Assembly: GCA_016192145.1 (NCBI GenBank) | Contig: JACPUT010000006.1 | Location: 620,001 to 684,000 of the forward strand | Direction: 5' to 3' | Source: Acidobacteriota bacterium | Lineage (GTDB): Bacteria; Acidobacteriota; Holophagae; Holophagales; Holophagaceae | Length of the DNA: 64,000 nt | In this document: positions 1 through 64,000 of the stretch, in pieces | How the letters are laid out: each line of letters opens with the position of its first letter | How positions within the stretch are numbered: position 1 is the stretch's first letter | Position numbers and translations under genes: made by a program | The notes under the pieces: generated by a model | What the model saw: only the letters and a program-made list of their open reading frames with translations | What the model was told of the DNA's origin: nothing | The model's database searches: none

Positions 1-5
1 CGGCC

Positions 6-28
6 GGGAACTTTAGGGTTAAGTTCCC
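6..28. terminator. Short hairpin at the window edge, possible terminator
   Basis: Eight bases (6-13) are perfectly complementary to 21-28 around a 7-base loop, followed by a short T-rich stretch. It may end a gene lying left of the window. No U-tract of full length is present, so the call is weak. Confidence 0.35.
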
Positions 29-69
29 ATTTGGGAGTTGTTAGAAACGCTTCCGAAAATACCTACCAG

Positions 70-83
70 GTGATCCGGATCAC
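70..83. promoter_or_regulatory. FNR/DNR-type palindrome upstream of the cytochrome gene
   Basis: GTGATCCGGATCAC is a perfect 14-bp palindrome with TGAT-N4-ATCA half-sites, the spacing used by CRP/FNR-family regulators. It ends 57 bases before the cytochrome start at 141. A CRP/FNR-type gene lies at 19324-19980, and a related site stands before narK (4638-4649). Function is inferred from sequence and context only. Confidence 0.5.
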
Positions 84-140
84 GGCAGAATGGGCGCCAC
101 AAGCCCATCCTTCTCCAGTAACCCTTTCCCAGGAGGCCCC

Positions 141-404
141 ATGGCCCGAAAGTCACTCCTCATGCTGGCGGTCCTCGGGATCGTCGCGCCCCTCTCCGCC
201 ACCATGCCCTTCGTGAAGAAGGCCCAGGCCGCCGGCTTCACCGAAGTGAAGAACTGCAAGTCCTGCCATGAAGCCGCCATGCCGAAGAAGGGCGACAAGA
301 TGGAATTCAACGACATGGGCAAGTTCCTGATGGCCGAGAAGGCCAAGCGCAAGGCCGCTGAAGTGGACGTGGCCTGGCTGAAGGATTACAAGGCCAAGAA
401 GTAA
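141..404 (+). CDS. Small periplasmic mono-haem c-type cytochrome
   Basis: Codes for 87 residues. The start at 141 is chosen because AGGAGG lies at 131-136 and a hydrophobic signal peptide begins directly after it (about residues 1-30, ending near AQAAG). A single CKSCH motif is the covalent haem c site, and two Met residues after it could give the sixth ligand. The remainder is rich in Lys, as in small soluble electron carriers. It is probably a periplasmic electron shuttle. The FNR-like palindrome upstream and the nitrate genes beside it suggest anaerobic expression. It has no operon partner and ends at a strong terminator shared with the convergent porin gene. Confidence 0.8.
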   Translation: MARKSLLMLAVLGIVAPLSATMPFVKKAQAAGFTEVKNCKSCHEAAMPKKGDKMEFNDMGKFLMAEKAKRKAAEVDVAWLKDYKAKK

Positions 405-410
405 CTTTCC

Positions 411-458
411 CCAAGAAGCGAGAAGGCCCGGCGAATGCCGGGCCTTCTCGCTTCTTGG
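411..458. terminator. Strong bidirectional terminator
   Basis: A perfect 22-bp inverted repeat (411-432 with 437-458) around a GAAT loop lies between the convergent cytochrome and porin genes. It begins 7 bases after the cytochrome stop codon. Confidence 0.85.
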
Positions 459-463
459 GGAGG

Positions 464-1666
464 TCAGAACTTCAGGAGGCTCTGCAGCCAGAACTTCTTG
501 GTGTCCTTGCTCAGGGCGCCGGGGGCGGAGGCGGCGTCGCCGGCGTAGCTGCCCGCCTTGGCCATGAGGCTCCACCCCTTAGTGACCTGGAAGCCCACGA
601 GGGCGTTCCACTCCTTGCCGTAGGCGGTGCCGTCGGTCTCGGCCTTGTAGGTGTGGTGGCTGGCCTCGAAGGTCCAGGCGCCCACCTTGCCCTTGTAGGT
701 GGGGAAGGTATCCTCCAGGCCCTTGGTGGGCGTGGCGAGGAAGCGGTCCACCCAGCCGTTCCAAGCGTGCAGCGTGGCGTAGGGCGTCTTGAAGCCGGGC
801 TCCAGGGTCTCCTGGGTCAACTGGAGGCTGTGGTCCTTGGTGAAGCGGAAGCCGAGGCCCAGGTAGCGGTAGTCGGCCTCGAGGGTGCCCGTGAGGGTGG
901 CGTCCTTGGTGCGGTCCTGCTTGGCCATGGAGACGTCGTAGAAGAGCTTCCAGACATCACCATCGACCCGGGCCCCGGTGTGTTTGAAGGAATTGGCCGT
1001 GGAGGTGCCGGTGGAGGCGGCGAGGGCGGATCCCACCCTGACCTGCTCATCGAAGGCGTAGTAGAAGGCGCGGATGTGCCCCTTGGGGATGACCTTCACA
1101 TCCACGTTGATGAGCTCGCCGTTGATGGGCTTGGTGAAGCCGGTGATGAGGTGGGCCTGGGTGAGATGGCCGAGGTTGAGGGCGACGTACTGCGTGTCCA
1201 GGGCGTAGGTGAGGCCCGTGAAGACCTGGTCGTTCTGGCGCCAACCCACGCTGCCGACGAAGCGCTGGTTATCGAGGTTGATCACCTGGCGGCCCGCCTT
1301 GAGGCCCTTCCACTCCACGAAGAGCTGGTTCAAGCCGGAGAGGGGCTGATCGACGACGGTGGCATGGGTGGCCCTTCCGTACCCCGTCTGGGGTACGAAA
1401 TAGCGGGTGGAACCAAGGACAGCCACGTTCTCGAACTGGGCCGTGAGGGAGAGGCCTTCCCACTGGGCGGTCTTGTAGGTGAGCACGAGCCGGTTGGTGG
1501 GGGCATCGGCGGTCTTCAAGCTCACATCGTCGTCCACGTGCTCGTAGCGGGTGCGGATCTCCAGGCTGGCCTTGCCCTTGGCCAGGGCATCGAGGGGCGT
1601 GGCCTCCTGGGCCTGCATGGCGGTGCCCACGATGAGGATCGCCAAGGTGGAGGTGAATTTGGGCAT
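464..1666 (-). CDS. Outer-membrane beta-barrel porin, alginate-export-like family
   Basis: 400 residues with a signal peptide (about 1-19, ending at MQAQ). The rest shows alternating polar and aromatic strands typical of a monomeric 16-18-strand barrel, starting LDALAKGKASLEIRTRYEH and ending in a C-terminal aromatic residue (LLKF), the BAM recognition feature. Porins of this type (alginate_exp/OprD-like) admit small anionic or organic solutes. Its place downstream of two NarK genes on the same strand suggests passage of nitrate or nitrite across the outer membrane; this is inference. Gap to the upstream narK2-like stop is 61 bases, so it may be co-transcribed. Confidence 0.72.
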   Translation of the reverse strand: MPKFTSTLAILIVGTAMQAQEATPLDALAKGKASLEIRTRYEHVDDDVSLKTADAPTNRLVLTYKTAQWEGLSLTAQFENVAVLGSTRYFVPQTGYGRATHATVVDQPLSGLNQLFVEWKGLKAGRQVINLDNQRFVGSVGWRQNDQVFTGLTYALDTQYVALNLGHLTQAHLITGFTKPINGELINVDVKVIPKGHIRAFYYAFDEQVRVGSALAASTGTSTANSFKHTGARVDGDVWKLFYDVSMAKQDRTKDATLTGTLEADYRYLGLGFRFTKDHSLQLTQETLEPGFKTPYATLHAWNGWVDRFLATPTKGLEDTFPTYKGKVGAWTFEASHHTYKAETDGTAYGKEWNALVGFQVTKGWSLMAKAGSYAGDAASAPGALSKDTKKFWLQSLLKF

Positions 1667-1727
1667 GGTTTCTCCAGGGCATGGGCGCCTTGAACGGAGG
1701 GGCCGTCCAGGCTCCCTCAGGTTGGAA

Positions 1728-3230
1728 CTAACACTTCACTTCAGCGTTCGTACGGGCGTAATACCACCAGTTGAGGACCAGACAGAGCACGTAGAAGGCA
1801 GCGAATCCATAGAGGGCGTTTTCGACGGTGACGGCGCCTGGCTTGATTTGGCTTTTGAAGACGGTGGGAATGATGAAGCTGCCATAGGCCGCGGCAGCGC
1901 CCGTCCAGCCCAGCACGGGGCCGGCGAACTGGGGCTCGAAGATGAAGGGCACCATCTGGAAGGTGCTGCCGTTGCCGATGCCGCTGCCAAGGAAGAGCAG
2001 CATGAAGCTGAACATGAAGGCGCCGAAGAAGGGCGTGGGATCCGGTGCCGCCACGGCGGCCTTGACGTAGTGGGCCACCAGGAGGGCGCCGACGATCTGG
2101 ATGACCGTGGACCACTGGGTGACGACGCTGCCGCGGAGCTTATCGGAGAGCCAACCGCCGATTGGGCGGATGAGGCTGCCCAACAGAGGGCCTAGAAAGG
2201 CGAAAGCGGAAGGGTCCTTTTTGAACACGATCTTGATGAGCAGGGGGAAGGAAGCGCTGTATCCGATGAAACTGCCGAAGGTCATGATGTAGAGGAGGGT
2301 CATGATCCAGTTGTGCTTCATGCCGAAGATGCGGAACTGCTTGCCTAGGCTCTCCTTCACTTTTCCGGGGAAAAGCTTCATGGCCCCTAGGCAGAGCACC
2401 ACCACGAGGATCACCAGGCCCAGCTGGAGGCTGAGGGGGAGCTTGGGGTTCTTCACGAGGATCCAGGCGCCTACGGCACTCACGGCCATGGCCACGGCCT
2501 GAAGGCTTAGGATGCGCATCACGGCCGCAGAGGTGGGCTCGCTGTCTTGGCCGGGCAGGTTGTTCATCCCGAACCAGGAGCCGAGGGTGAAGAGCACGAG
2601 CATGGGCACCCAAACCAGAGCCCCATTTTGGATGTAGAGGGCCTGGCCCGCGGCGGTGACGTGGGGCGCTCCGGCCAGGCTGCCGAAGAGGGCGCCGGTC
2701 ATCACTACGGGGATGAGGAACTGCATCACGGACACCCCCAGGTTCCCGATGCCAGCGTTCAGCCCCAGGGCCAAGCCGGAAAGGCGCTTGGGGAAAAATC
2801 CATTGATGTTGGACATGGAGGAGGAGAAGTTGCCGCCGCCCACGCCCGAGAGAACGGCCAGGGCCGCGAAAGTGGCGAACGGGGTGCTCTTGTCCTGAAG
2901 GGCGATGCCCGCGCCCAGAGCCGGGGCGATGAGCAGGGCGGTGGTGATGCCCACCACGTTGCGGCCGCCGGCAAGGGCCACGAGGAAGGAGCTGGGGATG
3001 CGGAGCGTGGCGCCGGCGAGGCCCGCGATGCTCACGAGGGTGAAGAGCTGAGTGTCGTCGAAGGGGAAGACGCCCTTCATCTTCGCGGTGAGGATGCTCC
3101 AGAACATCCACACGCTGAAGGCGCAGAGGAGGCTGGGCACGGAAAAGGTGAGGTTCCGCCAGGCGGTCTTGGATCCACCACCCTTCCAGAACGCGGTGTC
3201 TTCGGGCTTCCATTCGCTGAGCTTGGTCAT
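1728..3230 (-). CDS. narK: NarK-type nitrate/nitrite transporter (second of pair)
   Basis: 500 residues, MFS fold with about 12 membrane segments. The start at 3230 is supported by GGAG just upstream and by homology beginning at the first hydrophobic segment (about residue 28). The nitrate signature regions are present as Gly-rich stretches (GVGGGNFSSSMSNINGFFPK and GIGNGSTFQ). This is the NarK2/NarU-like branch that exchanges nitrate for nitrite across the inner membrane. It follows the other narK with an 11-base gap, so both are in one operon. NarK1 + NarK2 pairs are known in denitrifiers, sometimes as one fused protein; here they are separate reading frames. Confidence 0.88.
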   Translation of the reverse strand: MTKLSEWKPEDTAFWKGGGSKTAWRNLTFSVPSLLCAFSVWMFWSILTAKMKGVFPFDDTQLFTLVSIAGLAGATLRIPSSFLVALAGGRNVVGITTALLIAPALGAGIALQDKSTPFATFAALAVLSGVGGGNFSSSMSNINGFFPKRLSGLALGLNAGIGNLGVSVMQFLIPVVMTGALFGSLAGAPHVTAAGQALYIQNGALVWVPMLVLFTLGSWFGMNNLPGQDSEPTSAAVMRILSLQAVAMAVSAVGAWILVKNPKLPLSLQLGLVILVVVLCLGAMKLFPGKVKESLGKQFRIFGMKHNWIMTLLYIMTFGSFIGYSASFPLLIKIVFKKDPSAFAFLGPLLGSLIRPIGGWLSDKLRGSVVTQWSTVIQIVGALLVAHYVKAAVAAPDPTPFFGAFMFSFMLLFLGSGIGNGSTFQMVPFIFEPQFAGPVLGWTGAAAAYGSFIIPTVFKSQIKPGAVTVENALYGFAAFYVLCLVLNWWYYARTNAEVKC

Positions 3231-3241
3231 GGGGTCTCCGG

Positions 3242-4534
3242 TCAATCGATGTCGGTGGCTACAGCGTGACGACGTTCCTCGCCGAAGGTTTCCAGGGCCT
3301 TGCCGTGGGCGCCCACCCAAGTCGTCGTCCAGCGGCGGTCCACCAGGGCGAGGGCCAGGAGGGCCAAGCCGGTGAGGGCCACGCCCGAAAGGAACCCGGG
3401 GGCGAAGGAATGGCCGAAGGTCGAACCCATGATTGAGAAGGTGTGCTGCTTGCCCAGCCCCATGAAATAGGGGAGGAAGCCGCCCGCCAGGGCGCCGATC
3501 TCCCCGATGAGGCTGGAGGCCACGGCGGTATCGCCGCGGAAGCGCAAGGGAACCAGCTGGAACACGGCGCCGTTGCCCGCGCCCATGGCGGCGAAGGTGA
3601 CCACGAGGATCGCCACCGTCACGAGGGGGTTGGGGGGCAGGGTCGCCGCGAGGCCCACGGTGACGAGGATGGCGCCGCAGAGCCAATAGAGGAGGCGGAT
3701 GCCGCCCAGGTGATCCGAGAGCCAGCCGCCGGCCACGCGCAGCACGGAGGCCACGATGACGATGGCGGCGCTGTACTTGCCGACGGAGGCCTTGGGGATG
3801 CCGTACTGGTCGCCGAAGAACACGGGCAGGAAGCTGGAGAGGCCGATGAAGCCGCCGAAGGTGACGGCGTAGATGAGGTTGAAGATCCAGGCATCGCGGT
3901 TCCAGAGGATCTTCACGTAGTCCATGAGGGGCTTCTTGGCTTCGCGATCCGAGGGCTCCTTGGCGAAGATCAGGAGCAGGAGGAAGGCCAGGCCCATGGG
4001 AATCATGGCGAAGCCGTAGACCATCTTCCATCCATAGACCTTGGCCATGGGGGGGGCCATGAGGAGGGCCAGAACGGTGCCGCTGTTGCCGGCGCCGGCG
4101 ATGCCCATGGCCAGTCCCTTGAACTTCGGGGGGAAGGAGCCGGAGCCCAGGGAGAGGGCCACGCCGAAGGAGGCACCGGCCACGCCCAGGGCCACGCCCA
4201 TGCCCAGCACATGGTTGTAGCTGGAGACGAACTGCCAGCCGAAGAAGAGGCAGCAAAGGATGATGCCCATCTCCAGCAGGGCCGCGTTCTTTCGCCCGAT
4301 GTACTGGGAGAGGATGCCCAAGGGGAAGCGCATCAGGGCGCCCGCCCACACGGGAACGGCCACCATGAAGCCCTTTTCCGCGGCCGAGAGGCCGAACTGC
4401 TCGGCGATGAAGAGGGCCATGGCCCCGTTCAGCACCCAGATGGCGAAACAGAAGTCGAAGTAGAGGAAGGAGGTCAGCAGCGTCGGCATGTGGCCCGACT
4501 TGCGGAACTCCTTGAAGGTGGCGAGGAAGGACAT
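3242..4534 (-). CDS. narK: NarK-type nitrate transporter (first of pair)
   Basis: 430 residues, MFS with about 12 membrane helices. Start placed at ATG 4534, with AAAGGG five bases upstream; an in-frame GTG at 4540 is the alternative. Motifs include GVAGASFGVALSLGSGSFP and GAGNGAVFQLVPLRF, the two nitrate-porter signature segments. It resembles NarK1, thought to be a nitrate/proton symporter, while its downstream neighbour resembles NarK2, an antiporter. The promoter region (4535-4754) is shared with the divergent sensor kinase gene and holds an FNR-like box. Confidence 0.88.
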   Translation of the reverse strand: MSFLATFKEFRKSGHMPTLLTSFLYFDFCFAIWVLNGAMALFIAEQFGLSAAEKGFMVAVPVWAGALMRFPLGILSQYIGRKNAALLEMGIILCCLFFGWQFVSSYNHVLGMGVALGVAGASFGVALSLGSGSFPPKFKGLAMGIAGAGNSGTVLALLMAPPMAKVYGWKMVYGFAMIPMGLAFLLLLIFAKEPSDREAKKPLMDYVKILWNRDAWIFNLIYAVTFGGFIGLSSFLPVFFGDQYGIPKASVGKYSAAIVIVASVLRVAGGWLSDHLGGIRLLYWLCGAILVTVGLAATLPPNPLVTVAILVVTFAAMGAGNGAVFQLVPLRFRGDTAVASSLIGEIGALAGGFLPYFMGLGKQHTFSIMGSTFGHSFAPGFLSGVALTGLALLALALVDRRWTTTWVGAHGKALETFGEERRHAVATDID

Positions 4535-4574
4535 GGGCACCCTTTCGAAGCCTGCGGCCGATAGAAAAGCGGAT

Positions 4575-4667
4575 CAATGAATCCGAAAATAAGGATGCCT
4601 GATGTTTGACCCAAGACAAGGGTGGGGCGGGGATTCATGATAAAGATCACGTAAGTGTTTGTCCTAC
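4575..4667. promoter_or_regulatory. Divergent narK / sensor-kinase promoter with FNR-like box and two shared motifs
   Basis: TGAT-AAAG-ATCA at 4638-4649 fits the FNR/DNR half-site pattern. Beside it, 4657-4667 (GTTTGTCCTAC) is the exact reverse complement of 7162-7172, which lies in front of the tehA-like gene. A third motif at 4575-4587 (CAATGAATCCGAA) recurs with one change at 7202-7214, and part of it (TCCGAAAATA) at 52-61. These may be sites for the NarL-like regulator encoded at 6525; that link is inference. Confidence 0.5.
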
Positions 4668-4754
4668 ATGGTTCGCTCTGGGCGTGGAAGGGCCATGGTG
4701 ACGGCTCCGCCCAGGACTAAATCGATGCGATCCTGCCTGAGGAGAAGGGTAGGA

Positions 4755-6515
4755 ATGGGCTGGACCTCTGGTGTCTTTCAATCGCTGCGGGGCCGGCTCA
4801 CCCTTCTGGCCTGCTTGGCCACCCTACCGGCCTTCCTTTTCGTGCTCTACGCCGCCAGCCAGGAACGGCAAGTCGCTTTGGGCCGGGCGGAAAGCGAGGC
4901 CCGCTATGTGGCAAGCCTGGCTTCCCGGGAGCATGCCCATCAGGTCATCGGCGCCGAACGGCTGCTGGGCCGCCTCGCGGAAATGGGGGCTGCCTCCGGA
5001 CAGCCCCGGCTGGAACCCCTTCAGTCGCTTCTTCCTTCAGTGCTCAGGGGATTTCCCCAATGTGCCAATCTCGGCATCCTCGATGGGGAAGGGCGATTGG
5101 TCTTCAGCGTGGTGCCTCCAGACCATGCAGTGGATATGAAGGGCAACCTGGCCTTTGAAGGGGCCCTCCAAGCTCCGGGCGTGGCTCTGGGCCGCTACCA
5201 AGTGGGGCAGATCGTCGGGCGCCCCGTGCTGATCCTGGCCCAGGCCGTGCGGGACCGGCAGGAGCACTTACTGGGCGTGCTCTTCGCGGCGCTGGACCTT
5301 GCCTGGCTCAAGCAATTGGCAAACCAGCCCGGCATGCCGCCCGGTTATGCCCTGCTCATCGTGGACCGGGATGGGCGAGTGCTGGCGCGTTCCGAAGGAA
5401 CGGGGCGGGGCATGGCCGAAGAAGGGGGGCTCCTCCCGGAGTTCCGGGAGCTGCGGGATTCCTCCCGTTACCAGAGCCGGGGCCGGGGGGTGGATGGGAT
5501 TCCGCGCCTGTACTCAGTGGTACCCATGGCCGGCGTGCCCGATCTGTACGCCGCGGTGAGCCTGCCCGAGGAGCGGGTCACGGGTCTAGCCAACCGGGCC
5601 TTTCTGCGCGCGGTGTTGGCCTTGGCGGTGCTCACCTTGCTTACCGTGGCCTCCTCCATCGCGGCGGCGGACCTGTCCGTGCTCAGGGATCTCCGCTTGC
5701 TCGCGAGGGCCACCCGCGCCTTCGGCGGCGGGGATTTGGCGGCGCGGGCCCCCGTGCCGCCGGCCACCGGAGAAATCCGTGATCTGGCGACAGCCTTCAA
5801 TGGCATGGCCGAGGCACTGGAGGCGCGGCACCGGGAGGCCACCCTGGCCCACGACCAGCTACGCGCCCTCTCGCACAGGCTCCAGGCCGCCCGGGAGGAG
5901 GAGGGGGCCCGCATCGCGCGCGAGCTGCACGACCAGCTGGGGCAGGAACTCACGGCCCTGAAGCTCGAGCTGGGTCGCATGAGGCGGCTTCGCCTGGTTG
6001 GTTCCTCCGGAACCGCCGAGCTGGACCTCGGGCTTGAGCAGATGGGGGCGCAAATCGACGCCTGCGTGGATTCCATCCGAAAAATCTCCTCGGAGTTGCA
6101 CCCCAGCGTCCTGGACCGTTTGGGTCTAGCGCCGGCCCTTGAGTGGCTCATCCGGGAGTTCGAGCGTCGGAGTGGGCTGCCCTGCGACTTCACCGCCGAA
6201 GGGGATCTGCGGGAGCTGGAGCCTCAAGTGGCCACGGCGCTCTTCCGCATCACCCAGGAAGCCCTTACGAACATCCTCCGACACGCGGAGGCCCGCAAGG
6301 CGGAGGTGGATATCCGCGAGGAAGGGGGCCAGCTTTTCCTCTGCATCCGAGACGATGGGCGGGGATTTCACTCCGGGGAGGCAGGCGCTTCCCTTGGCCT
6401 GCTGGGCATGGGCGAGCGGGCCCGGCTCCTGGGCGGCTGCGTGGACGTGATTTCACGGCCGGGAGAGGGAACGTCCATCCTGGCCCGGGTCCCACGGATT
6501 TCCCCAAAGGCATAG
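4755..6515 (+). CDS. NarX-like membrane sensor histidine kinase
   Basis: 586 residues. The start at 4755 has AGGAG and AAGGG upstream and puts the first membrane helix at about residues 15-34. Order: TM1; periplasmic sensor of about 250 residues (Cache/PDC-like); TM2 near 300; HAMP; HisKA_3 dimerisation with phospho-acceptor H392 in ARELHDQLGQE; HATPase_c with N-box (EALTNILRHAEA) and G-box (DDGRGF). HisKA_3 kinases pair with LuxR/NarL regulators, and such a gene follows 9 bases downstream. Position between narK and other nitrate-linked genes suggests nitrate or nitrite sensing. It lacks the clear cysteine cluster of NreB-type oxygen sensors. Confidence 0.85.
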   Translation: MGWTSGVFQSLRGRLTLLACLATLPAFLFVLYAASQERQVALGRAESEARYVASLASREHAHQVIGAERLLGRLAEMGAASGQPRLEPLQSLLPSVLRGFPQCANLGILDGEGRLVFSVVPPDHAVDMKGNLAFEGALQAPGVALGRYQVGQIVGRPVLILAQAVRDRQEHLLGVLFAALDLAWLKQLANQPGMPPGYALLIVDRDGRVLARSEGTGRGMAEEGGLLPEFRELRDSSRYQSRGRGVDGIPRLYSVVPMAGVPDLYAAVSLPEERVTGLANRAFLRAVLALAVLTLLTVASSIAAADLSVLRDLRLLARATRAFGGGDLAARAPVPPATGEIRDLATAFNGMAEALEARHREATLAHDQLRALSHRLQAAREEEGARIARELHDQLGQELTALKLELGRMRRLRLVGSSGTAELDLGLEQMGAQIDACVDSIRKISSELHPSVLDRLGLAPALEWLIREFERRSGLPCDFTAEGDLRELEPQVATALFRITQEALTNILRHAEARKAEVDIREEGGQLFLCIRDDGRGFHSGEAGASLGLLGMGERARLLGGCVDVISRPGEGTSILARVPRISPKA

Positions 6516-6524
6516 GATCAATCC

Positions 6525-7157
6525 ATGTGGCACATCCTTCTTACCGACGATCACGCCATCCTGCGCACGGGGCTGCGCCGGATCCTGGAGGATGCCTTCC
6601 AGGGCGTCCAGGTGGGCGAAGCCGGCAGCGTGGACGAGGCCCTCGCCAAAGTGAAGGAAGGGGGATGGGACCTGCTGGTGCTCGATATCTCGATGCCAGG
6701 CCGTGGCGGACTGGAAGCCATCCCCGACTTCAAGGCCCTCCAATCCCACCTCCCGATCCTGGTGCTCAGCATGTACGGAGAGCAGCAGTTCGCCATTCGA
6801 GCTTTGCGGGCGGGAGCCTCGGCCTACCTCACCAAGGAACATGCGCCGGAAGAGCTGATCCAGGCCATCCGCACGGTGCTCTCGGGCAGGCGCTACATCG
6901 GCGCCTCGCTGGGGGAGGCCCTGGCTGCCCACGTGGCCCTGGATCGGGAAGGGCCGCCCCATGAGCTGCTATCGGGGCGCGAGTTCGAGGTGTTCCGGCT
7001 CATCGCCTCCGCCAAAGGCATGACCGAGATCGGGGAGGAGCTGGGCCTATCCGTGAAGACCGTGAGCACCTACCGCACCCGGATCCTGGAGAAGATGCAG
7101 ATGGGCTCCAACGCGGAGCTGATGCAATACGCCATCCGCCAGGGCCTCGTCGAATAA
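6525..7157 (+). CDS. NarL/FixJ-family response regulator
   Basis: 210 residues. The N-terminal receiver has acidic residues in TDDHAILRTG and the phospho-acceptor D54 in LLVLDISMPGRGG; the conserved Thr/Ser and Lys regions follow (LVLSMYGEQ, AYLTKEHAPEE). The C-terminal LuxR-type HTH spans about 145-208 (LSGREFEVFRLIAS ... SVKTVSTYRTRILEKM). It is co-transcribed with the kinase and is its likely partner. Candidate targets are the motifs shared by the narK and tehA-like promoters that flank this two-gene operon. Confidence 0.88.
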   Translation: MWHILLTDDHAILRTGLRRILEDAFQGVQVGEAGSVDEALAKVKEGGWDLLVLDISMPGRGGLEAIPDFKALQSHLPILVLSMYGEQQFAIRALRAGASAYLTKEHAPEELIQAIRTVLSGRRYIGASLGEALAAHVALDREGPPHELLSGREFEVFRLIASAKGMTEIGEELGLSVKTVSTYRTRILEKMQMGSNAELMQYAIRQGLVE

Positions 7158-7161
7158 CCCC

Positions 7162-7214
7162 GTAGGACAAACGCCGACCGGACCCTTCCAAATAAAAGGA
7201 GCAATGAGTCCGAA
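7162..7214 (+). promoter_or_regulatory. Promoter region of the tehA-like/focA operon with two motifs shared with narK
   Basis: GTAGGACAAAC (7162-7172) matches the narK promoter motif exactly, in the same orientation relative to the downstream gene. CAATGAGTCCGAA (7202-7214) matches 4575-4587 with one change, here in the opposite relative orientation. Two shared words in two promoters flanking the same regulator gene are unlikely by chance. Confidence 0.45.
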
Positions 7215-7283
7215 TAATCCCGCTTTCGCGCATCGCCGCTGGGAAGCACCTTGAAGGCACCGGAAATCCGGAGCGGAGGCGGC

Positions 7284-8423
7284 ATGGGCGGGGGGAAGTG
7301 GAAGGCAGTTCCGGGAGGACCCAGGGGCCCGCTCCGCGAAGCTTTCCTGCAGGTTGTCGCGGAACTTCACCCCGCCTACTTCGCCATGGTGATGGCCACG
7401 GGCGTGCTCGACGTCGCCTGCCGCCTGCTCGGCATCAAGCTTCTGGCGGAAATGCTCCTCTGGACCAACCTCGCGGCCTACCTCGCGCTATGGATGTTGA
7501 CGATCCTACGCATGGCGCGCTTTCCGCGCCTCTTCCTCGCGGATTGGAGCAACCACCAGCGGGGGCCCGGCTTTTTCACCACCGTGGCCGCCACCTGCGT
7601 GGTGGGTATCCAGCTGGTGGTGCTCCGGCAGGAATTCACCCTGGCCCGGGGGCTCTGGTGGGGAGCCTTGGCCCTTTGGCTCGTCTGCATGTATGCCATC
7701 TTCGCGGCCCTCACCGTGAAGGAGGAAAAGCCTCCTCTGGAGGACGGCATTAACGGCGGCTGGCTCACCGCGGTCGTGGCCACCCAATCCCTCTGCGTCC
7801 TGGGCTGCCTGGTGGCGCCAGAGCTGGGCCTGCCCTTGGATGGTGCCCTCTTCCTCATGACCTCCCTCTGGCTCTGCGGGGGGATGCTCTACATCTGGAT
7901 GATCTCGCTGATCTTCTATCGGTATACCTTCCTGCGCTTCCTCCCCTCGGACCTCATGCCGCCTTATTGGATCAACATGGGCGCCATGGCCATCTCCACC
8001 CTCGCCGGCACGATGCTCATCAAGGCCGCTGGGAGCTCGCCCCTGCTGACCTCCCTTCTGCCCTTCCTCAAGGGTTTCACGCTGCTCTACTGGGCCACCG
8101 CCACCTGGTGGATTCCCATGTTGCTGATCCTGGGCCTGTGGCGTTACGTGGCCCGCAAGGTGCCGCTCACTTACGACCCCCTCTATTGGGGTGCCGTGTT
8201 CCCGCTGGCCATGTACACGAGCTGCACCTACCGCCTTTCGGAAGCCCTGAACCTGCCCTGGCTCGCCGGGATCCCCCGGCTCACCATCGCAGCGGCGCTC
8301 ACCGCCTGGCTGCTCACCTTCTTGGGGCTCCTGCTCTCCATCGCCCGAACGCTGTTCCGGGTCCTCGGCCTGCCCGCCACCGAACGAATTCCCCTGCTCG
8401 GCGCCCTTCGCCGACCGTTCTGA
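7284..8423 (+). CDS. TehA/SLAC1-family anion channel or dicarboxylate transporter
   Basis: 379 residues with about 10 membrane helices. ATG 7284 has GGAG a few bases upstream; an in-frame TTG at 7251 is an alternative start. The family hallmark ELHPAYFAMVMATGVL opens the first helix, and the C-terminal half keeps the repeated five-fold helix pairs. Family members are the tellurite-resistance protein TehA, yeast malate permease Mae1 and plant SLAC1, which conducts nitrate and chloride. In this locus an anion channel for nitrate or nitrite is plausible, but substrate cannot be read from sequence. First gene of a three-gene operon ending with focA/nirC. Confidence 0.75.
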   Translation: MGGGKWKAVPGGPRGPLREAFLQVVAELHPAYFAMVMATGVLDVACRLLGIKLLAEMLLWTNLAAYLALWMLTILRMARFPRLFLADWSNHQRGPGFFTTVAATCVVGIQLVVLRQEFTLARGLWWGALALWLVCMYAIFAALTVKEEKPPLEDGINGGWLTAVVATQSLCVLGCLVAPELGLPLDGALFLMTSLWLCGGMLYIWMISLIFYRYTFLRFLPSDLMPPYWINMGAMAISTLAGTMLIKAAGSSPLLTSLLPFLKGFTLLYWATATWWIPMLLILGLWRYVARKVPLTYDPLYWGAVFPLAMYTSCTYRLSEALNLPWLAGIPRLTIAAALTAWLLTFLGLLLSIARTLFRVLGLPATERIPLLGALRRPF

Positions 8424-8441
8424 TCCCTTTCTGGAGGATTT

Positions 8442-8762
8442 ATGTCGCACTCCCACGCACCCTCCCTCCCCCTTCCCAACCCCGCCTTCACCCGGGAGGT
8501 CCAGGCCGCCCGCCAGCGGGGGGACCGCGGCCGCCAGCAGATCCTTTGGGGCTGGGTGGCGACCATGGCCGGCGTGGCCTGCTACTGCCGTGCCCTCTTC
8601 GGCCTGGACACCGAGGCCGGCGCCCTGGATGCCCTCACCCGCACGGGCGTCCTCGGCTGGACCGCTTCGGGCCTGATGCTCTTCGGAGTGGCCCTCTGGA
8701 TCTTGGGCAACCTCCGCTACCTTCACGACGTCATGGAAGCCACCGAGTCCGGCAAGGACTGA
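8442..8762 (+). CDS. Small two-helix membrane protein, unknown function
   Basis: 106 residues, with GGAGG at 8432-8436 before the start. A Pro- and His-containing N-terminus is followed by two hydrophobic helices (about 36-53 and 72-92) and a short acidic tail. No family recognised. It is tightly placed between the TehA-like and FocA-like genes (18 and 22 bases), so it may be an accessory subunit of one of the two channels. Confidence 0.65.
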   Translation: MSHSHAPSLPLPNPAFTREVQAARQRGDRGRQQILWGWVATMAGVACYCRALFGLDTEAGALDALTRTGVLGWTASGLMLFGVALWILGNLRYLHDVMEATESGKD

Positions 8763-8784
8763 GCGGAACAAGGGAGTACACACG

Positions 8785-9603
8785 ATGGATTACGTGACAC
8801 CTGCGCGCCTCATGGACGAGCTGGAAGCCGTAGGGCGCAAGAAGGCGGCCCTCGGAGCCCGGGCGATGGTGCTAAAGGGCTTCCTCTCGGGCGTGCTCCT
8901 GGCTTACGCCACGGCCCTGGCCTTCAAAGTGTCGGACGGTTTCGCGCCGGGAGCTTCAGCCCTCGTGGCCGGGGTGGTCTTCCCCGTTGGATTCGCCATG
9001 ATCGTGCTCCTGGGCATGGAGCTGGCGACCGGCAACTTCGCCGTGCTTCCCATCGCCTGCCTCCGTGGCAGCATCCCGATCAGGGGGGTACTGCGCAGCT
9101 GGGGCTGGGTGCTCCTGGGCAACCTCCTTGGGAGTCTCTTCGTGGGGCTGCTCCTGGGTGTGGCCCTCACGGAGATGTTCCTTCAGCCGGCGGGCCCCTT
9201 GGGCGTCAAGCTCGTGGCCGTGGCCCAGGCCAAGACCCATGCCTACGCCCACGGGGGGGCGCGGGGCTGGATCACGGCCTTCACCAAAGGTCTCCTCTGC
9301 AATTGGATGGTGGCCATGGGCACGGTGCTCGGCCTCAGCTCCAGCTCCACCTGGGGCAAAATCGCAGCCATCTGGCTACCCATCACCACTTTCTTCGCCC
9401 TGGCCCTGGAACACTCCGTGGTGAATCTCTTCGTAATCCCCACTGCGATGCTATTGGGCGCGGACATCACGATTGGCGAGTGGCTCTTCTGGAACCAGCT
9501 GCCGGTGATCTTGGGCAACCTCGTGGGCGGGGCCCTGCTCACGGGTGCCCTACTGCACCTCGTCTACCCTCGGGTCCTCGGGGAGGGGGCTTTGGAACAC
9601 TGA
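8785..9603 (+). CDS. Formate/nitrite transporter (FocA/NirC family)
   Basis: 272 residues, six membrane helices. Family marks include GVVFPVGFAMIVLLGMELATG in helix 2 and GLLCNWMVAMGTVLG with the Cys-Asn-Trp element near the pore, and the conserved EHSVVNLF segment with its pore-region His. Members form pentameric channels for formate, nitrite or hydrosulfide. Next to nitrate transport genes, nitrite export or uptake is the more likely role. Last gene of the 7284-9603 operon, convergent with the minus-strand reductase operon 13 bases away. Confidence 0.85.
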   Translation: MDYVTPARLMDELEAVGRKKAALGARAMVLKGFLSGVLLAYATALAFKVSDGFAPGASALVAGVVFPVGFAMIVLLGMELATGNFAVLPIACLRGSIPIRGVLRSWGWVLLGNLLGSLFVGLLLGVALTEMFLQPAGPLGVKLVAVAQAKTHAYAHGGARGWITAFTKGLLCNWMVAMGTVLGLSSSSTWGKIAAIWLPITTFFALALEHSVVNLFVIPTAMLLGADITIGEWLFWNQLPVILGNLVGGALLTGALLHLVYPRVLGEGALEH

Positions 9604-9616
9604 GCCCCAGGGCGCC

Positions 9617-9829
9617 CTATTCTTCCAGATCCGGCGCCTTGAAGGCGAGGGCCAGGGCCACGGCCGTGAGGGCGAGGGAGACGAAGAAACTGCCAGGCAG
9701 GATGGCCCGGTAGCCATCCAGCACCGCCCCCAGCACCGTCTCGAAGAGGTAGAGCTGGATGGCGAGGATGAGGAGGGCGACGGCCAGGGCCGCGTCGCTC
9801 AGGTGGGCCTTGCGGGGTAGTTTGCGCAT
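9617..9829 (-). CDS. Small membrane protein at the end of the reductase operon
   Basis: 70 residues with two hydrophobic helices (about 12-30 and 42-62) and a positively charged N-terminus (MRKLPRKAHLSD). The start ATG at 9829 overlaps the stop of the Rieske gene by one base (TGATG), a sign of translational coupling. No family recognised. As the last cistron of a molybdenum reductase/Rieske operon, it could be a small anchor or assembly subunit. Confidence 0.65.
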   Translation of the reverse strand: MRKLPRKAHLSDAALAVALLILAIQLYLFETVLGAVLDGYRAILPGSFFVSLALTAVALALAFKAPDLEE

Positions 9830-10362
9830 CAGGCATCCCCCCCTTCCGTGGGTTTGGCGAGATCCCCCACGGCTCGCACGCTGCCATCGGGGCCCACTTC
9901 CAAGGCGATGCCAGCCAGGGGGCGCGTGGGTGGGCCCTGCACGGGAAAGCCGCGATCCGGCTCGAAGAAGCCCATGTGGCAGGGGCACTCAAGGCGCTTG
10001 CCATCGAAGCGAACGGCGCATCCCAGATGGGTGCAGGTCTGGCGGTAGGCGCGCAACTTTCCCTCATGGGTGCGCAGGAGGATGCAGCGATCGTCCGCGT
10101 CCCGGAAGGTGAAGAGTTTGCTCTCGCCCGCCTTCAGCTCGGCGGCCCCTTCCAGGGGCACGGGCTCGTGGCGGGCCCCTTCGCCCGGGGCGCCCTCGAG
10201 GGGGCGCTTGCGGCCCCAGAGGTACCCGATGCCGACGGTGAAGCCGGCGCTCACCACGGCGAGGAAGCGGGCGAACTCTCGGCGGGAGTAGCGGCTCTCC
10301 TCGTGGAGATCCAGGGGGAAGGCGCGGCGCCAGAATGGTTTCGAGACAGGCTCCTGGGCCAT
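9829..10362 (-). CDS. Rieske [2Fe-2S] protein with Tat-type membrane anchor
   Basis: 177 residues. Near residue 26 a twin-Arg signal (SRREFARF) precedes one hydrophobic helix, the usual uncleaved Tat anchor of Rieske proteins, so the cluster domain should lie outside the inner membrane. Cluster ligands are C110/H112 (CTHLGC) and C126/H129 (CPCH); C115 and C128 can form the structural disulfide. The start codon directly abuts the stop of the ferredoxin gene. With the NarI-like gene upstream, it could pass electrons from quinol to the molybdenum subunit or to a periplasmic carrier. Haloarchaeal nitrate reductase operons also contain Rieske and cytochrome b partners. Confidence 0.87.
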   Translation of the reverse strand: MAQEPVSKPFWRRAFPLDLHEESRYSRREFARFLAVVSAGFTVGIGYLWGRKRPLEGAPGEGARHEPVPLEGAAELKAGESKLFTFRDADDRCILLRTHEGKLRAYRQTCTHLGCAVRFDGKRLECPCHMGFFEPDRGFPVQGPPTRPLAGIALEVGPDGSVRAVGDLAKPTEGGDA

Positions 10363-10947
10363 TCACCACCCCCCTTCGGCGAGCAGCAGGGCCGCGTCCA
10401 GGTGCAGCGGTTTATCGGGATCGGGCACCATGAGCGCGTTGCGGGTCTTCACCTTGAGGGCTCCCACGGTGAACTCCCGCACGGGCTTGTTCTGGCGCAT
10501 GGCGCTGATCTCATGCTTGGGCACGTAGAGCAGGGCCTGGCTGGGGCACACGGTGGCGCACATGGGCTTGTGGCCCTCGCTGGTGCGGTCGTAGCAGAGG
10601 TCGCACTTGAGCATCTGCTCGAGGCCCGAGAAGACGATGGGCACGCCGAAGGGGCAGCTCAGCTCGCAGTTCTGGCAGCCGATGCAGCGGGGCTTTTGCG
10701 AGCTGTGGACGACGCCGTCCTCGCTGCGCTTGATGGCGTCCGCGGGGCAGACCTGGGCGCAGATGGGATCTTCGCAGTGCATGCACACCGTGGGAGCCGT
10801 TTGGGTGGAGTTGAGCCGGTCCATCTCATCGAGGTGGATCATGGGGCGGCCCTTGTGCGTGCCGCACTCGGCGCAGGCGCCCACGCAGGACTTGCAGCCG
10901 ATGCAGCGCTGGGGGTCGATGAAGAAGCCGTACTCGTCAGAGACCAT
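10363..10947 (-). CDS. Four-cluster [4Fe-4S] electron-transfer subunit (NarH/NrfC/DmsB-like)
   Basis: 194 residues. Four cysteine groups are visible: CIGCKSCVGAC, CMHCEDPICAQVCP, CIGCQNCELSCPFG and CDLCYDRTSEGHKPMCATVCP, the pattern of the ferredoxin-like beta subunit of molybdenum enzymes. No signal peptide, so cytoplasmic. Its start overlaps the stop of the molybdenum subunit by one base (TGATG). It should relay electrons between the membrane quinol module and the molybdenum site. Confidence 0.88.
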   Translation of the reverse strand: MVSDEYGFFIDPQRCIGCKSCVGACAECGTHKGRPMIHLDEMDRLNSTQTAPTVCMHCEDPICAQVCPADAIKRSEDGVVHSSQKPRCIGCQNCELSCPFGVPIVFSGLEQMLKCDLCYDRTSEGHKPMCATVCPSQALLYVPKHEISAMRQNKPVREFTVGALKVKTRNALMVPDPDKPLHLDAALLLAEGGW

Positions 10948-13208
10948 CAGAAGACCCTTTCCGGCAGGACGGCTTGGTTGGTGCGCGCCTCATAGGCCAT
11001 GCGCTGCAGCTCCGCCAATTCCGGGCTCAGCTGGTCGGCCGTCGTCTTCTTGATCCGGCAGGCGCTCACCTTGAACTCGGGGATCTTGCTCTGGGGGTCC
11101 AGGTGGCGGGCCGTGAGGCGATTGACGGAGAGGTCGCCGGGCCAGTGGTAGGGGACGAAGACGGTATCGGGCCGGATGGTCTTCACGACCTTGGCGGGCA
11201 GGACCATGGCGCCGCGCCGGCTGGTGATCTCCACGGGGTCCCCATCGGCGATGCCGAAGCGCTCGGCGAGCTTGGGGTGGATCTCCAGGTAGGGGTGGGG
11301 GCACTGCTCCACGAGGAAGCCGATGCGGCGGGTCTGGGTGCCGCTGAGGAAGTGGAAGACCGTGCGGCCCGTGGTGAGCCACACAGGGAAGTCGGCGTCC
11401 ACCACCTCCATGGCGGGACGCCAGGGCGTGGGCTGGAGGTGGGCCTTGCCATCGGCATGGTAGAAGCGGCCGCCCTCGAAGAGCCGGGGCGTGCCGGGAT
11501 GGCCTTCGGTGGGGCAGGGCCAGAAGACGCCCATCTCATCTTCCACCCGCTTCCAGGTGATGCCGGTGTAATCGGCGGTGCCGCCGCTGCTGGCCCTGCG
11601 CAGCTCGTTGAAGATGTCCTCGGGCCCCTTGAGGTGATCGAAGAACTTGCCCTGGCCCATCCGCTGGGCGATTTCCAGCTGGATGGCCCAGTCGGGGCGC
11701 GCGTCGCCCGGGGGCTCCACGGCCTTGTTGAGCTTGATGACGCGGCCTTCGGCGGAGGTGGAGGTGCCCTCGTCCTCCTCGTGCAGGGCGGAGGGCAGCA
11801 CCACGTCCGCGTGCTGGGCGCTTTCGCTGAGGAAGAAATCCAGGCAGACGAAGAACTCCAACTTGGAGAGCGCCGCGCGGGTGAACTCCGTATCCGGCAG
11901 GCTCACGAGGGGATTGAAGCAGAGCAGCAGCAGGCCCTTGATCTCGCCGGCGTGGATGGCGTTCATGATCTCCTGGGCGCTGAGGCCCTTGCGGGGCAGC
12001 TCCTCGTCCTTGCAGCCCCACACTTTGCAGACGTGCGCGCGGTGCTCGGGGTTCTCGATATCGCGGTTGCCGGGCAGCTGATCGCACTTGTGACCCTGCT
12101 CCCGCCCGCCCTGGCCGTTGCCCTGGCCCGTGATGGTGGCGTAGCCGCAATACGGTTTCCCGATGCGGCCCGTGGCCAGCACGATGTTCTGGGCCGAGAG
12201 GCAATTCTCCACGCCCTTGCTCTGGTGCTCGATGCCCCGGGCGTGGAGGAGGAAGCTCGTCTTGGCCTCGCCCCACATGCGGGCGGCCTTCTCGAGGGCG
12301 GCCACGGGCAGGCCTGTGAGCTCGCTGGCCCACTCGGGCGTGCAGTCCTTCACGGCCTCCAGGGCCGCCTCGAAGCCCGTGGTGTGGGCGGCGAGGAAGG
12401 CGTGGTCCACCATGCCCCACTTGTTCAGGAGATGGAGCACGGCGTTGGTGAGGGCGAGGTCGGAGCCGGGCTTGAGGGGCAGCATGAGATCCGCCGTGCG
12501 GCCCAGGGGCGTGATGCGGGGATCGACCATGATGAGCTTGGCGCCGCGATCCCGGGCCCGCCAGATGTAGTCGGTGGTGATGGGGCTGCACTCGGCGATG
12601 TTGGAGCCCTGCACCCAGATCACTTCCGCGCCTTCGATGTCCGCCCAGCTGTTGCCGGCGCGGTCGATGCCGAAGGTCTTCTTGTTGGCGACACCGGCGC
12701 TCACCATGCAGAGGCGGCCGTTGTAGTCGAGGTTCCTGGTGCCCAGGCCCAGGCGGGCGAACTTGCCCGTGAGGTAGCTCTTCTCGTTGGACATGGACAC
12801 GCCCGAGAGCACGGCGAAGGCATCCTTGCCGTACTTGTTTTGAACGTCCTGGATGCCCTGGATGACGCGATCCATGGCGGGCGCCCATTCGCTTTCCTGG
12901 AAGCCCTGCTCCGTGCGGACGAGGGCCTTGGTGAGGCGGTCGGGGTGGTTGCCCTGGAGGTAGCGCTTCACGCCCTTGGGACAGAGCTTGCCCTCGTTGA
13001 AGGGGAAGTCCTCCCAAGGCTCGAAGCCGATGACGTCGTTACCCTTCACCTTCAGCTGGATGCCGCACTGTTGGCCGCAGAAGCAGCAGTGCGTCTTCAC
13101 GAGGCGATCGGGCTCCGGATCCGCATCCCAGCCGCCGGGAGGGGCCAGGTTGAGGTGCGGGCCGTAGGTGGTTCGCAGGGCGTCAAGCGTGAGGGGGGTG
13201 CGCGCCAT
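10947..13208 (-). CDS. Molybdopterin oxidoreductase, probable nitrate reductase catalytic subunit
   Basis: 753 residues. Start at 13208; upstream in-frame codons fall into the repeat element at 13252-13360 and look non-coding. The [4Fe-4S] site is C41-x2-C44-x3-C48 and C76. [10 protein letters not shown] places a Cys (C167) as probable Mo ligand, as in NapA/NarB/NasA-type nitrate reductases. The [13 protein letters not shown] and C-terminal [15 protein letters not shown] regions are molybdopterin dinucleotide-binding parts. There is no Tat signal, so it should be cytoplasmic. NarK, NarX/NarL-like and FocA/NirC neighbours support nitrate as substrate. Formate dehydrogenase is an alternative, less likely given the context and the Cys-containing NapA-like motif. 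Confidence 0.8.
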
Positions 13209-13251
13209 TTCAATCCTGGGGGGGCTTGGTTGAGTTCGGGACCAAAAGCGG

Positions 13252-13360
13252 AACGCAGAGGCGCAGAGGCGCAGAGGCGCAGAGGAAGAGGTTTGGTTTT
13301 GGAACTCGGGACGAGGCCACAAGGGGCCTCTGCGTCTCCGCGTCTCTGCGCCTCTGCGTT
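13252..13360. repeat. Inverted repeat A: arms of four tandem 8-bp CGCAGAGG units
   Basis: The left arm (13254-13285) is four exact copies of CGCAGAGG. The right arm (13327-13358) is four near-copies of its reverse complement (CCTCTGCG and TCTCTGCG variants). They are separated by 41 bases and flanked by partly complementary sequence (ACCAAAAG / TCTTTGGT). Transcribed, it would fold into a stem of more than 30 bp. It lies in the 231-base gap between the NarI-like gene and the molybdenum subunit, inside the putative operon. Two unrelated but similarly built elements occur at 24.6 and 37.7 kb. Confidence 0.85.
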
Positions 13361-13439
13361 AGGTCTTTGGTAGCGGCCCCGGCCGGAAATTCCGCCCTGG
13401 ATTCGAGGGGTGACCTGCCTGGGCCAACCATTCGGGGGC

Positions 13440-14567
13440 TCATGAGGAAGGCCTCATCGTGGTGGGATCGTCGATGGGCACGACGGGTTCGGGTAGGTCG
13501 TGGAAGGGATCGAAGCCGCCGCCGAGGCGCACGCTCTGGGCCTTGGCGAGGAGGCGCCGCTTGCATTTGGGGCAGAGGTCCAGGTGGTGCACGTCCTTCG
13601 AATGCCGGGCTGCGTCTAGCTCCAGGCGGCTGAAGAGCTCGCCGAGATCCCGGCGCTGGTTGGCGCGGATGAAGGGATCCCCGCAGGCCTTGCAGGGCAG
13701 GCGGCCGTCCGCTTCGCCATCGGCCTTGTAGAAGCTCACGCCCAGCTGGGCCGGGCGCTGCACGATGTGGAAGAGTTTGCCGAAGGGCAGGCTCAGGAGC
13801 AGCAGGATCACCGTCAATTCGTGCAGGTAGGCGAGGGTGCCGAAGTTGCGGCCGTGGAGGAATTTCTCCGAGGCCGTGAGCATGAGCCCCGTGATGCTCA
13901 CGGCCAACAGCAACAGCAGGGGGGCGATGTCCAGATCGAAGCGCTGGGTGGCCATGTCGCCCTCGTCCTGGCGGCGGCGGACGAAGGCCAGCACGCACCC
14001 CGCGATCACCATGACGGCGGCCACGTCCAGGACGTGGAAGGTGAGCCAGGCCACGGGGGAATCCAAGGGGAAGTCCCCGGCGGGGAACCCGAAGACCCAG
14101 GCTTGGTATCGGGAGACGTCGAGACCGTGGGAGGTGAAACGCACCCACCCGAACACGAGCGGGAAGGTGACTGCGAAGGCCAGCAGGCACCCCCAGGCGA
14201 TGAGGGCGTGGGCGCCCCACCGCTTGATGGAGCGCCGCTCGATGAAGCGCTGGAGGAAGAGCTGATCCAACGCCAAGAGCGCGAGCCTCGGTAACTCCAG
14301 CAACCCCCTGGGCGTGAGGAGCCGGGCCACGCTGTGGTGGAAGTACATGGCCGTGGCGGGTCGCTCCACCCAGGACCAGTAGCGGTACGCGATGCCGAAG
14401 ATGGCGAAGAGGGCGGAGAGCAGGTAGCCCAGGAGGGCGGGATCCAGCCATCGGCCGCCCCGGCTTCCCACCACCACGGATGCGACCACCCCCATCAGGG
14501 TCAGGGACGCCCGGATCAGGGGGCGAGCCTGCAGATCAAGGCGGTGCAGGGGCACGGGTGGTTTCAT
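13440..14567 (-). CDS. NarI-like cytochrome-b-type membrane protein with C-terminal zinc-ribbon-like tail
   Basis: 375 residues with about six membrane helices. His residues in or next to helices (MYFHHSVAR, WLTFHVLDVAAV, LHGRNFGTLAYLHELTVILL, FGKLFHIVQR) could bind haem b as in NarI/DsrM-type subunits. The soluble C-terminus carries CKAC and CPKC pairs, 40-odd residues apart, able to hold zinc or an FeS centre. It lies upstream of the molybdenum subunit in the same direction and probably oxidises quinol for the complex. Its promoter region has a CAAT-N4-ATTG palindrome. Exact family uncertain. Confidence 0.65.
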   Translation of the reverse strand: MKPPVPLHRLDLQARPLIRASLTLMGVVASVVVGSRGGRWLDPALLGYLLSALFAIFGIAYRYWSWVERPATAMYFHHSVARLLTPRGLLELPRLALLALDQLFLQRFIERRSIKRWGAHALIAWGCLLAFAVTFPLVFGWVRFTSHGLDVSRYQAWVFGFPAGDFPLDSPVAWLTFHVLDVAAVMVIAGCVLAFVRRRQDEGDMATQRFDLDIAPLLLLLAVSITGLMLTASEKFLHGRNFGTLAYLHELTVILLLLSLPFGKLFHIVQRPAQLGVSFYKADGEADGRLPCKACGDPFIRANQRRDLGELFSRLELDAARHSKDVHHLDLCPKCKRRLLAKAQSVRLGGGFDPFHDLPEPVVPIDDPTTMRPSS

Positions 14568-14612
14568 CGAGGATCCTGGGTCACAGGATCCTCCCTTTAA
14601 TTCAAGAGGCAA

Positions 14613-14624
14613 CAATCTTTATTG
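14613..14624. promoter_or_regulatory. Palindrome CAAT-CTTT-ATTG before the reductase genes
   Basis: A TGAT-N4-ATCA-like spaced palindrome lies 46-57 bases upstream of the NarI-like start at 14567, in an AT-richer patch. On the minus strand its centre (CAATAAAGATTG) resembles the narK site (TGATAAAGATCA). It could bind the CRP/FNR regulator or the Rrf2 regulator encoded just upstream. Weak evidence. Confidence 0.35.
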
Positions 14625-14645
14625 ACGTTCCCCGCCTCGTGGGAA

Positions 14646-15104
14646 TCACGCCTTATGGGGGCCCTTGAGGCCCGCGACGCCAGGGTTCACGGCGAAACCC
14701 CGGGCCAGGGTGACCCGCTTCAGATCCGCGATGGTGGCATTGGTCATGGAAGTGGCCATCTGCTCCTTCACGGCCGTCCAGGCATCGTGCATGGGGCAGG
14801 GCTGATCGCTGGAGCACTCGGGGAAGCCCATGACGCAGGCCTTGAAGGTGTCCTCCCCATCCAGGAGGTGCACCACCTCCTCCACCGTGATCTTCTGGGT
14901 GGGCATGGCCAAACGGAAGCCGCCCTTGGGACCGCGCACGCTCTCCAGCATGCCGCCCTGAACGAGGCCCTGGAGCACCTTGGCCAGGTAGGGGCCGGGG
15001 AGGCCCAGCTGTTCCGCCAGGTCCTTGGCCATCACGAAGGTCCCATCCTCCGGCAGGGCTGCCAGGGCACGTAGGGCATAGGCGGAGGCGGAGGAGAAGA
15101 TCAT
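14646..15104 (-). CDS. Rrf2-family regulator, NsrR-like
   Basis: 152 residues. An N-terminal winged HTH (AYALRALAALPEDG ... LPGPYLAKVLQGLVQ) is followed by the Rrf2 RGPKGGFRLA wing and a three-cysteine cluster site, CVMGFPECSSDQPCPMH, as in NsrR/IscR proteins that hold a [2Fe-2S] or [4Fe-4S] cluster sensing NO or cluster status. Start at 15104. It stands just upstream of the reductase genes on the same strand and is a good candidate for NO/redox control of them. Confidence 0.85.
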   Translation of the reverse strand: MIFSSASAYALRALAALPEDGTFVMAKDLAEQLGLPGPYLAKVLQGLVQGGMLESVRGPKGGFRLAMPTQKITVEEVVHLLDGEDTFKACVMGFPECSSDQPCPMHDAWTAVKEQMATSMTNATIADLKRVTLARGFAVNPGVAGLKGPHKA

Positions 15105-15145
15105 AGGGACCAGGGTAGCGGAGTCCCTGATCCGTAGAAGGGGGT

Positions 15146-16870
15146 TTAACCCCTGGCGGTGAGCCCATAGTCCCCGGTCAGTTCCTCGACCAGTTCCCGG
15201 ACGCTCACCAGGTTCTTGAGACGCCAACCATTGGAACCCGTGAAGTAAAGGCCATTTTCCACATCGCCCAGGTGGGCGTCGGCCAGGCGGTCGGCGATGC
15301 AGTAGCCGGCGCCCCGGGCCCCTTCGCCCCGGCTGCAGGGCAGGAGGCAGTTGCTGATGCACTTGATGGCCGGGGCGGAACCATCCGCCACGTGATCCAG
15401 CAGGGGGGTGTGGACGGCCCGGGCGGGCATGCCCACAGGGCTCTTGATGAGGCTGATGTCCTCGGGGCGGGCCTGGAGGATGACGTCCTTGAAGTGGTCC
15501 GCCGCGTCGCACTCGTGGGTGCCGATGAAGCGGGTGCCCATCTGCACGCCGCCGGCGCCGAGGGCGAGGAAGCGGCGGATGTCGGCGCCATCCCAGATGC
15601 CGCCGGCCACGATCACGGGGAAGGTGCCCCAGAGATCCCGCTCGGCGATGACTTCGGGAAGGATGGCTTCCAGCGCGAAGGCGGGATCGCCGCACTGCTC
15701 CACGGAATAGCCCTGGTGACCGCCGGAGAGCGGGCCTTCCAGGACGACGGCATCGGGCAGGCGGTGGTACTTGCGCGCCCAGGTCTTGCAGAGCAGTTTC
15801 AAGGCCCGGGCCGAGGAAACGATGGGCACGATGGCAGCGTCGCCCGCCAACTCCGGGAGCTTCAGGGGCAGGCCCGCCCCGCTGATGACGAGCTGGGCGC
15901 CGGCTTCCACTCCCTCGCGCACCACGCGATCGTAATCCTCGATGGCGCACAGGGCGTTGATGCCGACGGCACCGTAACCCTTGGAGAGGTCCCGGGCATC
16001 ACGGATGAGGCGGGCCAGGGCGGGGCCGTGGTTCAGGTTGCCGGGGCCCACGGGGCGGCCCTGCGCGAAGGTCACGCCCTCCGGGTGACCGTAGGCGGTG
16101 CCGATGGCGCTCACGATGCCCACGCAGCCCGTCTCGGCCACGGCGCCCGCGAGGTGGGACCAGGACACGCCCACGCCCATGCCGCCCTGGATGATGGGAT
16201 AGGGGAGATCCAACTTTCCGATGCGCATGCGGGGCAGGGGCTCGGCTTCCGGGGCCAGGGCGCGGGGGAAGCGGGCCTCCAGCTTCTGGCGCAGCTCGGA
16301 GAAGAGGTCGCCGGCATCGCGCAGGGCCTTGGGGGAACGGAAGCTGAATCCGTCGAGGCCCCGTTTCATCCACTCGCGGCCATCCTCCAGCGCGGCATCC
16401 AAGCTGCCCAGCATGGGCAAGCGGCAGCTGGCGCGCAGGGAATCGAACCAGGCGCCGAGGCCTTCGAGCACGAGGGCATCCGGCTGGGCGTCGATGGCCT
16501 GGCGGGCTTCCACTTCGCCGGAAGCCAGCGCGAAGCGGCGCAGATCGAGCCCCTCCCAGGCCTTGCGAAGGGATTCGGGCACGGAGGGACCATGGACGAG
16601 GAAGGTGGCGCCCTCCTCCCTCGCCGTCTCGAGGGCCGCGCGAATCTGTCCGCGGAGGCCGCGCACATCGATGCCCAAGAGCGCGCCGGGCGAGAGCTTC
16701 AGGGCGCGGATCCGCGCGCGCAGCTCCTCGGGATCCGGGAAGGCGGGCAGGCGCAGGACACCCGCGCCCCCCGAGGAGGCGAAGGCCCCGGCGAGTCCGT
16801 CACCGCCTTCGGGAAACCAGCCCTGGATGAGCGCGAGCTTGGACGTGCCGGGAAAGACGTTGGCAGGCAT
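15146..16870 (-). CDS. Nitronate monooxygenase-family flavoprotein with an extra N-terminal domain
   Basis: 574 residues; start at 16870. The C-terminal ~340 residues are a typical NMO/2-nitropropane dioxygenase barrel: LDLPYPIIQGGMGVGVSW at its start, then GINALCAIEDYD, LVISGAGLPLKLPE and the FMN phosphate-binding IVAGGIWDGADIRRFLALGA plus GGVQMGTRFIGTHECDA. The N-terminal ~225 residues look like a second, degenerate TIM-barrel-like domain (LLGIDVRGLRG, DALVLEGLGAW) without those motifs. Usual NMOs have about 320-380 residues, so this is a long form. In a nitrogen-oxide locus it may detoxify nitronates or serve as an enoyl reductase-like flavoprotein. Confidence 0.75.
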   Translation of the reverse strand: MPANVFPGTSKLALIQGWFPEGGDGLAGAFASSGGAGVLRLPAFPDPEELRARIRALKLSPGALLGIDVRGLRGQIRAALETAREEGATFLVHGPSVPESLRKAWEGLDLRRFALASGEVEARQAIDAQPDALVLEGLGAWFDSLRASCRLPMLGSLDAALEDGREWMKRGLDGFSFRSPKALRDAGDLFSELRQKLEARFPRALAPEAEPLPRMRIGKLDLPYPIIQGGMGVGVSWSHLAGAVAETGCVGIVSAIGTAYGHPEGVTFAQGRPVGPGNLNHGPALARLIRDARDLSKGYGAVGINALCAIEDYDRVVREGVEAGAQLVISGAGLPLKLPELAGDAAIVPIVSSARALKLLCKTWARKYHRLPDAVVLEGPLSGGHQGYSVEQCGDPAFALEAILPEVIAERDLWGTFPVIVAGGIWDGADIRRFLALGAGGVQMGTRFIGTHECDAADHFKDVILQARPEDISLIKSPVGMPARAVHTPLLDHVADGSAPAIKCISNCLLPCSRGEGARGAGYCIADRLADAHLGDVENGLYFTGSNGWRLKNLVSVRELVEELTGDYGLTARG

Positions 16871-16878
16871 GGGAACCC

Positions 16879-17622
16879 CTATCGGATCAAGCTGAGCAAG
16901 ACTCCGCTCAGGGTCAGGTGCAGCAGTTCTTCCACGCCGGCGGTGCGGGGGCCGGGTTCCCGCGCCACGAGGCGGCGGTGGATGAAGGGACGAACCAAGC
17001 CGAGGACGCACCAGGCGGCCCACAGCTTCGAAACGGGATGCGGCAGGAGGAAGGCGGCGCTGAAAGCCAGGCCCTGCCAGGCCAGCGCGCGGATCATATC
17101 GGACCGGTCCAGGGGGCCCTTCAGGCGCAGGCGCACGAAGGCGAGGCTGGCCAGCAGGGTCGGCGCCAGGGGCGCCCAGGCCCGGAGGGCCTCGGCCAGG
17201 GATGCGCCTTGGGCCTGGAGCATGGTGGGCAGCAGCAGGCTGAAGGCCAGGGCGCCCAGGGCTTCCGGAAGCCAGCTGCGCTGATCCTTGCGCGGGCGGG
17301 CCAGGGCGAGGGCGGCGAGGAGGCCCGCCGTGCCCAGCCAGGGCAGGGCGATCCAGGTACCGCGGGCGCCGAGCAGGCCCAGGGCCAGTGCCGCACCCAA
17401 GGCGGGGACGGCGGTGGCGGAAGGCACCCGGGCGCCCGCCCGGAACCGCGCGAGGGGTTCCCGGAGCAGTAACCCGGAGAGGCCGAGCAGCGCGATCGCG
17501 CCGGAACCCAGGCCGGGACGCAGGGCGAGACCCACGCCCACGGGCAGCAATAGCAACGCCCACGTGCCATGCTCCGCCGGAAGCAGGGCCCGGAATTGCA
17601 GGGGACGGGGCAAGGGGTTCAT
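16879..17622 (-). CDS. YwiC-like membrane protein
   Basis: 247 residues with about eight membrane helices. The N-terminal signature ALLPAEHGTWALLLLPVGVG is that of the YwiC-like family. In Bacillus subtilis ywiC lies beside narK, fnr and the nar operon; the association with nitrate genes recurs here, in a distant phylum. Function unknown. Its ATG (17622) overlaps the stop of the PLP decarboxylase by 4 bases (ATGA), and 8 bases separate it from the NMO gene. Confidence 0.75.
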   Translation of the reverse strand: MNPLPRPLQFRALLPAEHGTWALLLLPVGVGLALRPGLGSGAIALLGLSGLLLREPLARFRAGARVPSATAVPALGAALALGLLGARGTWIALPWLGTAGLLAALALARPRKDQRSWLPEALGALAFSLLLPTMLQAQGASLAEALRAWAPLAPTLLASLAFVRLRLKGPLDRSDMIRALAWQGLAFSAAFLLPHPVSKLWAAWCVLGLVRPFIHRRLVAREPGPRTAGVEELLHLTLSGVLLSLIR

Positions 17623-19280
17623 GCCAACACCTTGGTGAGGGCGGCGCGGAGTTCCGCCCGGTAGAAGGCCTTCAACTCCGGATCGGAGACGAAGGGCGTC
17701 ATCATCGTGGAGCGTAGCACCAGCAGCTGGGCATCCCCTTCCCATGTGGCCGGATCCGCGCCGAGGCGGGCGAGGAAGGGCTTCACGCCCGCGCCGTGGG
17801 TGCCCGCGCGCAGCAGGGTGCTCGTGAAGGCGAAGGGCCCCTGGCCGCCGGGGTTGAAGGCCGCGAGCACCTTGGCGCTGAGGGCGTTGAGTTCCTCCAG
17901 CGTGCAGGGGCCGCCCTCGGTGAAGGCGAAGAGGATCACGTCGAGGTCCGGCGGCGTGAGCAGGTGCGCGGTGGCGCGGCCGAAGGCCTTGCCATCCAGC
18001 AGCTCGGCCATGCCGCGGGAGGTGCGCAGGCTTTCCCCCAGGATGCGTCCATAGCCCGCGGCGTCCAGGCTCACGGCCCGGTGGGCCATCCAGCAGGCGG
18101 CCACGGCGGCGCCGGGGCGGCTGCCCTCCAGGGCGTAGGTGCCGGGGTGGTCGGGGTTCCCCTGGTTGATGTAGGCGGCGGGGCTGGCCACGGCGGTGCG
18201 CACCCGCTTGTCCTTGAAGGCGATGGCGCCGGCGGGGTAGGGGATGTAGCCCAGCTTGTGGGGATCCACGGTGGCCCCATCCACTTCCGAAAGCGCGGCG
18301 AGGGCGCCCAACTGGGCGGCGGTGGCGTCGGGCACGAGCGCGCGCAGGCCCTCGAGGTCCAGCAATCCTCCCTTGGGGTTCCGCACCAGGGCCCGGGCGT
18401 AGCCGCCGTAGGCCGCGTCGGCGTGGAGGAAGAAGGTGGCGCCGTGCTTCGCCCGGAAGGCCTCGCGCACGGCGAGGATCTCCGGCAAGGGATCCAGGCC
18501 GCCGCCCTCGGTGGTGCCCACCACGGCGACGCAGGCCAGCACGGGGCGGCCCGCGATGGCAAGGGCTTCGAGCTTGGCCGCGAGATCGGTGGGATCCATG
18601 CGCAGGGAGGCATCCACGGCCACCTTCACGAGGGCCTTGGGCGGCATGCCGAGAAGGTCGATGCTCTTGGCCCAGGAGTAGTGGGCGGTGCTGGGCACGA
18701 GTACGGCCCATTCGGGCTCCGGCCCCTCGCCGGGCGTACCGGCCAGCAGGTCATCCATGGTGAGCCGGCCGAAGGCGGCCCCGCCGCGGCGGGCCAGGTT
18801 CCGGTAGGCCCAGAGGGCTTCCAGGTTGGCCACGGTGCCGCCGCTGCAGAGGTGGGCGAAGCCCGCCTCCGGATCGAAGCCCAGCAGCTCGCAGAGGTCC
18901 CGCCCCACCTCCACTTCCAGCTCGCTGGTGACGGGGCTGGCCTCCTGGGCCACGTTATTGGGGTTGTAGAGCATGGCCGCCAGGTAGCCCACCTGCGCGG
19001 GCAGGAGGGTGTCGCCCACCATGTGGCCCAGGTAGCGGGGGCTGTGCACGGGGGCGCTGCCCTTGAGCCGCGCCAGCAGGCGCCGCAGGGCGGCCTCCGT
19101 GCGGGCCTGGGTCATGAGGAAGTCGCGATCCAGCTGGACGATGGGATCCACCGCGTCGGGATCCCCGGGGTGGAAGCTCCGGCGCCAATGCACGTGATCG
19201 CGGATGGCATCCAGGAACATCCGCTCCTGGGCATCGGCGTTCTGGCCCTGGGGGCCCAGGAATACGGCGCGGGGATCCAT
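17619..19280 (-). CDS. PLP-dependent group II amino-acid decarboxylase family
   Basis: 553 residues. Conserved points: the substrate/cofactor region SGGTVANLEAL, FFLHADAAYGG (Asp contacting PLP nitrogen) and the PLP lysine K342 in DPHKLGYIPYPAGA. The family covers glutamate, tyrosine and aromatic amino-acid decarboxylases. Length is above the usual ~480 because of an N-terminal extension and C-terminal additions. Substrate cannot be assigned. It follows the CRP/FNR regulator by 43 bases and is translationally coupled to the YwiC-like gene, so it belongs to the same transcription unit. Confidence 0.82.
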   Translation of the reverse strand: MDPRAVFLGPQGQNADAQERMFLDAIRDHVHWRRSFHPGDPDAVDPIVQLDRDFLMTQARTEAALRRLLARLKGSAPVHSPRYLGHMVGDTLLPAQVGYLAAMLYNPNNVAQEASPVTSELEVEVGRDLCELLGFDPEAGFAHLCSGGTVANLEALWAYRNLARRGGAAFGRLTMDDLLAGTPGEGPEPEWAVLVPSTAHYSWAKSIDLLGMPPKALVKVAVDASLRMDPTDLAAKLEALAIAGRPVLACVAVVGTTEGGGLDPLPEILAVREAFRAKHGATFFLHADAAYGGYARALVRNPKGGLLDLEGLRALVPDATAAQLGALAALSEVDGATVDPHKLGYIPYPAGAIAFKDKRVRTAVASPAAYINQGNPDHPGTYALEGSRPGAAVAACWMAHRAVSLDAAGYGRILGESLRTSRGMAELLDGKAFGRATAHLLTPPDLDVILFAFTEGGPCTLEELNALSAKVLAAFNPGGQGPFAFTSTLLRAGTHGAGVKPFLARLGADPATWEGDAQLLVLRSTMMTPFVSDPELKAFYRAELRAALTKVLA

Positions 19281-19323
19281 CAGAGGCTCTCTATGGGATT
19301 CGGGGCAGCGGGTCGCCGGGTGC

Positions 19324-19980
19324 TCACGCCGAGCCGCGGCCAGCGGCGAATCCGGGCTGGAGGAGGGTGAGGCGGGTGCCCTCCATGCGGAGGACGCCCT
19401 GATCCTGGAGCTTCCGCAGCTGGCGGCTCAGGGTTTCCCGGGCCATGCCGAGTTCTTCCGCGAGCAGGCCCTTGGGGATGTCCAGCCGGAAGGCGAGGCC
19501 GGGGCGGGTGTGTTCCTGCAGCCATTCCACGAGGCGGGTCTGGGCGTCCTCGGCCTCCACGCGGTGCAGCTTCTGGGCGAGGTTGCGGATGTAGAGGGCC
19601 TGCGCGTGATGCAGCCCCAGATTCAGCTCCATATCCTGGGCCAGGGCCACGAGGAAGGGCTGAATGGGCCAAAAGAAGAGCTTGGAATCCTCGAGGGCCT
19701 CGGCGGTGGCGTAGTAGGTCTCGCCGCTGAAGAGGGCCGTCTCGCCGAAGGTCTGCACGGGGGAGACGAGGCGGAGCGTGGCGGCCTTGGAGGTCTCCGA
19801 GGCGGGATAGCTGAGGCGGATGCGGCCCTTCACCAGCACGTAGAAGCCCTTGCAGGCCTCCCCGCGGTGGTAGAGGATTTCTTTCCGTTTCAAGGTAAGG
19901 GGCTCCTTCATGGCAGCGAGCCTCTCGAAAGAGGCGCCCGTGATGCCACGGAAGAGCGGAGCTTGGGCCCAACGTTCCAT
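19324..19980 (-). CDS. CRP/FNR-family transcription regulator
   Basis: 218 residues when started at MERWAQ (19980); in-frame sequence upstream of that overlaps the divergent promoter and looks non-coding. Residues about 20-130 form a cyclic-nucleotide-type beta roll (YVLVKGRIRLSY, TFGETALFSGE). Residues about 145-210 form the Crp-type HTH with LLAEELGMARETLSRQLRKL. No N-terminal Cys cluster is present, so it is more like DNR/NNR (haem/NO-type) or CRP than the oxygen sensor FNR. An FNR-like site lies 37 bases upstream (20017-20030), suggesting autoregulation. It heads the long minus-strand reductase block. Confidence 0.85.
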   Translation of the reverse strand: MERWAQAPLFRGITGASFERLAAMKEPLTLKRKEILYHRGEACKGFYVLVKGRIRLSYPASETSKAATLRLVSPVQTFGETALFSGETYYATAEALEDSKLFFWPIQPFLVALAQDMELNLGLHHAQALYIRNLAQKLHRVEAEDAQTRLVEWLQEHTRPGLAFRLDIPKGLLAEELGMARETLSRQLRKLQDQGVLRMEGTRLTLLQPGFAAGRGSA

Positions 19981-20016
19981 GTATCCAAGATGGCGCAGCA
20001 ATAGGAGTAGCGGGTC

Positions 20017-20030
20017 TTGAATGTGATCTA
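20017..20030. promoter_or_regulatory. FNR/DNR-like site before the CRP/FNR-family gene
   Basis: TTGAA-TGTG-ATCTA matches 8 of 10 positions of the TTGAT-N4-ATCAA consensus and lies between the regulator start (19980) and the divergent alcohol dehydrogenase start (20165). It may allow autoregulation. Confidence 0.4.
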
Positions 20031-20164
20031 AGGCACCCAAAGAAATGGGGAATTGCCTGCGTGGCAAAGCGGAAGGTTGGGCAGGACTTGACCTGGCGCC
20101 CGTCCACGCGGTGAACGGCGGGAGTGGGCCGGGCGGCCGGTACCATTCAGGTCTGGAGCCCTCC

Positions 20165-21208
20165 ATGCCCACCGCCAAGGCCTTCGCCGCCCTCTCCCGC
20201 ACCACCCCCCTCGTCGCCCACGAGATCCCCCGGCGGGAAACGGGCCCCAAGGACGTGGTCATCGACATCCACTACTGCGGGGTCTGCCATTCGGATATCC
20301 ACCAGGTGCGCGACGAGTGGGGCCGCTCCGTCTACCCCATGGTGCCCGGCCACGAGATCGTGGGCCGGGTCATCGAGGTGGGCCCCGAGGTGAAGGGCTT
20401 CAAGGTGGGCGACCTCGCCGGCGTGGGCTGCCTGGTGGACAGCTGCCGCACCTGCCCCAGCTGCGCGCGGCACCTGGAGCAGTTCTGCGTGGCCGGCTGC
20501 GCCTGGTCCTACAACAGCACGGAGATGGACAAGGCGACGCCCACCTATGGCGGCTATTCCTCCCGCATCGTGGTGGACGAGGCCTTCACCCTGAAGGTGA
20601 GCCCGAAGCTCGATCTGGCCGCGGCCGCGCCCCTCCTTTGCGCCGGCATCACCACCTATTCGCCCCTGCGCCACTGGAAGGTGGGCCAGGGGACGAAGGT
20701 GGGCGTCGTCGGCCTGGGCGGCCTGGGGCACATGGCCGTGAAGCTCGCCGCCGCCATGGGCGCCGAGGTGACCATGCTCAGCACCTCCGCCGCCAAGGAG
20801 GCCGACGCCCGCCGCCTGGGCGCCACGGGCTTCGGCCTCACTTCTGATAAGGAGACGTTCAAGCGCCTCGCGGGCCATTTCGACGTCCTCATCGATACGA
20901 TCAGCGCGCCCCATGACCTCAACGCCTACCTGGGCCTGCTCCGCCTCGACGGCGCCATGGTGCTCCTGGGCGTCCCTCCGGAGCCCGCGAAGGTCGGCGC
21001 CCTCAGCCTCATCGGCGGCCGCAAGGTGCTCACGGGCTCCCTCATCGGCGGGATCCGGGAGACCCAGGAGATGCTCGATTTCTGCGCCGAGCACGGCATC
21101 GTCTCCGACATCGAGCTCATCCCCGTACAGCAGGTCAACGAGGCCTACGAGCGGATGCTCAAATCCGACGTGCGGTACCGCTTCGTGTTGGATATGAAGA
21201 CGTTGTAA
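20165..21208 (+). CDS. Zinc-dependent NAD(P) alcohol dehydrogenase (cinnamyl-alcohol-dehydrogenase/YahK type)
   Basis: 347 residues. The catalytic zinc site is C-x-x-x-H in YCGVCHSDIHQ plus GHEIVG. The structural zinc has the four cysteines of CLVDSCRTCPSCARHLEQFC in part. The Rossmann turn is VGLGGLGHMAVKLA. These are the features of the YahK/AdhC branch of medium-chain dehydrogenases, which reduce aldehydes with NADPH. It is divergent from the CRP/FNR gene and convergent with the DUF2789 gene 23 bases away. No operon partner. Confidence 0.87.
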   Translation: MPTAKAFAALSRTTPLVAHEIPRRETGPKDVVIDIHYCGVCHSDIHQVRDEWGRSVYPMVPGHEIVGRVIEVGPEVKGFKVGDLAGVGCLVDSCRTCPSCARHLEQFCVAGCAWSYNSTEMDKATPTYGGYSSRIVVDEAFTLKVSPKLDLAAAAPLLCAGITTYSPLRHWKVGQGTKVGVVGLGGLGHMAVKLAAAMGAEVTMLSTSAAKEADARRLGATGFGLTSDKETFKRLAGHFDVLIDTISAPHDLNAYLGLLRLDGAMVLLGVPPEPAKVGALSLIGGRKVLTGSLIGGIRETQEMLDFCAEHGIVSDIELIPVQQVNEAYERMLKSDVRYRFVLDMKTL

Positions 21209-21231
21209 GCCCCCTGGAAGCGGGCCGCGCC

Positions 21232-21474
21232 TCAGGAAGAGACCCGGCGCAGCCCGCTGTCCAGCTTGTCGATGAGGATCGCCCAGTCCGCGTCCTGGTC
21301 GAGCTGCTCCTTGAGGAACTCGGCCTGGGAGGCGGTCCAGAAGGGGGCCTCATGGAGCGCCAGGCGGGCCTCCAGGGGCCGGTGGGTCTCGATGAAGCGC
21401 TGGATCGCCGCGGGCTCGGAGGGCAGGCCCAGCTGCGTGAACAGCAACGTCATCGAGGGGAGGTGGCTTTCCAT
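21232..21474 (-). CDS. DUF2789 family protein
   Basis: 80 residues, the full family length. The pattern TLLFTQLGLPSEPAAI, FIETHRPLE, APFWTASQAEFLKEQL and DADWAILIDKLDSGLR is characteristic. Small all-helical protein of unknown function, cytoplasmic. It ends the minus-strand series after two DinB-like genes, 6 bases behind the nearer one. Confidence 0.8.
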   Translation of the reverse strand: MESHLPSMTLLFTQLGLPSEPAAIQRFIETHRPLEARLALHEAPFWTASQAEFLKEQLDQDADWAILIDKLDSGLRRVSS

Positions 21475-21480
21475 GGTCCC

Positions 21481-22065
21481 TTACTTCTTCCGGCTGGCGG
21501 GGGGGATGATGCCGTTCATGCGGAGGTACTCCACCATCTGCCCGTAGTGATCCATGCCGTGGAAGGCCAGGAGCGTGGCGAGCCCGATGGGCGTGGTGGT
21601 CCCTTCGCCGAAGGGGAACTTCATGGCCCGGCTGCCATTCTGGGCCGTGATGCTATTGACGGCCTTGTGGGCGTAGTCGAAGGAGTCCTTCAAGTACTTC
21701 ATGATCTCGGCTTTCGTCTTCAGGTTGTCAGGCCCCATCTCGGGATTGCCGACTTCCACGGGGACCTTCTCCCCCAGGATCTGAGCGCCGATGAAGAAAT
21801 TCACGGCGGAGATGTGCTTCACCTGCTGAGCGAAGGTTTTCACGCCCTTGAACTCTCCCTGGGTGGGGGCGAAATCGAACTTGGCCTCGGGCATGGCATC
21901 CGCGGCGGGGATGAACTGGCCCGACACGAACATGAAGGTGGCGTCCATGGCGGCGCCGACGGTGGGCTCCGCGGCGGGCGCGGCAGGCTTGTCGGCCGGG
22001 GCCTGGGCCTGCAGGGGGGCGGCGAGGGAGAGTCCGAAAGAAAGGATCAGGGCAGCCGATTTCAT
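21481..22065 (-). CDS. Secreted DinB-like four-helix protein (copy 1)
   Basis: 194 residues from ATG 22065, chosen because AAGGAG lies seven bases upstream (an ATG at 22071 is too close to it). A signal peptide (to about residue 22, AQA) precedes a DinB/DUF664-type helical bundle with the metal-ligand-like histidines in QVKHISAVNFF and FHGMDHYGQMVEYL. DinB folds often bind a divalent metal with three His; family enzymes include thiol transferases. The exported location is unusual. It is a clear paralogue of the next gene, sharing GEFKGVKTFAQQ and YLRMNGIIPPASR. Confidence 0.78.
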   Translation of the reverse strand: MKSAALILSFGLSLAAPLQAQAPADKPAAPAAEPTVGAAMDATFMFVSGQFIPAADAMPEAKFDFAPTQGEFKGVKTFAQQVKHISAVNFFIGAQILGEKVPVEVGNPEMGPDNLKTKAEIMKYLKDSFDYAHKAVNSITAQNGSRAMKFPFGEGTTTPIGLATLLAFHGMDHYGQMVEYLRMNGIIPPASRKK

Positions 22066-22142
22066 CGTCATTCTCCTTGTAGTGGGGCGTCAGCTTACAC
22101 CCGGGAGGCAACTCGCGGGCTCGGACGAAATGGTCCTAATTC

Positions 22143-22703
22143 CTACTGGCGACTGGCGGGCGGGATGATGCCGTTCATGCGGAGGTAGACGGCGATCTGG
22201 CCGTAGTGGTCGAAGCCATGGCTCACGCCGATGGTGGCGAAGCCGAGGCGGGTGCCCTTGCCTTCGCCCCAGGGGCTCTTCACGAGGCCCAGGATGTTGC
22301 CTTCGTTCAGGGTGTCCATGGCCTTGTGGAGGTAGGCGAAGGAGTCCTTCAGGTATTTCACCACCTCGCCCTTGGTCTTCAGGGCCTCGGGGCCGTTCTC
22401 TCCACCGGGATCCAGGGCGGGCTTCTCCTCCAGGATGGCGGCGGCCAGCGCGATGTTGACGGAGGCGATGTGCTTGGCCTGCTGGGCGAAGGTCTTCACG
22501 CCCTTGAACTCGCCCTGGCTGGGGGCGAAATGGAAGGCGGCCTCGGGCATGGCCTCCACGGCGGAGACCGCTTCGCTCTCCACGGTGGAGAGGTTGCGGT
22601 TGAAGCTCATGGCGAAGGTGGGGGTGGGAGTGGGCTTCGCGGCGGGAGCCTGCCCTCGCAGGGCGAGCGTGGCGGCGGCGAGGAGAAGGGCGGCGGGCTT
22701 CAT
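22143..22703 (-). CDS. Secreted DinB-like four-helix protein (copy 2)
   Basis: 186 residues; start at 22703 with AAGGAG six bases upstream. Signal peptide (about 1-20), then a DinB-like bundle with His residues in QAKHIASVNIA and SHGFDHYGQIAVYL. It shares long identical stretches with the neighbouring copy (FAPSQGEFKGVKTFAQQ, RMNGIIPPASR), so the pair arose by tandem duplication followed by moderate divergence. It begins 17 bases after the symporter stop and is probably co-transcribed with it. Confidence 0.78.
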   Translation of the reverse strand: MKPAALLLAAATLALRGQAPAAKPTPTPTFAMSFNRNLSTVESEAVSAVEAMPEAAFHFAPSQGEFKGVKTFAQQAKHIASVNIALAAAILEEKPALDPGGENGPEALKTKGEVVKYLKDSFAYLHKAMDTLNEGNILGLVKSPWGEGKGTRLGFATIGVSHGFDHYGQIAVYLRMNGIIPPASRQ

Positions 22704-22719
22704 GGATAGCTCCTTGGAG

Positions 22720-24429
22720 TCAGGTCGTGGGAACGGGGACCTCGGCATCCGGTAAAGCCGGAGCGAGGGCTTGAAAGAGCAGGGCGAAGAGCACGACGAG
22801 GATGCAGCCGATGGCGTTGTACCAGAGGAACGAGATGGGCGTGAACGCGAAGCAGAGGAGCACCACCACCTCGGCGACGAGGGCGGCCCAGAAGGCATTG
22901 CCGCCCCTCACGCGCTTCACGTAGAAGGCCACGAGGAAGATGCCCAGGATGGTGCCGTAGAAGAGGCTGCCGAGGATGTTCACGGCCTCGATGAGGGAGC
23001 CCAATCGCGCGGCGTATTCCGCGAAGGCCATGGCGAAGCAGCCCCAGGCGAAGGTGGCGAGGCGGTTCACCCATACCTCCCGATGCGGGTCGCCGCCCCG
23101 CAAGCGCCGCCAGAGGTCCACCACCGTGGTGGCGCCCAGGGCGCTGATCTCCCCCGACATGGAGGACATGGAGCCCGAGAACACGGCCGCGAGGACGAGG
23201 CCGATGAGCCCCGCGGGCAGGCTGCTGAGCACGTAGGTGAGGAAGATGTAGTTCGTGTCGCTGGGGTTGGTGCCGGGGTTCGCCTTTTGGATGAGCTTCA
23301 CCGCCTGCCCCCGCAGGGCCTCGCTTTGCGCATGGGCCTGCTGGAGGTCGGCCTTGGCGGCTGCGATCGCAGTCGCGTCGGTGCCGTGGCGGGTGAGGAC
23401 GTAGGCCTCGGCCTTGGCGGACTGCTGCTCCCGGGCCTGGGCGAACTCGGCCTCGAGGTTTCGGTAGGCCGCCGCGTCCGGGCCCGCCATCACCTGCTTC
23501 ACGGGGCCTGGGTTGAAGAAGACGGGCGGCGTGTGGAACTGGTAGAACACGAAGACGAGTGCGCCGAGCAGCAGGATCAGGAACTGCATGGGCACCTTGA
23601 TCAGGCCGTTCAGCAGCAGCCCCAGGCGGCTCTGGGTGACGGAGCTGCCCGCCAGGTAGCGCTGCACCTGGGATTGATCGGTGCCGAAATAGGAGAGCAT
23701 CAGGAAGAAGCCGCCGATGAGCCCCGACCACAGGTTGTAGCGGTTGTTGGGATCGAAGCTCGTGTCGATGGCGTTCAGGCGGCCGAGGCCCCCGGCCACA
23801 TGGAGGGCGTCGCCCAGGCTCACGTGGTCGGGCAGGCGGTGCGCCGTCATCACGCCCGCCAGGATCATGCCCAGGGAGACGATCACCATCTGGGAGCTGT
23901 GGGCCCAGGCCACGGCCTTGGTGCCGCCCGTGACCGTGTAGATCATCACCAGGATGCCCACGAGCAGGATGTTGGCGTGGAGGTTCCAGCCCAGGAGCAC
24001 GGAGAGCACGAGGGCGGGCGCGTAGATCGTCAGGCCCACGGCCAGTCCGCGCTGGATCAGGAAGAGGATGGCCGCCAGGAGGCGCGTCTTGAGGTCGAAG
24101 CGCTGCTCGAGGATCTCGTAGGCCGTGCTCGCCTTCAGGCGGTGGAAGAGGGGAATGGCGGTGATGGAGAGCACCACGGCGGCCAGGGGCAAGCCGAAGT
24201 AGAACTGCACGAAGCGCATGCCATCCACGTAGGCCTGGCCCGGCGTGGAGAGGAAGGTGATGGCGCTCGTCTGCGTGGCGATGATGGAGAGGCCGACGAG
24301 CCACCACTGGTGATCGCGGCCCCCGCCGATGTAGCTTTCGCCCGTCTTCGCGCCGCGCCCCTTGTGGAGGCCCCAGAGCACCACGAAGAGCAGCGAGGCC
24401 CCGAGAACGATCCAGTCGAGGCGGCTCAC
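22720..24429 (-). CDS. Sodium/solute symporter (SSS family)
   Basis: 569 residues, about 13 membrane helices. It begins at GTG 24429, which overlaps the stop of a 42-residue gene (GTGA). The N-terminal ETYIGGR-like element is KTGESYIGGGRDHQWW, and GLIGLVLAAVFSGSMSSMSGEIS is the family signature near helix 9. Between helices near residues 300-390 lies an unusually long hydrophilic, Ala/Gln-rich loop that may form a coiled coil. Substrate unknown: sugars, amino acids and carboxylates are all possible. Confidence 0.82.
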   Translation of the reverse strand: MSRLDWIVLGASLLFVVLWGLHKGRGAKTGESYIGGGRDHQWWLVGLSIIATQTSAITFLSTPGQAYVDGMRFVQFYFGLPLAAVVLSITAIPLFHRLKASTAYEILEQRFDLKTRLLAAILFLIQRGLAVGLTIYAPALVLSVLLGWNLHANILLVGILVMIYTVTGGTKAVAWAHSSQMVIVSLGMILAGVMTAHRLPDHVSLGDALHVAGGLGRLNAIDTSFDPNNRYNLWSGLIGGFFLMLSYFGTDQSQVQRYLAGSSVTQSRLGLLLNGLIKVPMQFLILLLGALVFVFYQFHTPPVFFNPGPVKQVMAGPDAAAYRNLEAEFAQAREQQSAKAEAYVLTRHGTDATAIAAAKADLQQAHAQSEALRGQAVKLIQKANPGTNPSDTNYIFLTYVLSSLPAGLIGLVLAAVFSGSMSSMSGEISALGATTVVDLWRRLRGGDPHREVWVNRLATFAWGCFAMAFAEYAARLGSLIEAVNILGSLFYGTILGIFLVAFYVKRVRGGNAFWAALVAEVVVLLCFAFTPISFLWYNAIGCILVVLFALLFQALAPALPDAEVPVPTT

Positions 24430-24554
24430 GAGAACATCCGGCTGAAGAGGCGCAGGAGGATGATGCAGAGCAGGAGCGCTCCCAGCACGGCCGCGTAGAG
24501 CTTGGGCCAGGTGCCCATGAGGGGCGGGGGGGGCTCGTGGTGGGGTTCGATCAT
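24426..24554 (-). CDS. 42-residue single-helix membrane protein preceding the symporter
   Basis: Reads from ATG 24554: a Pro-rich cytoplasmic start (MIEPHHEPPPPLM), then one hydrophobic helix (about residues 15-36, YAAVLGALLLCIILLRLF) and a short end. Its TGA overlaps the GTG start of the symporter by four bases, so translation is probably coupled. Small membrane subunits next to SSS transporters are known in other bacteria and can be required for activity. No named family is recognised. Confidence 0.6.
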   Translation of the reverse strand: MIEPHHEPPPPLMGTWPKLYAAVLGALLLCIILLRLFSRMFS

Positions 24555-24578
24555 GGGGTCACGGGGAAAGAAAGGATC

Positions 24579-24674
24579 ACCACCAAGACACCAAGACACC
24601 AAGAAAAGATGAGAAGGGGAACGACAGGGTCTTTTGCTTTTCTTGGTGTCTTGGTGTCTTGGTGTCTTGGTGGT
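24579..24674. repeat. Inverted repeat B: tandem 8-bp CACCAAGA units
   Basis: The left arm (about 24579-24608) has three CACCAAGA units followed by AAAG. The right arm (about 24637-24675) is the reverse complement with four units. About 28 bases separate them. The hairpin lies between the PIG-L gene and the 42-residue gene, both on the minus strand. Architecture is like elements A and C, although the unit sequence differs. Confidence 0.85.
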
Positions 24675-24683
24675 GAATCAGAT

Positions 24684-27206
24684 TCATTTGTGACTCCCCA
24701 ATGCCAATAGGTTGGCGAAGAGCCGCGTCGCCCCGGGAACGCCATCGGGCAATTGCCGGAAGAAGGAGATGCCGGTGTATACGTAGTGGCCCTTGCCGTG
24801 GTCCGCCACGATGAGGGCGCCGCCATCTTCCTTCTCACCCGGATCGGCCATGCCGAGCAGGGGGGTGTAGCGGGCATCCCAGCCTTCGGCGTGGTAGAGG
24901 CTGCGCTCCTGCACCCAGCCTTCGAAATCCTTGGCGCCGAGCTCGTTGGGCCAATGGAAGACGGGGTGGCCGGGCTGGAGGAATCTCACGGGGACCGTCT
25001 CGTCCGTCACGCGGGCGCGGCCCACCTTGAAGGGATAGGGGCCGATGGCATCCGTCACCATGGCGGCATTGATGCCTGGGAATCCCGTGTTCACGGTGTA
25101 GAGGACGATCTCGGTGCCGCCTCGTTCCACATAGCTGTGAAGCCGCGATTTGAGGGCCCGCAGGGCGGCGCGGGTGTTGAAGGCGCGGATGCCCAGCACG
25201 ATGGCGTCGAAGCGGGCGAGGTCCTCCCGGGCCAGGGCTTCGTCCGAGAGCAGCTCCACCTCGTAGCCGATGCGGCGCAGGGCCTGGGGGATGTCGTCGC
25301 CGGCCCCCATCACGTAGCCGATGCGGCGGCCATCGTGCTTCAGCTCGAAGCGCTCCAGGCGAACCTTCGCCTCGGGCAGGAGGGTCTGCAGAGGGATGTG
25401 GGGATGGTCGATCTTGGTGAGGCCGTGGGCGGGCAGGAAACCGCCGCCGCCATCGATCTCCGCCCGCAGTTCGCCCGAGGCGCTGGTGGCGGGCGGGGTC
25501 ACGCGGAAGGTGAACTCCTGCCCGGTGGCGGTTTGGGACAGGGCGAAGGGGGCTTCCGCGGGTTCCACCTTCCAGCCACCCGGGGCCTGCAGGCGGATGC
25601 GTCCGGAGGGATTGGCCGCACCTGCCATCAGGTTGATGCGGACGTCCTTGGCTCCGGGGCCATCGAACACCTGCACGCTCTCGACGAAGTTCACCAGCAC
25701 GGGCGGCACCACCGCCAGGGGCTGGTAGCGTTCGCCGAGCACGGGATCCCGAAAGCGGAACTGGACGGGCACCGTCACTTCGAAGGCCCCTTCCAATCGG
25801 GAAACCTTGGCGCGAAGTCGGAACGCCGCCGGGGACTCGGGCAGGCCCGCCCAGGCGGAAGCGCCGGGGCCGCCGAGCCAGTGGGGCTGGGCCAGGGGCG
25901 TATTCGCGGGCACTGCAAACGTGAAGGCCTCTTTCCGCGGCGCATTGCCGGGCAGAGCCTGGCCTGCGGCGCGGGTTTCCAAGGTACGGATGCCCTCGGG
26001 GGTCACGGCCTCAAGGGTGAGGGACTCCAGCTTGAGGTCCGCGCCCCGCGCCAGCACGGCGGCGTTCACCGTGAGCTGATCCCCAAGGGCCACGCGCTGC
26101 CGGTCGGCGATGGCTTCCACCCAGAGGCCGGCGGCGGCGCGCAGGGTCTCTTCCAGCTCCGCCTCCTTGGTCTGCACCAGCGGGTCCGCCTGGGCATCCG
26201 CAGGCAGGGCGCGCAGGGCCAGGAGGGCCCGGTGGAGGAGGGGCAGGATGGCCGCGGGCCGATCCGCACGGAAGCCCAGGCGGGCCTCGCGCAGGATGGA
26301 CGCCACGTTGCGGCCGCCGGGGATGCGGGCCCAGGTGAGGTCGATGCCCTCGAAGAGGTCGGCCTTGGCGGGGCTGCCGGCTAGGAGCTCGAAGGTTTCT
26401 TCCCGTTGACCCCGCTGTGCCAGCACGCCAAAGCCCTGGCTGCGGTGCTGGCTGCGGCTTTCGCCCGCGAGCTCGCCGAAGGACTTGCCCAGAGCGGGGT
26501 CGTAGGTCCCCACATCCAAGGTGAGGCCGCCCGGGGCGGGCTTGGGCGCCTCGCTGGTGAAGAGGAATTTGTTCCAGAGCAGGCGGGTGGCCTGCCAGGG
26601 GCGCAGGCCGGCCCTGATCTGCTCGGGGAAACGGGCGGGGTCCGCGGCGGCCTTGAAGGCCTCGATGGCCAACATGGCGGAAGCCGTGTGGTGGCCGTGA
26701 CCCGCGTCCTTGGTGGGCGGGAACCGCGTGATGATGACGTCGGGCCGGAAGGCCCGGAGGGTGCGCACCACGTCCCCCAGCACCTGCTCATGGTTCCAGA
26801 GGCGAAGGGAATCCTCTGCGGACTTGGAGTATCCGAAATCCACCGCCGACGTGAAGAACTGCTCGGCCCCATCGATGCGCCGGGCGGCGCGCAGCTCCTG
26901 GGTGCGGAGGGCGGCGAGGCCATCGCCCAGCTCGGCGCCGATGAGGTTCTGGCCGCCCCCGCCCCGGGTCATGGCCAGGTAGGCGGTGTGGAGGTTGCGG
27001 CCCTTGGAGAGGGTGGCGAGCATCGCCGTGTTCTCGTCGTCGGGGTGGGCGGCCACGTAGAGGACGCTTCCCATCACCTGCAGCTTGTCGAGGGCCTTCT
27101 GCAGATCGGCCGCATCCCTCACAGCCTGCCCATGCAGCCCGGCTCCCGTGCCCGCCAGCACCAGGGCGGGTACACAGGCATTCACGATTCGAAGCGAAAG
27201 GAGCAT
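24684..27206 (-). CDS. Exported PIG-L/LmbE-family deacetylase, long form
   Basis: 840 residues with a signal peptide (about 1-27). The N-terminal PIG-L domain (about 45-240) has the zinc site AAHPDDENT and the distal DAGHGHHTASA His pair. The family removes acetyl groups from N-acetylglucosamine-type or related amides. A long C-terminal region of beta-rich and alpha/beta parts ends with a ThuA/glutamine-amidotransferase-like fold (FDAIVLGIRAFNTRAAL, ADHGKGHYVYTG). Such long exported PIG-L proteins occur in Bacteroidota, Acidobacteriota and Planctomycetota. It is upstream of the symporter genes on the same strand and could supply a deacetylated sugar for uptake; that link is inference. Confidence 0.83.
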   Translation of the reverse strand: MLLSLRIVNACVPALVLAGTGAGLHGQAVRDAADLQKALDKLQVMGSVLYVAAHPDDENTAMLATLSKGRNLHTAYLAMTRGGGGQNLIGAELGDGLAALRTQELRAARRIDGAEQFFTSAVDFGYSKSAEDSLRLWNHEQVLGDVVRTLRAFRPDVIITRFPPTKDAGHGHHTASAMLAIEAFKAAADPARFPEQIRAGLRPWQATRLLWNKFLFTSEAPKPAPGGLTLDVGTYDPALGKSFGELAGESRSQHRSQGFGVLAQRGQREETFELLAGSPAKADLFEGIDLTWARIPGGRNVASILREARLGFRADRPAAILPLLHRALLALRALPADAQADPLVQTKEAELEETLRAAAGLWVEAIADRQRVALGDQLTVNAAVLARGADLKLESLTLEAVTPEGIRTLETRAAGQALPGNAPRKEAFTFAVPANTPLAQPHWLGGPGASAWAGLPESPAAFRLRAKVSRLEGAFEVTVPVQFRFRDPVLGERYQPLAVVPPVLVNFVESVQVFDGPGAKDVRINLMAGAANPSGRIRLQAPGGWKVEPAEAPFALSQTATGQEFTFRVTPPATSASGELRAEIDGGGGFLPAHGLTKIDHPHIPLQTLLPEAKVRLERFELKHDGRRIGYVMGAGDDIPQALRRIGYEVELLSDEALAREDLARFDAIVLGIRAFNTRAALRALKSRLHSYVERGGTEIVLYTVNTGFPGINAAMVTDAIGPYPFKVGRARVTDETVPVRFLQPGHPVFHWPNELGAKDFEGWVQERSLYHAEGWDARYTPLLGMADPGEKEDGGALIVADHGKGHYVYTGISFFRQLPDGVPGATRLFANLLALGSHK

Positions 27207-27344
27207 CGGGCCATCCGGGAGGGATCCCAGGGTAGGACCGGACCCGGTCCACAGCCAGCATCGCGGCCTGGACCTGGGGCGGAACGCCCGCTCGCGGGGA
27301 CGGGCGGAGGTACTCCCAGGTGCGGAACGCGGCCCGAGGGGCCC

Positions 27345-27491
27345 TCAGCGTGCGGCGTGGGCGGCCACGAGGGCGCTGAACGCCGATCCCTCCGTCGAGC
27401 ACCAGGGCTGCGGGGCAGGGCGGCTCAGCCAGAGCAGGCTCAGCGTCATGCAGGCGCCCAGGAAGGCGAACTTGAGGCCCCATCGGATCAC
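27345..27491 (-). CDS. Possible small membrane protein, unknown
   Basis: 48 residues from GTG 27491, with GGGAGG four bases upstream. One hydrophobic helix (WGLKFAFLGACMTLSLLWL) precedes a short Ala-rich end. It could be a real small protein or a chance frame in GC-rich DNA. It lies 138 bases upstream of the PIG-L start on the same strand. Confidence 0.35.
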   Translation of the reverse strand: MIRWGLKFAFLGACMTLSLLWLSRPAPQPWCSTEGSAFSALVAAHAAR

Positions 27492-27856
27492 GTTGCCTCC
27501 CGTCAGAATGCGCCATCTCCGCGCTGAAGGCTTCTTCGGGCGGCCAGCGGAAGCCATGAAGGGGAATGTCCCAGCGGGTGATCCAACCCTCCGAGTGGGT
27601 GGGATTGGAGCCTCCACGGGTGGGTGGGGGGCCGCGGTAGGTTGCCTCCTTTTTGAACACTTCTTGGGACCACGGCGGACTACGTTTTGTAAAAAAAGTA
27701 TTGATTGATTTTAAATCACCCTTTGTTCGGGCCCCCAAGACACCGAAGGAGCCCCAAGGCCTTGGACCTTCGGGGCCCGGAAGCGTGGGCATGGCGCGCA
27801 CCGCCGGTGGCCCCCAGCCCACGCTTCCCATCACCTGCTGCTTAGGGCCTGACTAC
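27492..27856. other. Gene-free stretch between the small protein and the GntR cluster
   Basis: 365 bases. An AT-rich patch (27690-27720, with an A-run and TTGATTGATTTTAAATC) is promoter-like against the GC-rich background and could serve minus-strand genes at 27.5-27.2 kb. No convincing reading frame or RNA structure was found. Confidence 0.4.
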
Positions 27857-28519
27857 CTACTGCGCATCTTCCGAGGTCGCACCCTGCTCGCGAAGCGAGG
27901 CCACCAGGGCGTTCACGCGCACCTGGTGGTACTCCAGCAGCACCTGCTTCGAGACGTCGATATCCCCGGCCTCAATGGCCTGGATCAGGCGCTGGCGGGT
28001 GGGCTCGACGTTGCGCAGTCCGCTGCGGACGCCCTGCATGAGGGGGAAGAAACGCACCGTGCGCCACACCATGTTCTCGATGATGCGGAGCATCTGGGGG
28101 CGGCAGGCGGGCTGGAAAAGGATGCGATAGAACTCGATGACCGTCTCGGGGGAGCGGTTGCCCTGATCCAGTTCATCGCAGAGGGCGTAGAGCAGCTTGA
28201 AGTCATCGGGCGTGAGGCGGGGAAAGGCCATGGGGGCCAGGGCCAGCTCCAGGGCCATGCTGAGGTCCTGGATCTCCTCGATCTCTTCCACCGTGACCGG
28301 GGTGACGATGGCGCCTTTGAAGGGGAGGAAGGTCACGAGCCCTTCGGCCTCCAGACCGCGCAGCGCCTCCCGCAGGGGGACGGGGCTCACGCGCAGGGCC
28401 GTGGCGATATCGGCCTGGCGCAGGCGGCTGCCCGCCGGCAGCGTGCCCTTCAGGATCTGGGAGCGGATGGCCTCCATGATCCCGGGGATGAGGGTCTGCG
28501 TATCCAGGAGGCTGCTCAT
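27857..28519 (-). CDS. GntR-family regulator, FCD subfamily (copy 3)
   Basis: 220 residues. The N-terminal winged HTH (LRQADIATALRVSPVPLREALRGLE) is followed by an all-helical FCD ligand-binding domain with His/Asp residues able to hold a metal. FCD regulators respond to small carboxylates or sugar acids. Its start overlaps the stop of the middle copy by four bases (ATGA), so all three form one operon. It shares the linker VTFLPFKGAIVTPVTVEE with its neighbours in nearly identical form. Confidence 0.85.
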   Translation of the reverse strand: MSSLLDTQTLIPGIMEAIRSQILKGTLPAGSRLRQADIATALRVSPVPLREALRGLEAEGLVTFLPFKGAIVTPVTVEEIEEIQDLSMALELALAPMAFPRLTPDDFKLLYALCDELDQGNRSPETVIEFYRILFQPACRPQMLRIIENMVWRTVRFFPLMQGVRSGLRNVEPTRQRLIQAIEAGDIDVSKQVLLEYHQVRVNALVASLREQGATSEDAQ

Positions 28520-29157
28520 GATTGGTCCGCCATGGCCTTCAGGAGGCCGTCCCGCCGGATGAAGTGGTAGGCGCGGAAGACTTCCATGCCCCGTTGGATA
28601 TCGCCGGAGGCCATGGCGTCGACCAGTTCCAGGCGCGTGGGACGTACATCCTGGAGGGCCAGGCGGTTCGCATGGATGATGCTGAAGAGGCGCGTGCCCC
28701 GCTGGATCAAGGTGCGGACCATCTCCATCAGCACGGGCATTTCCGCCGGGCGGATGAGGATCAGGTAGAAGGCCAACGACTCTTCAAGGGTGACTTGCCC
28801 GATGTCGAGCTTATAGGCCAGTTCCCGCAGGTAGTCGAAGTCCTCGGATTTGAGGTGGGGCAGGGAGATCGGCAGCATCACTTCGAACAGGGCGAACAGG
28901 CCCGCGTAGCATTCGCTAACCTCCTTGATGGTCACGGGCGTCACGATGGTGCCCCGGTAGGGGAGGAAGGTGACGAGGCCTTCGGCCTCCAGCCGACGCA
29001 GGGCCTCGCGAAGGGGCACGGGACTCACCCCGAGGGTTCGGGCCAGCTCGGTTTGATGGATGACGGCCCCCGGGGCCAGCTTGCCCTGGACGATCTGCTC
29101 CCGCACCGCCGCGGCGATGCCAGGGATGAGCGTGCTCTGGTCGGGAGTTCGGGACAT
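28516..29157 (-). CDS. GntR-family regulator, FCD subfamily (copy 2)
   Basis: 213 residues, same layout: HTH (ELARTLGVSPVPLREALRRLE), linker LVTFLPYRGTIVTPVTIKE, FCD domain. It is a paralogue of both neighbours, most similar to the upstream copy in the DNA-binding half. Three bases separate it from the upstream stop. No metabolic target gene lies beside it. Confidence 0.85.
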   Translation of the reverse strand: MSRTPDQSTLIPGIAAAVREQIVQGKLAPGAVIHQTELARTLGVSPVPLREALRRLEAEGLVTFLPYRGTIVTPVTIKEVSECYAGLFALFEVMLPISLPHLKSEDFDYLRELAYKLDIGQVTLEESLAFYLILIRPAEMPVLMEMVRTLIQRGTRLFSIIHANRLALQDVRPTRLELVDAMASGDIQRGMEVFRAYHFIRRDGLLKAMADQS

Positions 29158-29160
29158 GGG

Positions 29161-29826
29161 TTACTTGGACCCGCTGCTGGAGGTCCGCTCCGCTTCGGTC
29201 ATCACACTCAGCAGGGCTTCGGTGTGGAGCACGAGGAAGTCCGTCAGGGCCTTCTGGGCCAGGGCCACATCCCCGGATTCGCAGGCGGCCACGACCTCCC
29301 TTCGCGTGGGGCTGATGGCGCGCAGGCTCTGGCGGGCCCGCTGGATCTGGGGGAAGAAGCGCACGGAGCGCCAGACGAGGCCCTCGATGGACTGGAGGAT
29401 GAGGGGCATGCCCGCGGGCTTGAGGAGGGTGCGATACCACTGGGCCACCATCTCGGGGGTGGTGTTTTCCCCCGTGAGTTCGTCGCAGAGCTCGTAGAGG
29501 CGCTGGAAATCCCGCTCGGTGAGGCGGGGCAGGGCGAAGGGCAGGAGGGCCACCTCCAGGGCCACGGAGGCCACGTGGATCTGGTGCACCTCCGCGGCGG
29601 TCACCGGGGTCACGATGGTGCCCCGGTAGGGAAGGAAGGTGACGAGCCCCTCGGCTTCCAGGCGGCGCAGGGCTTCCCGCAGGGGAACGGGGCTCACGCC
29701 CAGGGTCTGGGCGAGCTCCGTCTGATGGAGGACTTCGCCCTCCCTCAGGTTGCCCCGGAGGACCTGATCCCGGATGGCCTCCACGATGCCGGGGATGAGG
29801 GTCTTATTGTCGGGAAGGTGGTTCAT
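29161..29826 (-). CDS. GntR-family regulator, FCD subfamily (copy 1)
   Basis: 221 residues from ATG 29826. HTH ELAQTLGVSPVPLREALRRLE and linker LVTFLPYRGTIVTPVTAAE are nearly identical to copy 2, so the two may bind the same DNA site. The FCD halves are more divergent, pointing to different ligands or heteromers. It is the first gene of the three-regulator operon and is divergent from the lipoprotein/protease operon. Confidence 0.85.
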   Translation of the reverse strand: MNHLPDNKTLIPGIVEAIRDQVLRGNLREGEVLHQTELAQTLGVSPVPLREALRRLEAEGLVTFLPYRGTIVTPVTAAEVHQIHVASVALEVALLPFALPRLTERDFQRLYELCDELTGENTTPEMVAQWYRTLLKPAGMPLILQSIEGLVWRSVRFFPQIQRARQSLRAISPTRREVVAACESGDVALAQKALTDFLVLHTEALLSVMTEAERTSSSGSK

Positions 29827-30202
29827 GGAACTCCAGGCGGGGCGCACCCCCGGTATCGGCCCTGGGGAGGACACTCCTGAACACGCGGACGAAACGCCTG
29901 CGGACTCAAAGGCATGGGTGGATGATTAGGTTTAAAATTGATCAACTATGAATTCGCATTTTGATGCAAGGTGTGTAAATTTCATTAAATTTTTCAAAAT
30001 TCTTAACAATTGCACTGAATAAATTATTTTCCAGACCGAGGGCGTTCCCGCGGGTTTCGAATGACGGTAGCCCGCCCCCGTGCCCGGTCTTTCCACACCT
30101 CCCTTGAGCCTTTCCTGAGCCGTTCTCCGGCAACAGGGAAGGCCGATTCCATTGCCAACCTACCCCGGGGATTTCCTCCCGGGACCCTCCACGAGGAACC
30201 CC
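29827..30202. promoter_or_regulatory. AT-rich divergent promoter region, GntR trio / protease operon
   Basis: 376 bases without a gene. 29925-30035 is strikingly AT-rich for this genome and contains the palindrome TTGATCAA (29938-29945). It likely holds promoters for both the GntR operon and the lipoprotein/M4 operon, and the GntR proteins may bind here. No clear terminator or RNA element was seen. Confidence 0.45.
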
Positions 30203-30895
30203 ATGCGAACGCTCGGATGTCTCATCTCGGGGCTGATGCTCAGCCTCGCCCTGGCCTGCGGCGGCGGCTCCAACCCCGCCAAGACCCAGGCGGCCCCCGC
30301 CGCCACGGGCCTGGCCTACACCGATCCCTCCGGCACGGGCTGGCGCCTGGTGAAGGATGCCAGCTCCACCCCCACGCGCGTGGTGTTGAACCTCGTGGGG
30401 CCCACCGGCCTGATGACCCGCGGCGCGGGCTTCAACCTGCTGGCCCCCGCCTCGGTGAAGTACGGCACCTTCCATGTGGATATCCCCGGCACCACCCATT
30501 CCACCGATTTCCCCATCGCGGACACCGGCGTCTACCAGCTGCTCAACACGGATCCCCGGGATCCCTGGACGGGCGATCCCATCCCCACCCACCCCCTGGA
30601 GCCCACGCTCCTGGCGGGCGGCGTGAAGGCCGGCCACATCCTCACCGTGGGCATCTTCCAGAAGGATCGCCGGGCCACCGCCAAGGATTCCGGCGTGGCC
30701 CTCGCCCGCATCGCCCTGGAGTTCGACGCCGCGGCGGGTCTCCGGGCCGGCGACATCTTGCCCCTCACGGTGCTCAAGGCCCGGCACCAGGCCGAGGACA
30801 TCGGCCCCTTCAGCGTCTCTCCCACCGTGGCCATGGCGGAGAAGGCCCACCTCGTGGACATGACCATCGCCCTGGGGGTGCTCCGTGCGAACTGA
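30203..30895 (+). CDS. Surface lipoprotein, cohesin-like beta domain (copy 1)
   Basis: 230 residues; GAGGAA precedes ATG 30203. Signal peptide with lipobox LALAC, the lipidated Cys followed by GGGS. The single domain starts YTDPSGTGWRLVKDASSTP, has VVLNLVGP ... GAGFNLLAP, then LAGGVKAGHILTVGIFQKDRR and ALARIALEFDAAAGLRAGDILPLTVLKAR. This strand pattern and the final increment-like motif recall cohesin-type domains; the match is by eye. It precedes an M4 protease gene by 31 bases, and a paralogue precedes the second protease. It may anchor or chaperone the protease. Confidence 0.75.
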   Translation: MRTLGCLISGLMLSLALACGGGSNPAKTQAAPAATGLAYTDPSGTGWRLVKDASSTPTRVVLNLVGPTGLMTRGAGFNLLAPASVKYGTFHVDIPGTTHSTDFPIADTGVYQLLNTDPRDPWTGDPIPTHPLEPTLLAGGVKAGHILTVGIFQKDRRATAKDSGVALARIALEFDAAAGLRAGDILPLTVLKARHQAEDIGPFSVSPTVAMAEKAHLVDMTIALGVLRAN

Positions 30896-30926
30896 GCCCC
30901 CGATCCCCTTCCGTTCCGGAGCCTCC

Positions 30927-33350
30927 ATGCGCCGTTCCCGCGCGGCCCAGGCCGCCCTGCTCACCTTCCTCCTGGCCGGCGGCTCCGCCGCGGCCCCTCT
31001 GGTGGCCCAGGCCGCCAAGGCCGCAAACCCCCTCCAGGCTTCCGCCCGTGCCTTGGAACCCCATCGCGTGGCCCTGGCGAAGGATCACGCCATGGTGCTC
31101 CGATCCCAATTCGGCCTCGGTGAACCCGATGCGTTCGTGACGCGCCTGTCCTTCACCAACACCCAGGGCCAGGCCATCGTCCGCCTGGATCAGACCCACC
31201 AGGGCTTCCGCGTCTTCGGCGGCCAGGCCCTGATCCACGTGCTTCCCGATGGCACCCTGCGCACACTCACCCAGGGCGTGCAGCCCGGCGTGAAGGTGGA
31301 AGGCGAGCCCCGGCTCAGCAAGCAGGGCGCCGTCGCCATCGCCCTGCGCCACCTGGCCCCCCAGGGACCCATGACCGACGCCCCCAAGGTGGAGCGTGTG
31401 GTCTTCCCCGCCAAGTTCGCGGGCGGCCTCGCCTTCACCCAGGATCCCGTGACGGGCAAGCAGGTGCTGGATCGCAAGCGCCTCGTGCACATCCAGCCCG
31501 AGCAGCCCTTCGTGTGGGCCTACGAGGTGCGCACCCGCGTGCACAACCGGGTGGATGCCCCCTCCGAGCTCACCTACCTCATCGATGGCCGCAGCGGCGA
31601 GATCCTGCGCGTCGACAACGCCCTCCACACGGCCCGGGCCAGCGCCCCGGCCCAGGCCAAGGCGCCCTTCGCGGCCCCCGCCACCGGCAATGGCCTCGGC
31701 TTCTACCGGGGCGCCGTCACCCTCGCCACCACGGAAATGAACGACGGCACCTTCTCCCTCTGGGATAACACCCGGGGCACCGTGGGCAATCCCCAGCTCT
31801 CCGGCTTCGGGGACGATGGCTCCGGTTGGGCTCCCACGGGCCTGCAGGTCTGGTACGCCAGCCACGACGCCTCCGGCCAGATGGATTGGAACATGTGGCT
31901 CTTCCAGGGCAACGCCGCGAACTCGTGGGGCGATGGCCAGGTGTGGAACCGCGTGCCCGGCACGGAGAACAGCGCCAACGGGCAGACGGCCGCCGTGGAC
32001 GCCCTCGCGGCCATGACCACGACCTGGGATTTCTACGCCAACGTCTTCGGCCGCAACGGCATGGATGGCAATGACACCGCCGTGTTCGCGCAGGTGCACA
32101 TGAACGGCGGCTACATGGAGTGGTACACGGACAACGCCTCCTGGTCCTCCTGGGCCCAGGGCATGTCCCTCGGCCAGGGCAGCTACCCCGGCAATCCCAA
32201 GGGGCTCCTGGAGCTGACGGATCTGGACATCATCGCCCACGAGATGGCCCATGGCGTGACCGACGCCACGGCGAGGTTCGTCAATGCCGCCGGACTGGAA
32301 GAGGCGGGCATGGCCGAGGGCACCTCCGACATCCTCGCGCAGGGCGTCCGGGCCTATGCCACGCGCGGGGCCGGCGATCCCGGGAATGCCATTCCCGCCA
32401 CGGGGGCCGATTGGAAGATCGGCGAGAACGCGGGCCATGGCACGCCCATCCGGTGGATGGACAAACCCAGCCGGGATGGCCGCAGCGCGGACGCCTGGTA
32501 CGACGGCCTCCGCTACCTGGATGGCCACTTCTCCTGCGGCCCCCTCAACCGCATGTTCTACCTGCTGTCCGAAGGCGCCTCCGCCACCCAAGGGGCCACG
32601 AACCACAGCCCCTACTATCCGGCCGGATTCACGGGCATCGGCCTCGATGCCGCGAGCCGCATCTGGTTCAAAGCCGTCACCGAGAACATCGTCAGCGACG
32701 GCACGGGCAGCCTCACCTTCGAGACGGCCCGGGAAGCCGCCCTCCTGGCCGCCACGGATCTCTACGGGGCCGGCCACGCCAACGTGCTCGCCGTGGAGAA
32801 GGCCTTCTCCGCCATCAACGTGGGCCTCGCCAATGGCCAGGCTCCCCGCGCCCAGGTGGCCTTCAAGGATTGGCGCGAAGGCGACTACGTGGAGATCAGC
32901 CACTTCAGCGGCTGGTCCAACAAGGAGTTCTTCCCCCAGGGTGAGACGGTGCGTCCCCGGGTGAAGGTGGAAAACACCGCCAACACCCAGGTCGCCTGGA
33001 CCATTGGCGGGCCCTCCATGTACAACGGGGCCGAGAGCATGGTCGGCAAGGGCGGTCGCATCAACGCCGATGGCAGCTGGACCACCCCGATGGAGAAGGG
33101 ATGGTGGGCCATCACGGCCACCAGCCAGGCCGACGCCACGCAGTTCGCCGAGGGCCGCGCCTTCACCATCAACCTCGATGCCGATCAGGATCTGGAACAG
33201 GACGCCGTGGACATGGGTACCCTCGCTTTCTCCTGGTACCTCAGCAACGGCCTGAGCCTCGCCCACTCCGTCTTCAACGCCCCATGGGTGGATGACGGCG
33301 ACGTGGGCGCCTTCGTCGACGCCGTGAAGAACTCCTGGCTGCCCAAGTGA
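30927..33350 (+). CDS. Secreted M4 (thermolysin-family) metalloprotease with dockerin-like C-terminal loop (1)
   Basis: 807 residues; GGAG lies before ATG 30927. Signal peptide, FTP/PepSY-type propeptide (about 40-240), then the M4 catalytic domain. Zinc site: H438-E439-x-x-H442 and probably E464 (GMAEGTSD), two residues further apart than in thermolysin. The C-terminal region is beta-rich; residues 751-762 (DADQDLEQDAVD) form a perfect 1-3-5-9-12 calcium loop like one half of a dockerin. The protein ends NSWLPK. Extracellular protein digestion is the likely role, with the end loop perhaps docking to the lipoprotein encoded upstream. Confidence 0.87.
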   Translation: MRRSRAAQAALLTFLLAGGSAAAPLVAQAAKAANPLQASARALEPHRVALAKDHAMVLRSQFGLGEPDAFVTRLSFTNTQGQAIVRLDQTHQGFRVFGGQALIHVLPDGTLRTLTQGVQPGVKVEGEPRLSKQGAVAIALRHLAPQGPMTDAPKVERVVFPAKFAGGLAFTQDPVTGKQVLDRKRLVHIQPEQPFVWAYEVRTRVHNRVDAPSELTYLIDGRSGEILRVDNALHTARASAPAQAKAPFAAPATGNGLGFYRGAVTLATTEMNDGTFSLWDNTRGTVGNPQLSGFGDDGSGWAPTGLQVWYASHDASGQMDWNMWLFQGNAANSWGDGQVWNRVPGTENSANGQTAAVDALAAMTTTWDFYANVFGRNGMDGNDTAVFAQVHMNGGYMEWYTDNASWSSWAQGMSLGQGSYPGNPKGLLELTDLDIIAHEMAHGVTDATARFVNAAGLEEAGMAEGTSDILAQGVRAYATRGAGDPGNAIPATGADWKIGENAGHGTPIRWMDKPSRDGRSADAWYDGLRYLDGHFSCGPLNRMFYLLSEGASATQGATNHSPYYPAGFTGIGLDAASRIWFKAVTENIVSDGTGSLTFETAREAALLAATDLYGAGHANVLAVEKAFSAINVGLANGQAPRAQVAFKDWREGDYVEISHFSGWSNKEFFPQGETVRPRVKVENTANTQVAWTIGGPSMYNGAESMVGKGGRINADGSWTTPMEKGWWAITATSQADATQFAEGRAFTINLDADQDLEQDAVDMGTLAFSWYLSNGLSLAHSVFNAPWVDDGDVGAFVDAVKNSWLPK

Positions 33351-33358
33351 GGATCCCC

Positions 33359-33994
33359 ATGATGAACCGCACCCCCACCCTCGCCCTCGCGGGCCTCCTC
33401 CTCTCCTTCGGCCTCGCCTGCGGCGGCGGCTCCTCCGCGCCCGCCCCCCAGGCGGCGGCTCCGGCCGCGAGCCTGAGCTACACCGATCCCGCCGGCTCCA
33501 GCTGGCGGCTGCTGAAGGACGCCTCCTCCACCCCCACCCGCCTGGTGTTGAACCTCGTCGGCCCCGCGGGCACCCTCACCCGCGGCGTGGGCTTCAACTT
33601 GAAGGCTCCGGAAGGCCTCAAGTTCGACGCCTTCCCCGGCGGAATGCTCATCCAGGATGCCGGGGTCTACCAGCTCCTCAGCAACGCCCTGGATCCCAAT
33701 GAGCCCGTGGCCCTCGTGGGCGGCGTGAAGACCGGCAACCTGCTCTCCGCGGGCATCTACCAGAAGGGGCGCGATCAGGGCGCCAAGGACAGTGGCGCGG
33801 CCCTCTGCCGCATCGCCCTGGCGCTGGATTCCGCCCACCGCCCCCTGGCCGGCACCACCTTCACGCTCTCCGTGATCAAAGCCAGGATCATCCCCGAGGA
33901 CATCGGCTCCCCCACCGATGAGCCCTTCACCCTCGACCGGAAGCTGCGGATGACGGATATCTCCGTCGCCGTCGGCACCGTTACCGCCCGCTGA
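33359..33994 (+). CDS. Surface lipoprotein, cohesin-like beta domain (copy 2)
   Basis: 211 residues from ATG 33359 (33362 also possible). Lipobox FGLAC, then GGGSSAP. The domain is a paralogue of 30203-30895: YTDPAGSSWRLLKDASSTP, LVLNLVGPAGTLTRGVGFN, GVYQLL, LVGGVKTGNLLSAGIYQKG and FTLSVIKARIIPEDIG. It sits 8 bases after the first protease and 14 before the second, so the cassette order is lipoprotein-protease-lipoprotein-protease in one operon. Confidence 0.75.
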   Translation: MMNRTPTLALAGLLLSFGLACGGGSSAPAPQAAAPAASLSYTDPAGSSWRLLKDASSTPTRLVLNLVGPAGTLTRGVGFNLKAPEGLKFDAFPGGMLIQDAGVYQLLSNALDPNEPVALVGGVKTGNLLSAGIYQKGRDQGAKDSGAALCRIALALDSAHRPLAGTTFTLSVIKARIIPEDIGSPTDEPFTLDRKLRMTDISVAVGTVTAR

Positions 33995-34008
33995 CCTCAG
34001 GAGCTTCC

Positions 34009-36453
34009 ATGTCCCGCATGCACTCGCGCCGCACCCATGGCCCGCTGTCGGCCCTGGCCCTTGCCCTCGTCCTGGGCGCCGGCTCCCTCAGCGCCGGCAA
34101 CCCCCAGCTTCCCCCCACCCAGCTCAAGGCCCTCAAGGCCCAGCAGCCCGCCCGCGTGGCCCAGGCCCAGCAACGGCTCCTGGCGCAGCGGGCCCAACTC
34201 GGGCTCGACGACCGCTCCGATTTCGTTCCGCTCCATCCCTTCACCAATGAGCAGGGCCGCACCGTCACCCGCTTCAAGCAGACCTTCGCGGGTCAGCGGG
34301 TATGGGGTGCCAGCGCCGTGGTCCACACCGAGGCCGAAGGCACCTCCCGCATCCTGCCCCAGGGCGTGAAGGCGGGGATCAACCTGGAAGGCGCCGCGCC
34401 CCGCCTGGGCGCCGAGGAAGCCAAGGCCCTGGCCCTACGCAACCTCGCCCCCAAGGCCGGCCTCGCGGCCGCCCAGGTGAAGGTGGAGCAAGTCGTCTTC
34501 CCCACCCGCTTCACGGGCGGGCTCGCCACGAAGCGCGACGCCAAGCGGGGCGTCACCGTGGTCGACCCCGCCATGAGCGTGTGGGCCAAGGCCCCCACGG
34601 CGCCCTACGTGTGGGCCTACGAGGTGCGCACCCTCCTGGCCAACCGGCAGGATGGGCATCAGGAGATCACCTACATCGTCGATGGCGACACCGGCGCCAT
34701 CCTGCGCAAGTGGAACGCCATCCAGCCCCTCGAGGCACTGGATGACACCCCGGCCCAGGGCACGGGCCAGAGCTACTTCCGCGGCACCGTGCCCCTCTCC
34801 ACCGCCCAGGCCGGGGATGGAACCTTCTCCCTGGTGGCCAAGGATCGCGGCACGCTGCCCCAGCCCTACTTCGAGTCCCAGGGCTTCACGCAGATGGGCC
34901 TCACCACCTGCTACGGAACCGTGGACTTCAACGTCGGGGCCCTGGGCTTCGAACCCTACATCGGCCATGCCACGAACACCTGGGGCGATGGCACGCTCCT
35001 TCCATTGGCCTTCGATTCCTCCGTGGGTGCCCTCCTCGATTTGAACGGGGATGGCAGCCTCGGCTGGCTCAGGGGCGCATTGACCCCGACCGGCGAAACC
35101 AACGCCGTGGATGCCCACTACGGGCTCTCCACCACCTGGGATTTCTACACGAACGTCTTCGGCCGCGATGGCATCGATGGCCAAGGCACCTCCACCTTCG
35201 CCATCGTGCATCCCATCGAATTGAGCTGGTGGTACGGCATCGTGCCCATGATCGACAACGCCTACTGGGCCCCCTGGTACTTCGGGATGGTGTTCGGCGA
35301 GGGCGGATCCCCGGCCTTCGGTGACAACGGGGTCTTCACGGCCACGACGGAACTCGATATCACGGGCCATGAGCTCACCCATGGCGTCACCCAGGAGACG
35401 GCGGGCCTGATCTACGAGGGGCAGTCCGGCGGTCTCAACGAGGCCACCTCCGACATCCTCGGCAAGATGGTGCAGGCCTACGCCGATGGCGGCGCCACCG
35501 GCACGGCCATCCCCGACTTCACCCCGGGCGATCTGGCGGCCTGGGAGGTGGGCCACAACGCGGTGGTGGGCCATCCCCTGCGCGCCATGTACAAGCCCAG
35601 CGTCGATGGCATCAGCGCCAACGAGTGGTACGACGGCATCGATGGCCTGGATGTGCACTACAGCAGCGGGCCCGTGAACCGCTTCTACTACTTCCTCGCC
35701 ATGGGCGCCTCCGCCAACACCGCCAGCGAGAGCCACAGCGTCTACCTCCCCGGGGGCATGACCGGCCTCGGCAATGAGAAGGCGGCCCGCATCTGGTACA
35801 AGGCCCTCACCGAGTACCTGGCTTCCGATGCGGATTTCCTGGCGGCGCGGGAGGCCTCCATCACGGCGGCCCTGGATCTCTACACGCAATCCGAGGCGGA
35901 CGCGGTCAGGCGGGCCTGGGCGGCCGTGAACGTGGGCGAAGCCCCGGGGCAGGCCCAGCGGGTGCGGATCCGCTTCCCCGAGACCCACCCCTTGGGTTCC
36001 TTCATCGGGGATCGGGCCGTGCCCGAGGGCATCCTCGGGCGCACCCAGATCCTGCCCATCGCCACCACCGTGCGCCTCCAGACCACCGTGGAACACACGA
36101 CGGATACCGGGGTCATGCTCTCCTTCGATGATCCCCGGTTCGGAAGCCAGGCCGGCACGATCGGCACCGACGGCACCTGGACCACCCCCAACTTCACCTT
36201 CTACATGGATCTCCTGCCCATGGTGGCCCGCTCCCACGCGGACCCCACGCAATACGCCAAGGCCAACATGCTCCTGGCGAACCTGGATGGGGACATGGAT
36301 TCGGAGCAGGATGCCCTCGACCTGGGCATGACCGCCATGGTGTGGGGCTGCCCCAACGCGCCCCAGCAGGCGGCGCGCACGGCTGGCATGGGTGACGATT
36401 GGGATTTCGCCTTCTTCACCGAGGCTTTCCACAACGCCTGGCTGCCCCGCTAG
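34009..36453 (+). CDS. Secreted M4 metalloprotease with dockerin-like C-terminal loop (2)
   Basis: 814 residues; AGGAG precedes ATG 34009. Signal peptide (to about 29), FTP-type propeptide, M4 domain with canonical zinc ligands H454-ELT-H458 and E478 (GGLNEATSD), followed by the active-site His region (DVHYSSGPVNRFYY). A beta-rich C-terminal region contains DGDMDSEQDALD (760-771), a perfect dockerin-type calcium loop, and the protein ends NAWLPR, as the first protease does. Catalytic parts are closer to thermolysin than those of copy 1. Secreted protease. Confidence 0.88.
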   Translation: MSRMHSRRTHGPLSALALALVLGAGSLSAGNPQLPPTQLKALKAQQPARVAQAQQRLLAQRAQLGLDDRSDFVPLHPFTNEQGRTVTRFKQTFAGQRVWGASAVVHTEAEGTSRILPQGVKAGINLEGAAPRLGAEEAKALALRNLAPKAGLAAAQVKVEQVVFPTRFTGGLATKRDAKRGVTVVDPAMSVWAKAPTAPYVWAYEVRTLLANRQDGHQEITYIVDGDTGAILRKWNAIQPLEALDDTPAQGTGQSYFRGTVPLSTAQAGDGTFSLVAKDRGTLPQPYFESQGFTQMGLTTCYGTVDFNVGALGFEPYIGHATNTWGDGTLLPLAFDSSVGALLDLNGDGSLGWLRGALTPTGETNAVDAHYGLSTTWDFYTNVFGRDGIDGQGTSTFAIVHPIELSWWYGIVPMIDNAYWAPWYFGMVFGEGGSPAFGDNGVFTATTELDITGHELTHGVTQETAGLIYEGQSGGLNEATSDILGKMVQAYADGGATGTAIPDFTPGDLAAWEVGHNAVVGHPLRAMYKPSVDGISANEWYDGIDGLDVHYSSGPVNRFYYFLAMGASANTASESHSVYLPGGMTGLGNEKAARIWYKALTEYLASDADFLAAREASITAALDLYTQSEADAVRRAWAAVNVGEAPGQAQRVRIRFPETHPLGSFIGDRAVPEGILGRTQILPIATTVRLQTTVEHTTDTGVMLSFDDPRFGSQAGTIGTDGTWTTPNFTFYMDLLPMVARSHADPTQYAKANMLLANLDGDMDSEQDALDLGMTAMVWGCPNAPQQAARTAGMGDDWDFAFFTEAFHNAWLPR

Positions 36454-36514
36454 GCCCTTCGGAGTGAGGTCCCGCTTCCCACCTCGGGAGGCGGGCCTTG
36501 CCTTTGGATCCACC

Positions 36515-37222
36515 ATGCATCGAACCCATGACCAGAGTTTCAGGGTTTTCCTCCACCTGGGCCGCATGCAGGCCCGCAGGGAATCCATGGCGGTCCCCTC
36601 GGATGAGGCCGAAGTGGCTCCTACCGAGGCCCTGGATCTCATGGCCCGGAGCCTCGACCGGGCCGGCGAGGCCCGCACCCGGAAGGACTGGCTCGGATTC
36701 GAGACGGAGCTCCTCCGCTTGGCGAGCGAGACGTTTCGGGCCCTGGAAGCCCACCAGCGGCGCATCGGGTGCGGGACCTTCCACGCCCGAACCCGATGGT
36801 GCTGGGAGTCGCTCTCCAACCCCGGGGCCGCGGGCTCCTGGCCCACCCGGGCCCAGGCCGTGGCCCAGGCGGAATCGGAGCTGCCCCCCGGGGATTCCTA
36901 CCGGGTGGGCCGCCTGGCGCCTTCGCCCCTGCACCGATACGTCCCCAAGACCGAATGGCTGCTGGGCCAGATGAGGGACCGCGCCCGCCTCGAGCACGCC
37001 GTTCCCGATCTGGAATGGCCCCAGCTGGATTTCCAACAGCACCAGGAACTCCAGGGCTACCTGGAGGGGCTCATGGTGGCCTTCCTGGAGCGGGAGGGAC
37101 TCACGCTGGCCCTGGCCCAGTGGGTGGACATGGAGGTGCATCAAGTTTCGCGAAGTTCCCCGGCGGCGGTTACATCAACGACCTGGGCGTCTTCAAGCTC
37201 ACCAACAAGAACGGCGCCATGA
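36515..37222 (+). CDS. Hypothetical protein, probably truncated at its 3' end
   Basis: Up to 235 residues. ATG 36515 follows a Pro-free intergenic hairpin but has only a weak ribosome site. The text reads as a helical, charged soluble protein (MARSLDRAGEARTRKDW, RRIGCGTFHARTRWCWES) of no known family. From about 37143 the frame runs over a fragment homologous, in another frame, to the lipoproteins upstream, so the last ~25 residues are probably not original and the gene was cut by a rearrangement. Confidence 0.5.
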   Translation: MHRTHDQSFRVFLHLGRMQARRESMAVPSDEAEVAPTEALDLMARSLDRAGEARTRKDWLGFETELLRLASETFRALEAHQRRIGCGTFHARTRWCWESLSNPGAAGSWPTRAQAVAQAESELPPGDSYRVGRLAPSPLHRYVPKTEWLLGQMRDRARLEHAVPDLEWPQLDFQQHQELQGYLEGLMVAFLEREGLTLALAQWVDMEVHQVSRSSPAAVTSTTWASSSSPTRTAP

Positions 37223-37567
37223 ACATCTACGGGGAACTCGCCACCAAGGATGTCACCGCGCTCGTCGGCGGACTGAAGGAAGGGGGCCGCGTCCTCAGCG
37301 TGGGGGCCTTCCAGAAGGACCGCCGCTGGCCCTCCCAGGCCCTGGATCGGGCCCTCTTCCAGATCGCCATCGATCTCGACGCCACCCAGGCCGCGGGCCT
37401 TGCCGCCGGTACGGAGATCCCCCTGACCTTCCTCAGGGCCCGGAGCATCCCCGACTACATCGGCGACAACCCCCAAGGATCCCAACGCGAATCGCGCGAC
37501 CTGGGCTTACGACTACCGCATCGACGACGTGCAGGTGGCCGTGGGTAAGCTGGCGGTGGGGAATTAG
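37147..37567 (+). pseudogene. Broken third copy of the cohesin-like lipoprotein
   Basis: Reads FAKFPGGGYINDLGVFKL ... ALVGGLKEGGRVLSVGAFQKDRR ... LFQIAIDLDATQAAGLAAGT ... FLRARSIPDYIGDN, a match to the C-terminal two thirds of the two lipoproteins. The signal peptide, lipobox and first strands are missing. Near 37473, in a run of five C, the frame shifts: the conserved ending continues in another frame as DYRIDDVQVAVGKLAVGN with stop at 37565-37567. Truncated plus frameshifted. Confidence 0.75.
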
Positions 37568-37590
37568 CAGGGCGCTTCCAAATACCCGAT

Positions 37591-37638
37591 GAAAATCTCA
37601 CCCCCGAGGGCGTGAGCGCCTTTGGTGGTGAGATTTTC
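37591..37638. terminator. Hairpin, likely terminator of the protease/lipoprotein region
   Basis: GAAAATCTCACC (37591-37602) pairs perfectly with GGTGAGATTTTC (37627-37638) around a 24-base loop. It lies 24 bases after the pseudogene stop, and AT-rich ends give it terminator character in either direction. Confidence 0.5.
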
Positions 37639-37730
37639 TGGTTCATCGCGGAATTCCAGGGTGGCGTTCAGACTTAACGCAATCCAGGGATCCCCCACTT
37701 GGAACCACGGGACCCGAGCCGTCGTAAAAG

Positions 37731-38017
37731 CAGGACACAGAGGACACAGAGGGCGCTACGCGCTTACACGGAGGACACGGAGGGCCGCCGACCCAGTGCG
37801 TGCCCACCGCCTGAGGATTCTCCGGCGTCATCGGCTCGGCACCACGGTCAGGTCCCGGCGCGAAGCGCCCCTGGGACGCATGCGGCCCAGGATCCAGGAG
37901 CGGGCCAAGGCGGCCCTTAGGTGGGCCGCCCGGGCCCGCACCTGGATGGGGCCTGCCCGTGAGGATGGGGCGGCGGCCCTCTGTGTCCTCTGTGCTCGCT
38001 CCGTGTCCTCTGTGTCC
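37731..38017. repeat. Inverted repeat C: tandem AGGACACAG-type units
   Basis: The left arm (37731-37800) contains GGACACAGA units and GACACGGAGG variants. The right arm (about 37971-38017) is the reverse complement (CCTCTGTGT, TCCGTGTCC). About 170 bases of GC-rich sequence without a reading frame separate them. The element fills most of the 550-base gap between the lipoprotein pseudogene and the EAL gene. Same design as elements A and B. Confidence 0.8.
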
Positions 38018-38118
38018 AGCCTCTTTCCAGCGAACTGCGGGAGAATCTGGAAGGGCCCTGCGCCCGGCCTTCCCCGGCCTCCCGTGAAGAACCCTTTTTA
38101 TGGGTCTCAGGCTGGGCC

Positions 38119-39678
38119 TCAGGCCGTCCTCGTCTTCGATTTCCGATCGACTCCCCGGCGCACCGGCAGGGGGGCCGTCACCTCGTCGCCCAAGGGGCGG
38201 TCGCCTTCGAGGAAGGCCTTGGCGGCCATGGATTCCAGCAGCGACTCGAAGGCGTCGGCGGGCAGGGGCCGGCCCAGCAGGAAGCCCTGGAGCACGTCGC
38301 AGCCCAGCAGCTCCAGCATGTCGCGCTGCCCTTCCGTCTCCACGCCCTCGGCGACCACCTGCAGGTTGAGGTTGTGGGCGAGCTGGATCACGGCGCGCAC
38401 GATGTGCTCGCTGGAGATGTCGGGCTTCTCGGCGAGCAGCGCGGCGGTGAAGGACTGATCGATCTTCAGCGTGGTGATGGGCAGGCGCTGGAGGTAGCCC
38501 AGGGAGCTGTAGCCCGTGCCGAAGTCGTCGATGGCGATGCGGGTGCCGATCTCGCGCAGGCGATGCAGGGGAAGGATGTCCTCCCGGCCCTGCCGCATGA
38601 CGAGGCTCTCCGTGAGTTCCAGCTCCAGGCTTTCGGGTTTGAGGCCGGATTCGACGAGCGCGCGCACCACGCAGGCATCCCAATCGCCATTGGCGAACTG
38701 CAGGGCGGAGACGTTGACGGCCAGCAGCAGTGGCGAAGGGGCGAGCGCCTGCCACTTGGCCATCTGCTTGCAGGATTCCCGCAATGCCCATTCGCCGATG
38801 GGCAGGATGAGGCGGTTTTCTTCGGCCAAGGGGATGAACTTCACGGGGGGCACGGCGCCCAGCAGGGGGTGGTTCCAGCGGATGAGGGCCTCGGCGCCGG
38901 CCAGGCGCCCATCCATGTGGAACTGGGGCTGGTAGTACATCTGCAGCTCGCCGTTGGCGAGGGCGTCGCGGAGGCACTGCTCCAGCTCCTGGCGCTCCAG
39001 GGAAACGGCGTTGAGGGTGCTGGTGAAGCACTCCATGCGGTTGCCGCCCCGCTCCTTCGCGCGGTACATGGCGCTCTCGGCGTGGGCCTGCAGCGTGGAG
39101 GCATCCATGCCATCGTCGGGGTGCACGCAGATGCCGAGGCTGGCGCTCACCTGGAGCCCGCGGCCACCGGCGCGGAAGGGGGAGCGGAAGGCCTCCAGCA
39201 GCTTCTGCCCCACCTTGGTGGCGCTGTAGGAATCCTTCAGCTCGGGCAGGAGGATCAGGAAGCGGTCTCCACCCATGCAAGCGAGGGTATCGCCTTGGCG
39301 CAGGGTGCTTTCCAGCCTCCGGGCCACCTGGCAGAGCACGTCGTCGCCCCCGCTGTGACCCAGCAACTCGTTCACGCGTTTGAAGCGATCGAGATCCAGC
39401 ACGAACACGCCCACGGCGCACCCCTGGCGCTGGGCCTGGATGAGGGCCTGATGCAGCCGATCCGTGAAGCGGTGCTGATTGGGCAATCCCGTGAGCCCAT
39501 CCAGCTGGGTGGCCTCGGATAGCTTCGCTTCCAATTCCGCGACGCGGGCCTCGGCCAGTCGCAATCGCCCGGCCATATCGAGGCGCTGGATCTCCCGCAT
39601 GAATTGGCGGAGGTCAGGCCTTGGGGAAGGCGTTTCAGGCAAGGGGAAGCTCCAGGTGTTCTGCAGCCTTTTTACCAT
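38119..39678 (-). CDS. GGDEF-EAL protein, probable c-di-GMP phosphodiesterase
   Basis: 519 residues if started at ATG 39678; the true start is uncertain because the ribosome site is poor. An N-terminal helical stretch (coiled coil about 25-60) leads to a GGDEF domain (LTGLPNQHRF, DLDRFKRVN) whose active motif is degenerate, GGDRF. The EAL domain is complete by eye: EALIRWNHP, LELTES, DDFGTGYSSL, KIDQSF and AEGVE. It should therefore hydrolyse c-di-GMP, with the GGDRF domain as a possible GTP sensor. No membrane segment is seen. It is a lone gene. Confidence 0.82.
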   Translation of the reverse strand: MVKRLQNTWSFPLPETPSPRPDLRQFMREIQRLDMAGRLRLAEARVAELEAKLSEATQLDGLTGLPNQHRFTDRLHQALIQAQRQGCAVGVFVLDLDRFKRVNELLGHSGGDDVLCQVARRLESTLRQGDTLACMGGDRFLILLPELKDSYSATKVGQKLLEAFRSPFRAGGRGLQVSASLGICVHPDDGMDASTLQAHAESAMYRAKERGGNRMECFTSTLNAVSLERQELEQCLRDALANGELQMYYQPQFHMDGRLAGAEALIRWNHPLLGAVPPVKFIPLAEENRLILPIGEWALRESCKQMAKWQALAPSPLLLAVNVSALQFANGDWDACVVRALVESGLKPESLELELTESLVMRQGREDILPLHRLREIGTRIAIDDFGTGYSSLGYLQRLPITTLKIDQSFTAALLAEKPDISSEHIVRAVIQLAHNLNLQVVAEGVETEGQRDMLELLGCDVLQGFLLGRPLPADAFESLLESMAAKAFLEGDRPLGDEVTAPLPVRRGVDRKSKTRTA

Positions 39679-39966
39679 CCTCGCGTCAAGAAGCCAGGGA
39701 AAAGCGGCCTTTCCCGTTTCTCCGAACGGGGCCTTCGCGAAGGGTGAAACCGCCAGTCGAATCGCCCGAGCCGGTTGGGTTGGCGGAAGGGCCATTTGAT
39801 CAGGAACTTGCCTCCCTCCCGCCGCCTCTGGGCCTGGCCGCGCCGCGCCAAGGAAGGCGTTTGGTGCCCAGCGAAATGGGGAGCCGCCTCGATGCGACGG
39901 CCTGAGCCACGGCACGCTCCGCCGCTTGGCGTTGATTCGAGCTGGGCCTGGAGGGATGGCTCCTCT

Positions 39967-41019
39967 TCAAGGGCCGGTGGCCCCCACCAGGGAGCTGGGG
40001 GCGATGGGCAGGGCCCGAACCGCCTCCTCGGTGGCCTCGTTCCAGAAGAAGCCGCGGATGGGGCGGCCATCGGCGAGGTAGCGCCCGTGGAGATCATTCT
40101 TCCCCAGGCAGAAGGCCAGGTGCGTGCGCGCGGGCCTGCGGTTGGGATCGATCACCGTGAGCAGGAGGTCCCCGGTCTCCTCGTAGTACCGGTAGCCCGT
40201 CACCACCACCTGATGCACGCGGGAAGGCCAGTCCAGCTTGCCGGGGAGGATGAGGACGGCGAGGGTGGGCTTGGCGAGGAGGTGGGGCTTCAAGGCATCC
40301 CGCCACTCGACCCGGGATCGCGCGCCGATGGAGGGGATGACCTGGAGGGGGCCGGTGGCATCCGGTGCGCTGAGGAAGGCCAGCGCCTTGGCGAGGACTT
40401 CGGGATGGCCCGTGAGCGAGAGCTGCTGCCGCACCCGGATCTCATCGTAGAGCTCCGATCCCGGTTTGGGGGGGAGGGGGTCCGAGGGTGCCGGGACGCC
40501 CTCCTGGAAGCGCCGGAGGCTGGCGGCGCCCATGCCGCCGCAATAGCCCCAATCCTGGCCGCGGAACTCGAAGGGCTGATCGAAGCTGTTGGTGAAGTGG
40601 AAGGTGAACCGGGAATCAAAGGCATGCTCGAGCTCATCGCCGCCGGTCGCCATCCGCTGGGTTGGCCGGGTGACGTCGATGGCCTGATCACCCTCGTCCA
40701 CGGCCAGCCAGCGGTCGAAGGAGGCGAGGAAGGCCTCGCCATCGTGGATCCGGCGCGCCAGCGCGTATTCCACATGCCACCCCGGGGAGGTGCCCCCGTT
40801 GTCATGGCGCAGGCGGATTCCATGGAGCTCGCCCAGATCCGGGATCCCGTAGAGGCGGAAGATATCCACGGCCCCCTGCTCGAAATCGCGACGGAGGCTC
40901 TCCAGCCGGACTTCCGGCGATACGCCCTGGGTGCCCAAGAGGGTGATGAACACCCCGGAATCCGTCCCCGCGCCATGCAGGTCGGAAGTATGGATTTGCA
41001 CTTCATAGGGAATCTTCAT
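39967..41019 (-). CDS. PLAT/LH2-domain protein with papain-like Cys-His features
   Basis: 350 residues; GGAGG lies five bases before ATG 41019. Residues about 1-100 match a PLAT/LH2 beta-sandwich (YEVQIHTSDLHGAGTDSGVF, IRLRHDNGG), a lipid- or protein-binding module rare in bacteria. The C-terminal part contains GQDWGYCGGMGAASLRRF, then HQVVVTGYRYYEE and VIDPNRR, an order (Cys, His, Asp/Asn) like C39/papain-fold peptidases. No signal peptide. Peptidase activity is inference. Confidence 0.6.
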   Translation of the reverse strand: MKIPYEVQIHTSDLHGAGTDSGVFITLLGTQGVSPEVRLESLRRDFEQGAVDIFRLYGIPDLGELHGIRLRHDNGGTSPGWHVEYALARRIHDGEAFLASFDRWLAVDEGDQAIDVTRPTQRMATGGDELEHAFDSRFTFHFTNSFDQPFEFRGQDWGYCGGMGAASLRRFQEGVPAPSDPLPPKPGSELYDEIRVRQQLSLTGHPEVLAKALAFLSAPDATGPLQVIPSIGARSRVEWRDALKPHLLAKPTLAVLILPGKLDWPSRVHQVVVTGYRYYEETGDLLLTVIDPNRRPARTHLAFCLGKNDLHGRYLADGRPIRGFFWNEATEEAVRALPIAPSSLVGATGP

Positions 41020-41230
41020 GACGTCCTCCACCACCCAAGGGGAAGAGCTGCCGCATCGAACAGGCCCGGAAGGGACGCCTGAATCTATTCCCAACACTCC
41101 CGACGCGCTCCTTGGGAACAGGAGGCATTCAGGCAGGCCCAATATGCGTTCTGAAGCGGGTCCGGTCAACGCGGGGAACGGGATCGACGCCGATCCATCC
41201 ACCCGCCAGGATCGGCCCGGATCGCCGGTT

Positions 41231-41698
41231 TCAGCCCAGCGTCGACCAGGCTTCCTTAAGGGTGGCCGCCTTCAGGCCCTGGAGGTAGGCGCGCGCTTCA
41301 TCCGGCAGCGCGGTCGCCAGGGCGGCTTCGAGGACCTGCACCACCTCCGCGGGAGGCACGACCTTCCAGGCCCAATGGCTGGGCTTGTACTTGGATTCGG
41401 GGCCCAGGTGCCTGTGGTCGTTGACGAGGCGCAGGGTCACGAAGGGATCGTAGGGCGGCTCCAGCGTGATCACGGCGCTCGACTCGTCCCGGTTCCAGAG
41501 GTCTTCCAGATGGGCGTTCAGGAAGGCTTCCGCGGAGGCTTTGGGCGCCGACAGAAGGCCGGTGTGTTCGGTCCACAACCCGAAGCGGCCCCGGGGGCCC
41601 CAGCTCTGGATGATGAAGCGGTCCAGCGCGTCGATCCCTTTCCCGCTGTTGCTGGAGCCGTGGTCGGCGGGTTTGGGTGGCGCGGGCTTCACGGACAT
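41231..41698 (-). CDS. Hypothetical soluble protein
   Basis: 155 residues from ATG 41698. The Pro/Lys/Ser-rich N-terminus looks disordered, then a compact domain (FIIQSWGPRGRFGLWTEHTG, VITLEPPYDPFVTLRLV, AWKVVPPAEVVQVLEAAL). No family recognised. It lies between the PLAT gene and a small basic protein gene on the same strand. Confidence 0.55.
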   Translation of the reverse strand: MSVKPAPPKPADHGSSNSGKGIDALDRFIIQSWGPRGRFGLWTEHTGLLSAPKASAEAFLNAHLEDLWNRDESSAVITLEPPYDPFVTLRLVNDHRHLGPESKYKPSHWAWKVVPPAEVVQVLEAALATALPDEARAYLQGLKAATLKEAWSTLG

Positions 41699-41771
41699 GG
41701 AGAACTCCCTGGGTTGGTTATGCACCCCTGAACGCCACGCGTCCACCTCATTGAGCGGTGGACGCAGGATC

Positions 41772-41785
41772 GTGCCCTAGGGCAC
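41772..41785. terminator. Perfect 14-bp palindrome after the small basic protein gene
   Basis: GTGCCCTAGGGCAC is fully self-complementary and lies 20 bases past the stop of the 41806-41949 gene (minus strand). It may be a terminator remnant or a protein-binding palindrome. Confidence 0.3.
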
Positions 41786-41805
41786 AGGTGGCGGAGCCCG
41801 TGACG

Positions 41806-41949
41806 TTACTTCTTTTTCTTGGCCGGGTTCAGCCCGGTGTTCTTGCTGGGGGTGAGCAGGGAACTCCCGGCTTCGCCGGAGCGCGAAGCGGCGGTGGCGC
41901 CGTGGACAATGGCCGGCTTGGCCTTTTTGGGCTTCTTGTCGTTGGACAT
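41806..41949 (-). CDS. Small basic protein of 47 residues
   Basis: Reads MSNDKKPKKAKPAIVHG at the start and ends NPAKKKK. AGAGGA lies six bases before ATG 41949. It is Lys- and Ala-rich with no hydrophobic segment, like small nucleic-acid-binding or disordered proteins. The upstream bases (GGACGTCATG) are the same as before the PLAT gene start at 41019. Confidence 0.55.
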   Translation of the reverse strand: MSNDKKPKKAKPAIVHGATAASRSGEAGSSLLTPSKNTGLNPAKKKK

Positions 41950-42047
41950 GACGTCCTCTCGATGGCCTGGGGAGGAACATCCCCGCAGCCTCTAGGCTCA
42001 GCATAGGCGCATATTCGGGGATGTCTTGGAAATACGGCGCCAGGCCC

Positions 42048-42608
42048 TCAGGACGGGGGCGTGGACGGCGCTTTTTCCAGGTCCCCCTGTCCGCGCAGAC
42101 GCGGACTGGGATCTATGGACCGGTGCGTGAGGTACAACCGCAGATCGAACTCCAGCTGGAAGTAGTCCGGCGCCATGTGGGTGCAGAGCTGGTAGAAGGC
42201 CTTGGAGTGCTCGCCCTCCTTCAGGTGCGCCAGCTCATGCACGAGGATCATCCGGAGGAAGGCGGCGGGGGCCTCCTTGAACACCGTATCCACGTGGATC
42301 TCTCGGCTCGCCTTGAGCTGGCTCCCGTGCACGCGGGACGTCCGCGTGTGCATGCCCAGGGCATCGCGCATCACCTGGAGGCGCGGATCGTACTTCACCT
42401 TGTGCAGGGGCGGCGAGCTGCGGAGGAAGCGGTTCTTGAGCTCCTGGGCCGCCTCGGTGAGCGCCTTGTCCGTGCGCGCCTCGTGGCGCTCCGCATAGCG
42501 GTTCGCCAGGTATTCGCCCAGTCGCCCCTGGGCGATGAGGTTGCGCACTTGGGCTTCCACGGTGGGGCCGTAGCCCGCGAGGTAGATCAGGGGCGGAAGC
42601 TCGCTCAC
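42048..42608 (-). CDS. YgjP/WLM-like metallopeptidase-domain protein
   Basis: 186 residues; GTG start at 42608 overlaps the stop of the CvfB-like gene by four bases. The zinc motif HELAHLKEGEHSKAFYQLC with HMAPDYF after it is that of the M48-related YgjP/SprT-like family (DUF45). Such proteins are thought to be cytoplasmic zinc metallopeptidases, often beside restriction or RNA-related genes. Coupled to an S1-like RNA-binding protein here. Confidence 0.78.
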   Translation of the reverse strand: MSELPPLIYLAGYGPTVEAQVRNLIAQGRLGEYLANRYAERHEARTDKALTEAAQELKNRFLRSSPPLHKVKYDPRLQVMRDALGMHTRTSRVHGSQLKASREIHVDTVFKEAPAAFLRMILVHELAHLKEGEHSKAFYQLCTHMAPDYFQLEFDLRLYLTHRSIDPSPRLRGQGDLEKAPSTPPS

Positions 42609-43453
42609 GCGGGTTCCACCAGCCGGATGCCCTCCGCTTCGATGAGGATGCGCCGCTGCTTGTAGAGGGCGCCGAGGCTGAGCTTGAAGGCCTTCTTGCT
42701 GATGCCGAAGAGGGCGTAGATCTCCTCGGGCTTCGTCTTGTCCGTCACCGCCAGGTATCCGCCCCGCTTGGCGAGGTCATCCAGCACCCCCTGGGCGATG
42801 GCATCCACCTTGGCGTAGCCCGGCGCGTGGAGGGCCACGTTGAGCTTGTGATCCTCCCGCAGGCCCTTGATCCAGCCCTCGCGGGTTTCGCCCCGGCTGA
42901 GGGTGCCGTAGATGTCGCTCATGTGAACCATGCCCCAGTACCGGTGGTTGACGATGACGCGCATGCCGAGGTCCGTGCGGTCCCCGACAAGCAGGGTCAC
43001 CTTGTCGCCTTCGCGGAAGCCCTCGGCCTCGTCGCTGAGGAAGTCCTCCAGGCGCGCGGAGGCGGCGATGCGGCCCTCCTCATCCGTGAACACGAAGACC
43101 GTGGCCTTCTGCCCCTCCTTGATGAGGCGGCGCTGGGCGGACTTCACCTCCTGCCAGGGGAGGAAGAGATCCTGAGGCAGGCCCCAGGCCAGGAAGGCAC
43201 CTGCCTTGGTCGTGGCCACCACCTTCAGATGGGCCACTTCGCCGCGCTGGGCCAGCGGCATGCGCGCGCTCACCACCTTGAATCCCTGGCCATCCTTGTA
43301 CACGAAGACGGTCAGCGCTTGGCCCGCCTCGCAGGCCCGGGGGGTCTCGGCCAGGGGCAGCAGCAGCTCGCCCTCGGGCCCGCCGTCCAACACGGCGCCC
43401 TCGCGGGTGACCCGCAGGACCTTCAGGGTGTTGGCGGTGCCCAGGGTGGTCAT
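42605..43453 (-). CDS. cvfB: CvfB-like S1 RNA-binding protein
   Basis: 282 residues from ATG 43453. Three S1-like beta barrels (about 5-65, 70-130 and 140-215; KVTLLVGDRTDLGMRVIVN, YWGMVHMSDIYG) and a C-terminal winged helix (EEIYALFGISKKAFKLSLGALYKQRRI). That is the domain order of CvfB/YitL, which binds RNA and affects virulence gene expression in Staphylococcus. The start lies 2 bases from the HutD stop. It is co-transcribed with HutD and the YgjP-like gene. Confidence 0.83.
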   Translation of the reverse strand: MTTLGTANTLKVLRVTREGAVLDGGPEGELLLPLAETPRACEAGQALTVFVYKDGQGFKVVSARMPLAQRGEVAHLKVVATTKAGAFLAWGLPQDLFLPWQEVKSAQRRLIKEGQKATVFVFTDEEGRIAASARLEDFLSDEAEGFREGDKVTLLVGDRTDLGMRVIVNHRYWGMVHMSDIYGTLSRGETREGWIKGLREDHKLNVALHAPGYAKVDAIAQGVLDDLAKRGGYLAVTDKTKPEEIYALFGISKKAFKLSLGALYKQRRILIEAEGIRLVEPA

Positions 43454-43455
43454 GG

Positions 43456-44037
43456 CTAGATGCGTGTGAGGTGGACGACCACCGCCATGGCATCGCCCGC
43501 AGGGGTGCGCAGGCCCAGCTTGGTGCCCGCCTCCCCATCGAAGCGGAGCACCTCGCCAGCGGCGAGTTCCACGCCGAGGGGATCCACGCCCACCGTCGTC
43601 TTGGGGGCGTAGATCAGGGTGGTCTCGCCAAGCGTGAGGGACGTGGCGTCGGGCCCCAGGGTGAGCACGTCCACGGTGCCCTTCACGCGGGTGGCGTCGT
43701 AGATGAGGCCGAAGTCCAGGCAGGGGCCTTGGATCAGGGTGGCGTGGGCGGCGGGATCGCCGGAGAACGTCAGGGTCTGCTTCACCTGCTTCAAACGCAG
43801 ACGGCCCGCGCCCTCCAGATCGAGGATGAAGCCCGCGCCTTCCAGCAGGGCGAGGATGCGCGTGTGGCCCGGGAAGCGCGAGAAGGGGCCGGAGGCCTCC
43901 ACCCGGGCGGAGCTGATGCGCCATAGGAAGGGATCCGCGGCCGTGGCGCCCGCGGGCTCGATGGCCAGCTCCGTGGTGCTACCACCGCCATCCTTCCAGG
44001 GCATGACGCGGGTGTCGGAGGCGCGGAGGTGCAGCAT
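43456..44037 (-). CDS. HutD/Ves-family cupin protein
   Basis: 193 residues. The family opening VMPWKDGGGSTTELAI and WRISSARVEASGPFSRFPG are clear, followed by a double-stranded beta-helix fold. HutD is linked to histidine utilisation in Pseudomonas, and Ves to cold response in E. coli; the biochemical role is unclear. No hut genes lie nearby. First gene of a three-gene operon with cvfB and the metallopeptidase. Confidence 0.8.
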   Translation of the reverse strand: MLHLRASDTRVMPWKDGGGSTTELAIEPAGATAADPFLWRISSARVEASGPFSRFPGHTRILALLEGAGFILDLEGAGRLRLKQVKQTLTFSGDPAAHATLIQGPCLDFGLIYDATRVKGTVDVLTLGPDATSLTLGETTLIYAPKTTVGVDPLGVELAAGEVLRFDGEAGTKLGLRTPAGDAMAVVVHLTRI

Positions 44038-44096
44038 GGGCCCAGTTTCTCACGGGCTCCCCGAAAGCCTGTCACGACCTGTGGACCCGGGCGCGT

Positions 44097-46955
44097 TCAG
44101 GCCCTGATCTGCCCCCGGTGGATCAGCCGCAGGGCCTCCAGTCGCAGCCGCGCGCCGCGGAGGTGGTGATCCAGCTCCCGCTGGAGGCGGGCCATGGCTT
44201 CGACCTCCTCGGGGCGGACGCCGGGGTTCACCCGCTGGAGATCCCTGAGCCGGGCCACCTCATGCCCCAGCTGGTCCGCCATGGCCTTGCGGGCCTTGGC
44301 GACGAGGCCCGGGGCCCTGGCTTCGGCGAGGGCTTGAGTGTGCTCCAGCATGCGGGGCAGCAGGGTTCCCCGGATCTCCCCCTGTTCGAGGAGGGGGTGC
44401 CCCTCGCCATCCTGCAGCAGGCGGCTGAGGCCCCGGTGGGGCAGCCGCTCGCCGAGGTCGGCGCCCCGGTGATCCACGAGGATCCGGAGCGGCGTGGGGG
44501 GCAGGAAGCGGTCGAGGTGGAGCTGGGGCGGCGCGATGCACTCCAACAGGTAGATGGCTTCCAGCAGCAGGCCATGGCCCGTGGGGTCGGGCCAGGTGGC
44601 GAAGGCGCAGGTGCCCGTCTCGGCGCCCAGCACCAGATCCAGGGCGCCGGTGATGAGGGGATGATCCCAGGTGAGGAACTGCACGTCCTCCCGGGCGAGG
44701 GCCCGGGCCCGGTCGAAGGTCACCGTGAGGCCATCGGCGGTGAGGCCGGGGAAGGATTCCACCAGCACCCCGGCGGAGCCCAGCTGGAAGGTGCGGGGCG
44801 CGAGATCCTCCACCTCGATGAAGTGCTGATCCAGCACCGCGAGCAGGAAGTCATCCAGGGCCCGGCCCTCATCCTGGTGGCGGATCTCCGCGATGAGCTT
44901 CGCGGCGACGGCGGGTTTGCAGGAGTTCAACTCCAACAGGCGGTCGCGGCCCGCTTCCAGGCGCGCGGCCACCTCGGCCCGCTCCCGGCGCGTGGCTCCG
45001 ATCAGGGGGTCCAGTCCCATGGCATCCAGGGCCTGCGTGACCCGGCGCAGCTCCGGGCCGAAGCGATCCATCAGCTCCCGGCCTCCGGGCTGGATGGCCT
45101 CGAAGGCGCCGAGCCCCTCGTGGTACCAGCGCGCCAGCATCGCCTGGGGGCTGCCTTCCACGAAGGGGACGTGGATCTGGATTCCGGCGGTCTGGCCGAT
45201 GCGATCCAGGCGGCCGATGCGCTGCTCCAGGAGGCCCGGATCCAGGGGGAGGTCGAAGAGCACGAGGTGGTGGGCGAACTGGAAATTGCGACCCTCGCTG
45301 CCGATCTCGGAGCAGATGAGCAGTCGGGCCCCGTGGGGATCCGCGAACCAGGCCGCGGCCCGGTCCCGCTGCACGAGGGTGAGGCCCTCGTGGAAGAGGG
45401 CCAGCTTCACCTTGAGGTGGGGCCGCAGGGCCGCTTCGATGGCCTCGGCCTTCCGCTGCGTATGGCAGATGAGGAGCACCTTGGCGGGCGCCTGGCTTCG
45501 CAGGAGCTCCGCCAGCCAGGCCACGCGGGGGTCCTGATCGAAGACCGGCAGGAAACGTCCGCCCCCCTCAACGCCCGCATCGGCGGCCCACTCCCGGGCG
45601 AGGGCCTTGAGACAGTCGCTGTCCTTGGCGTCCGCTGCCAAGGAGTGGAGGTGGGCCACGCGCCTGGGGAAGCCCGCCACCGTGGCGCGCGTGTTGCGGA
45701 ACATCACGCGGCCCGTGCCGTGCTGATCCAGGAGGGCCTCGATCAAGGCCCCGCGGTCCTCGGACGCGAGGGCCGCGCGCACCTTGGATTCGTCGTCTTG
45801 CAGCACCGCGGCGAGGCGCTTGATTTCGGCTTCGCCGAGCTCGGTCGCATCCTGCAGCTTCTCCGCCAGGCGGGCCACGGCCTGGTAGCCCTCGGATTCC
45901 CGAAGGAAGGTGTCGAGATCCCCATAGCGATCGGGATCCAGCAAGCGCAACCGCGCGAAGTGTCCGGCCAGGCCCAGCTGTTCGGGCGTGGCCGTGAGCA
46001 GCAGCAGGCCGGGCGTGGACCGGCCGAGGGATTCCACCGCGGCGTATTCGGGGCTGGCGGCTTCCGGAGACCAGCCGAGGTGGTGGGCCTCATCCACCAC
46101 GAGCAGATCCCAGCCCGCCGCTTCGGCCTGGCGGAGCCGCTCGGGAGCGCGGGTGAAGAGCCCCAGCTCGCAGAGCACCAGCTGGTCATCCAGGAAGGGG
46201 TTGGCGCCGGGCACGCTCTCCTCAAGCGCCTTGCATCGGCCTTCATCGAAGATGGCGAACCACAGGTTGAAGCGCCGCAACAGCTCCACGAACCACTGGT
46301 GCACCAGGGATTCCGGCACGAGGATGAGCACCCGCCGGGCCCGGCCCGTGAGCAGCAGCCGGTGCAGGATGAGGCCCGCCTCGATGGTCTTGCCCAGGCC
46401 CACTTCGTCGGCCAGGAGCACCCGGGGGGCCAGACGCCCCGTCACTTCCGAGGCGAGGCTCAGCTGGTGGGGAAGCAGATCGATGCGCCCGCCGAGGAAG
46501 CCGCGCACCTCGGATTTCCGGCGGCGGTACTGGTGCTTCAGGGCCGCGAAGCGCAGCTCGAAGGGGGCCTTGGCATCGAAGCGGCCACGGAAGAGGCGCT
46601 CCCGGGGGCCGCTGAGGGAGAGGGCCAGGCTCAATTCCGTTTCGCAAAAAACGCGGTCGCCGCATTGGAAGTGGAAGAGGCCCTTCCGCTCCGTGACGGC
46701 GTCCACGGTCCAGCTGCCCTCCTGCGGGTCCTGGAGGGTATCGCCCACGCGGAAGGTCACCCGGCGCAAGGGGGTCCCCTCCAGGGAATAGTCCCGGGTC
46801 TCGTCCGCGGTGGCGAAGACCACGGTCACCGTGCGGGGGCCCACCGCCCTCACCTCGCCGATGCCCAGCTCGGGCTCTCCATCGCTGATCCAACGTTGTC
46901 CGGGATGATAGCGGTTCGGCATGGGGGATCGCGGGGCTCCGGGAGCAAGGGACAT
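44097..46955 (-). CDS. RapA-like SNF2 ATPase (RNA polymerase recycling factor)
   Basis: 952 residues; E. coli RapA has 968. GGAG lies six bases before ATG 46955 (an internal ATG at 46922 is possible). Tudor-like N-terminal domains (about 12-110) precede SNF2 motor motifs: LLADEVGLGKTIEAGLIL (Walker A), VVDEAHHLGW (DEAH), LLLTATPEQLGL and the helicase C lobe ending QRIGRLDRIGQTAGIQIHVP. RapA frees RNA polymerase after transcription. It is followed by the HutD operon in the same direction, 59 bases on. Confidence 0.85.
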   Translation of the reverse strand: MSLAPGAPRSPMPNRYHPGQRWISDGEPELGIGEVRAVGPRTVTVVFATADETRDYSLEGTPLRRVTFRVGDTLQDPQEGSWTVDAVTERKGLFHFQCGDRVFCETELSLALSLSGPRERLFRGRFDAKAPFELRFAALKHQYRRRKSEVRGFLGGRIDLLPHQLSLASEVTGRLAPRVLLADEVGLGKTIEAGLILHRLLLTGRARRVLILVPESLVHQWFVELLRRFNLWFAIFDEGRCKALEESVPGANPFLDDQLVLCELGLFTRAPERLRQAEAAGWDLLVVDEAHHLGWSPEAASPEYAAVESLGRSTPGLLLLTATPEQLGLAGHFARLRLLDPDRYGDLDTFLRESEGYQAVARLAEKLQDATELGEAEIKRLAAVLQDDESKVRAALASEDRGALIEALLDQHGTGRVMFRNTRATVAGFPRRVAHLHSLAADAKDSDCLKALAREWAADAGVEGGGRFLPVFDQDPRVAWLAELLRSQAPAKVLLICHTQRKAEAIEAALRPHLKVKLALFHEGLTLVQRDRAAAWFADPHGARLLICSEIGSEGRNFQFAHHLVLFDLPLDPGLLEQRIGRLDRIGQTAGIQIHVPFVEGSPQAMLARWYHEGLGAFEAIQPGGRELMDRFGPELRRVTQALDAMGLDPLIGATRRERAEVAARLEAGRDRLLELNSCKPAVAAKLIAEIRHQDEGRALDDFLLAVLDQHFIEVEDLAPRTFQLGSAGVLVESFPGLTADGLTVTFDRARALAREDVQFLTWDHPLITGALDLVLGAETGTCAFATWPDPTGHGLLLEAIYLLECIAPPQLHLDRFLPPTPLRILVDHRGADLGERLPHRGLSRLLQDGEGHPLLEQGEIRGTLLPRMLEHTQALAEARAPGLVAKARKAMADQLGHEVARLRDLQRVNPGVRPEEVEAMARLQRELDHHLRGARLRLEALRLIHRGQIRA

Positions 46956-47003
46956 CCACCGCTCCGGATCAGCCTAACGCTGGTCACGCCGGCGCGGATC
47001 GGA

Positions 47004-48257
47004 TCAGGACGGAATCGGAAGGGGGGATGAATCGAGGGTGGCGGCCTGGTGGTAGAGCTCGGGGGCCGAGGCCACCACCTCCACCAGGTTTCCGTCGATG
47101 GCGCCGGCCTCGGCCATCTGGCGGAGTTTGGCGAGGATCACGGCGTGCCCCAGGGGGCCGCGGTAGGGGCGGTTCTGGGCCAGGGCCTGGTAGATGTCCG
47201 CCACGGCGATGATGCGGGCCTCCTGGGGAAGCTCCTGGGCCGTGAGCCCGAAGGGATAGCCGCTGCCATCCAGCTTTTCATGGTGGCTGGAGGCCCATCG
47301 GGTGATCTCCTCGAGGCCTTCCACGCTCCGCAGCAGGTCGAAGGTGGCGAAACTGTGCGCCCGCATCGTATCGAATTCCGCCCGGGTGAGGCTCCGAGGT
47401 GCCTCCAGGATCTCGTCGGGAACCTGCATCTTGCCGATGTCGTGCAGCAGGCCCGCCGTTTCGATCATTTCGCAGCGATCGGCGTCGCAACCCACCTGCT
47501 GGGCGAGGGTCCGGGCCAGGCGGGCGACGCCCAGGGAGTGTTCATGGGTGAAGGGGGATTTCGCATCCACGATCTCCTGCAGGAGTCGTGCGGCCTGGCG
47601 GAAGCGGGGCCAATCGATGGGCGGGCCATCGGATTCCGCGGCCACTCCGGTTGGGAAGGCCTGGATGACTTCGGGGGACCGGAGGTCGGCCCAAAAGGCG
47701 GGATCCGTGGACAAGTCGAGGAAGGCATCGATGAAATCGGCATGGAAGGTGGAGTCCCGGTGGCCGTGAAGGAGGTTCCGCACCCCTTCGACGCGATCCG
47801 GCCTGGCGGGGATGGCCTCGTGCCGAAGGGCGAGCACGTCGATGCGATCGCACAGGAAGATGAGGTTGGCCTTCCGCGCGACATCCTCGGGGCACCCGGC
47901 GGCGGGAAGCTCCGGCCAGGCCGTGTGGTGCCAGCGGACGAGGGGGGCCAAGTGGGCGAGGGGCGCGAAGCCCCCCAGCCGGGCCGAGCCCAGGAGGCAA
48001 TGGGCCTGGGCCCCCGCCCAGTTGATCTCCCCCAGCACCCGCTGGTGCTCCCGCGTCGTGGATACGCCGCAGTCATGCAGTACCCCCGCCTCGTACATCA
48101 GGCCCTGGATTGCGGGCCCCCATCCGAGGTACCGGGCCAGTTTTACCGCGAGCATGCCGACCCGCCGCCCATGGTAGAAGTCGTCCACCCCCACGAGATC
48201 CAGGGTGTGGCCGATCAGAAGCACCAGCTGGCGAACATCCATCCGAAGGTCGATCAC
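47004..48257 (-). CDS. HD-GYP domain protein, probable c-di-GMP phosphodiesterase
   Basis: 417 residues with two HD-type halves. The N-terminal half has a degenerate HD (YHGRRVGMLAVKLARYLGW, VLHDCGVS). The C-terminal HD-GYP domain is intact: HEHSLGVARLARTL, LLHDIGKMQVPDEILE, HSFATFDLL, HHEKLDGSGYPFG and DIYQALAQNRPYR. There is no receiver or membrane domain, so the N-terminal half may be the sensory part. It has the tandem-HD design seen in delta-proteobacterial and acidobacterial proteins. Confidence 0.83.
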   Translation of the reverse strand: MIDLRMDVRQLVLLIGHTLDLVGVDDFYHGRRVGMLAVKLARYLGWGPAIQGLMYEAGVLHDCGVSTTREHQRVLGEINWAGAQAHCLLGSARLGGFAPLAHLAPLVRWHHTAWPELPAAGCPEDVARKANLIFLCDRIDVLALRHEAIPARPDRVEGVRNLLHGHRDSTFHADFIDAFLDLSTDPAFWADLRSPEVIQAFPTGVAAESDGPPIDWPRFRQAARLLQEIVDAKSPFTHEHSLGVARLARTLAQQVGCDADRCEMIETAGLLHDIGKMQVPDEILEAPRSLTRAEFDTMRAHSFATFDLLRSVEGLEEITRWASSHHEKLDGSGYPFGLTAQELPQEARIIAVADIYQALAQNRPYRGPLGHAVILAKLRQMAEAGAIDGNLVEVVASAPELYHQAATLDSSPLPIPS

Positions 48258-48356
48258 GTCGGACCTCGCAGCTCATCCTAGGCCTTGGGACAGGCTGGGC
48301 GAGGCGTTCCCAGCGACTTTGCCGGAGGCGTTCCAGCTTGTGATGGACATCATCCC

Positions 48357-48370
48357 TCCCTCCCGGGAGG
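48357..48370. terminator. GC palindrome behind the TM2-like gene
   Basis: CCCTCCCGGGAGGG is fully self-complementary and lies 10 bases past the stop of the minus-strand gene at 48380. There is no T-run after it, so this is a weak terminator candidate. Confidence 0.3.
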
Positions 48371-48379
48371 GGAAGGGTG

Positions 48380-48952
48380 TCAGCTTGATTGGGCTTCCTT
48401 CTGGGCGGCACGATCCTTCATGGCGCGGCTCACCAGGTAGAGACCGAGGAACACGAGGCCCAAGGGCCACCAATCCGCCAGCCAGGCCAGGGAGAAGCCG
48501 AAGCGGAGGTTCAGGAGCGAGAGGATGCCCACGAGGATGAGGCCGACGCCCAAGGCGAGGCGCCCGCCGAAGGACACGGACCCGAACCCATCGGGAAGGG
48601 GGGCCGTCTCCATCCGGCTGATGGATTCATTGATCAGGACCGCCCGGCGGTGGGCGTCCACGAGGTTGTAGAGGAAGAAGAAACTCATGCTGACGCCCAC
48701 GAAGGGCTCCAACCGCCCCAATTGATTGGTGGACATGAGGGCGATGAAGGTGGCCATGGCCCCCGCGTGGATGAAGCCCACCTGCGTGTAGCCCAGATAG
48801 ACCTGCCCGAGGCCCGGCATGAGGGAGAGCACCGTGGCGGTGATGGGGGACTTGAGGCGGGGATCGCGGTAGTAATCGGGCCGGCCCGTGGGTGGCGCGA
48901 AGGGAATCGGCTGCGGCGCGGCGTGGGGATCGTGTTCGGGGAGGGGGGGCAT
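48380..48952 (-). CDS. Multi-helix membrane protein, TM2-like
   Basis: 190 residues from ATG 48952, chosen because GGAG lies six bases upstream. A Pro/His-rich cytoplasmic start leads to four to five hydrophobic helices with the Gly-rich turn LSLMPGLGQVYLGYTQVGF, like TM2-type proteins. The end is basic and cytoplasmic. Function unknown. It lies 62 bases from the anti-sigma gene on the same strand and may belong to its operon. Confidence 0.6.
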   Translation of the reverse strand: MPPLPEHDPHAAPQPIPFAPPTGRPDYYRDPRLKSPITATVLSLMPGLGQVYLGYTQVGFIHAGAMATFIALMSTNQLGRLEPFVGVSMSFFFLYNLVDAHRRAVLINESISRMETAPLPDGFGSVSFGGRLALGVGLILVGILSLLNLRFGFSLAWLADWWPLGLVFLGLYLVSRAMKDRAAQKEAQSS

Positions 48953-49014
48953 GGGGGGCTCCAAGTGGGGATGGGGTTGGATCGGTACCTAGGGAGAAGG
49001 ACGCAGGGCGTGCC

Positions 49015-49722
49015 TCAAGGGTTCGCCGGGGTTGGCGCCTTTTCTTCCGACATCCCTTTGAGGCCACGCAGCCAGCCGCGCACCCGCACGGAGCCGCGCT
49101 GCCACCATCCCGCGGAGGTGGCTCCCTCCGCGGCCGCGCCGTCGAGCTTGAGCCCCCGCTGGACGCTGGCCACCGTGCGCTTTTCCGCGGCCACCAGCTG
49201 ACCCAGCATCCGTTGGGCCGGGGCCTTGAGGGGCACGAGGAGGGGCTCGGGGGAGAGGGTTCGCACGAGGGCGCGGGGCGCGGGGAGCGACTCGGGCATG
49301 GGAAGGGAGAGGCCCAGGAGGCTCACGGCCGTGCCGAGGTAGGCGGCTTCCAGGGCGATGCGGGGGCGGTGCAGCAGCTGCATCCAGGTGGCCCGCCATT
49401 CGTGGCTTCGGCGGGTCGCATGCACGGTGGCCCGCATCACCCGGGCCGTGAACCAGGGCCCTGGATCGGCTTCCGCCATGCGGGGGAGCAGGGTCGTGGC
49501 GAGGGCGAGCGCCTTCATCAGGTGGGCGCAGTCCTCGCAATGGTCCAGGTGGCCGCGCACGAGGCGCTCCTGGGTGGCCTCGAGTTCCCCATCCACGAAG
49601 TGGCAGGCCAGATCCTGAACCCGCAGGCAGGGCGAGCCGGAGGTGCGGGCCAGGATGGCCCGGGTGAGGTCCAGCGCCACCGGGGGATCGGGGAGGTAGG
49701 GGTTCAGCGGGGCGTCGTGCAT
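49015..49722 (-). CDS. Anti-sigma factor with zinc-finger (zf-HC2) domain
   Basis: 235 residues. The zinc site is seen in CHFVDGELEATQERLVRGHL with DHCEDCAHLM (His-x3-Cys-x2-Cys type). One membrane helix lies in the middle (ALEAAYLGTAVSLLGLSL), followed by a periplasmic tail of about 110 residues. It starts one base before the sigma gene stop, the normal sigma/anti-sigma order. It should hold the ECF sigma factor inactive at the membrane until an envelope signal. Confidence 0.8.
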   Translation of the reverse strand: MHDAPLNPYLPDPPVALDLTRAILARTSGSPCLRVQDLACHFVDGELEATQERLVRGHLDHCEDCAHLMKALALATTLLPRMAEADPGPWFTARVMRATVHATRRSHEWRATWMQLLHRPRIALEAAYLGTAVSLLGLSLPMPESLPAPRALVRTLSPEPLLVPLKAPAQRMLGQLVAAEKRTVASVQRGLKLDGAAAEGATSAGWWQRGSVRVRGWLRGLKGMSEEKAPTPANP

Positions 49723-49723
49723 C

Positions 49724-50275
49724 TCAGGCCCCCATGCCGATGGCGGTGAGCTTCTGCGCCAATTCCAGGCGGGCGCGGTTGGATCGGGATTTCACGGTGC
49801 CCACGGGCACCTCCAGGATCTCGGCGATGGCCTCCACCTTAAGCCCTTGGATCTCCTTGAGCAGGAGGATCTCGCGGTTGAGGTAGGTGAGTTCCTGCAG
49901 GGCCTGGTGCACCCTGGCGGCCCGCACCTGCTCCAGGTGGGCCTCCTCGGGGTTCAGTTCGGGAGAACGGAGGTGGAACAGCTCTTCCGCGGGCCCATCC
50001 CAGAGGGGGGGCCGGGCCTTGCGGCGGCGGAGGTGGTCGATGCAGGCGTTGCGGGTGATGCGCAGGATCCAGGGCAGGCGACCCTCCTCCCCGGGGAGCA
50101 TCGCGAGGTTTTGGTAGATGCGGACGAACACGTCCTGCGTGAGGTCCCGGGCATCCTCGGCTTGGGTGGTGTAGTGGTAGGCCAGGCCATAGACCCTTCC
50201 CTGGTAGGCGCGGACGAAGGCCTCCCAGGCGAGGGGGTCGCCGTTCCGCAGGGGATCCTGGAGGGAGGTGGGCAT
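49724..50275 (-). CDS. ECF sigma factor (sigma-70 region 2 and 4)
   Basis: 183 residues. Region 2 (about 10-80) contains ARDLTQDVFVRIYQNL and LPWILRITRNACIDHLRR. Region 4 (about 125-178) contains LTYLNREILLLKEIQGLKVEAIAEIL and VGTVKSRSNRARLEL. It is coupled to the anti-sigma gene downstream. Typical RpoE-like group of 180-200 residues. Confidence 0.87.
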   Translation of the reverse strand: MPTSLQDPLRNGDPLAWEAFVRAYQGRVYGLAYHYTTQAEDARDLTQDVFVRIYQNLAMLPGEEGRLPWILRITRNACIDHLRRRKARPPLWDGPAEELFHLRSPELNPEEAHLEQVRAARVHQALQELTYLNREILLLKEIQGLKVEAIAEILEVPVGTVKSRSNRARLELAQKLTAIGMGA

Positions 50276-50374
50276 TCAGCCTTGGCAAGGTGGGGCAGGG
50301 GTGCCCTATGAGGATGAACGCAGGGGCGCTGGAATGGTTCGGTGGGAATCCGATCTTTCTTTCGGTGGGCCTTC

Positions 50375-51826
50375 TCAGCCCTTCAACGCCGCCAGCAGGG
50401 CGTCCAATTCCACGCTGGCGAAGGCCGTGGCCTTATCGCTCATGGCGTAGGGGAGGTAGAGCCGGCGGTGGTGGATCAGGGAGCCGCAGCTGTAGACGAC
50501 GTTGGGGACGTAGCCCTCCCGTTCCTGGTCCAGGGGGGCGAGGAGGGGCTCGGGGAGGCGGCCGATGACTTGGGTGGGGTCGTGGAGGTCCAGGAGCACG
50601 GCGCCGATGCAGTACCTGCGCATGGGGCCCACCCCGTGGGTGAGGACGAGCCAGCCGGCCTCGGTCTCCAGCGGGGAGCCGCAATTGCCCACCTTCACGG
50701 ATTCCCAGGCCTCCGCGGGCCGGAGGAGGAGGTGGGTCTCGTTCCAGTAGTGGGGCCGCTCCGAGAACATGATGAAGAGGTTCTCGTCGTCCTGGCGGGA
50801 GAGCATGGCGTAGCGGCCGTTGATGCGGCGGGGGAAGAGGGCCATGCCCTTGTTGAGCACCGCCCTCCCATCCAGGGTGAGCATGCGGAAGTGTCGGAAG
50901 TCCTGGGTCTCGATGAGCTGGGGCAGGATGGTCCGCCCGTTGTAGGCCGTGTAGGTGGCGTAGTACATGACGGAGCGATCCGTATCCACGAACCGCACGA
51001 AGCGGGCGTCCTCGATGCCGTTGCTCTCGTTGGGGGAGACGGGGAAGAGGATGCCCTCGCTGAGCGGCTGGCCCGGAGGGAAGCGCAGCTCGTAGTTGGA
51101 ATCAGCCAGCCATTGGATGCTGTCCAAGGTCCGGCGGTAGTCCTGGGTGAGGGGCAGGGTCTCGTTCCGCACCCGGGCCACGGTGGCTTCCAGATCCTCC
51201 CGGGTGAACTCGTCGGCGAGGGTGGCCATGACGGTGGCCATGCATTCGTTTTCGAAGCCCAGGTCGTGGAGGGTGACCATGAAGCGCTTCTTGCGGTACC
51301 GGGGATTGGGCACCACTTCCGGGGCCGTGAGGAAGCGGGAAACGGGGTCCAAGGTGATGCCCCCATCGGCCTGCAGGGTGCCCACCCGGAACTCGATGGA
51401 GGAGATGTGGCCCTCTCCCGTGGCCCGCAGGCTGAGGATGAAGCGAAGGCCCCCCTCGGGCGCGGCGCTCTGATCGGGGTGGGGCACGATGGAGGGATTG
51501 AAGAGGGCCGCCGCCTCCACGGCGTATTCCCCGGAGAAGAGCCCGCCGATGAGGAGCTTCCGGGCGGAGGTGAGGGGGCGGTGGGTGAATACGTGGGGTT
51601 GCACCTGGTCGAACTGGGCCATGAGGCAGCCCTCGAGATCCCGATGGCGGCCGCCGAAGCCCTGCCGGAGCGCATCCAGTTCCGATTGGACCTCCCCTTC
51701 CGTGAGGGCCAGGGCCCGGCCGATGATGGTCGCGATGCGCGTGGGGGGGGAGGGGATGAAGGGGCGGATGATCACCCGCCCGCTCTCGGGCAGGAGCAAC
51801 AGGTCGTGGCGGCGGAGGGGGATCAT
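50375..51826 (-). CDS. GH130-family glycoside phosphorylase
   Basis: 483 residues. The five-bladed propeller family marks appear: NSNGIEDARFV-like text (NESNGIEDARFVRFVD), YYATYTAYNG, GMALFPRRINGRYAMLSR and NCGSPLETEAGWLVLTHGVG. GH130 enzymes phosphorolyse beta-mannosides (mannobiose, mannosyl-glucose, beta-1,2-mannans). Its start overlaps the stop of the glycosyltransferase gene by four bases. The long N-terminus (about 100 residues before the propeller) is as in beta-1,2-mannan-type members. Substrate is inference. Confidence 0.83.
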   Translation of the reverse strand: MIPLRRHDLLLLPESGRVIIRPFIPSPPTRIATIIGRALALTEGEVQSELDALRQGFGGRHRDLEGCLMAQFDQVQPHVFTHRPLTSARKLLIGGLFSGEYAVEAAALFNPSIVPHPDQSAAPEGGLRFILSLRATGEGHISSIEFRVGTLQADGGITLDPVSRFLTAPEVVPNPRYRKKRFMVTLHDLGFENECMATVMATLADEFTREDLEATVARVRNETLPLTQDYRRTLDSIQWLADSNYELRFPPGQPLSEGILFPVSPNESNGIEDARFVRFVDTDRSVMYYATYTAYNGRTILPQLIETQDFRHFRMLTLDGRAVLNKGMALFPRRINGRYAMLSRQDDENLFIMFSERPHYWNETHLLLRPAEAWESVKVGNCGSPLETEAGWLVLTHGVGPMRRYCIGAVLLDLHDPTQVIGRLPEPLLAPLDQEREGYVPNVVYSCGSLIHHRRLYLPYAMSDKATAFASVELDALLAALKG

Positions 51827-54123
51827 GTCTGGAGGGCCAGGGGCTGGAAGGCGAGCGGATGGCTGAGGCGCTGCTCGGCTTGGGTGATGGCGGCGCGGGC
51901 GAGGTGGTAGGCCAGGGTGGATTCGGCCCCCTGGTTCTCGTTCACGCGATCGGAGTGCAGGCCGTCGCAGCAGCCGCCCGTCCGAGCGTCGTAGAGGGGA
52001 AGGGTCAGGTCATTGCGCCCCAGGAACCACTCGAAGGCGCGCTGGGCCTCCACGCGCCAGGCGGGATCCCCCGTGATGCGGAAGGCCTCGAGGGCCGCGC
52101 TGACCATGGCCTGCGCCTCCACCGGCTGCTGGTCGAAATCGGCCCGGGCCCCATCCCGTGAGTAGAAGCCGTTGCTGCCGATGGGGCGGAAATGGCCGGC
52201 GGGGGTCTTCTGCACGGAGCTGAGCCAGCGGAGGGATTTCAAGGCGATGGCCAACGCGTCCTCATCCCCCTTGGCCTCGGCGCTGACGAGCAAGGCCTGG
52301 CAGAGCCGCGCGTTCTCATAGGTGGTGCTGGGCTCGAACCAGGGCCAGGCCTCGGTGGCGCTCTGGTGCCAGATCCGGACGAGGTGGGCCGTGAGCCAAT
52401 GGCGGACGTCCTTGGCACGGGCGTGGTCCGGCGCGACCTGGAGGCACTCCTGGATGCCCAGCAGGGTGAAGGCCCAGGCGCGCGGAGAGGAAAACGCCTC
52501 CACCTGGGTGAGGCTCTGGTCGAAGAGGCGGACGCAGAGCCGCTGGCGCCCCGCGTCGTGGGATCTCGCCATGCCCGTGCCGAGGGCCCAGAGGGCGCGG
52601 CCTTGGCTCTCCTCGCTGCCGGCCAGCTCCAGCCACTGGCGGCCGTAGCTCATGAAGTTGCGGAAGCGCCCGGTCTTGGCATCCAGGGCGGCGGCCAGGA
52701 AGGCCAGGTAGCGGGTGGCGAGCCGATCCAGCTGATCGGGCAGGGGGTGGCCGCCCAGTTCCTCGAGCAGGCAGCACAGGACGAAGGCCCGGGCGTTGTC
52801 ATCCGTGCAGTAGCCCTCCTGAAGGCTGGGCACGTCGAAGATGGCGTGCTGAAAGAGGCCCGTGTCATCGGTCATCCGCACCAGGTGATCCATTCGCAGC
52901 GGCGGCAGCTCGTAGGGTCGGTTGGCCAGGGTCCACCCGGCGAAGGCGGCGCGGGGTCGGGCACGGCGATCCGTCCGTGCCTGCTGGAAGGATTCCAAGT
53001 ACCGGGTGGCCGTGGAGGGCCAGATCATCGCCCGGCCAAGGCGATAGGCCTCCTCCCGGGTATGGGCCAATCGCTTGGCGGAGCCCAGGAACTCGCAGAC
53101 GCCAGCGGCGATGGCCCCCGGATCCCGGAAGGGCACCAGGATGCCGCGTCCATCCGCCAGCAGTTCCTGGGCGTGGCAATAAGGGGTCGACACGATGGCC
53201 TTGCCCGCGCCGAACACGTAAGCGAGGGTGCCCGAGGTGATCTGTTCAGGGTTGAGGTAGGGCGTGAGATAGATGTCCGCGGCCCCGATGAACTCCGCCA
53301 GATCCTCCGGGGATACGAAGCGGTTGTAGAAGATCACCTGGTCCCGCACCCCAAGCTCCTCGGCCAGCCGCTCCAGGCCGAGGCGGTACCGCTCGCCCTC
53401 CTGGGCCAACAGGTGGGGATGGGTGGCGCCCAGCACGAGGTAAACCGCATCCGGGTGCACCCGGAGGATGTGGGGCAGGGCCTGGATGGCGTACTCGATG
53501 CCCTTGCCGGGGCTCAGGAGGCCGAAGGTGAGGAGCACGGGCCGCCCCTCCACGCCGAACTGGGATTTGCATGCGCTGGAGTCGCGGAAGGGCAGATCCG
53601 GGATGCCATGGGGGATGAGGTCCACCTTCGTCTCGGGTACCCCATAGGTCTCCCATAGGATGTCCACGCCTTTGCGGGCCATGACCACGAGCCGGGCGCT
53701 GTGCCGAATCAGCCCGGCCATCACGGCGCGCTGATCCGGATCCGGTTCCCGGAGCACCGAGTGGAGGGTGGTCACCACGGGCATCCGCACCTCCTTGAGC
53801 AGCGTCAGGAGGTGGCTGCCCGCGGGCCCGCCGAAGATGCCGAATTCGTGCTGCACGCACAACACATCCACGTCGTTGAAGTTGAGGAAGTCCGCCGCGC
53901 GGCGGTAGGCGTCGAGATCCTTCTCGGGCACTTCGAACCGCACCCGGGGCGGGTAGGCGTAACCCTCGGGCCGGTCGTCCATGGCCACGGCCAGGCACTC
54001 CCCTTGGGGTTCCGCCGTGGCCACGGCCTCGCAGAGGTCCCGGGTGAAGGTGGCGATCCCGCACTGCCGGGGCGTGTAGTTCCCCAGGAAGGCGATCCGG
54101 CGGGGCGAGGGTGGGTGGCTCAT
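51823..54123 (-). CDS. Bifunctional-looking protein: GT4 glycosyltransferase plus C-terminal helical toroid
   Basis: 766 residues. Residues about 8-390 form a GT-B glycosyltransferase: LGNYTPRQCGIATFTRDL at the start, LLTFGLLSPGKGIEYAIQAL, and the GT4 E-x7-E region (YLNPEQITSGTLAYVFGAGK). Residues about 410-766 look like an alpha/alpha toroid of glycosidase type (TDDNARAFVLCCLLEEL, FSSPRAWAFTLLGIQECL, ARTGGCCDGLHSDRVNEN). Coupled to a GH130 phosphorylase. The pair probably builds and turns over a mannose-containing glycan; that is inference. Confidence 0.8.
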   Translation of the reverse strand: MSHPPSPRRIAFLGNYTPRQCGIATFTRDLCEAVATAEPQGECLAVAMDDRPEGYAYPPRVRFEVPEKDLDAYRRAADFLNFNDVDVLCVQHEFGIFGGPAGSHLLTLLKEVRMPVVTTLHSVLREPDPDQRAVMAGLIRHSARLVVMARKGVDILWETYGVPETKVDLIPHGIPDLPFRDSSACKSQFGVEGRPVLLTFGLLSPGKGIEYAIQALPHILRVHPDAVYLVLGATHPHLLAQEGERYRLGLERLAEELGVRDQVIFYNRFVSPEDLAEFIGAADIYLTPYLNPEQITSGTLAYVFGAGKAIVSTPYCHAQELLADGRGILVPFRDPGAIAAGVCEFLGSAKRLAHTREEAYRLGRAMIWPSTATRYLESFQQARTDRRARPRAAFAGWTLANRPYELPPLRMDHLVRMTDDTGLFQHAIFDVPSLQEGYCTDDNARAFVLCCLLEELGGHPLPDQLDRLATRYLAFLAAALDAKTGRFRNFMSYGRQWLELAGSEESQGRALWALGTGMARSHDAGRQRLCVRLFDQSLTQVEAFSSPRAWAFTLLGIQECLQVAPDHARAKDVRHWLTAHLVRIWHQSATEAWPWFEPSTTYENARLCQALLVSAEAKGDEDALAIALKSLRWLSSVQKTPAGHFRPIGSNGFYSRDGARADFDQQPVEAQAMVSAALEAFRITGDPAWRVEAQRAFEWFLGRNDLTLPLYDARTGGCCDGLHSDRVNENQGAESTLAYHLARAAITQAEQRLSHPLAFQPLALQT

Positions 54124-54509
54124 GGCCGGGACCCCACGGTTGCTGGAGGGCGCGCCGCCAAGGTGACACCGGCCCGATGGCCCTGACTGCCAACCCGCTC
54201 CCCGCGCCCCGTCATCTGACCCCCCCCCTGGGCTTCACCCAGGCTGGAAGCGACCTGATTTGAATGCTTGGATCCGGATGGATCCTTCAAACCACCCAAC
54301 ATCTGATCCTGCGCCCGAAATTTCCGTCACGCCAGGAAAAGGCTTGGAAATATTCCAGCCTGTGATGGCAGTCATGGTGAGAAAAGACGGCTCTGGAAAG
54401 GGGGCTTGAAGGGGGTCCGGCCCGATCTTCCGGGGCCGGAGGCGGCTTCAAACTCCTCGAGCATCCCTTCTGCTGCCAAGCTCTGAAATCGATCCACGCG
54501 GGGTGAACC
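54124..54509. other. Gene-free gap before the MetX-like gene
   Basis: 386 bases. It contains a small hairpin CCTGGGCTTCACCCAGG near 54230 and AT-richer text at 54290-54370 that may carry divergent promoters for the glycosyltransferase and MetX-like genes. No reading frame or RNA gene is convincing. Confidence 0.4.
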
Positions 54510-55580
54510 ATGAAGACGCTGCGATTCCCCTTCCTCCTTCCGGCGTTGCTCTGCGCCAGCCTGCTGGCGGCCCAGGCCCCCGCCGAGGGCGATGCCATCC
54601 TCCGGAACTTCCGGTTCCGCTCGGGGGAGGAACTGGCCGAGCTCCGCATCCATTACCGCACCTATGGCACCCCCCGGAAAGATGCCGCGGGCGTGGTCCG
54701 CAACGCCGTGCTCATCACCCACGGCACCACGGGCAGCGGCGGCCAGTTCGTGCGGCCGGAGTTCGCGGGCCGCCTCTTCGGCCCCGGCCAGCCGCTGGAT
54801 GCCGCGAACTACTACATCGTGCTCCCCGATGGCATCGGCCACGGGAAGTCGAGCAAGCCCAGCGACGGCCTGCACGCGCGGTTTCCCCGCTATGGCTACC
54901 TCGACATGGTGGAGGCGCAGCGGCGCCTGCTCACGGAAGCGTTGGGCGTGACCCACCTCCGCCTCGTCATGGGCACCTCCATGGGCGGCATGCACACCTG
55001 GTTGTGGGGCCAGCTGCATCCCGAGATGATGGACGCCCTGATGCCCATGGCCAGCCTGCCCACCCAGATCGCGGGGCGGAACCGGGTGTGGCGCCGCATG
55101 GTCATCGATGCCATCCGGAAGGATCCCCAGTGGAAGGGCGGCGACTACAAGACCCAGCCCCAGTCCCTCCGCCTGGCCGCCCAAATGCTCTACTTCATGG
55201 GCAGCAATCCCGTACTCCGCCAAGGGGAGGCCCCCACCCTCGCACAAGTGGATACGCGCTTGGACGCCTATGCGGACAGCTACGAGAAGACGGGCGACGC
55301 CAATGACGTGCTCTACGCCTTGGAAGCCTCCCGGGACTACGATCCCGGGCCTGGTCTGGCCCGCATCCAGGCGCCCCTCCTGGCCGTGAACACCGCCGAT
55401 GACCTCATCAATCCACCCGAATTGGGCATCCTGGAGCGCGAGATCCAACGCGTTCCCAAGGGGCGGGCCGTCGTCCTGCCCCTGAGCCCCCAGACGCGGG
55501 GACATGGCAGCCACACGGTGGCGGCGCTGTGGGAGGGATACCTCCTCGAGTTGCTCAAACAAACAGCGCCGAAACCCTAA
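54510..55580 (+). CDS. Exported alpha/beta hydrolase of the MetX (homoserine acetyltransferase) family
   Basis: 356 residues with a signal peptide (about 1-20, ending LLAAQA). The nucleophile is in LVMGTSMGGMHTWLWG, the acid in NTADDLINPPE and the His in GHGSHTVAALW. The fold is MetX-like, but true MetX enzymes are cytoplasmic, so this exported form is more likely a hydrolase than a methionine-pathway enzyme. No met genes lie nearby. Confidence 0.78.
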   Translation: MKTLRFPFLLPALLCASLLAAQAPAEGDAILRNFRFRSGEELAELRIHYRTYGTPRKDAAGVVRNAVLITHGTTGSGGQFVRPEFAGRLFGPGQPLDAANYYIVLPDGIGHGKSSKPSDGLHARFPRYGYLDMVEAQRRLLTEALGVTHLRLVMGTSMGGMHTWLWGQLHPEMMDALMPMASLPTQIAGRNRVWRRMVIDAIRKDPQWKGGDYKTQPQSLRLAAQMLYFMGSNPVLRQGEAPTLAQVDTRLDAYADSYEKTGDANDVLYALEASRDYDPGPGLARIQAPLLAVNTADDLINPPELGILEREIQRVPKGRAVVLPLSPQTRGHGSHTVAALWEGYLLELLKQTAPKP

Positions 55581-55702
55581 GCGCGAGTCCAGGCAACCTC
55601 TGGGGCCCCTGCCTTCGCTCCCCGGATTCCCACGCCAGAGGCGGGCTGCCGGCCGCTCCTGAAGGTGGAACTTCCGCCCTGGGCCGATATCATGCATGAG
55701 AA

Positions 55703-56746
55703 ATGCGAGCGCCCATGACGATGCCCCAAGGAACAACCACCCGCTGCCTGTTGTGCGGGTCTGACGTCCAGCAACACCATCCCGCGCAGCCTGGGTACCG
55801 CCTGGGCTCCACTTTCGAGATCCATCATTGCGCGGCCTGCGACACCTCCTTCGCCCATCCCATGGAGGTTGATTCCGCGATCTACGACGCCATCTACGCG
55901 CATCCCGACGAGATCTCCGGGTACGACCGCTACGCGAAGTACGCGAGGTCGGTCTTGGAAGTCGCGGATCCACTGGCCCTGCTCGCCGATTCGGAGGATG
56001 TCTACTGGTCCATCCGCGCCTGCGTCGAACAGCTGGAGCCGGGGGCTCGGATCCTCGAAGTGGGCTCCGGGCTGGGCTACATGACCTACGCCCTGCTCAA
56101 GGCCGGTTACAACGTGACCGGAATGGACATCTCCAAGGTGGCCGTGGAAAACGCCAAGGCCCGCTACGGCCCGCATTACCAGGAGGCGGACCTCGCGGAG
56201 TGGAGCGTCCAGAAGGCGGGCGAGTTTGACATGGTGCTCATGGCGGAACTCATTGAGCACATTCCCGACCCGCTCGCGTTCTTGAGGATGGCCGCCAAGC
56301 TGCTCCGTCCCGGAGGGCGCCTGGTCGTGACCACTCCGAACAAATCCCATTACCCCAAGTGGATGCTCTGGGAATCGGATCCGCCGCCCGTCCACCTCTG
56401 GTGGTTTTCGGAAGCCTCCATGAAGGTGTTCGCCCGGGAACTGGGATTGGGGATCGCGTTCGTCGACTTCACCCCCTTCAACCGCGACCATGGGGCCCAA
56501 CCCCTGGCCCGCATCCACATGCCGGGGCTCCCGACCCAGGGCGCCAAGCTGGACGAGCAGAACCGCCCCCTTGCCCCCGAAGCCCTTCTCCGGGCGGAAC
56601 GGGCGCGCCGCCCCCGCTTGTATCCCCTTCGAAAGTTCCAGCGATCCGCCGTCCGCCGATTCCAGTCGCTGCGGGAGTGGATCCGCCCCACCCCTCCGGG
56701 CCGATCGAGCGCGAGCCTCTGCGCCGTGCTGACCAAGCCCGAGTAG
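55703..56746 (+). CDS. SAM-dependent methyltransferase with N-terminal zinc-ribbon
   Basis: 347 residues from ATG 55703 (55715 is an alternative; neither has a strong ribosome site). N-terminal CLLCGS and HHCAACDTSFAHP form a four-Cys zinc ribbon. Then a class I methyltransferase: RILEVGSGLGYMTYALLKAG (motif I), MDISKVAVENA and LLRPGGRLVVTTPNKSHYPK. Zinc ribbon plus methyltransferase 25-type proteins often act on sugars in surface glycan synthesis. A basic C-terminal tail (RRPRLYPLRKFQRSAVRR) is unusual. Confidence 0.8.
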   Translation: MRAPMTMPQGTTTRCLLCGSDVQQHHPAQPGYRLGSTFEIHHCAACDTSFAHPMEVDSAIYDAIYAHPDEISGYDRYAKYARSVLEVADPLALLADSEDVYWSIRACVEQLEPGARILEVGSGLGYMTYALLKAGYNVTGMDISKVAVENAKARYGPHYQEADLAEWSVQKAGEFDMVLMAELIEHIPDPLAFLRMAAKLLRPGGRLVVTTPNKSHYPKWMLWESDPPPVHLWWFSEASMKVFARELGLGIAFVDFTPFNRDHGAQPLARIHMPGLPTQGAKLDEQNRPLAPEALLRAERARRPRLYPLRKFQRSAVRRFQSLREWIRPTPPGRSSASLCAVLTKPE

Positions 56747-57403
56747 GGAGGGATTGGAACCGCCGGAACCAGCCCGGAGCCAACTCGCCAGGGCCTTTCG
56801 GGTTCGGGCCGGGGCGGCCCTTCAGCTCCACAGGCCGTTCCTTGGGGTGGGAAACCCAAGTGAACCGGATCCCCGTAGAGAGTTCGGGCGAGACCTCTCG
56901 GACCCCTGACCCAACGCCCATATCTCGTCCAAATTCATCTCGAGAACCGCGCGGAATCTGGTCTTGGCGGGGAGGCCTTTCGTAGAGATTCGCGATCTTC
57001 GGGGATGGTTCCAATCCTGTTTGGACCCTCTAGTCCTTGTGTTGCCCGCGCGAAATACCTGGAACCTTCAATCGGATCGTGGGCGGCCCCTTCCATCCGA
57101 CACCGGGTCTTACGCCTGAATCCGTCCATCCGATCGTGGTGGAGGTGAAAGGGCAAGGGGGTGCTGCCAAGGGTCTTAACTGGGTGCGGCTCTCGGACCT
57201 GCTCCACAACCGAACCCTGCTGCGTGATGGTCAGCTTCGGACTGTCGCATACCGATTGGCCCACGCCGTGGGGGCGGGTTGGCTCTAGAGGGGCAACGAA
57301 GATTTCCTTAATCTCGCCTTCCGATGCTGAATTCCAGGCCCGAGGGGGGAGGCTTGGTTGGAGGAGTATTTGGGACAACCTCAAAAAAAGTGAGACTAAC
57401 CGC
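56747..57403. other. Gene-free stretch before the tRNA array
   Basis: About 650 bases with several short frames in all directions, none with a ribosome site plus protein-like text. Base composition is a little lower in GC than the flanking genes. It probably contains decayed sequence at the border of the RNA island. Confidence 0.45.
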
Positions 57404-57432
57404 TTGACATCTTTTCAGTGAGATTGCAGGAT
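57404..57432 (+). promoter_or_regulatory. Candidate promoter of the tRNA/Ro60/RtcB island
   Basis: A perfect TTGACA (57404-57409) is followed 17 bases later by CAGGAT (427-432), a partial -10. AGTGAGA occurs twice around it (57389-57395 and 57417-57423), which could be an operator pair. It lies upstream of all array tRNAs and in the right direction. No sigma-54 (GG-N10-GC) element was found, unlike promoters controlled by RtcR. Confidence 0.4.
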
Positions 57433-57478
57433 CACTCATCGACCTGGATTTGACCCGGGCCATCCCAAGGAGTTCATC

Positions 57479-57638
57479 GTGTATCCCAAGACCCAACAGA
57501 CGACCCCCCTCAGCGCAGCTGCGCTGGAGGCGATGGTCTCCGTGCTGGGTATTGGCTCCCGGTGCGGATGGCTACGAGGTTCCAGGCCTACAACGGAACC
57601 CCAAGATCGCCGCAGGAATCATAGCTTTCCGAGCTTGA
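57479..57638 (+). pseudogene. Short frameshifted reading frame at the head of the array
   Basis: AAGGAG lies seven bases before GTG 57479. The text starts protein-like (MYPKTQQTTPLSAAALEAM, VSVLG) and then, near 57545, protein-like text continues only in the next frame (GADGYEVPGLQRNPKIAAG, IIAFRA, stop at 57638). It is probably a small gene broken by a one-base indel. No family recognised. Confidence 0.4.
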
Positions 57639-57810
57639 TTCCAACCGTGTAAGGCGTTTCCCCGGCAGACAAGGGGAGCGGGCCCGAAAGGGACCAGCGC
57701 CTTCCCTTGAACCGGCAGCCCAAGGTGCATTGGGCGCGGGCCAGAGCTTTGAGCTCCTGGACCAACTGGAAGCATGGGATCCACGGTCACGACGGTTCAC
57801 CCGTCCCCTT

Positions 57811-57884
57811 TCCCGTTTCGGTCAATGGGAGGCCGCCGCGCTCTGAACGCGGAGACCGAGGTTCGATTCCTCGAGCGGGAGCCA
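57811..57884 (+). tRNA. tRNA-Gln (CUG)
   Basis: Full cloverleaf: acceptor 57811-57817/874-880, D stem GGTC/GGCC, anticodon stem CCGCG/CGCGG with loop CTCTGAA, T stem CGAGG/CCTCG with TTCGATT. Discriminator G, encoded CCA at 882-884, and a second CCA follows directly. Confidence 0.93.
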
Positions 57885-57892
57885 CCATCAGG

Positions 57893-57967
57893 TGGGGGGT
57901 TGGCCAATTGGTAGGCTCGCGGCCTTTGAAGCCGCCTGTGAGGGTTCGAGTCCCTCCCCCCTAGCCA
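57893..57967 (+). tRNA. tRNA-Gln (UUG)
   Basis: Full cloverleaf; acceptor TGGGGGG/CCCCCTA, anticodon stem GCGGC/GCCGC with loop CTTTGAA, T arm GAGGG-TTCGAGT-CCCTC, encoded CCA. It begins 8 bases after the first tRNA's CCA. Confidence 0.93.
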
Positions 57968-57974
57968 CACCCAA

Positions 57975-58063
57975 GGAAGCGTGCCGGAACGGTAAACGGG
58001 CCTGATTGCTAATCAGGGGCCCCATTAAAGGGCGTACAGGTTCGAGCCCTGTCGCTTCCGCCA
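57975..58063 (+). tRNA. tRNA-Ser (GCU)
   Basis: Class II tRNA; acceptor GGAAGCG/CGCTTCC, anticodon stem CCTGA/TCAGG with loop TTGCTAA, long variable arm (58018-58035), T arm ACAGG-TTCGAGC-CCTGT, encoded CCA. Confidence 0.93.
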
Positions 58064-58077
58064 AAGCTTTGTCGATC

Positions 58078-58171
58078 ATTGAAAATTGCATAATGGATAA
58101 ATGGCAAATACGCATGTTTAAGAGCATGCGTGAGTAGAAATAGACCTCTCGTGAGGTCGTTCGACGAGAGC
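58078..58171 (+). ncRNA. AT-rich tRNA-like or structured RNA element
   Basis: Much richer in A/T than its neighbours. ACGCATG (58110-58116) pairs with CATGCGT (58125-58131) around loop TTTAAGAG, which resembles a Leu(UAA) anticodon loop. The text before it (TGGATAAATGGCAAATACG) resembles a Leu D-arm. GACCTC-TCGT-GAGGTC (58143-58158) is a perfect hairpin, followed by a GTTCGA T-loop-like word. No acceptor stem or CCA could be placed. It may be a degenerate phage-type tRNA-Leu or another small RNA. Confidence 0.4.
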
Positions 58172-58238
58172 GCGCCATCTTCAACCCCGGCAGCCCATCA
58201 GGGCACCGGTCATGCGAGGAACGCGCCCCGTCATCTAA

Positions 58239-58316
58239 GGTGCATTGGGGGAGTCTGGATTCCCCGCCGGCCTGTCAAGTCGGAGAGCAGGGGTTCAAAT
58301 CCCCTATGCACCGCCA
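58239..58316 (+). tRNA. tRNA-Asp (GUC)
   Basis: Acceptor GGTGCAT/ATGCACC, anticodon stem CCGGC/GTCGG with loop CTGTCAA, T arm AGGGG-TTCAAAT-CCCCT, encoded CCA. Complete fold. Confidence 0.93.
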
Positions 58317-58321
58317 ATCAC

Positions 58322-58388
58322 GGTCCCATGGGCAAATCGGCTAAGCCCCGGGTGGAGATTCCGGGTTCAAGCCCCGGTGGGACTGCCA
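58322..58388 (+). tRNA. tRNA-like gene lacking an anticodon arm
   Basis: Acceptor (GGTCCCA/TGGGACT), a D-arm-like part (GGC...GCC), T arm (CCGGG-TTCAAGC-CCCGG) and encoded CCA are intact. Only 13 bases (58348-58360) lie between D arm and T stem, where a normal tRNA has about 22. No anticodon stem-loop fits, so isotype cannot be given. Confidence 0.6.
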
Positions 58389-58390
58389 AC

Positions 58391-58467
58391 GCGAGCGTGG
58401 CGGAAGCGGCATACGCACCAGCCCGAGGAGCTGGGTCATGAGAGTTCGAATCTCTCCGTTCGCACCA
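58391..58467 (+). tRNA. tRNA-Leu (GAG) with short variable loop and C33
   Basis: Acceptor GCGAGCG/CGTTCGC, Leu-like D-arm text (TGGCGGAAGCGGCATACGC), anticodon stem CCAGC/GCTGG, loop CCGAGGA, T arm GAGAG-TTCGAAT-CTCTC, encoded CCA. The variable loop is 5 bases (GTCAT) instead of the long class II arm, and position 33 is C, not T. Confidence 0.82.
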
Positions 58468-58470
58468 ATT

Positions 58471-58558
58471 GCCGGGAATGCTCCCACGGTGGGACAGCAG
58501 CCTGTAAACCTGCAGAGCCATGAGCTCACAGAAGGTTCGACTCCTTCTCCCGGCACCA
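58471..58558 (+). tRNA. tRNA-Tyr (GUA)
   Basis: Class II; acceptor GCCGGGA/TCCCGGC, loop CTGTAAA, long variable arm with stem GAGC/GCTC, T arm GAAGG-TTCGACT-CCTTC, encoded CCA. One C-C mismatch closes the anticodon loop. Confidence 0.9.
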
Positions 58559-58561
58559 TTA

Positions 58562-58644
58562 GGGCCCCACAGCCAAGGGCAGGGTAGCGGCAGCGGTGGC
58601 CGTGACGCGATCGAGCGAGGTCGTCCCTGTTCCTGGGCCCACCA
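58562..58644 (+). tRNA. Degenerate tRNA-like gene (Pro-CGG-like)
   Basis: Acceptor ends pair 6 of 7 (GGGCCCC/TGGGCCC) with encoded CCA. GCGGC/GCCGT with loop AGCGGTG is anticodon-like (CGG, but G33). No regular T arm: only a TTCC word remains, and GACG/CGTC pairs across an inserted segment. Probably decayed or recombined. Confidence 0.5.
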
Positions 58645-58647
58645 ATC

Positions 58648-58722
58648 CGGAGTCTGGGCCAGTGGCTGGCCACCTGTTTTGGGAACAGGGCCAGGTAGGT
58701 TCGAATCCTACGACTCCGACCA
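58648..58722 (+). tRNA. tRNA-Pro (UGG)
   Basis: Acceptor CGGAGTC/GACTCCG, anticodon stem CCTGT/ACAGG with loop TTTGGGA, T arm GTAGG-TTCGAAT-CCTAC, encoded CCA. Complete fold. Confidence 0.93.
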
Positions 58723-58728
58723 ATCCCT

Positions 58729-58802
58729 GCGGCCATGGTCTAGCGGGAGGACAGCAGGTCGCCAGCCTGCAAGCACGGGTTCAATCCCCGTTGGCCGCTC
58801 CA
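58729..58802 (+). tRNA. tRNA-Gly (GCC) with C33
   Basis: Acceptor GCGGCCA/TGGCCGC, D stem GTCT/GGAC, anticodon stem GCAGG/CCTGC, loop TCGCCAG, T arm ACGGG-TTCAATC-CCCGT, discriminator T, encoded CCA. Position 33 is C. Confidence 0.87.
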
Positions 58803-58805
58803 CTC

Positions 58806-58881
58806 GCGTCTCAAGCTGCTTTGGAATAGCACCTGCCTTTTAAGCAGGGGGTACTGGGTTCGAATCCCAGGAGACGCACCA
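58806..58881 (+). tRNA. tRNA-Lys (UUU)
   Basis: Acceptor GCGTCTC/GAGACGC, anticodon stem CCTGC/GCAGG with loop CTTTTAA, T arm CTGGG-TTCGAAT-CCCAG, encoded CCA. Complete fold. Confidence 0.93.
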
Positions 58882-58970
58882 CACCGTTGCAGGCGAGCCG
58901 GATGCTCACCAGGGCCTCATAAGCCCAGGTTGCCCAGTTCAACTCGTGGAGCGTATCAAAGCAATCGGTG
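58882..58970 (+). ncRNA. tRNA-like RNA with bulged 9-bp closing stem and Met-type CAU loop
   Basis: CACCG-TTGC (58882-58890) pairs with GCAA-T-CGGTG (58961-58970), leaving one bulged T. Inside are a D-arm-like hairpin GAGC-CGGAT-GCTC, an arm GGGC/GCCC with loop CTCATAA (Met anticodon CAU) and a poor T-arm (CCCAG-TTCAACT-CGTGG). No CCA follows. It is either a decayed tRNA-Met or a tRNA mimic of the kind seen in Ro60-bound Y RNAs. Confidence 0.45.
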
Positions 58971-58977
58971 GGGCCGC

Positions 58978-59077
58978 GCTGGGATGGCGGCCGAGCCCGA
59001 CAAGGCGGCCGACCGAGGCGGTGCGGGTCCACCGTTGAGGGAGGCCAACACAGCCGGGCGACGGCCGCCGTCCCAGC
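58978..59077 (+). ncRNA. Long structured hairpin RNA element in the array
   Basis: 58978-58993 pairs with 59062-59077 over 16 bp (one G-T), and the stem goes on with GCCCG (58995-58999) / CGGGC (59055-59059). An inner hairpin CGGTG/CACCG is present. There is no reading frame across it. Flanked by tRNA genes on the same strand. Confidence 0.6.
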
Positions 59078-59085
59078 CCTAAAGG

Positions 59086-59185
59086 GTTGAGCCAAAAGGG
59101 CCCTCATCCCGCGTCACGCCGCTCGGAGGATGAACCCGCATCCCCCTTCGCGCCCTTCCTTGGATGCGGGCCCTTTTGACTCAAC
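59086..59185 (+). ncRNA. Three-way-junction RNA element in the array
   Basis: An 18-base outer stem (59086-59103 with 59168-59185, one mismatch or G-T pair) encloses two hairpins: TCATCC/GGATGA (59104-59109/59127-59132) and GCATCC/GGATGC (59138-59143/59162-59167). The compact branch structure has no tRNA consensus. It lies next to the preceding hairpin element, so 58882-59185 is one block of non-tRNA structured RNA. Confidence 0.6.
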
Positions 59186-59237
59186 GCGGCTCCCGCCGAT
59201 TGCTTTGAGGCGCTCCATGGGCCTGCCACCAATTCCC

Positions 59238-59311
59238 GGGCTGTTAGTTCAAGGGAAGAACACCTGCCTTGCAAGCAGGGGATGGCGGTTCGATTCCGCC
59301 ACGGTCCACCA
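59238..59311 (+). tRNA. tRNA-Ala (UGC)
   Basis: Acceptor GGGCTGT/ACGGTCC, anticodon stem CCTGC/GCAGG with loop CTTGCAA, T arm GGCGG-TTCGATT-CCGCC, encoded CCA. The acceptor has the two G-T pairs usual for Ala-type recognition. Confidence 0.92.
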
Positions 59312-59316
59312 TCCAC

Positions 59317-59410
59317 GGAAGAGTGAGCGGAATGGCATCGCGCTCGCTTGGAAAGCGAGTTCACCGGGTGCACCCCCGGTGTGCAGGTTCGAATCCTGTC
59401 TCTTCCGCCA
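59317..59410 (+). tRNA. tRNA-Ser (GGA)
   Basis: Class II; acceptor GGAAGAG/CTCTTCC, anticodon stem CTCGC/GCGAG with loop TTGGAAA, long variable arm (CACCGGG/CCCCGGTG), T arm GCAGG-TTCGAAT-CCTGT, encoded CCA. Confidence 0.93.
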
Positions 59411-59412
59411 AT

Positions 59413-59551
59413 CGCCCCATAGCTCAATGGGAAAGCACGCGGCCGATAACCGCGGGACGGAGGTTCCCTCCATCGATCGCGGCCCTGCCCCGCAGGCCCG
59501 CTCCCCGTCGCTTCCGCTCCGGGAGATGGAGCCTCCCTCCTGGGGCGACCA
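59413..59551 (+). tRNA. tRNA-Ile (GAU) with a ~65-base insertion in the T-loop, C33
   Basis: Acceptor CGCCCCA (59413-59419) pairs with TGGGGCG (59541-59547), encoded CCA. D arm GCTC/AAGC region, anticodon stem CGCGG/CCGCG, loop CCGATAA with C33. T stem GGAGG (59459-59463) has its partner CCTCC at 59536-59540, leaving a 72-base loop instead of 7. Within it CTCCATC (59468-59474) pairs with GATGGAG (59525-59531). A local alternative is GGAGG-TTC-CCTCC. The insert looks like an intron or extra arm. Confidence 0.7.
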
Positions 59552-59554
59552 CAC

Positions 59555-59628
59555 GGGTCTATAGCTCAACGGGAGAGCACTGCCATGGCATGGCAGGGAT
59601 CAGGGTTCGATTCCCTGTAGATCCACCA
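59555..59628 (+). tRNA. tRNA-Ala (GGC)
   Basis: Acceptor GGGTCTA/TAGATCC, D stem GCTC/GAGC, anticodon stem CTGCC/GGCAG with loop ATGGCAT, T arm CAGGG-TTCGATT-CCCTG, encoded CCA. Loop position 38 T is unusual. Confidence 0.9.
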
Positions 59629-59631
59629 TCA

Positions 59632-59701
59632 CCCCCGCCCATGGAGGGACGCCGGCCTTCTAAGCCAGCCCTTGAGCGTTCGACTCGCTCCGGGGGGACA
59701 T
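59632..59701 (+). tRNA. Degenerate tRNA-Arg (UCU)
   Basis: T arm GAGCG-TTCGACT-CGCTC and anticodon arm with loop CTTCTAA are good. The acceptor pairs only six bases, the D arm is shortened (CCC-ATGGA-GGG), one anticodon-stem pair is mismatched, and the 3' end is CAT rather than CCA. Confidence 0.55.
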
Positions 59702-59704
59702 TTC

Positions 59705-59781
59705 GCTGCCATGGCCAAACGGCATAAGGCACCTCGCTACGAACGAGGAGATTGGAGGTTGGAGTCCTCCTGGCAGCACCA
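59705..59781 (+). tRNA. tRNA-Arg (ACG)
   Basis: Acceptor GCTGCCA/TGGCAGC, anticodon stem CCTCG/CGAGG with loop CTACGAA (A34 would need inosine editing by TadA), T stem GGAGG/CCTCC, encoded CCA. The T-loop is TTGGAGT: the invariant C56 is G. Confidence 0.85.
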
Positions 59782-59785
59782 CTCC

Positions 59786-59874
59786 GTCGCAGGAGCCCCA
59801 CGGCCGAGGCATCCGCCTGTTAAGCGGACGATGCGAAAGCACTCCATAGGGTTCGACTCCCTACTGCGGCGCCA
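59786..59874 (+). tRNA. tRNA-Asn (GUU) with an 18-base variable arm
   Basis: Acceptor GTCGCAG/CTGCGGC, anticodon stem TCCGC/GCGGA with loop CTGTTAA, T arm TAGGG-TTCGACT-CCCTA, encoded CCA. The variable region (59829-59846) has 18 bases with hairpin TGC-GAAA-GCA, whereas normal Asn tRNAs have about 5. Confidence 0.82.
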
Positions 59875-59902
59875 CTCGGGATCCATCCGGATCCCCCAGA
59901 CG

Positions 59903-59977
59903 GTGACATTAGCTCAGTGGCAGAGCATCGCGCTGTGAACGCGACCACAGAGGGTTCGATTCCCCTATGTCACACCA
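59903..59977 (+). tRNA. tRNA-His (GUG) without the usual G-1:C73 pair
   Basis: Acceptor GTGACAT/ATGTCAC, D stem GCTC/GAGC, anticodon stem TCGCG/CGCGA with loop CTGTGAA, T arm with one A-C mismatch, encoded CCA. The discriminator is A, so G-1:C73, the His identity pair in most bacteria, cannot form. Confidence 0.85.
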
Positions 59978-59980
59978 CCC

Positions 59981-60059
59981 GGGACAGAAGCTGAAACATG
60001 GATGCAGCGCCGGTTTGAAACACCGGAGGATGTCGGTTCGAGTCCGACCTGTCCCACCA
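59981..60059 (+). tRNA. tRNA-Phe (GAA)
   Basis: Acceptor GGGACAG/CTGTCCC, D stem GCTG/CAGC with a long D-loop, anticodon stem CCGGT/ACCGG with loop TTGAAAC, T arm GTCGG-TTCGAGT-CCGAC, encoded CCA. Confidence 0.88.
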
Positions 60060-60089
60060 TTCCGCAGCAGTAACGAACAGGGGTTCATC

Positions 60090-60163
60090 GCTCGCAACCA
60101 ATGGGACCAGGTGGCCGTGCGTGCAAACCTACGGCGGCGGGTTCGAATCCCGCTATGCGCATA
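60090..60163 (+). tRNA. Degenerate tRNA-like gene (Cys-GCA-like)
   Basis: T arm GCGGG-TTCGAAT-CCCGC is intact and GTGCAAA stands in an anticodon-loop position. The anticodon stem is reduced to CCGT/ACGG with an internal loop, the acceptor pairs 5 of 7, and the 3' end reads ATAC, not CCA. Confidence 0.45.
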
Positions 60164-60200
60164 CCCAACCCCCTGACGGACTCTCTCTGCGGATTCATCT

Positions 60201-60276
60201 GTCCTCGTAGCTCAATGGGATGAGCACACCCCTCCGAAGGGTGAGGATGTCGGTTCGAGCCCGGCCCGGGACACCA
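60201..60276 (+). tRNA. tRNA-Arg (CCG)
   Basis: Acceptor GTCCTCG/CCGGGAC (one mismatch), D stem GCTC/GAGC, anticodon stem CACCC/GGGTG with loop CTCCGAA, T arm GTCGG-TTCGAGC-CCGGC, encoded CCA. Confidence 0.9.
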
Positions 60277-60299
60277 TTCACGGCAGCAAGGCATTGCGG

Positions 60300-60372
60300 T
60301 ACTTCGTAGCTCAGTGGATAGAGCCTCAGGCGAATAGCCTGATGGTCGCTGGTTCGACCCCAGCCGCTCCCG
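60300..60372 (+). tRNA. Degenerate tRNA-like gene with GCAA-capped 3' end
   Basis: D arm GCTC-AGTGGATA-GAGC and T arm GCTGG-TTCGACC-CCAGC are normal. The anticodon stem TCAGG/CCTGA holds loop CGAATAG (G33; AAU would be Ile). The 5' acceptor does not pair with the 3' side; instead the 3' end folds as CCC-GCAA-GGG (60369-60378), and no CCA is encoded. Confidence 0.5.
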
Positions 60373-60430
60373 CAAGGGAATTCCGCACGCCAACTCCCTC
60401 CGTGATCCGCTTCCCGCGGCAGTAAGGCCC

Positions 60431-60514
60431 AGGGTTTCATCGCCAAACGGTATAGGACCTTGTCGCAAGACAAGCGGGTGCAAGCCCGGTGTGGGTTCGA
60501 ATCCCACGGCCCCG
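60431..60514 (+). tRNA. Degenerate class II tRNA-like gene with GCAA-capped 3' end
   Basis: T arm GTGGG-TTCGAAT-CCCAC and a variable arm CGGG-TGCAAG-CCCG are clear. The anticodon stem CTTGT/ACAAG has a loop of six (CGCAAG), so no anticodon can be assigned. The acceptor is weak. The 3' side folds as CCCC-GCAA-GGGG (60510-60521) where CCA should be. Confidence 0.45.
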
Positions 60515-60570
60515 CAAGGGGCACTCCCTGGCCAATTCCCTCCGCGGTTCCATTTCTTGTCGCAGCAAGG

Positions 60571-60629
60571 CAAGGGTTCCTTCGCCTGATAAGCGCGTGG
60601 TCGCTGGTTCGATTCCAGTCCTCCGTCCA
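60571..60629 (+). tRNA. tRNA-Ile (GAU)-like gene lacking a D arm
   Basis: The anticodon loop CTGATAA in a short CGC/GCG stem, variable TGGTC, T arm GCTGG-TTCGATT-CCAGT and a 3' CCA are seen. Nothing fits a D arm or a paired 5' acceptor: the leader GGGTTCCTTCGCC runs straight into the anticodon arm. Confidence 0.45.
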
Positions 60630-60635
60630 TCGATC

Positions 60636-60672
60636 GGGAGGTAGCTCAGTGGTAGAGCACGTTTCATACCCT
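60636..60672 (+). tRNA. 5' half of a tRNA-Met (CAU)-like gene
   Basis: CGGGAGG-TA-GCTC-AGTGGTA-GAGC and the loop TTCATAC are the 5' half of a tRNA up to the anticodon. The 3' half is missing; after 60672 the sequence changes to protein-coding-like text. Confidence 0.5.
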
Positions 60673-60761
60673 CGCCGATTTCCTCGACAAGACCCCTTCA
60701 CCCGACCTCGACGTCAGCTCGACAGAGGTCCGCAACTCCCTCGCGCAGCAGGGCAGCACTT
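60664..60761 (+). pseudogene. C-terminal remnant of a gene upstream of the Ro60 gene
   Basis: In one frame the sequence reads HTLADFLDKTPSPDLDV then SSTEVRNSLAQQGST and stops at 60759-60761, inside the Ro60 ribosome-binding region. The DVSSTEVRNSL text resembles the C-terminal end of NadD/NadM-type nucleotidylyltransferases (ISSTxVR). There is no start: the 5' part is replaced by the tRNA-Met half. Confidence 0.45.
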
Positions 60762-60776
60762 GAAAGGAGGCCCTCC

Positions 60777-62234
60777 ATGGCCCGTTTTGCCTTCTGGAAG
60801 CGCAAGGCTTCCGAACCCGATTCCGTCAACCTCGCCGGTGGCCAGGCCCACACCATGGGCCCCAAGCTCGAATTCGCCACCGCCCTTCTGACCACCTTCA
60901 CCACGGACACCTTCTACAAGTCCGCGGGGGATCAGGTCACTCGCGTCGCAGAGCTCGTCCGGACGCTCGAAGACCCCCTCTTCGCGGCCAAGGCTGCCGT
61001 GTACACCCGCAAGCTGAACGGCCTCCGGTCCGTCTCTCACATCGTGGCCGGTGAACTGGCCCAGCGCCAGGACGTCAAGGGCCAGCCCTGGCTCCGGAAG
61101 TTTTACCGTACGGTCGTCCAGCGTCCCGATGACATCACCGAGACCCTGGCTTACCTGAAGGGTTCCAACCCGGACCTGCGAAAGCTCTCCAACGCTATGA
61201 AACGCGGTTTTGGTGAGGCTCTCAGCGGCTTCGATGCCTACCAGCTGGCCAAGTACCTGCGGTCCGATCGCGATCCCAATTTGATCGACGCCGTCAACCT
61301 GCTGCACCCCAAGTCCACGCCGGCTCTCGCGGCCCTGATGACGGGCACGCTGAAGCCTGCGGATACTTGGGAGACCAAGCTGACGCAGGCCGGGCAGAAG
61401 GCCGCCCAGGACCACCTCTCCGAAATGGAGAAGGAGGCTCTGAAGGGTCAGGCCTGGGGCGAGCTGCTGCGGGAGCGCAAGCTGGGCTATACGGCCTGCC
61501 TGCGCAACCTCCGCAACATCGCTGAGCAGGCGCCGGATTCCCTCCCCCTCGCCGAGGCCTTCCTCACGGATCCCAAGGCGGTGGAGAAGTCCATGGTCCT
61601 GCCCTTCCAGTTCATGACCGCCGCCGCGGCCCTCAAGGGCACGAAGGCGGACACGAACGGTGTGCGCCGGGCCCTGGACAAGGCGATGGAGCTCTCCCTG
61701 AAGAACGTGCCCACGTTCGACGGGAAGACCCTCCTCGCCGTGGACGTCTCCGGTTCCATGCGGGGCCGTCCGCTCCAGATCGCGGCTCTCTTCGCCGCCG
61801 TCCTGTTCAAGTCCCAGAAGGACGCGGACGTGATGCTGTTCGACACCAGCGCGAAGTACGTGCGCCTGCACCCCAGCGACTCGCTGACGACCCTCACGGA
61901 GTCGATCCAGACGGCCGCCATGGGCGGAGGCACGGACTTCCGGCTGATCTTCAGCACCGCGCGGCAGGCCTACGATCGCATCGTGATCCTGTCCGACATG
62001 CAGGCCTGGGTGGGTGGACACACCCCGGCCGCCGAATTCACCGCCTACAAGCGTCGGTTCGGCTGCATGCCCCGTGTCTACAGCTTTGACCTGAACGGCC
62101 ACGGAACCCTCCAGTTCCCTGAAGCGAAGGTCTACGCCCTGGCCGGGTTCTCCGATGCCGTCCTCGGCACCATGAAGAACCTGGAGCAGGATCCCCAGGC
62201 GCTGATCCACGCGATCGACGCCATCACGCTGTAG
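60777..62234 (+). CDS. rsr: Ro60/TROVE-domain RNA-binding protein (Rsr-type)
   Basis: 485 residues; GAAAGGAGG lies directly before ATG 60777. The N-terminal TROVE domain (about 15-290) forms the HEAT-repeat ring that binds misfolded RNAs and Y RNAs (NLAGGQAHTMGPKLEFATAL, RVAELVRTLEDPLFAAKAAV). The C-terminal von Willebrand A domain has an intact metal site (D323-V-S-G-S, then GGGTDFRLIF and DMQAW). Bacterial Ro proteins act in RNA quality control and stress survival and are often next to rtcB and Y RNA genes. Here tRNA genes lie on both sides and a structured RNA begins three bases after the stop. Confidence 0.92.
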   Translation: MARFAFWKRKASEPDSVNLAGGQAHTMGPKLEFATALLTTFTTDTFYKSAGDQVTRVAELVRTLEDPLFAAKAAVYTRKLNGLRSVSHIVAGELAQRQDVKGQPWLRKFYRTVVQRPDDITETLAYLKGSNPDLRKLSNAMKRGFGEALSGFDAYQLAKYLRSDRDPNLIDAVNLLHPKSTPALAALMTGTLKPADTWETKLTQAGQKAAQDHLSEMEKEALKGQAWGELLRERKLGYTACLRNLRNIAEQAPDSLPLAEAFLTDPKAVEKSMVLPFQFMTAAAALKGTKADTNGVRRALDKAMELSLKNVPTFDGKTLLAVDVSGSMRGRPLQIAALFAAVLFKSQKDADVMLFDTSAKYVRLHPSDSLTTLTESIQTAAMGGGTDFRLIFSTARQAYDRIVILSDMQAWVGGHTPAAEFTAYKRRFGCMPRVYSFDLNGHGTLQFPEAKVYALAGFSDAVLGTMKNLEQDPQALIHAIDAITL

Positions 62235-62236
62235 CC

Positions 62237-62500
62237 AGGCTGTCCCGAAACCCCCGTGTGCCGCGCTGGGAGCGCCGGGCGGTGCCTCGCAAGGAAGGCG
62301 AGATGAGCCTAGTGGTTCTACGCGATTCGAGCCTGACGAAGCGGGGTGCCGCCCGCCGCCCCAGCCCGAAGGGACGTCGCCAGGCGGGCGCTTCGCGGCG
62401 TCCGTGCCCTTGAACGATGAACCACATCGCCCTGCGGGCACGTCCTTGCGGAGCGTCCCGCCTGACGACGTCGCGGCACGCGGGGGTTTCGGGACAGCCT
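62237..62500 (+). ncRNA. 264-base structured RNA closed by a 29-bp stem, candidate Ro60-bound RNA
   Basis: 62237-62265 and 62472-62500 pair over 29 bp (one G-T). Inside: arm 1 CGGGCGG-TGCC (276-286) / GGTG-CCGCCCG (345-355) with hairpin CTCGC/GCGAG; arm 2 GGACGTCGC (372-380) / GCGGCGTCC (395-403); arm 3 CGTGCCC (403-409) / GGGCACG (436-442). Arms 2 and 3 share one base. No reading frame. Bacterial Y RNAs have a long end-closing stem, so position and shape fit, but the stem is longer than usual and no Y-RNA sequence signature is identified. Confidence 0.65.
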
Positions 62501-62541
62501 GGCCCACCCCTGGGGGCGGGTCCACCCGCCCCCCCCTTCAT

Positions 62542-62618
62542 CCGAGCATGGCGCAGCCTGGGAGCGCGCTGGTCTGGGGGACCAGAGGTCGCGGGTTCAA
62601 GTCCCGCTGCTCGGACCA
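62542..62618 (+). tRNA. tRNA-Pro (GGG)
   Basis: Acceptor CCGAGCA/TGCTCGG, anticodon stem CTGGT/ACCAG with loop CTGGGGG, T arm GCGGG-TTCAAGT-CCCGC, encoded CCA. Complete fold. Confidence 0.93.
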
Positions 62619-62621
62619 ATC

Positions 62622-62696
62622 GCCCGTGTAGATCAGGGGAAGATCGCCTGTCCCACACACAGGAGGCCGCTGGTTCAAATCCAGCCGCGGGCACCA
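62622..62696 (+). tRNA. tRNA-Val (CAC) with C33
   Basis: Acceptor GCCCGTG/CGCGGGC, D stem GATC/GATC, anticodon stem CCTGT/ACAGG with loop CCCACAC, T arm GCTGG-TTCAAAT-CCAGC, encoded CCA. Position 33 is C. Confidence 0.88.
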
Positions 62697-62700
62697 CCTT

Positions 62701-62778
62701 CGCCGGGTGACGGAACTAGGCATACGTGCTTGTCTCAGAAGCAAGATTCTGTGGGTTCGAATCCCACCCCGGCGACCA
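62701..62778 (+). tRNA. tRNA-Leu (CAG) with short variable loop
   Basis: Acceptor CGCCGGG/CCCGGCG, Leu-like D-arm text (GGAACTAGGCATACG), anticodon stem CTTGT/GCAAG with loop CTCAGAA, T arm GTGGG-TTCGAAT-CCCAC, encoded CCA. The variable loop is only five bases (ATTCT), as in the Leu(GAG) gene of this array. Confidence 0.87.
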
Positions 62779-62837
62779 AATTCCCCTCACGAGCCTTCAG
62801 GCTCCCATCTCCAACCCTGTTATGAAAGGAGGCGACC

Positions 62838-64000
62838 ATGTCCCTCGCAACCCTCCAGGGGGCTGTCGCCCCCATCAAGTTGTGGACCCCCGTCCACGAA
62901 GTCGAAGACCAGGCCCTCGCCCAGCTCAAGAACATCGCCGCACTGCCCTGGGTGTTCAAGCACGTGGCCGTCATGCCCGACGTCCACTTCGGCAAGGGCG
63001 CCACGGTGGGCTCCGTCATCGCCATGAAGGATGCCGTGTCCCCGGCCGCCGTGGGTGTGGACATCGGCTGCGGCATGGCCGCGATAAAGACGAACCTCAC
63101 GGCTTCGGATCTCCCTGAAAGCCTTCGGGCCCTGCGACTCAGCATCGAGCAGGCCATCCCTGTGGGGTTCAACCAGCATCGTGATCCGCTGGGCTTCGTG
63201 GAGAACAGCCCCCTCTGGGCCGAGTTCGAAGGCCTGGATGCCCGTGTTCAGAACCTCGCTGGGAAAGCGGCCCGCCAGGCCGGAACCCTCGGCGGTGGCA
63301 ACCACTTCATCGAAGTGTGCCTCGATCAGGATCAGGGCGTGTGGATCATGCTCCACTCCGGAAGCCGGAACATCGGCAACGAACTGGCCAAGATCCATAT
63401 CGAAGTCGCCCGCAAGCTGGCCCACAACCAGGGTCTGCCTGATCGCGACCTCGCCGTGTTCCTCAAGGGGACGAAGGAGATGACGGCCTATCGCCGGGAC
63501 CTCTTCTGGGCTCAGCGCTACGCCTTCCTTAATCGCGAAGCGATGTTGGAGCGGATGGGGGAGGTGATGGCGGAGCACTTTCCCGACGTCGCCTTCGAAG
63601 CGCCCATTCTCTGCCACCACAACTACGTGTCGGAGGAAGTGCACTTTGGGGAGGAGGTCCTCGTGACCCGCAAAGGTGCCATCCGCGCCGGGCGCGGTGA
63701 ATGGGGCATCATCCCGGGGTCCATGGGGGCGCGCAGCTTCATCGTGCAGGGCAAGGGCAACCCCGAGTCCTTCGAGTCCGCGTCCCACGGCGCAGGCCGG
63801 AAGATGAGCCGTAACGCCGCCCGCCGCCACTTCTCCGTGAAGGACCTCGCTGCCCAGACCGCTGGCGTTGAGTGCCGAAAGGATGAGGGCGTGCTGGATG
63901 AGATCCCCGGTTGCTACAAGGACATCGAGCAGGTCCTTCGCTATCAGGCCGACCTCGTCGAGGTTCGCTTCGAACTGAAGCAGGTGCTGTGCGTGAAGGG
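62838..64000 (+). CDS. rtcB: RtcB RNA ligase (runs off the window)
   Basis: 387 residues visible, no stop reached. GAAAGGAGG lies before ATG 62838, the same ribosome site as the Ro60 gene. Metal and guanylylation motifs are intact: MPDVHFGKGATVGSV, VGVDIGCGM, GTLGGGNHFIEV, LHSGSRNIG, CHHNYV, GIIPGSMGARSFIV and SASHGAGRKMSR with H317, equivalent to the guanylylated His of known RtcB enzymes. RtcB joins 2',3'-cyclic phosphate or 3'-phosphate ends to 5'-OH ends, the ends left by tRNA-cutting nucleases. It is likely co-expressed with the tRNA array and Ro60. No archease or RtcA gene is within the window. Confidence 0.93.
   Translation, partial: MSLATLQGAVAPIKLWTPVHEVEDQALAQLKNIAALPWVFKHVAVMPDVHFGKGATVGSVIAMKDAVSPAAVGVDIGCGMAAIKTNLTASDLPESLRALRLSIEQAIPVGFNQHRDPLGFVENSPLWAEFEGLDARVQNLAGKAARQAGTLGGGNHFIEVCLDQDQGVWIMLHSGSRNIGNELAKIHIEVARKLAHNQGLPDRDLAVFLKGTKEMTAYRRDLFWAQRYAFLNREAMLERMGEVMAEHFPDVAFEAPILCHHNYVSEEVHFGEEVLVTRKGAIRAGRGEWGIIPGSMGARSFIVQGKGNPESFESASHGAGRKMSRNAARRHFSVKDLAAQTAGVECRKDEGVLDEIPGCYKDIEQVLRYQADLVEVRFELKQVLCVK

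Follow-up and report, generated by a model that had tools for sequence, protein, structure and literature searches.

A conserved five-gene operon that probably encodes a menaquinol:nitrate oxidoreductase distinct from NarGHI, Nap and Nas

Gene Layout of the Locus

The window analyzed here, by which we mean the whole stretch of 64,000 nucleotides, carries all five of the genes that an initial annotation had placed between positions 9617 and 14567, namely those for a cytochrome b, a molybdenum (Mo) subunit, an iron-sulfur (FeS) protein, a Rieske protein and a small membrane protein (Table 1). That annotation also described TGATG stop-start overlaps, which are present at two of the three junctions named (Mo/FeS and Rieske/70-residue protein) but not at the third, where the FeS and Rieske genes abut as TGAATG with zero overlap. 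The Mo start is best placed at ATG 13208, the mechanical open reading frame starting at TTG 13322, and the cytochrome b and Mo genes are spaced by 231 nt. The 45-nt inverted repeat found inside this gap is probably a genomic repeat element and no working part of the system; an Rfam scan returned tRNAs as the only matches.

Table 1. Features of the operon and its surroundings (positions within the window).
Feature	Position	Strand	Remark
NarI-like cytochrome b, 375 aa	13440..14567	-	putative quinol-oxidizing membrane subunit
Mo-bisMGD catalytic subunit, 753 aa	10947..13208	-	NasC/NarB side of tree
Putative electron-transfer subunit, 194 aa	10363..10947	-	four [4Fe-4S] motifs
Rieske [2Fe-2S] protein, 177 aa	9829..10362	-	N-terminal twin-arginine segment, CPCHxGxF motif
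70-aa protein, DUF6755-like (PF20540)	9617..9829	-	two predicted membrane helices
45-nt inverted repeat, 41-nt spacer	13241..13371	.	in cytochrome b-Mo gap; strand unassigned
Rrf2-family regulator	14646..15101	-	upstream of cytochrome b, same strand as operon
FNT-family (formate/nitrite) channel	8785..9603	+	convergent neighbor
SLAC1/TehA-family anion channel	7251..8423	+	
NarK-family transporter	3242..4540	-	TIGR00886 225.6 bits, cut-off 311.7 not reached
NarK-family transporter	1728..3212	-	TIGR00886 286.6 bits, cut-off 311.7 not reached
Histidine kinase + response regulator	4659..7157	+	kinase models MctS, UhpB, then NarX/NarQ, all below cut-off

The Rrf2-family protein, a homologue of which lies directly upstream of the cytochrome b gene in 20 of 27 close loci, is a probable regulator of the operon, while the FNT channel is a possible exit for nitrite and the histidine kinase with its response regulator a possible nitrate-responsive pair. 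SLAC1 homologues occur in the operon flanks of 33/53 distant loci, and either SLAC1 or NarK lies within the fetched flanks of 44/53; MFS homologues follow the operon in eight of the 15 fetched same-family regions. As the SLAC1 proteins match the tellurite/dicarboxylate model weakly (79.3 and 87.2 bits, cut-off 237), any part for them in nitrate transport is a guess. No match to NarJ was obtained among ten window proteins scanned. The source genome additionally possesses a separate NarGHJI system (its nar operon contains a NarJ-like gene, as read by eye), and the operon described here may thus represent a second, special-purpose enzyme.

Conservation of the Gene Set

The five genes form a conserved module, with closely similar sets in ten bacterial phyla: nine are represented among the fetched loci, and Deinococcus plasmids add the tenth. 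Genes for the cytochrome b, Mo, FeS and Rieske proteins are found together in 68 of the 80 loci fetched, in the same order and on the same strand in 66 of these 68. The cytochrome b is present in 14/60 genomes including the source genome (65-74% identity in the other 13), and a cytochrome-only search detected it at full length in 43 of 297 sampled Acidobacteriota genomes, or about one in seven, a count from which 11 weak matches (E of 9.8e-11 or higher) and a truncated one (G259) are excluded. A further search of five genomes added nothing. We found no description of the complex in the open-licence literature, a scope outside which most subscription journals fall.

The Molybdenum Subunit Belongs with NasC/NarB

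The Mo subunit of the window carries an N-terminal [4Fe-4S] motif and the Mo ligand motif NGRLCMVSA. Its best score among all models is with NF047855 (NasC/NarB; 780.8 bits, the cut-off of 1100 not being reached); TIGR01706 (NapA) gives 241 bits (cut-off 930.55) and TIGR01580 (NarG) 52.2 bits (cut-off 1084). Formate dehydrogenase was the first candidate, since TIGR01591 (Fdh-alpha) scores 565 bits, the top PDB sequence matches are formate dehydrogenase chains and an FNT gene is adjacent; this candidate was excluded by the residues, the tree and an AU test. The Cys-Met motif at the Mo center occurs in 54/54 operon Mo subunits, Met replaces the catalytic His of formate dehydrogenases, and the position of the catalytic Arg (R333 of FdhF) is occupied by Thr in 48 and by Val in six of the 54 proteins.

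Two quick trees were computed with SH-aLRT support only and drawn with midpoint rooting. The Mo row set was built without loci whose Mo match is shorter than 680 aa and without three in which the match crossed a stop (L080, L081, L124). The first tree, from which near copies and three other Mo proteins of the source genome were omitted, contains 54 of the 72 operon rows and unites them in a single clade with support 99. The second, with 23 of those rows hand-picked for phylum spread and the long-branched L004 omitted, again recovers one operon clade (99), within a group supported at 100 that also holds four NasC/NarB-type rows. The operon proteins thus stand beside NasC/NarB and away from formate dehydrogenases, with which the formate dehydrogenase-like protein of the source genome itself (L001) groups; constraining the operon Mo subunits to join the formate dehydrogenases was rejected by the AU test (p 1.5e-5). 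The proposal of the initial annotation that this subunit is of NarB/NasA type and not of FdhF type is therefore borne out by tree, residues and AU test. Together with the NarK fusions described below, these results make it extremely improbable that the operon encodes a formate dehydrogenase that delivers electrons to the quinone pool and is supplied with formate through the FNT channel.

No signal peptide was seen in the Mo subunit of the window. The twin-arginine motif [ST]RRxF[LIVF] is absent from all 63 Mo N-termini examined (0/63), from which it follows that the Mo subunit should stay in the cytoplasm.

A NarI-Like Cytochrome b, Fused to NarK in Some Lineages

The cytochrome b, to which RefSeq gives the name 'MFS transporter', has six hydrophobic segments and a C-terminal CxxC...CPxC motif. 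His 120, 249 and 267 are invariant in 36 sequences, while the putative heme ligand His 178 is retained in 30 of them and is another residue in six, so that not every one of these proteins can be counted on to bind two b hemes. Pfam gives a single match at E <=0.1, to PF02665 (21.3 bits, cut-off 22.9); comparison by hhalign with the NarI of the same genome is weak (probability 4.3, E 0.0095), and weak sequence or fold matches were likewise seen with EtfD, QmoC, TmcC and HmcE. A PDB sequence search with the cytochrome profile gave a single match, to an unrelated protein (E 0.39), and Foldseek alone placed GPCRs on top for the structural model, with no match at E <0.05. Structural re-alignment was what told NarI and EtfD apart from other folds: EtfD reached Z 11.2 and eight E. 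coli NarI entries Z 10.2-10.7, values of about 10-11 being possible by chance among helical bundles, whereas the next row stood at 6.3 and a mycobacterial bc1 chain at only 5.1. The cytochrome thus resembles NarI, EtfD and QmoC rather than the cytochrome b of bc1 complexes.

Ten loci encode the cytochrome b as an in-frame fusion with a NarK-family nitrate transporter, and the two fusions scanned score 176.3 and 218.5 bits with TIGR00886. Six of the ten come from the search of 297 Acidobacteriota genomes, where long open frames were the ground for picking them; L077 and L079 are near copies of each other, and the unfused L152 and L153 (the latter, by its equal length, probably the contig of L092) served as comparison. 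In L148 the Mo gene is absent from the 1.7 kb fetched downstream of the fused cytochrome gene, and L105 has the cytochrome gene while matches to the Mo, FeS and Rieske proteins are lacking over 17 kb. The fusions tie the five-gene set to nitrate or nitrite. They also bear, with the NarK neighbors, on whether the operon might specify an enzyme that reduces a different oxyanion, such as chlorate or selenate, or one that runs in reverse and oxidizes nitrite, nitrate being a side substrate. It is generally known that Mo enzymes of this superfamily switch substrate easily, and SLAC1 channels pass several anions; however, given the association with NarK and the agreement of the checked active-site positions with those of nitrate reductases, we regard this reading as very unlikely.

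FeS, Rieske and DUF6755 Proteins

Sixteen of the 17 Cys residues of the FeS protein fall into four Cx2C...Cx3C groups, corresponding to four [4Fe-4S] clusters. The Rieske protein contains the twin-arginine segment SRREFARFL and the cluster motif CTHLGC...CPCH, and AioB is among the matches of its profile. A twin-arginine Rieske protein accompanies the cytochrome b in 68/68 complete loci. We compared the positions that we take to be those of the Ser and Tyr after the second Cys-x-Cys-His of bc1/b6f Rieske proteins, and all 68 operon proteins have Gly and Phe there; among four bc/b6f-type PDB proteins aligned, Tyr is kept in all and Ser too in one. The Ser/Tyr pair raises the potential of bc1 Rieske centers, and a lower potential is thus predicted for the operon proteins.

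PF20540 (DUF6755) scores 21.5 bits with the 70-residue protein of the window (cut-off 27), and 108.1 and 42.9 bits with the homologues that occupy this position in L103 and L136. Using a DUF6755 model to which matches from these very loci had been added, we obtained 66 hits in 67 loci with room for the gene; discounting L089, a 21-residue fragment overlapping the Rieske gene, DUF6755 adjoins the Rieske gene in 65 of the 67, and in L104 it is absent from its expected place. Counted genome-wide, without regard to operon position, PF20540 has a match in 38 of the 42 carrier genomes, exceeding the cut-off in 33, and in none of 14 controls.

Comparison with Known Systems

With NarGHI the operon shares a NarI-like cytochrome b, a four-cluster FeS protein, NarK neighbors and a Mo active site that is predicted here to be cytoplasmic. 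The 753-residue Mo subunit is, however, of another lineage than NarG (about 1200 aa), and the operon lacks NarJ and has a Rieske and a DUF6755 protein in addition. NasC/NarB are the nearest rows of the tree, likewise with a Cys-Met motif and no signal peptide seen. The known NasC/NarB enzymes are soluble and depend on ferredoxin, flavodoxin or NADH, and in most loci read their genes are neighbors of nirB, whereas the operon Mo subunit has membrane and Rieske partners, which suggest that it is attached to the membrane. As the initial annotation maintained, the partners of this soluble-type Mo subunit differ from those of Nar, Nap and Nas. Arsenite oxidase AioAB combines a member of the same Mo superfamily with a Rieske subunit; it is an oxidase whose core is not known to include a cytochrome b or a four-cluster FeS subunit. 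EtfD, QmoC, TmcC and HmcE have other partners and electron routes.

A likeness in gene content exists with the haloarchaeal nar operon, in which a Rieske protein (NarB) and a cytochrome b (NarC) accompany the nitrate reductase; as reported for it (PMC2483277), the catalytic subunit is a NarG of 983 aa with its active site outside, the cytochrome has 486 aa and a Q cycle was proposed. A study on Nitrospira (PMC12342949) hypothesizes that a Rieske-cytochrome b module (petBC) feeds an N-oxide reductase, there an octaheme nitrite reductase, thus a different catalytic enzyme with a PetB-type cytochrome.

Proposed Function

We consider it probable that the five genes encode a menaquinol:nitrate oxidoreductase that is anchored in the membrane, differs from NarGHI, Nap and Nas and is predicted to have its active site in the cytoplasm. 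On the cytoplasmic face, the Mo subunit and the FeS subunit with its four clusters would dock to the NarI-like cytochrome b, which would oxidize menaquinol near the outer face. Electrons would pass through the b hemes across the membrane to the FeS chain, the N-terminal cluster and finally the Mo center, where nitrate would be reduced to nitrite in the cytoplasm, with charge translocation as in NarGHI. On its outer face, the cytochrome b would be joined by the Rieske protein, inserted via Tat, and by the DUF6755 protein with its two helices; this pair would probably contribute to the quinol site or offer electrons a second way in. Nitrate could enter and nitrite leave through NarK, perhaps with a contribution from SLAC1, and in the source genome NrfA could carry nitrite on to ammonium.

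A variant of this proposal, implied by the bc1 analogy of the initial annotation, is electron bifurcation, whereby one menaquinol electron would reach nitrate via the b hemes and the other would leave via the Rieske protein for an acceptor in the periplasm, for example a c-type cytochrome. The constant company of the twin-arginine Rieske protein and the haloarchaeal precedent speak for it. However, the 'bc1-like' quinol module suggested initially finds no support in a cytochrome matching NarI-type rather than bc1-type models and a Rieske protein of lower predicted potential, and an unsystematic read-through of the gene lists of 15 loci brought no constant c-type cytochrome neighbor to notice. 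A bc1-style Q cycle is thus one possibility only, and bifurcation appears rather unlikely. More doubtful still is a wider proposal that we put forward as speculation: a new class of quinol-dependent nitrate reductases that spans phyla and evolved independently of NarGHI through the combination of a NasC-type Mo subunit with a NarI-like cytochrome. Its low-potential Rieske protein would bifurcate menaquinol electrons between nitrate in the cytoplasm and an acceptor in the periplasm, and in some lineages the fused NarK would hand nitrate over directly.

The same chemistry could also serve another role, namely the reduction of nitrate for nitrogen, with a quinol or periplasmic donor in place of ferredoxin or NADH. 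The nearest Mo relatives are of the assimilatory type, and many carriers are aerobes, Deinococcus, Sorangium and Chthoniobacter among them; in such organisms respiration and an assimilatory or redox-balancing role are equally likely. A strong NirB match lies in the flanks of two of the 53 distant loci (L087 and L103; that of L102 is weak, 28%). On the other hand, the other 51 show no strong NirB in the fetched flanks, some of which were ended by contig ends, whereas of the six assimilatory loci with annotation that served as references, five have nirB beside the Mo gene (in Spirosoma none lies within 4 kb); nor was NirB present among the open reading frames read in window positions 1-20268. 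NrfA, moreover, exceeds its cut-off in 10/14 operon genomes of the family set. NIR_SIR was found in 31/42 carrier genomes, a count that we set aside because sulfite reductases match the same model. On balance an assimilatory role seems possible but not favored.

If the preferred reading, a menaquinol:nitrate oxidoreductase, is right, a membrane-bound nitrate reductase escapes surveys that rely on narG and napA, and the operon may account for some nitrate reducers without known enzymes. One survey (PMC5900883) reports on acidobacteria described as nitrate-reducing for which it detected nasA but no nitrate reductase of the dissimilatory kind. Within the family set, NarG and NapA both went undetected in seven of the 14 operon genomes. 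The named isolates Geothrix rubra, G. paludis and G. fuzhouensis likewise possess the operon with NarG and NapA undetected.

Identity of the catalytic subunit

All 54 aligned operon Mo subunits carry Cys-Met at the molybdenum ligand position, as do nine nitrate reductase references (eight assimilatory-type, one periplasmic); four formate dehydrogenase (FDH) references have Cys or Sec followed by His (three) or Gln (one), and no Met. The position of FdhF Arg333 holds Thr in 48 and Val in 6 of these 54 subunits, Thr in all nine nitrate reductases, and Arg in the FDHs. In a 68-row tree the 54 operon proteins form one clade (SH-aLRT 99); the FDHs group separately (100), with an FDH-like protein of the window's own genome in their midst. 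A 36-row tree likewise gathers 23 operon proteins into one clade (99), placing them with four NasC/NarB-type rows on one side of a branch (100) that has FDHs and NasA/NapA on the other; forcing the operon proteins together with the FDHs in this tree was rejected (p-AU 1.5e-5). The phylogenetic check proposed in the initial annotation thus places the Mo subunit outside the FDHs. Among sequence models, NF047855 (NasC) matches it best (780.8 bits; cut-off 1100); Fdh-alpha scores 565, NapA 241 and NarG 52.

Operon organization

The operon lies in a genome of 3.8 Mb (window: contig C7, 620001-684000), and the nearest named relatives of its genes are found in Holophagaceae, e.g., Geothrix.

Features of the operon, its surroundings and two related loci (window positions unless another region is named)
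Feature	Position	Strand	Remarks
cytb	14567-13440	-	NarI-like cytochrome b
Mo	13208-10947	-	Mo catalytic subunit
FeS	10947-10363	-	four [4Fe-4S] motifs
Rieske	10362-9829	-	PF00355
70-aa two-helix protein	9829-9617	-	DUF6755-like
Inverted repeat	13241-13371		between cytb and Mo; CGCAGAG units
Rrf2 regulator	14646-15101		three spaced cysteines (CVMGFPECSSDQPC)
Alginate_exp-like porin	464-1666		beside NarK genes; 21.4 bits, under cut-off
Small protein	90-404		beside NarK genes; one CxxCH
20 clustered tRNA genes	57811-62778	+	
Gene set with NarGHJI, region L008 (G000:C7:601000-620400)	2990-17944	one direction	cytochrome c, NarGHJI, c7-type cytochrome, alternative-complex-III-like set; ends ~1 kb before window
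Lone cytb, region L105	7941-8969		Chthonomonas MAG
Second Mo oxidoreductase, region L041	1849-4053		same-genus genome

TGATG overlaps, initially thought to link all four genes from Mo to the 70-aa protein, occur at the Mo/FeS and Rieske/70-aa junctions, while FeS and Rieske abut (TGAATG); the sequence motifs agree with the four clusters ascribed to the FeS subunit and with a Tat-type Rieske protein. The 231-nt gap between cytb and Mo holds a 45-nt inverted repeat, and all six matches to the CGCAGAG pattern in the window (at most one mismatch) lie within the tabulated stretch. In the regions read from the same family, just a few bases lie between where the cytb match and the Mo match end. The three spaced cysteines of the window's Rrf2 regulator possibly serve Fe-S or NO sensing; in 20 of the 27 close loci a homologue of this regulator precedes cytb.

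Membrane subunits and predicted topology

The best models for the FeS subunit, of DmsB and HybA type, both remain under cut-off. Cytb matches QmoC, TcuB, TmcC and HmcE models weakly and PF02665 at 21.3 bits (cut-off 22.9); the 70-aa protein reaches 21.5 bits with DUF6755 (cut-off 27), and its same-position homologues score 108.1 and 42.9.

Since every one of the 68 Rieske proteins bears a twin arginine and none of 63 Mo N-termini contains [ST]RRxF[LIVF], the former should face the periplasm and the latter should sit in the cytoplasm. The structure model of cytb (mean pLDDT 89) resembles EtfD (Z 11.2, rmsd 4.7, 230 aligned) and NarI (Z 10.2-10.7, 21-22% identity); helical bundles can reach Z of about 10-11 by chance, but these matches stand apart from the next (Z 6.3) and fit what the sequence models show. 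Across 36 aligned sequences, His 120, 249 and 267 never vary; the latter two are 18 apart, as are the NarI ligands H187 and H205. His 178 is replaced in six of the 36. Four (L089, L097, L105, L122) lack part of the C-terminal Cys quartet, although its first Cys is invariant.

All 68 Rieske proteins have xGxF after CPCH (CHCH/CYCH instead of CPCH in two Sumerlaeota). Because the last place is Tyr in four of four aligned bc/b6f-type PDB proteins, and the low-potential ferredoxin CarAc has G and F as in the operon protein, we infer a potential lower than that of the bc1 Rieske protein.

Conservation and spread

Among 60 genomes (the window's and 59 relatives), cytb is present in 14 and DUF6755 in 15. 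By tblastn, 15 fetched regions keep the order of the five genes wherever contigs allowed, eight with a downstream MFS transporter match. Full-length cytb occurs in 43 of 297 sampled Acidobacteriota genomes (window's included), with a fragment in one and a clear score gap (473.9 bits vs 74.7 and lower).

When GTDB species genomes were scanned with the cytb profile, 127 relatives were confirmed. The best 80 of them comprise 27 close loci (66-74% identity) and 53 distant ones (38-50%), in Acidobacteriota, Myxococcota, Planctomycetota, Armatimonadota, Verrucomicrobiota, Actinomycetota, Sumerlaeota, Binatota and, by one MAG only, Bacteroidota; as many carriers are MAGs, phylum labels resting on single loci may be binning errors. 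All four larger genes are present in 68 of these 80, in the order cytb-Mo-FeS-Rieske on one strand in 66, with rearrangements in two Armatimonadota (L078, L122). Eleven of the remaining 12 run into a contig end; the twelfth, L105, has cytb alone (Asn at H178), the 17 kb fetched there giving no match to Mo, FeS or Rieske. Where the sequence leaves room for it (67 loci), DUF6755 comes after Rieske in 65; its Pfam model, PF20540, finds a match in 38 of 42 carrier genomes vs 0 of 14 controls.

A NarK-family nitrate transporter starts the cytb frame in ten loci (L077, L079, L082, L083, L146-L151), and the two fusions scanned score 176.3 and 218.5 bits with TIGR00886 (cut-off 311.7), above every other model. 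The fetched flanks of the 53 distant loci contain SLAC1 in 33 and NarK in 12, both in one (44 with either), and a strong NirB match in two. Four Deinococcus plasmids (L128, L136, L137, L138) carry the same gene set with an MFS gene behind it, which two of the plasmids label a nitrate transporter; in all four, cytb is annotated 'MFS transporter', a label perhaps carried over from the NarK-cytb fused forms.

Role and relation to known systems

In the family set, 14 genomes (the window's included) carry the operon. NarG is over cut-off in five of them and NapA-like proteins (E < 1e-100) occur in two more; neither was detected in the remaining seven, less surely in three that are <85% complete. 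NrfA is over cut-off in ten. Nine Geothrix isolates carry the operon: six have NarG (one also NapA), and neither was detected in the other three, nor in Sorangium cellulosum So0157-2 and Chthoniobacter flavus. Given this distribution, the operon is no appendage of NarGHI. The window's genome has NarGHJI and NrfA; its narG lies 11.6-15.2 kb before the window begins. The alternative-complex-III-like set that comes after NarGHJI, partly named by eye, comprises a Mo-like/FeS fusion, an NrfD protein and other membrane proteins. In Geothrix the operon probably serves respiration; in aerobic carriers an assimilatory or redox-balancing role is just as likely.

The operon resembles NarGHI in layout and NasC at the Mo active site, but scores below cut-off with the models of either one, and neither has Rieske or DUF6755 subunits, in line with the non-standard layout initially proposed. 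Judged by its genes, it probably encodes a nitrate reductase of the complex iron-sulfur molybdoenzyme kind, whose subunit set is apparently undescribed. The nearest published ideas found are the haloarchaeal Nar (PMC2483277) and the pairing of a nitrite reductase with petBC in Nitrospira (PMC12342949).

In L041, and also in L067, another Mo oxidoreductase, distantly related (23-25% identity), lies together with an FeS partner a few kb past the operon on its downstream side.

Follow-up and report, generated by a model that had tools for sequence, protein, structure and literature searches.

Cohesin-fold lipoproteins encoded beside dockerin-tailed proteins in Holophagaceae, and a likely role in tethering two M4 proteases to the cell surface

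In a Holophagaceae bacterium (phylum Acidobacteriota), two lipoprotein genes, LP1 and LP2, alternate with two genes for secreted thermolysin-type (M4) proteases, M4a and M4b. They lie within a stretch of 64,000 nucleotides (contig JACPUT010000006.1, positions 620,001 to 684,000, hereafter the window). We consider it likely that LP1 and LP2 hold the co-expressed M4a and M4b at the cell surface through a calcium-dependent cohesin–dockerin contact, and that this locus is a local case of a family-wide system. More broadly, one-to-one cohesin–dockerin clips are probably how Holophagaceae keep individual enzymes attached to the cell.

The four genes lie on the same (+) strand within 30203–36453, no two neighbors being more than about 31 nt apart, and every ATG start chosen has a plausible ribosome-binding site. 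They form an apparent four-gene operon in the order LP1-M4a-LP2-M4b, and a terminator-like hairpin immediately after M4b is consistent with such a single unit (Table 1). As the first-pass annotation had stated, each protease is preceded by a paralogous lipoprotein: LP1 and LP2 are 52–53% identical, and M4a and M4b are full-length paralogues with 40% identity. The longest open reading frame of M4a opens at a GTG (30885); an alternative ATG (30927) has GGAG upstream and is the likely start because of this better ribosome-binding site.

Divergent from the operon, three tandem paralogous GntR/FCD-type regulators occupy 27857–29874 on the minus strand. A locus of the same genus (L039, 1659–3765) keeps three minus-strand genes in the equivalent position, at least two of them similar in sequence, which suggests that the regulators control the LP–M4 operon. 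On the other side of the operon, the remnant of a third cohesin-lipoprotein gene is fused to an unrelated open reading frame without a Pfam match (36524–37219 region). The window also holds a dense cluster of 20 tRNA genes (57811–62778, + strand).

Table 1 Features of the LP1-M4a-LP2-M4b locus, in window coordinates
Feature	Position	Strand	Remarks
Sigma-70-like site upstream of LP1	30003..30030	+	consensus match only; 1 found vs 0.5 expected; chance could give it
LP1 lipoprotein, one cohesin-fold domain	30203..30895	+	ATG start; lipobox Cys codon 30257; fold inferred from paralogue LP2
M4a, secreted M4 (thermolysin-type) protease	30927..33350	+	FTP/PepSY propeptide, catalytic domain, beta domain, dockerin-like tail
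M4a dockerin-like C-terminal tail	33162..33347	+	first loop intact; second repeat degenerate (WVDDGDVGAFVDAVKNSW)
M4a calcium loop DADQDLEQDAVD, first dockerin-like repeat	33177..33212	+	
LP2 lipoprotein, one cohesin-fold domain	33359..33994	+	ATG start; lipobox Cys codon 33419; model pLDDT 94.8
M4b, secreted M4 protease, dockerin-like tail	34009..36453	+	
M4b dockerin-like C-terminal tail	36271..36450	+	
M4b calcium loop DGDMDSEQDALD	36286..36321	+	
Terminator-like hairpin just 3' of M4b	36471..36495	+	consensus match only; shuffles give more
Third cohesin-lipoprotein gene, remnant	37144..37467 (or to 37567)	+	5' part, start and signal missing; frameshift near 3' end

LP1 and LP2 each carry a PS51257-type lipobox with glycine at position +2. 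Across the lipoprotein family, such a lipobox is present in 80 of 88 frames, and position +2 is glycine or serine in 78; judged from the sequence, the +2 glycine of LP1 and LP2 is compatible with sorting to the outer membrane. Once mature, the lipoproteins consist of one domain each, and their median length is close to 180 residues. Searches of the family against Pfam, NCBIfam and PDB profiles returned no significant match, and the cohesin family PF00963 matched none of 74 lipoproteins and nothing in the window genome. We did not count this silence of the sequence libraries against a cohesin assignment because the fold search contradicted it. Specifically, the AlphaFold model of LP2 (74 sequences) reached a mean pLDDT of 94.8 and a pTM of 0.88, and when it was compared to the PDB with Foldseek, ranks 1–34 were all cohesin or cohesin-like entries. 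With VIA-align, the best 50 PDB entries were cohesins throughout (Z 8.5–11.5, rmsd 2.3–3.4), and a structure search with a second lipoprotein, from another genome (L043), again gave cohesins. The likeness to cohesins that had been proposed for these lipoproteins is borne out by this result, and, as modeled, the family adopts the cohesin jelly-roll beta sandwich. Since PF00963 does not match, we file the lipoproteins as a cohesin-fold family and not as members of PF00963.

Next, we evaluated the distribution and gene neighborhood of the family. A profile built from four lipoproteins detected it in 68 of 77 Holophagaceae genomes and in 46 of the 48 good ones. Across a sample of 396 Acidobacteriota genomes, matches were almost confined to Holophagaceae, with two strong exceptions and one weak one; at both strong exceptions, a dockerin gene adjoins the lipoprotein gene. 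In the 77 Holophagaceae genomes, 78 dockerins exceeded the PF00404 cut-off, and for 67 of these a lipoprotein gene of the family lay no more than 2.5 kb away in the same orientation (median gap 48 nt), while chance would give about 0.0014 pairings per dockerin, i.e., about 0.1 in all. The dockerin gene preceded the lipoprotein gene in 66 of the 67 pairs. Counted from the lipoprotein side with a local dockerin model, 67 of 88 frames had a dockerin in their neighborhood and another 19 adjoined a loop-bearing M4 protease; the two frames with neither are L091, at a contig edge, and L095, a real exception.

The window genome itself has one Pfam dockerin, and only 18 nt separate it from the remaining intact lipoprotein gene of that genome (L040, G000:C7:222652-236230). 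There, a 1206-residue Sortilin/Ig/P-domain protein with a two-repeat dockerin end is directly followed by a 193-residue cohesin lipoprotein. Both this protein and the canonical partners in relatives have the attributes of a type I dockerin, i.e., a PF00404 match, two loops and a C-terminal position. Pfam cohesins over the cut-off are absent from 75 of the 77 Holophagaceae genomes, which makes the lipoproteins the obvious dockerin partners. The only such cohesins (G042:C243 and G046:C403) are parts of large proteins that carry a Pfam dockerin in the same chain.

The cargo is diverse. Scanning 45 cargo proteins yielded 29 with Sortilin-Vps10, 15 with BNR, 6 with P_proprotein, 4 with peptidase C10 and 4 with peptidase M4 domains, alongside peptidase C1 and S53-prodomain; S8 and NPCBM proteins also occur as cargo. 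The dockerin tail is the common denominator of this otherwise varied set. This bears on the idea that the lipoproteins are generic jelly-roll surface adhesins, of the collagen-adhesin or pilin-like kind, which sit beside dockerins through operon inheritance only. Collagen adhesins do appear in the Foldseek list of LP2, lower down at ranks 35 and 41, but cohesins top both the Foldseek and the VIA-align lists, and we regard the idea as highly improbable. Inheritance of one operon is no sufficient explanation for a pairing that is seen again and again with cargo of unrelated types, with either gene first, and also in two genomes that are not Holophagaceae; hitchhiking within an operon was rejected.

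By their FTP, Peptidase_M4 and M4_C domains and HExxH zinc site, M4a and M4b belong to peptidase family M4. Each has one exact D-x-D-x-D-x3-D-x2-D calcium loop, at residues 751–762 of M4a counted from ATG 30927 (765–776 from the GTG) and 760–771 of M4b. These are the positions given by the first-pass annotation, whose numbering of M4a is accounted for by the ATG start. A chance motif could be ruled out: the strict D.D.D...D..D pattern occurred 17 times in 289,063 residues of neighborhood proteins vs 0.08 expected from composition, and all 17 matches fell in the last 85 residues of their proteins. Among 16 aligned M4-type tails, loop positions D24, D28, D32 and D35 were invariant and D26 was conserved in at least 90%. 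Aligned with hhalign to 44 canonical local dockerins, these 16 tails matched across 59 columns that span both repeats (probability 93.3, E 2.6e-7). The cohesin/dockerin-like pairing suggested earlier is thus supported on both sides, the lipoprotein family being encoded beside dockerin genes and the protease tails aligning with those same dockerins.

The tails had been likened to half a dockerin, which comes close: the second repeat is still there, with its D-D-x-D helix start kept and most of its loop lost. With one loop intact and one degenerate, the window tails fall short of the two loops of a type I dockerin, and neither the PF00404/Pfam search nor PDB sequence profiles recognized them as dockerins. 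On sequence grounds they are best called reduced, dockerin-derived modules. PDB profile matches of the M4 tails to dynein light chains and to the EndoA dockerin (E about 0.01) were not used. The endings NSWLPK and NAWLPR, also pointed out beforehand, do match each other in M4a and M4b, but the tails of relatives outside this genome end otherwise and we rejected the motif as a signature. Intermediate states are found at other loci: the M4 proteases of L079 and L097 keep most of the second loop, and at L110 the gene right after a lipoprotein encodes an M4 protease whose dockerin is a regular one with two loops.

In the tree, M4a and M4b fall into separate, well-supported clades, and as each clade includes relatives' copies, the duplication behind the LP–M4 quartet is, from these phylogenies, an old one. 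LP1 copies likewise cluster with those of relatives, LP2 copies group weakly, and the quartet is kept in several genomes. The order cargo, then lipoprotein, is also seen at M4 loci L043, L044, L063, L072, L079, L090 and L097, while in the window the lipoprotein comes before the protease. One genome (G068) encodes about a dozen cohesin lipoproteins, many of them beside M4 proteases (L042, L044, L063, L072, L079); the cassette has thus expanded there.

Given the adjacency of lipoprotein and protease, the lipoproteins might instead act in the periplasm, where a protein of cohesin fold could inhibit, chaperone or fold the neighboring protease, and not be surface anchors. Some secreted lipases are served by lipid-anchored foldases, and a lipoprotein that adjoins a protease, and precedes each one in the M4 quartets, would fit a role of this type. 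We nonetheless find it unlikely. Most partners are non-proteases (sortilin/BNR and P-domain proteins) that have the dockerin tail in common, and the M4 proteases already possess FTP/PepSY propeptides. Moreover, the window genome encodes five further M4 proteases in one cluster (L136, G000:C1:375500-392500; at C1 378–390 kb), which has no cohesin lipoproteins, and the calcium loop is absent from all five, indicating that, here at least, possession of the tail tracks the lipoproteins and not membership in the M4 family.

A possible tail–lipoprotein interface was examined at L043, which, like L079 and L097, has a dockerin-tailed M4 gene and a lipoprotein gene in one frame with a single stop codon between them. 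The L043 pair was modeled as one chain of 394 residues (M4 beta domain and tail, signal peptide as linker, lipoprotein), with the intervening TAA read as Gln as a prediction device, no read-through being claimed. In mixed alignments, dockerin-only rows were misaligned onto the lipoprotein, and a smaller alignment was taken instead. AlphaFold returned a pTM of 0.74 for this chain (one model, without PAE, coordinates or negative control), compared to about 0.5 by our own estimate for two halves floating independently, which hints that tail and lipoprotein may take up a defined arrangement. The second repeat was modeled at low confidence (pLDDT 46–63), and structure searches with the chain matched its cohesin part only and were uninformative on the tail. 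A fold other than cohesin and no predicted interface had been named in advance as the outcome that would count against the pairing; the fold obtained was that of cohesins, and this related pair gave a weakly positive result.

The same model bears on whether the window tails still function. They might be vestigial, with the loop stabilizing the C-terminus only and the lipoproteins binding another dockerin in trans (e.g., the L040 protein) or nothing. The second loop is indeed lost, Pfam detects no dockerin in these tails, and a canonical dockerin exists elsewhere in the same genome. Set against this are the near-perfect conservation of the loop in the 16 tails, maintained through an old cassette duplication, the retention of the quartet in several genomes, the restriction of the loop, among the sequences examined, to M4 proteases that adjoin lipoproteins, and the positive single-chain model. 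We judge vestigial tails to be improbable.

Under the tethering reading, LP1 and LP2 would be lipid-anchored receptors, each with one cohesin-fold domain on a tether rich in Gly, Ser and Pro, placed in the outer membrane and facing outward. After export, M4a and M4b would be captured there, the cohesin gripping their loop-bearing tails in a binding expected to depend on calcium. LP1 would serve M4a and LP2 would serve M4b, an assignment made less certain by the cargo-first order in most of the family. Degradative or processing enzymes may in this way be kept on the cell. As to the export route, secretin matches are present in the window genome, none of them over the curated cut-off of the GspD family. 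A more far-reaching proposal, which we advance only tentatively, is that of a lineage-specific docking system in a Gram-negative phylum with one cohesin per cargo, in which the M4 dockerin has been reduced to a single, still-binding loop and the duplicated LP1–M4a and LP2–M4b pairs have become mutually specific within the operon.

The best reading is that the LP/M4 system resembles non-cellulosomal cohesin–dockerin systems in its workings and is to be grouped with them by fold; modules of such systems have been reviewed (Peer et al. 2009, as cited in PMC9012536). Non-cellulosomal cohesins of Archaeoglobus fulgidus (2xdh) and of a Clostridium perfringens glycosidase (2vo8, 2jh2) share the fold, and all three structures are among the matches of LP2. 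Like the proteins described here, they are single, dockerin-linked modules outside cellulosomes; unlike them, the Acidobacteriota cohesin is a stand-alone, PF00963-negative lipoprotein encoded almost always beside its presumed cargo. The cellulosome (complexes 1ohz, 2b59, 2y3n) similarly joins enzyme to cohesin by a C-terminal calcium-loop module, and the LP fold matches both type I and type II cohesins. However, each anchor here has one cohesin, the cargo consists of proteases and sortilin/BNR proteins, and the attachment is by lipid instead of an SLH domain or sortase; with no scaffoldin and lipoproteins of one domain each, a cellulosome was rejected. ScaG of Ruminococcus flavefaciens (4n2o, 4wkz), an autonomous single-cohesin protein, is also among the structural matches, but it comes from a Gram-positive bacterium, where it is a cellulosome component, and has low sequence identity to the lipoproteins (9–12%).

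Neighboring cohesin and dockerin genes of non-cellulosomal type, with a proposed extracellular role, feature in accounts of ANME archaea and of sulfate reducers that live in syntrophy (PMC9012536, PMC10553843), the latter source mentioning adjacent genes for the sulfate reducers. The relevant passages of these two papers propose cell–cell adhesion and do not describe lipoprotein–protease cassettes. From the thermolysin family (thermolysin 5a3y, pseudolysin), with which they share catalytic and propeptide domains, M4a and M4b differ by an extra C-terminal beta domain and the dockerin-like tail. Searches of the open-access literature for dockerin together with Holophaga, Geothrix or Acidobacteria found no prior description for Acidobacteriota beyond passing mentions, e.g., in a CAZyme tally (PMC5900883).

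Overall, the more than 60 loci constitute a resource of naturally paired cohesin–dockerin genes outside cellulosomes, and the lipoproteins a cohesin family that escapes the sequence libraries. The single-loop M4 tails offer a direct test of the minimal dockerin that can still bind, while from the duplicated cassettes one could learn how new pair specificity arises. For a Gram-negative bacterium, clips of this kind would be a simple route to keeping secreted proteases on its surface.
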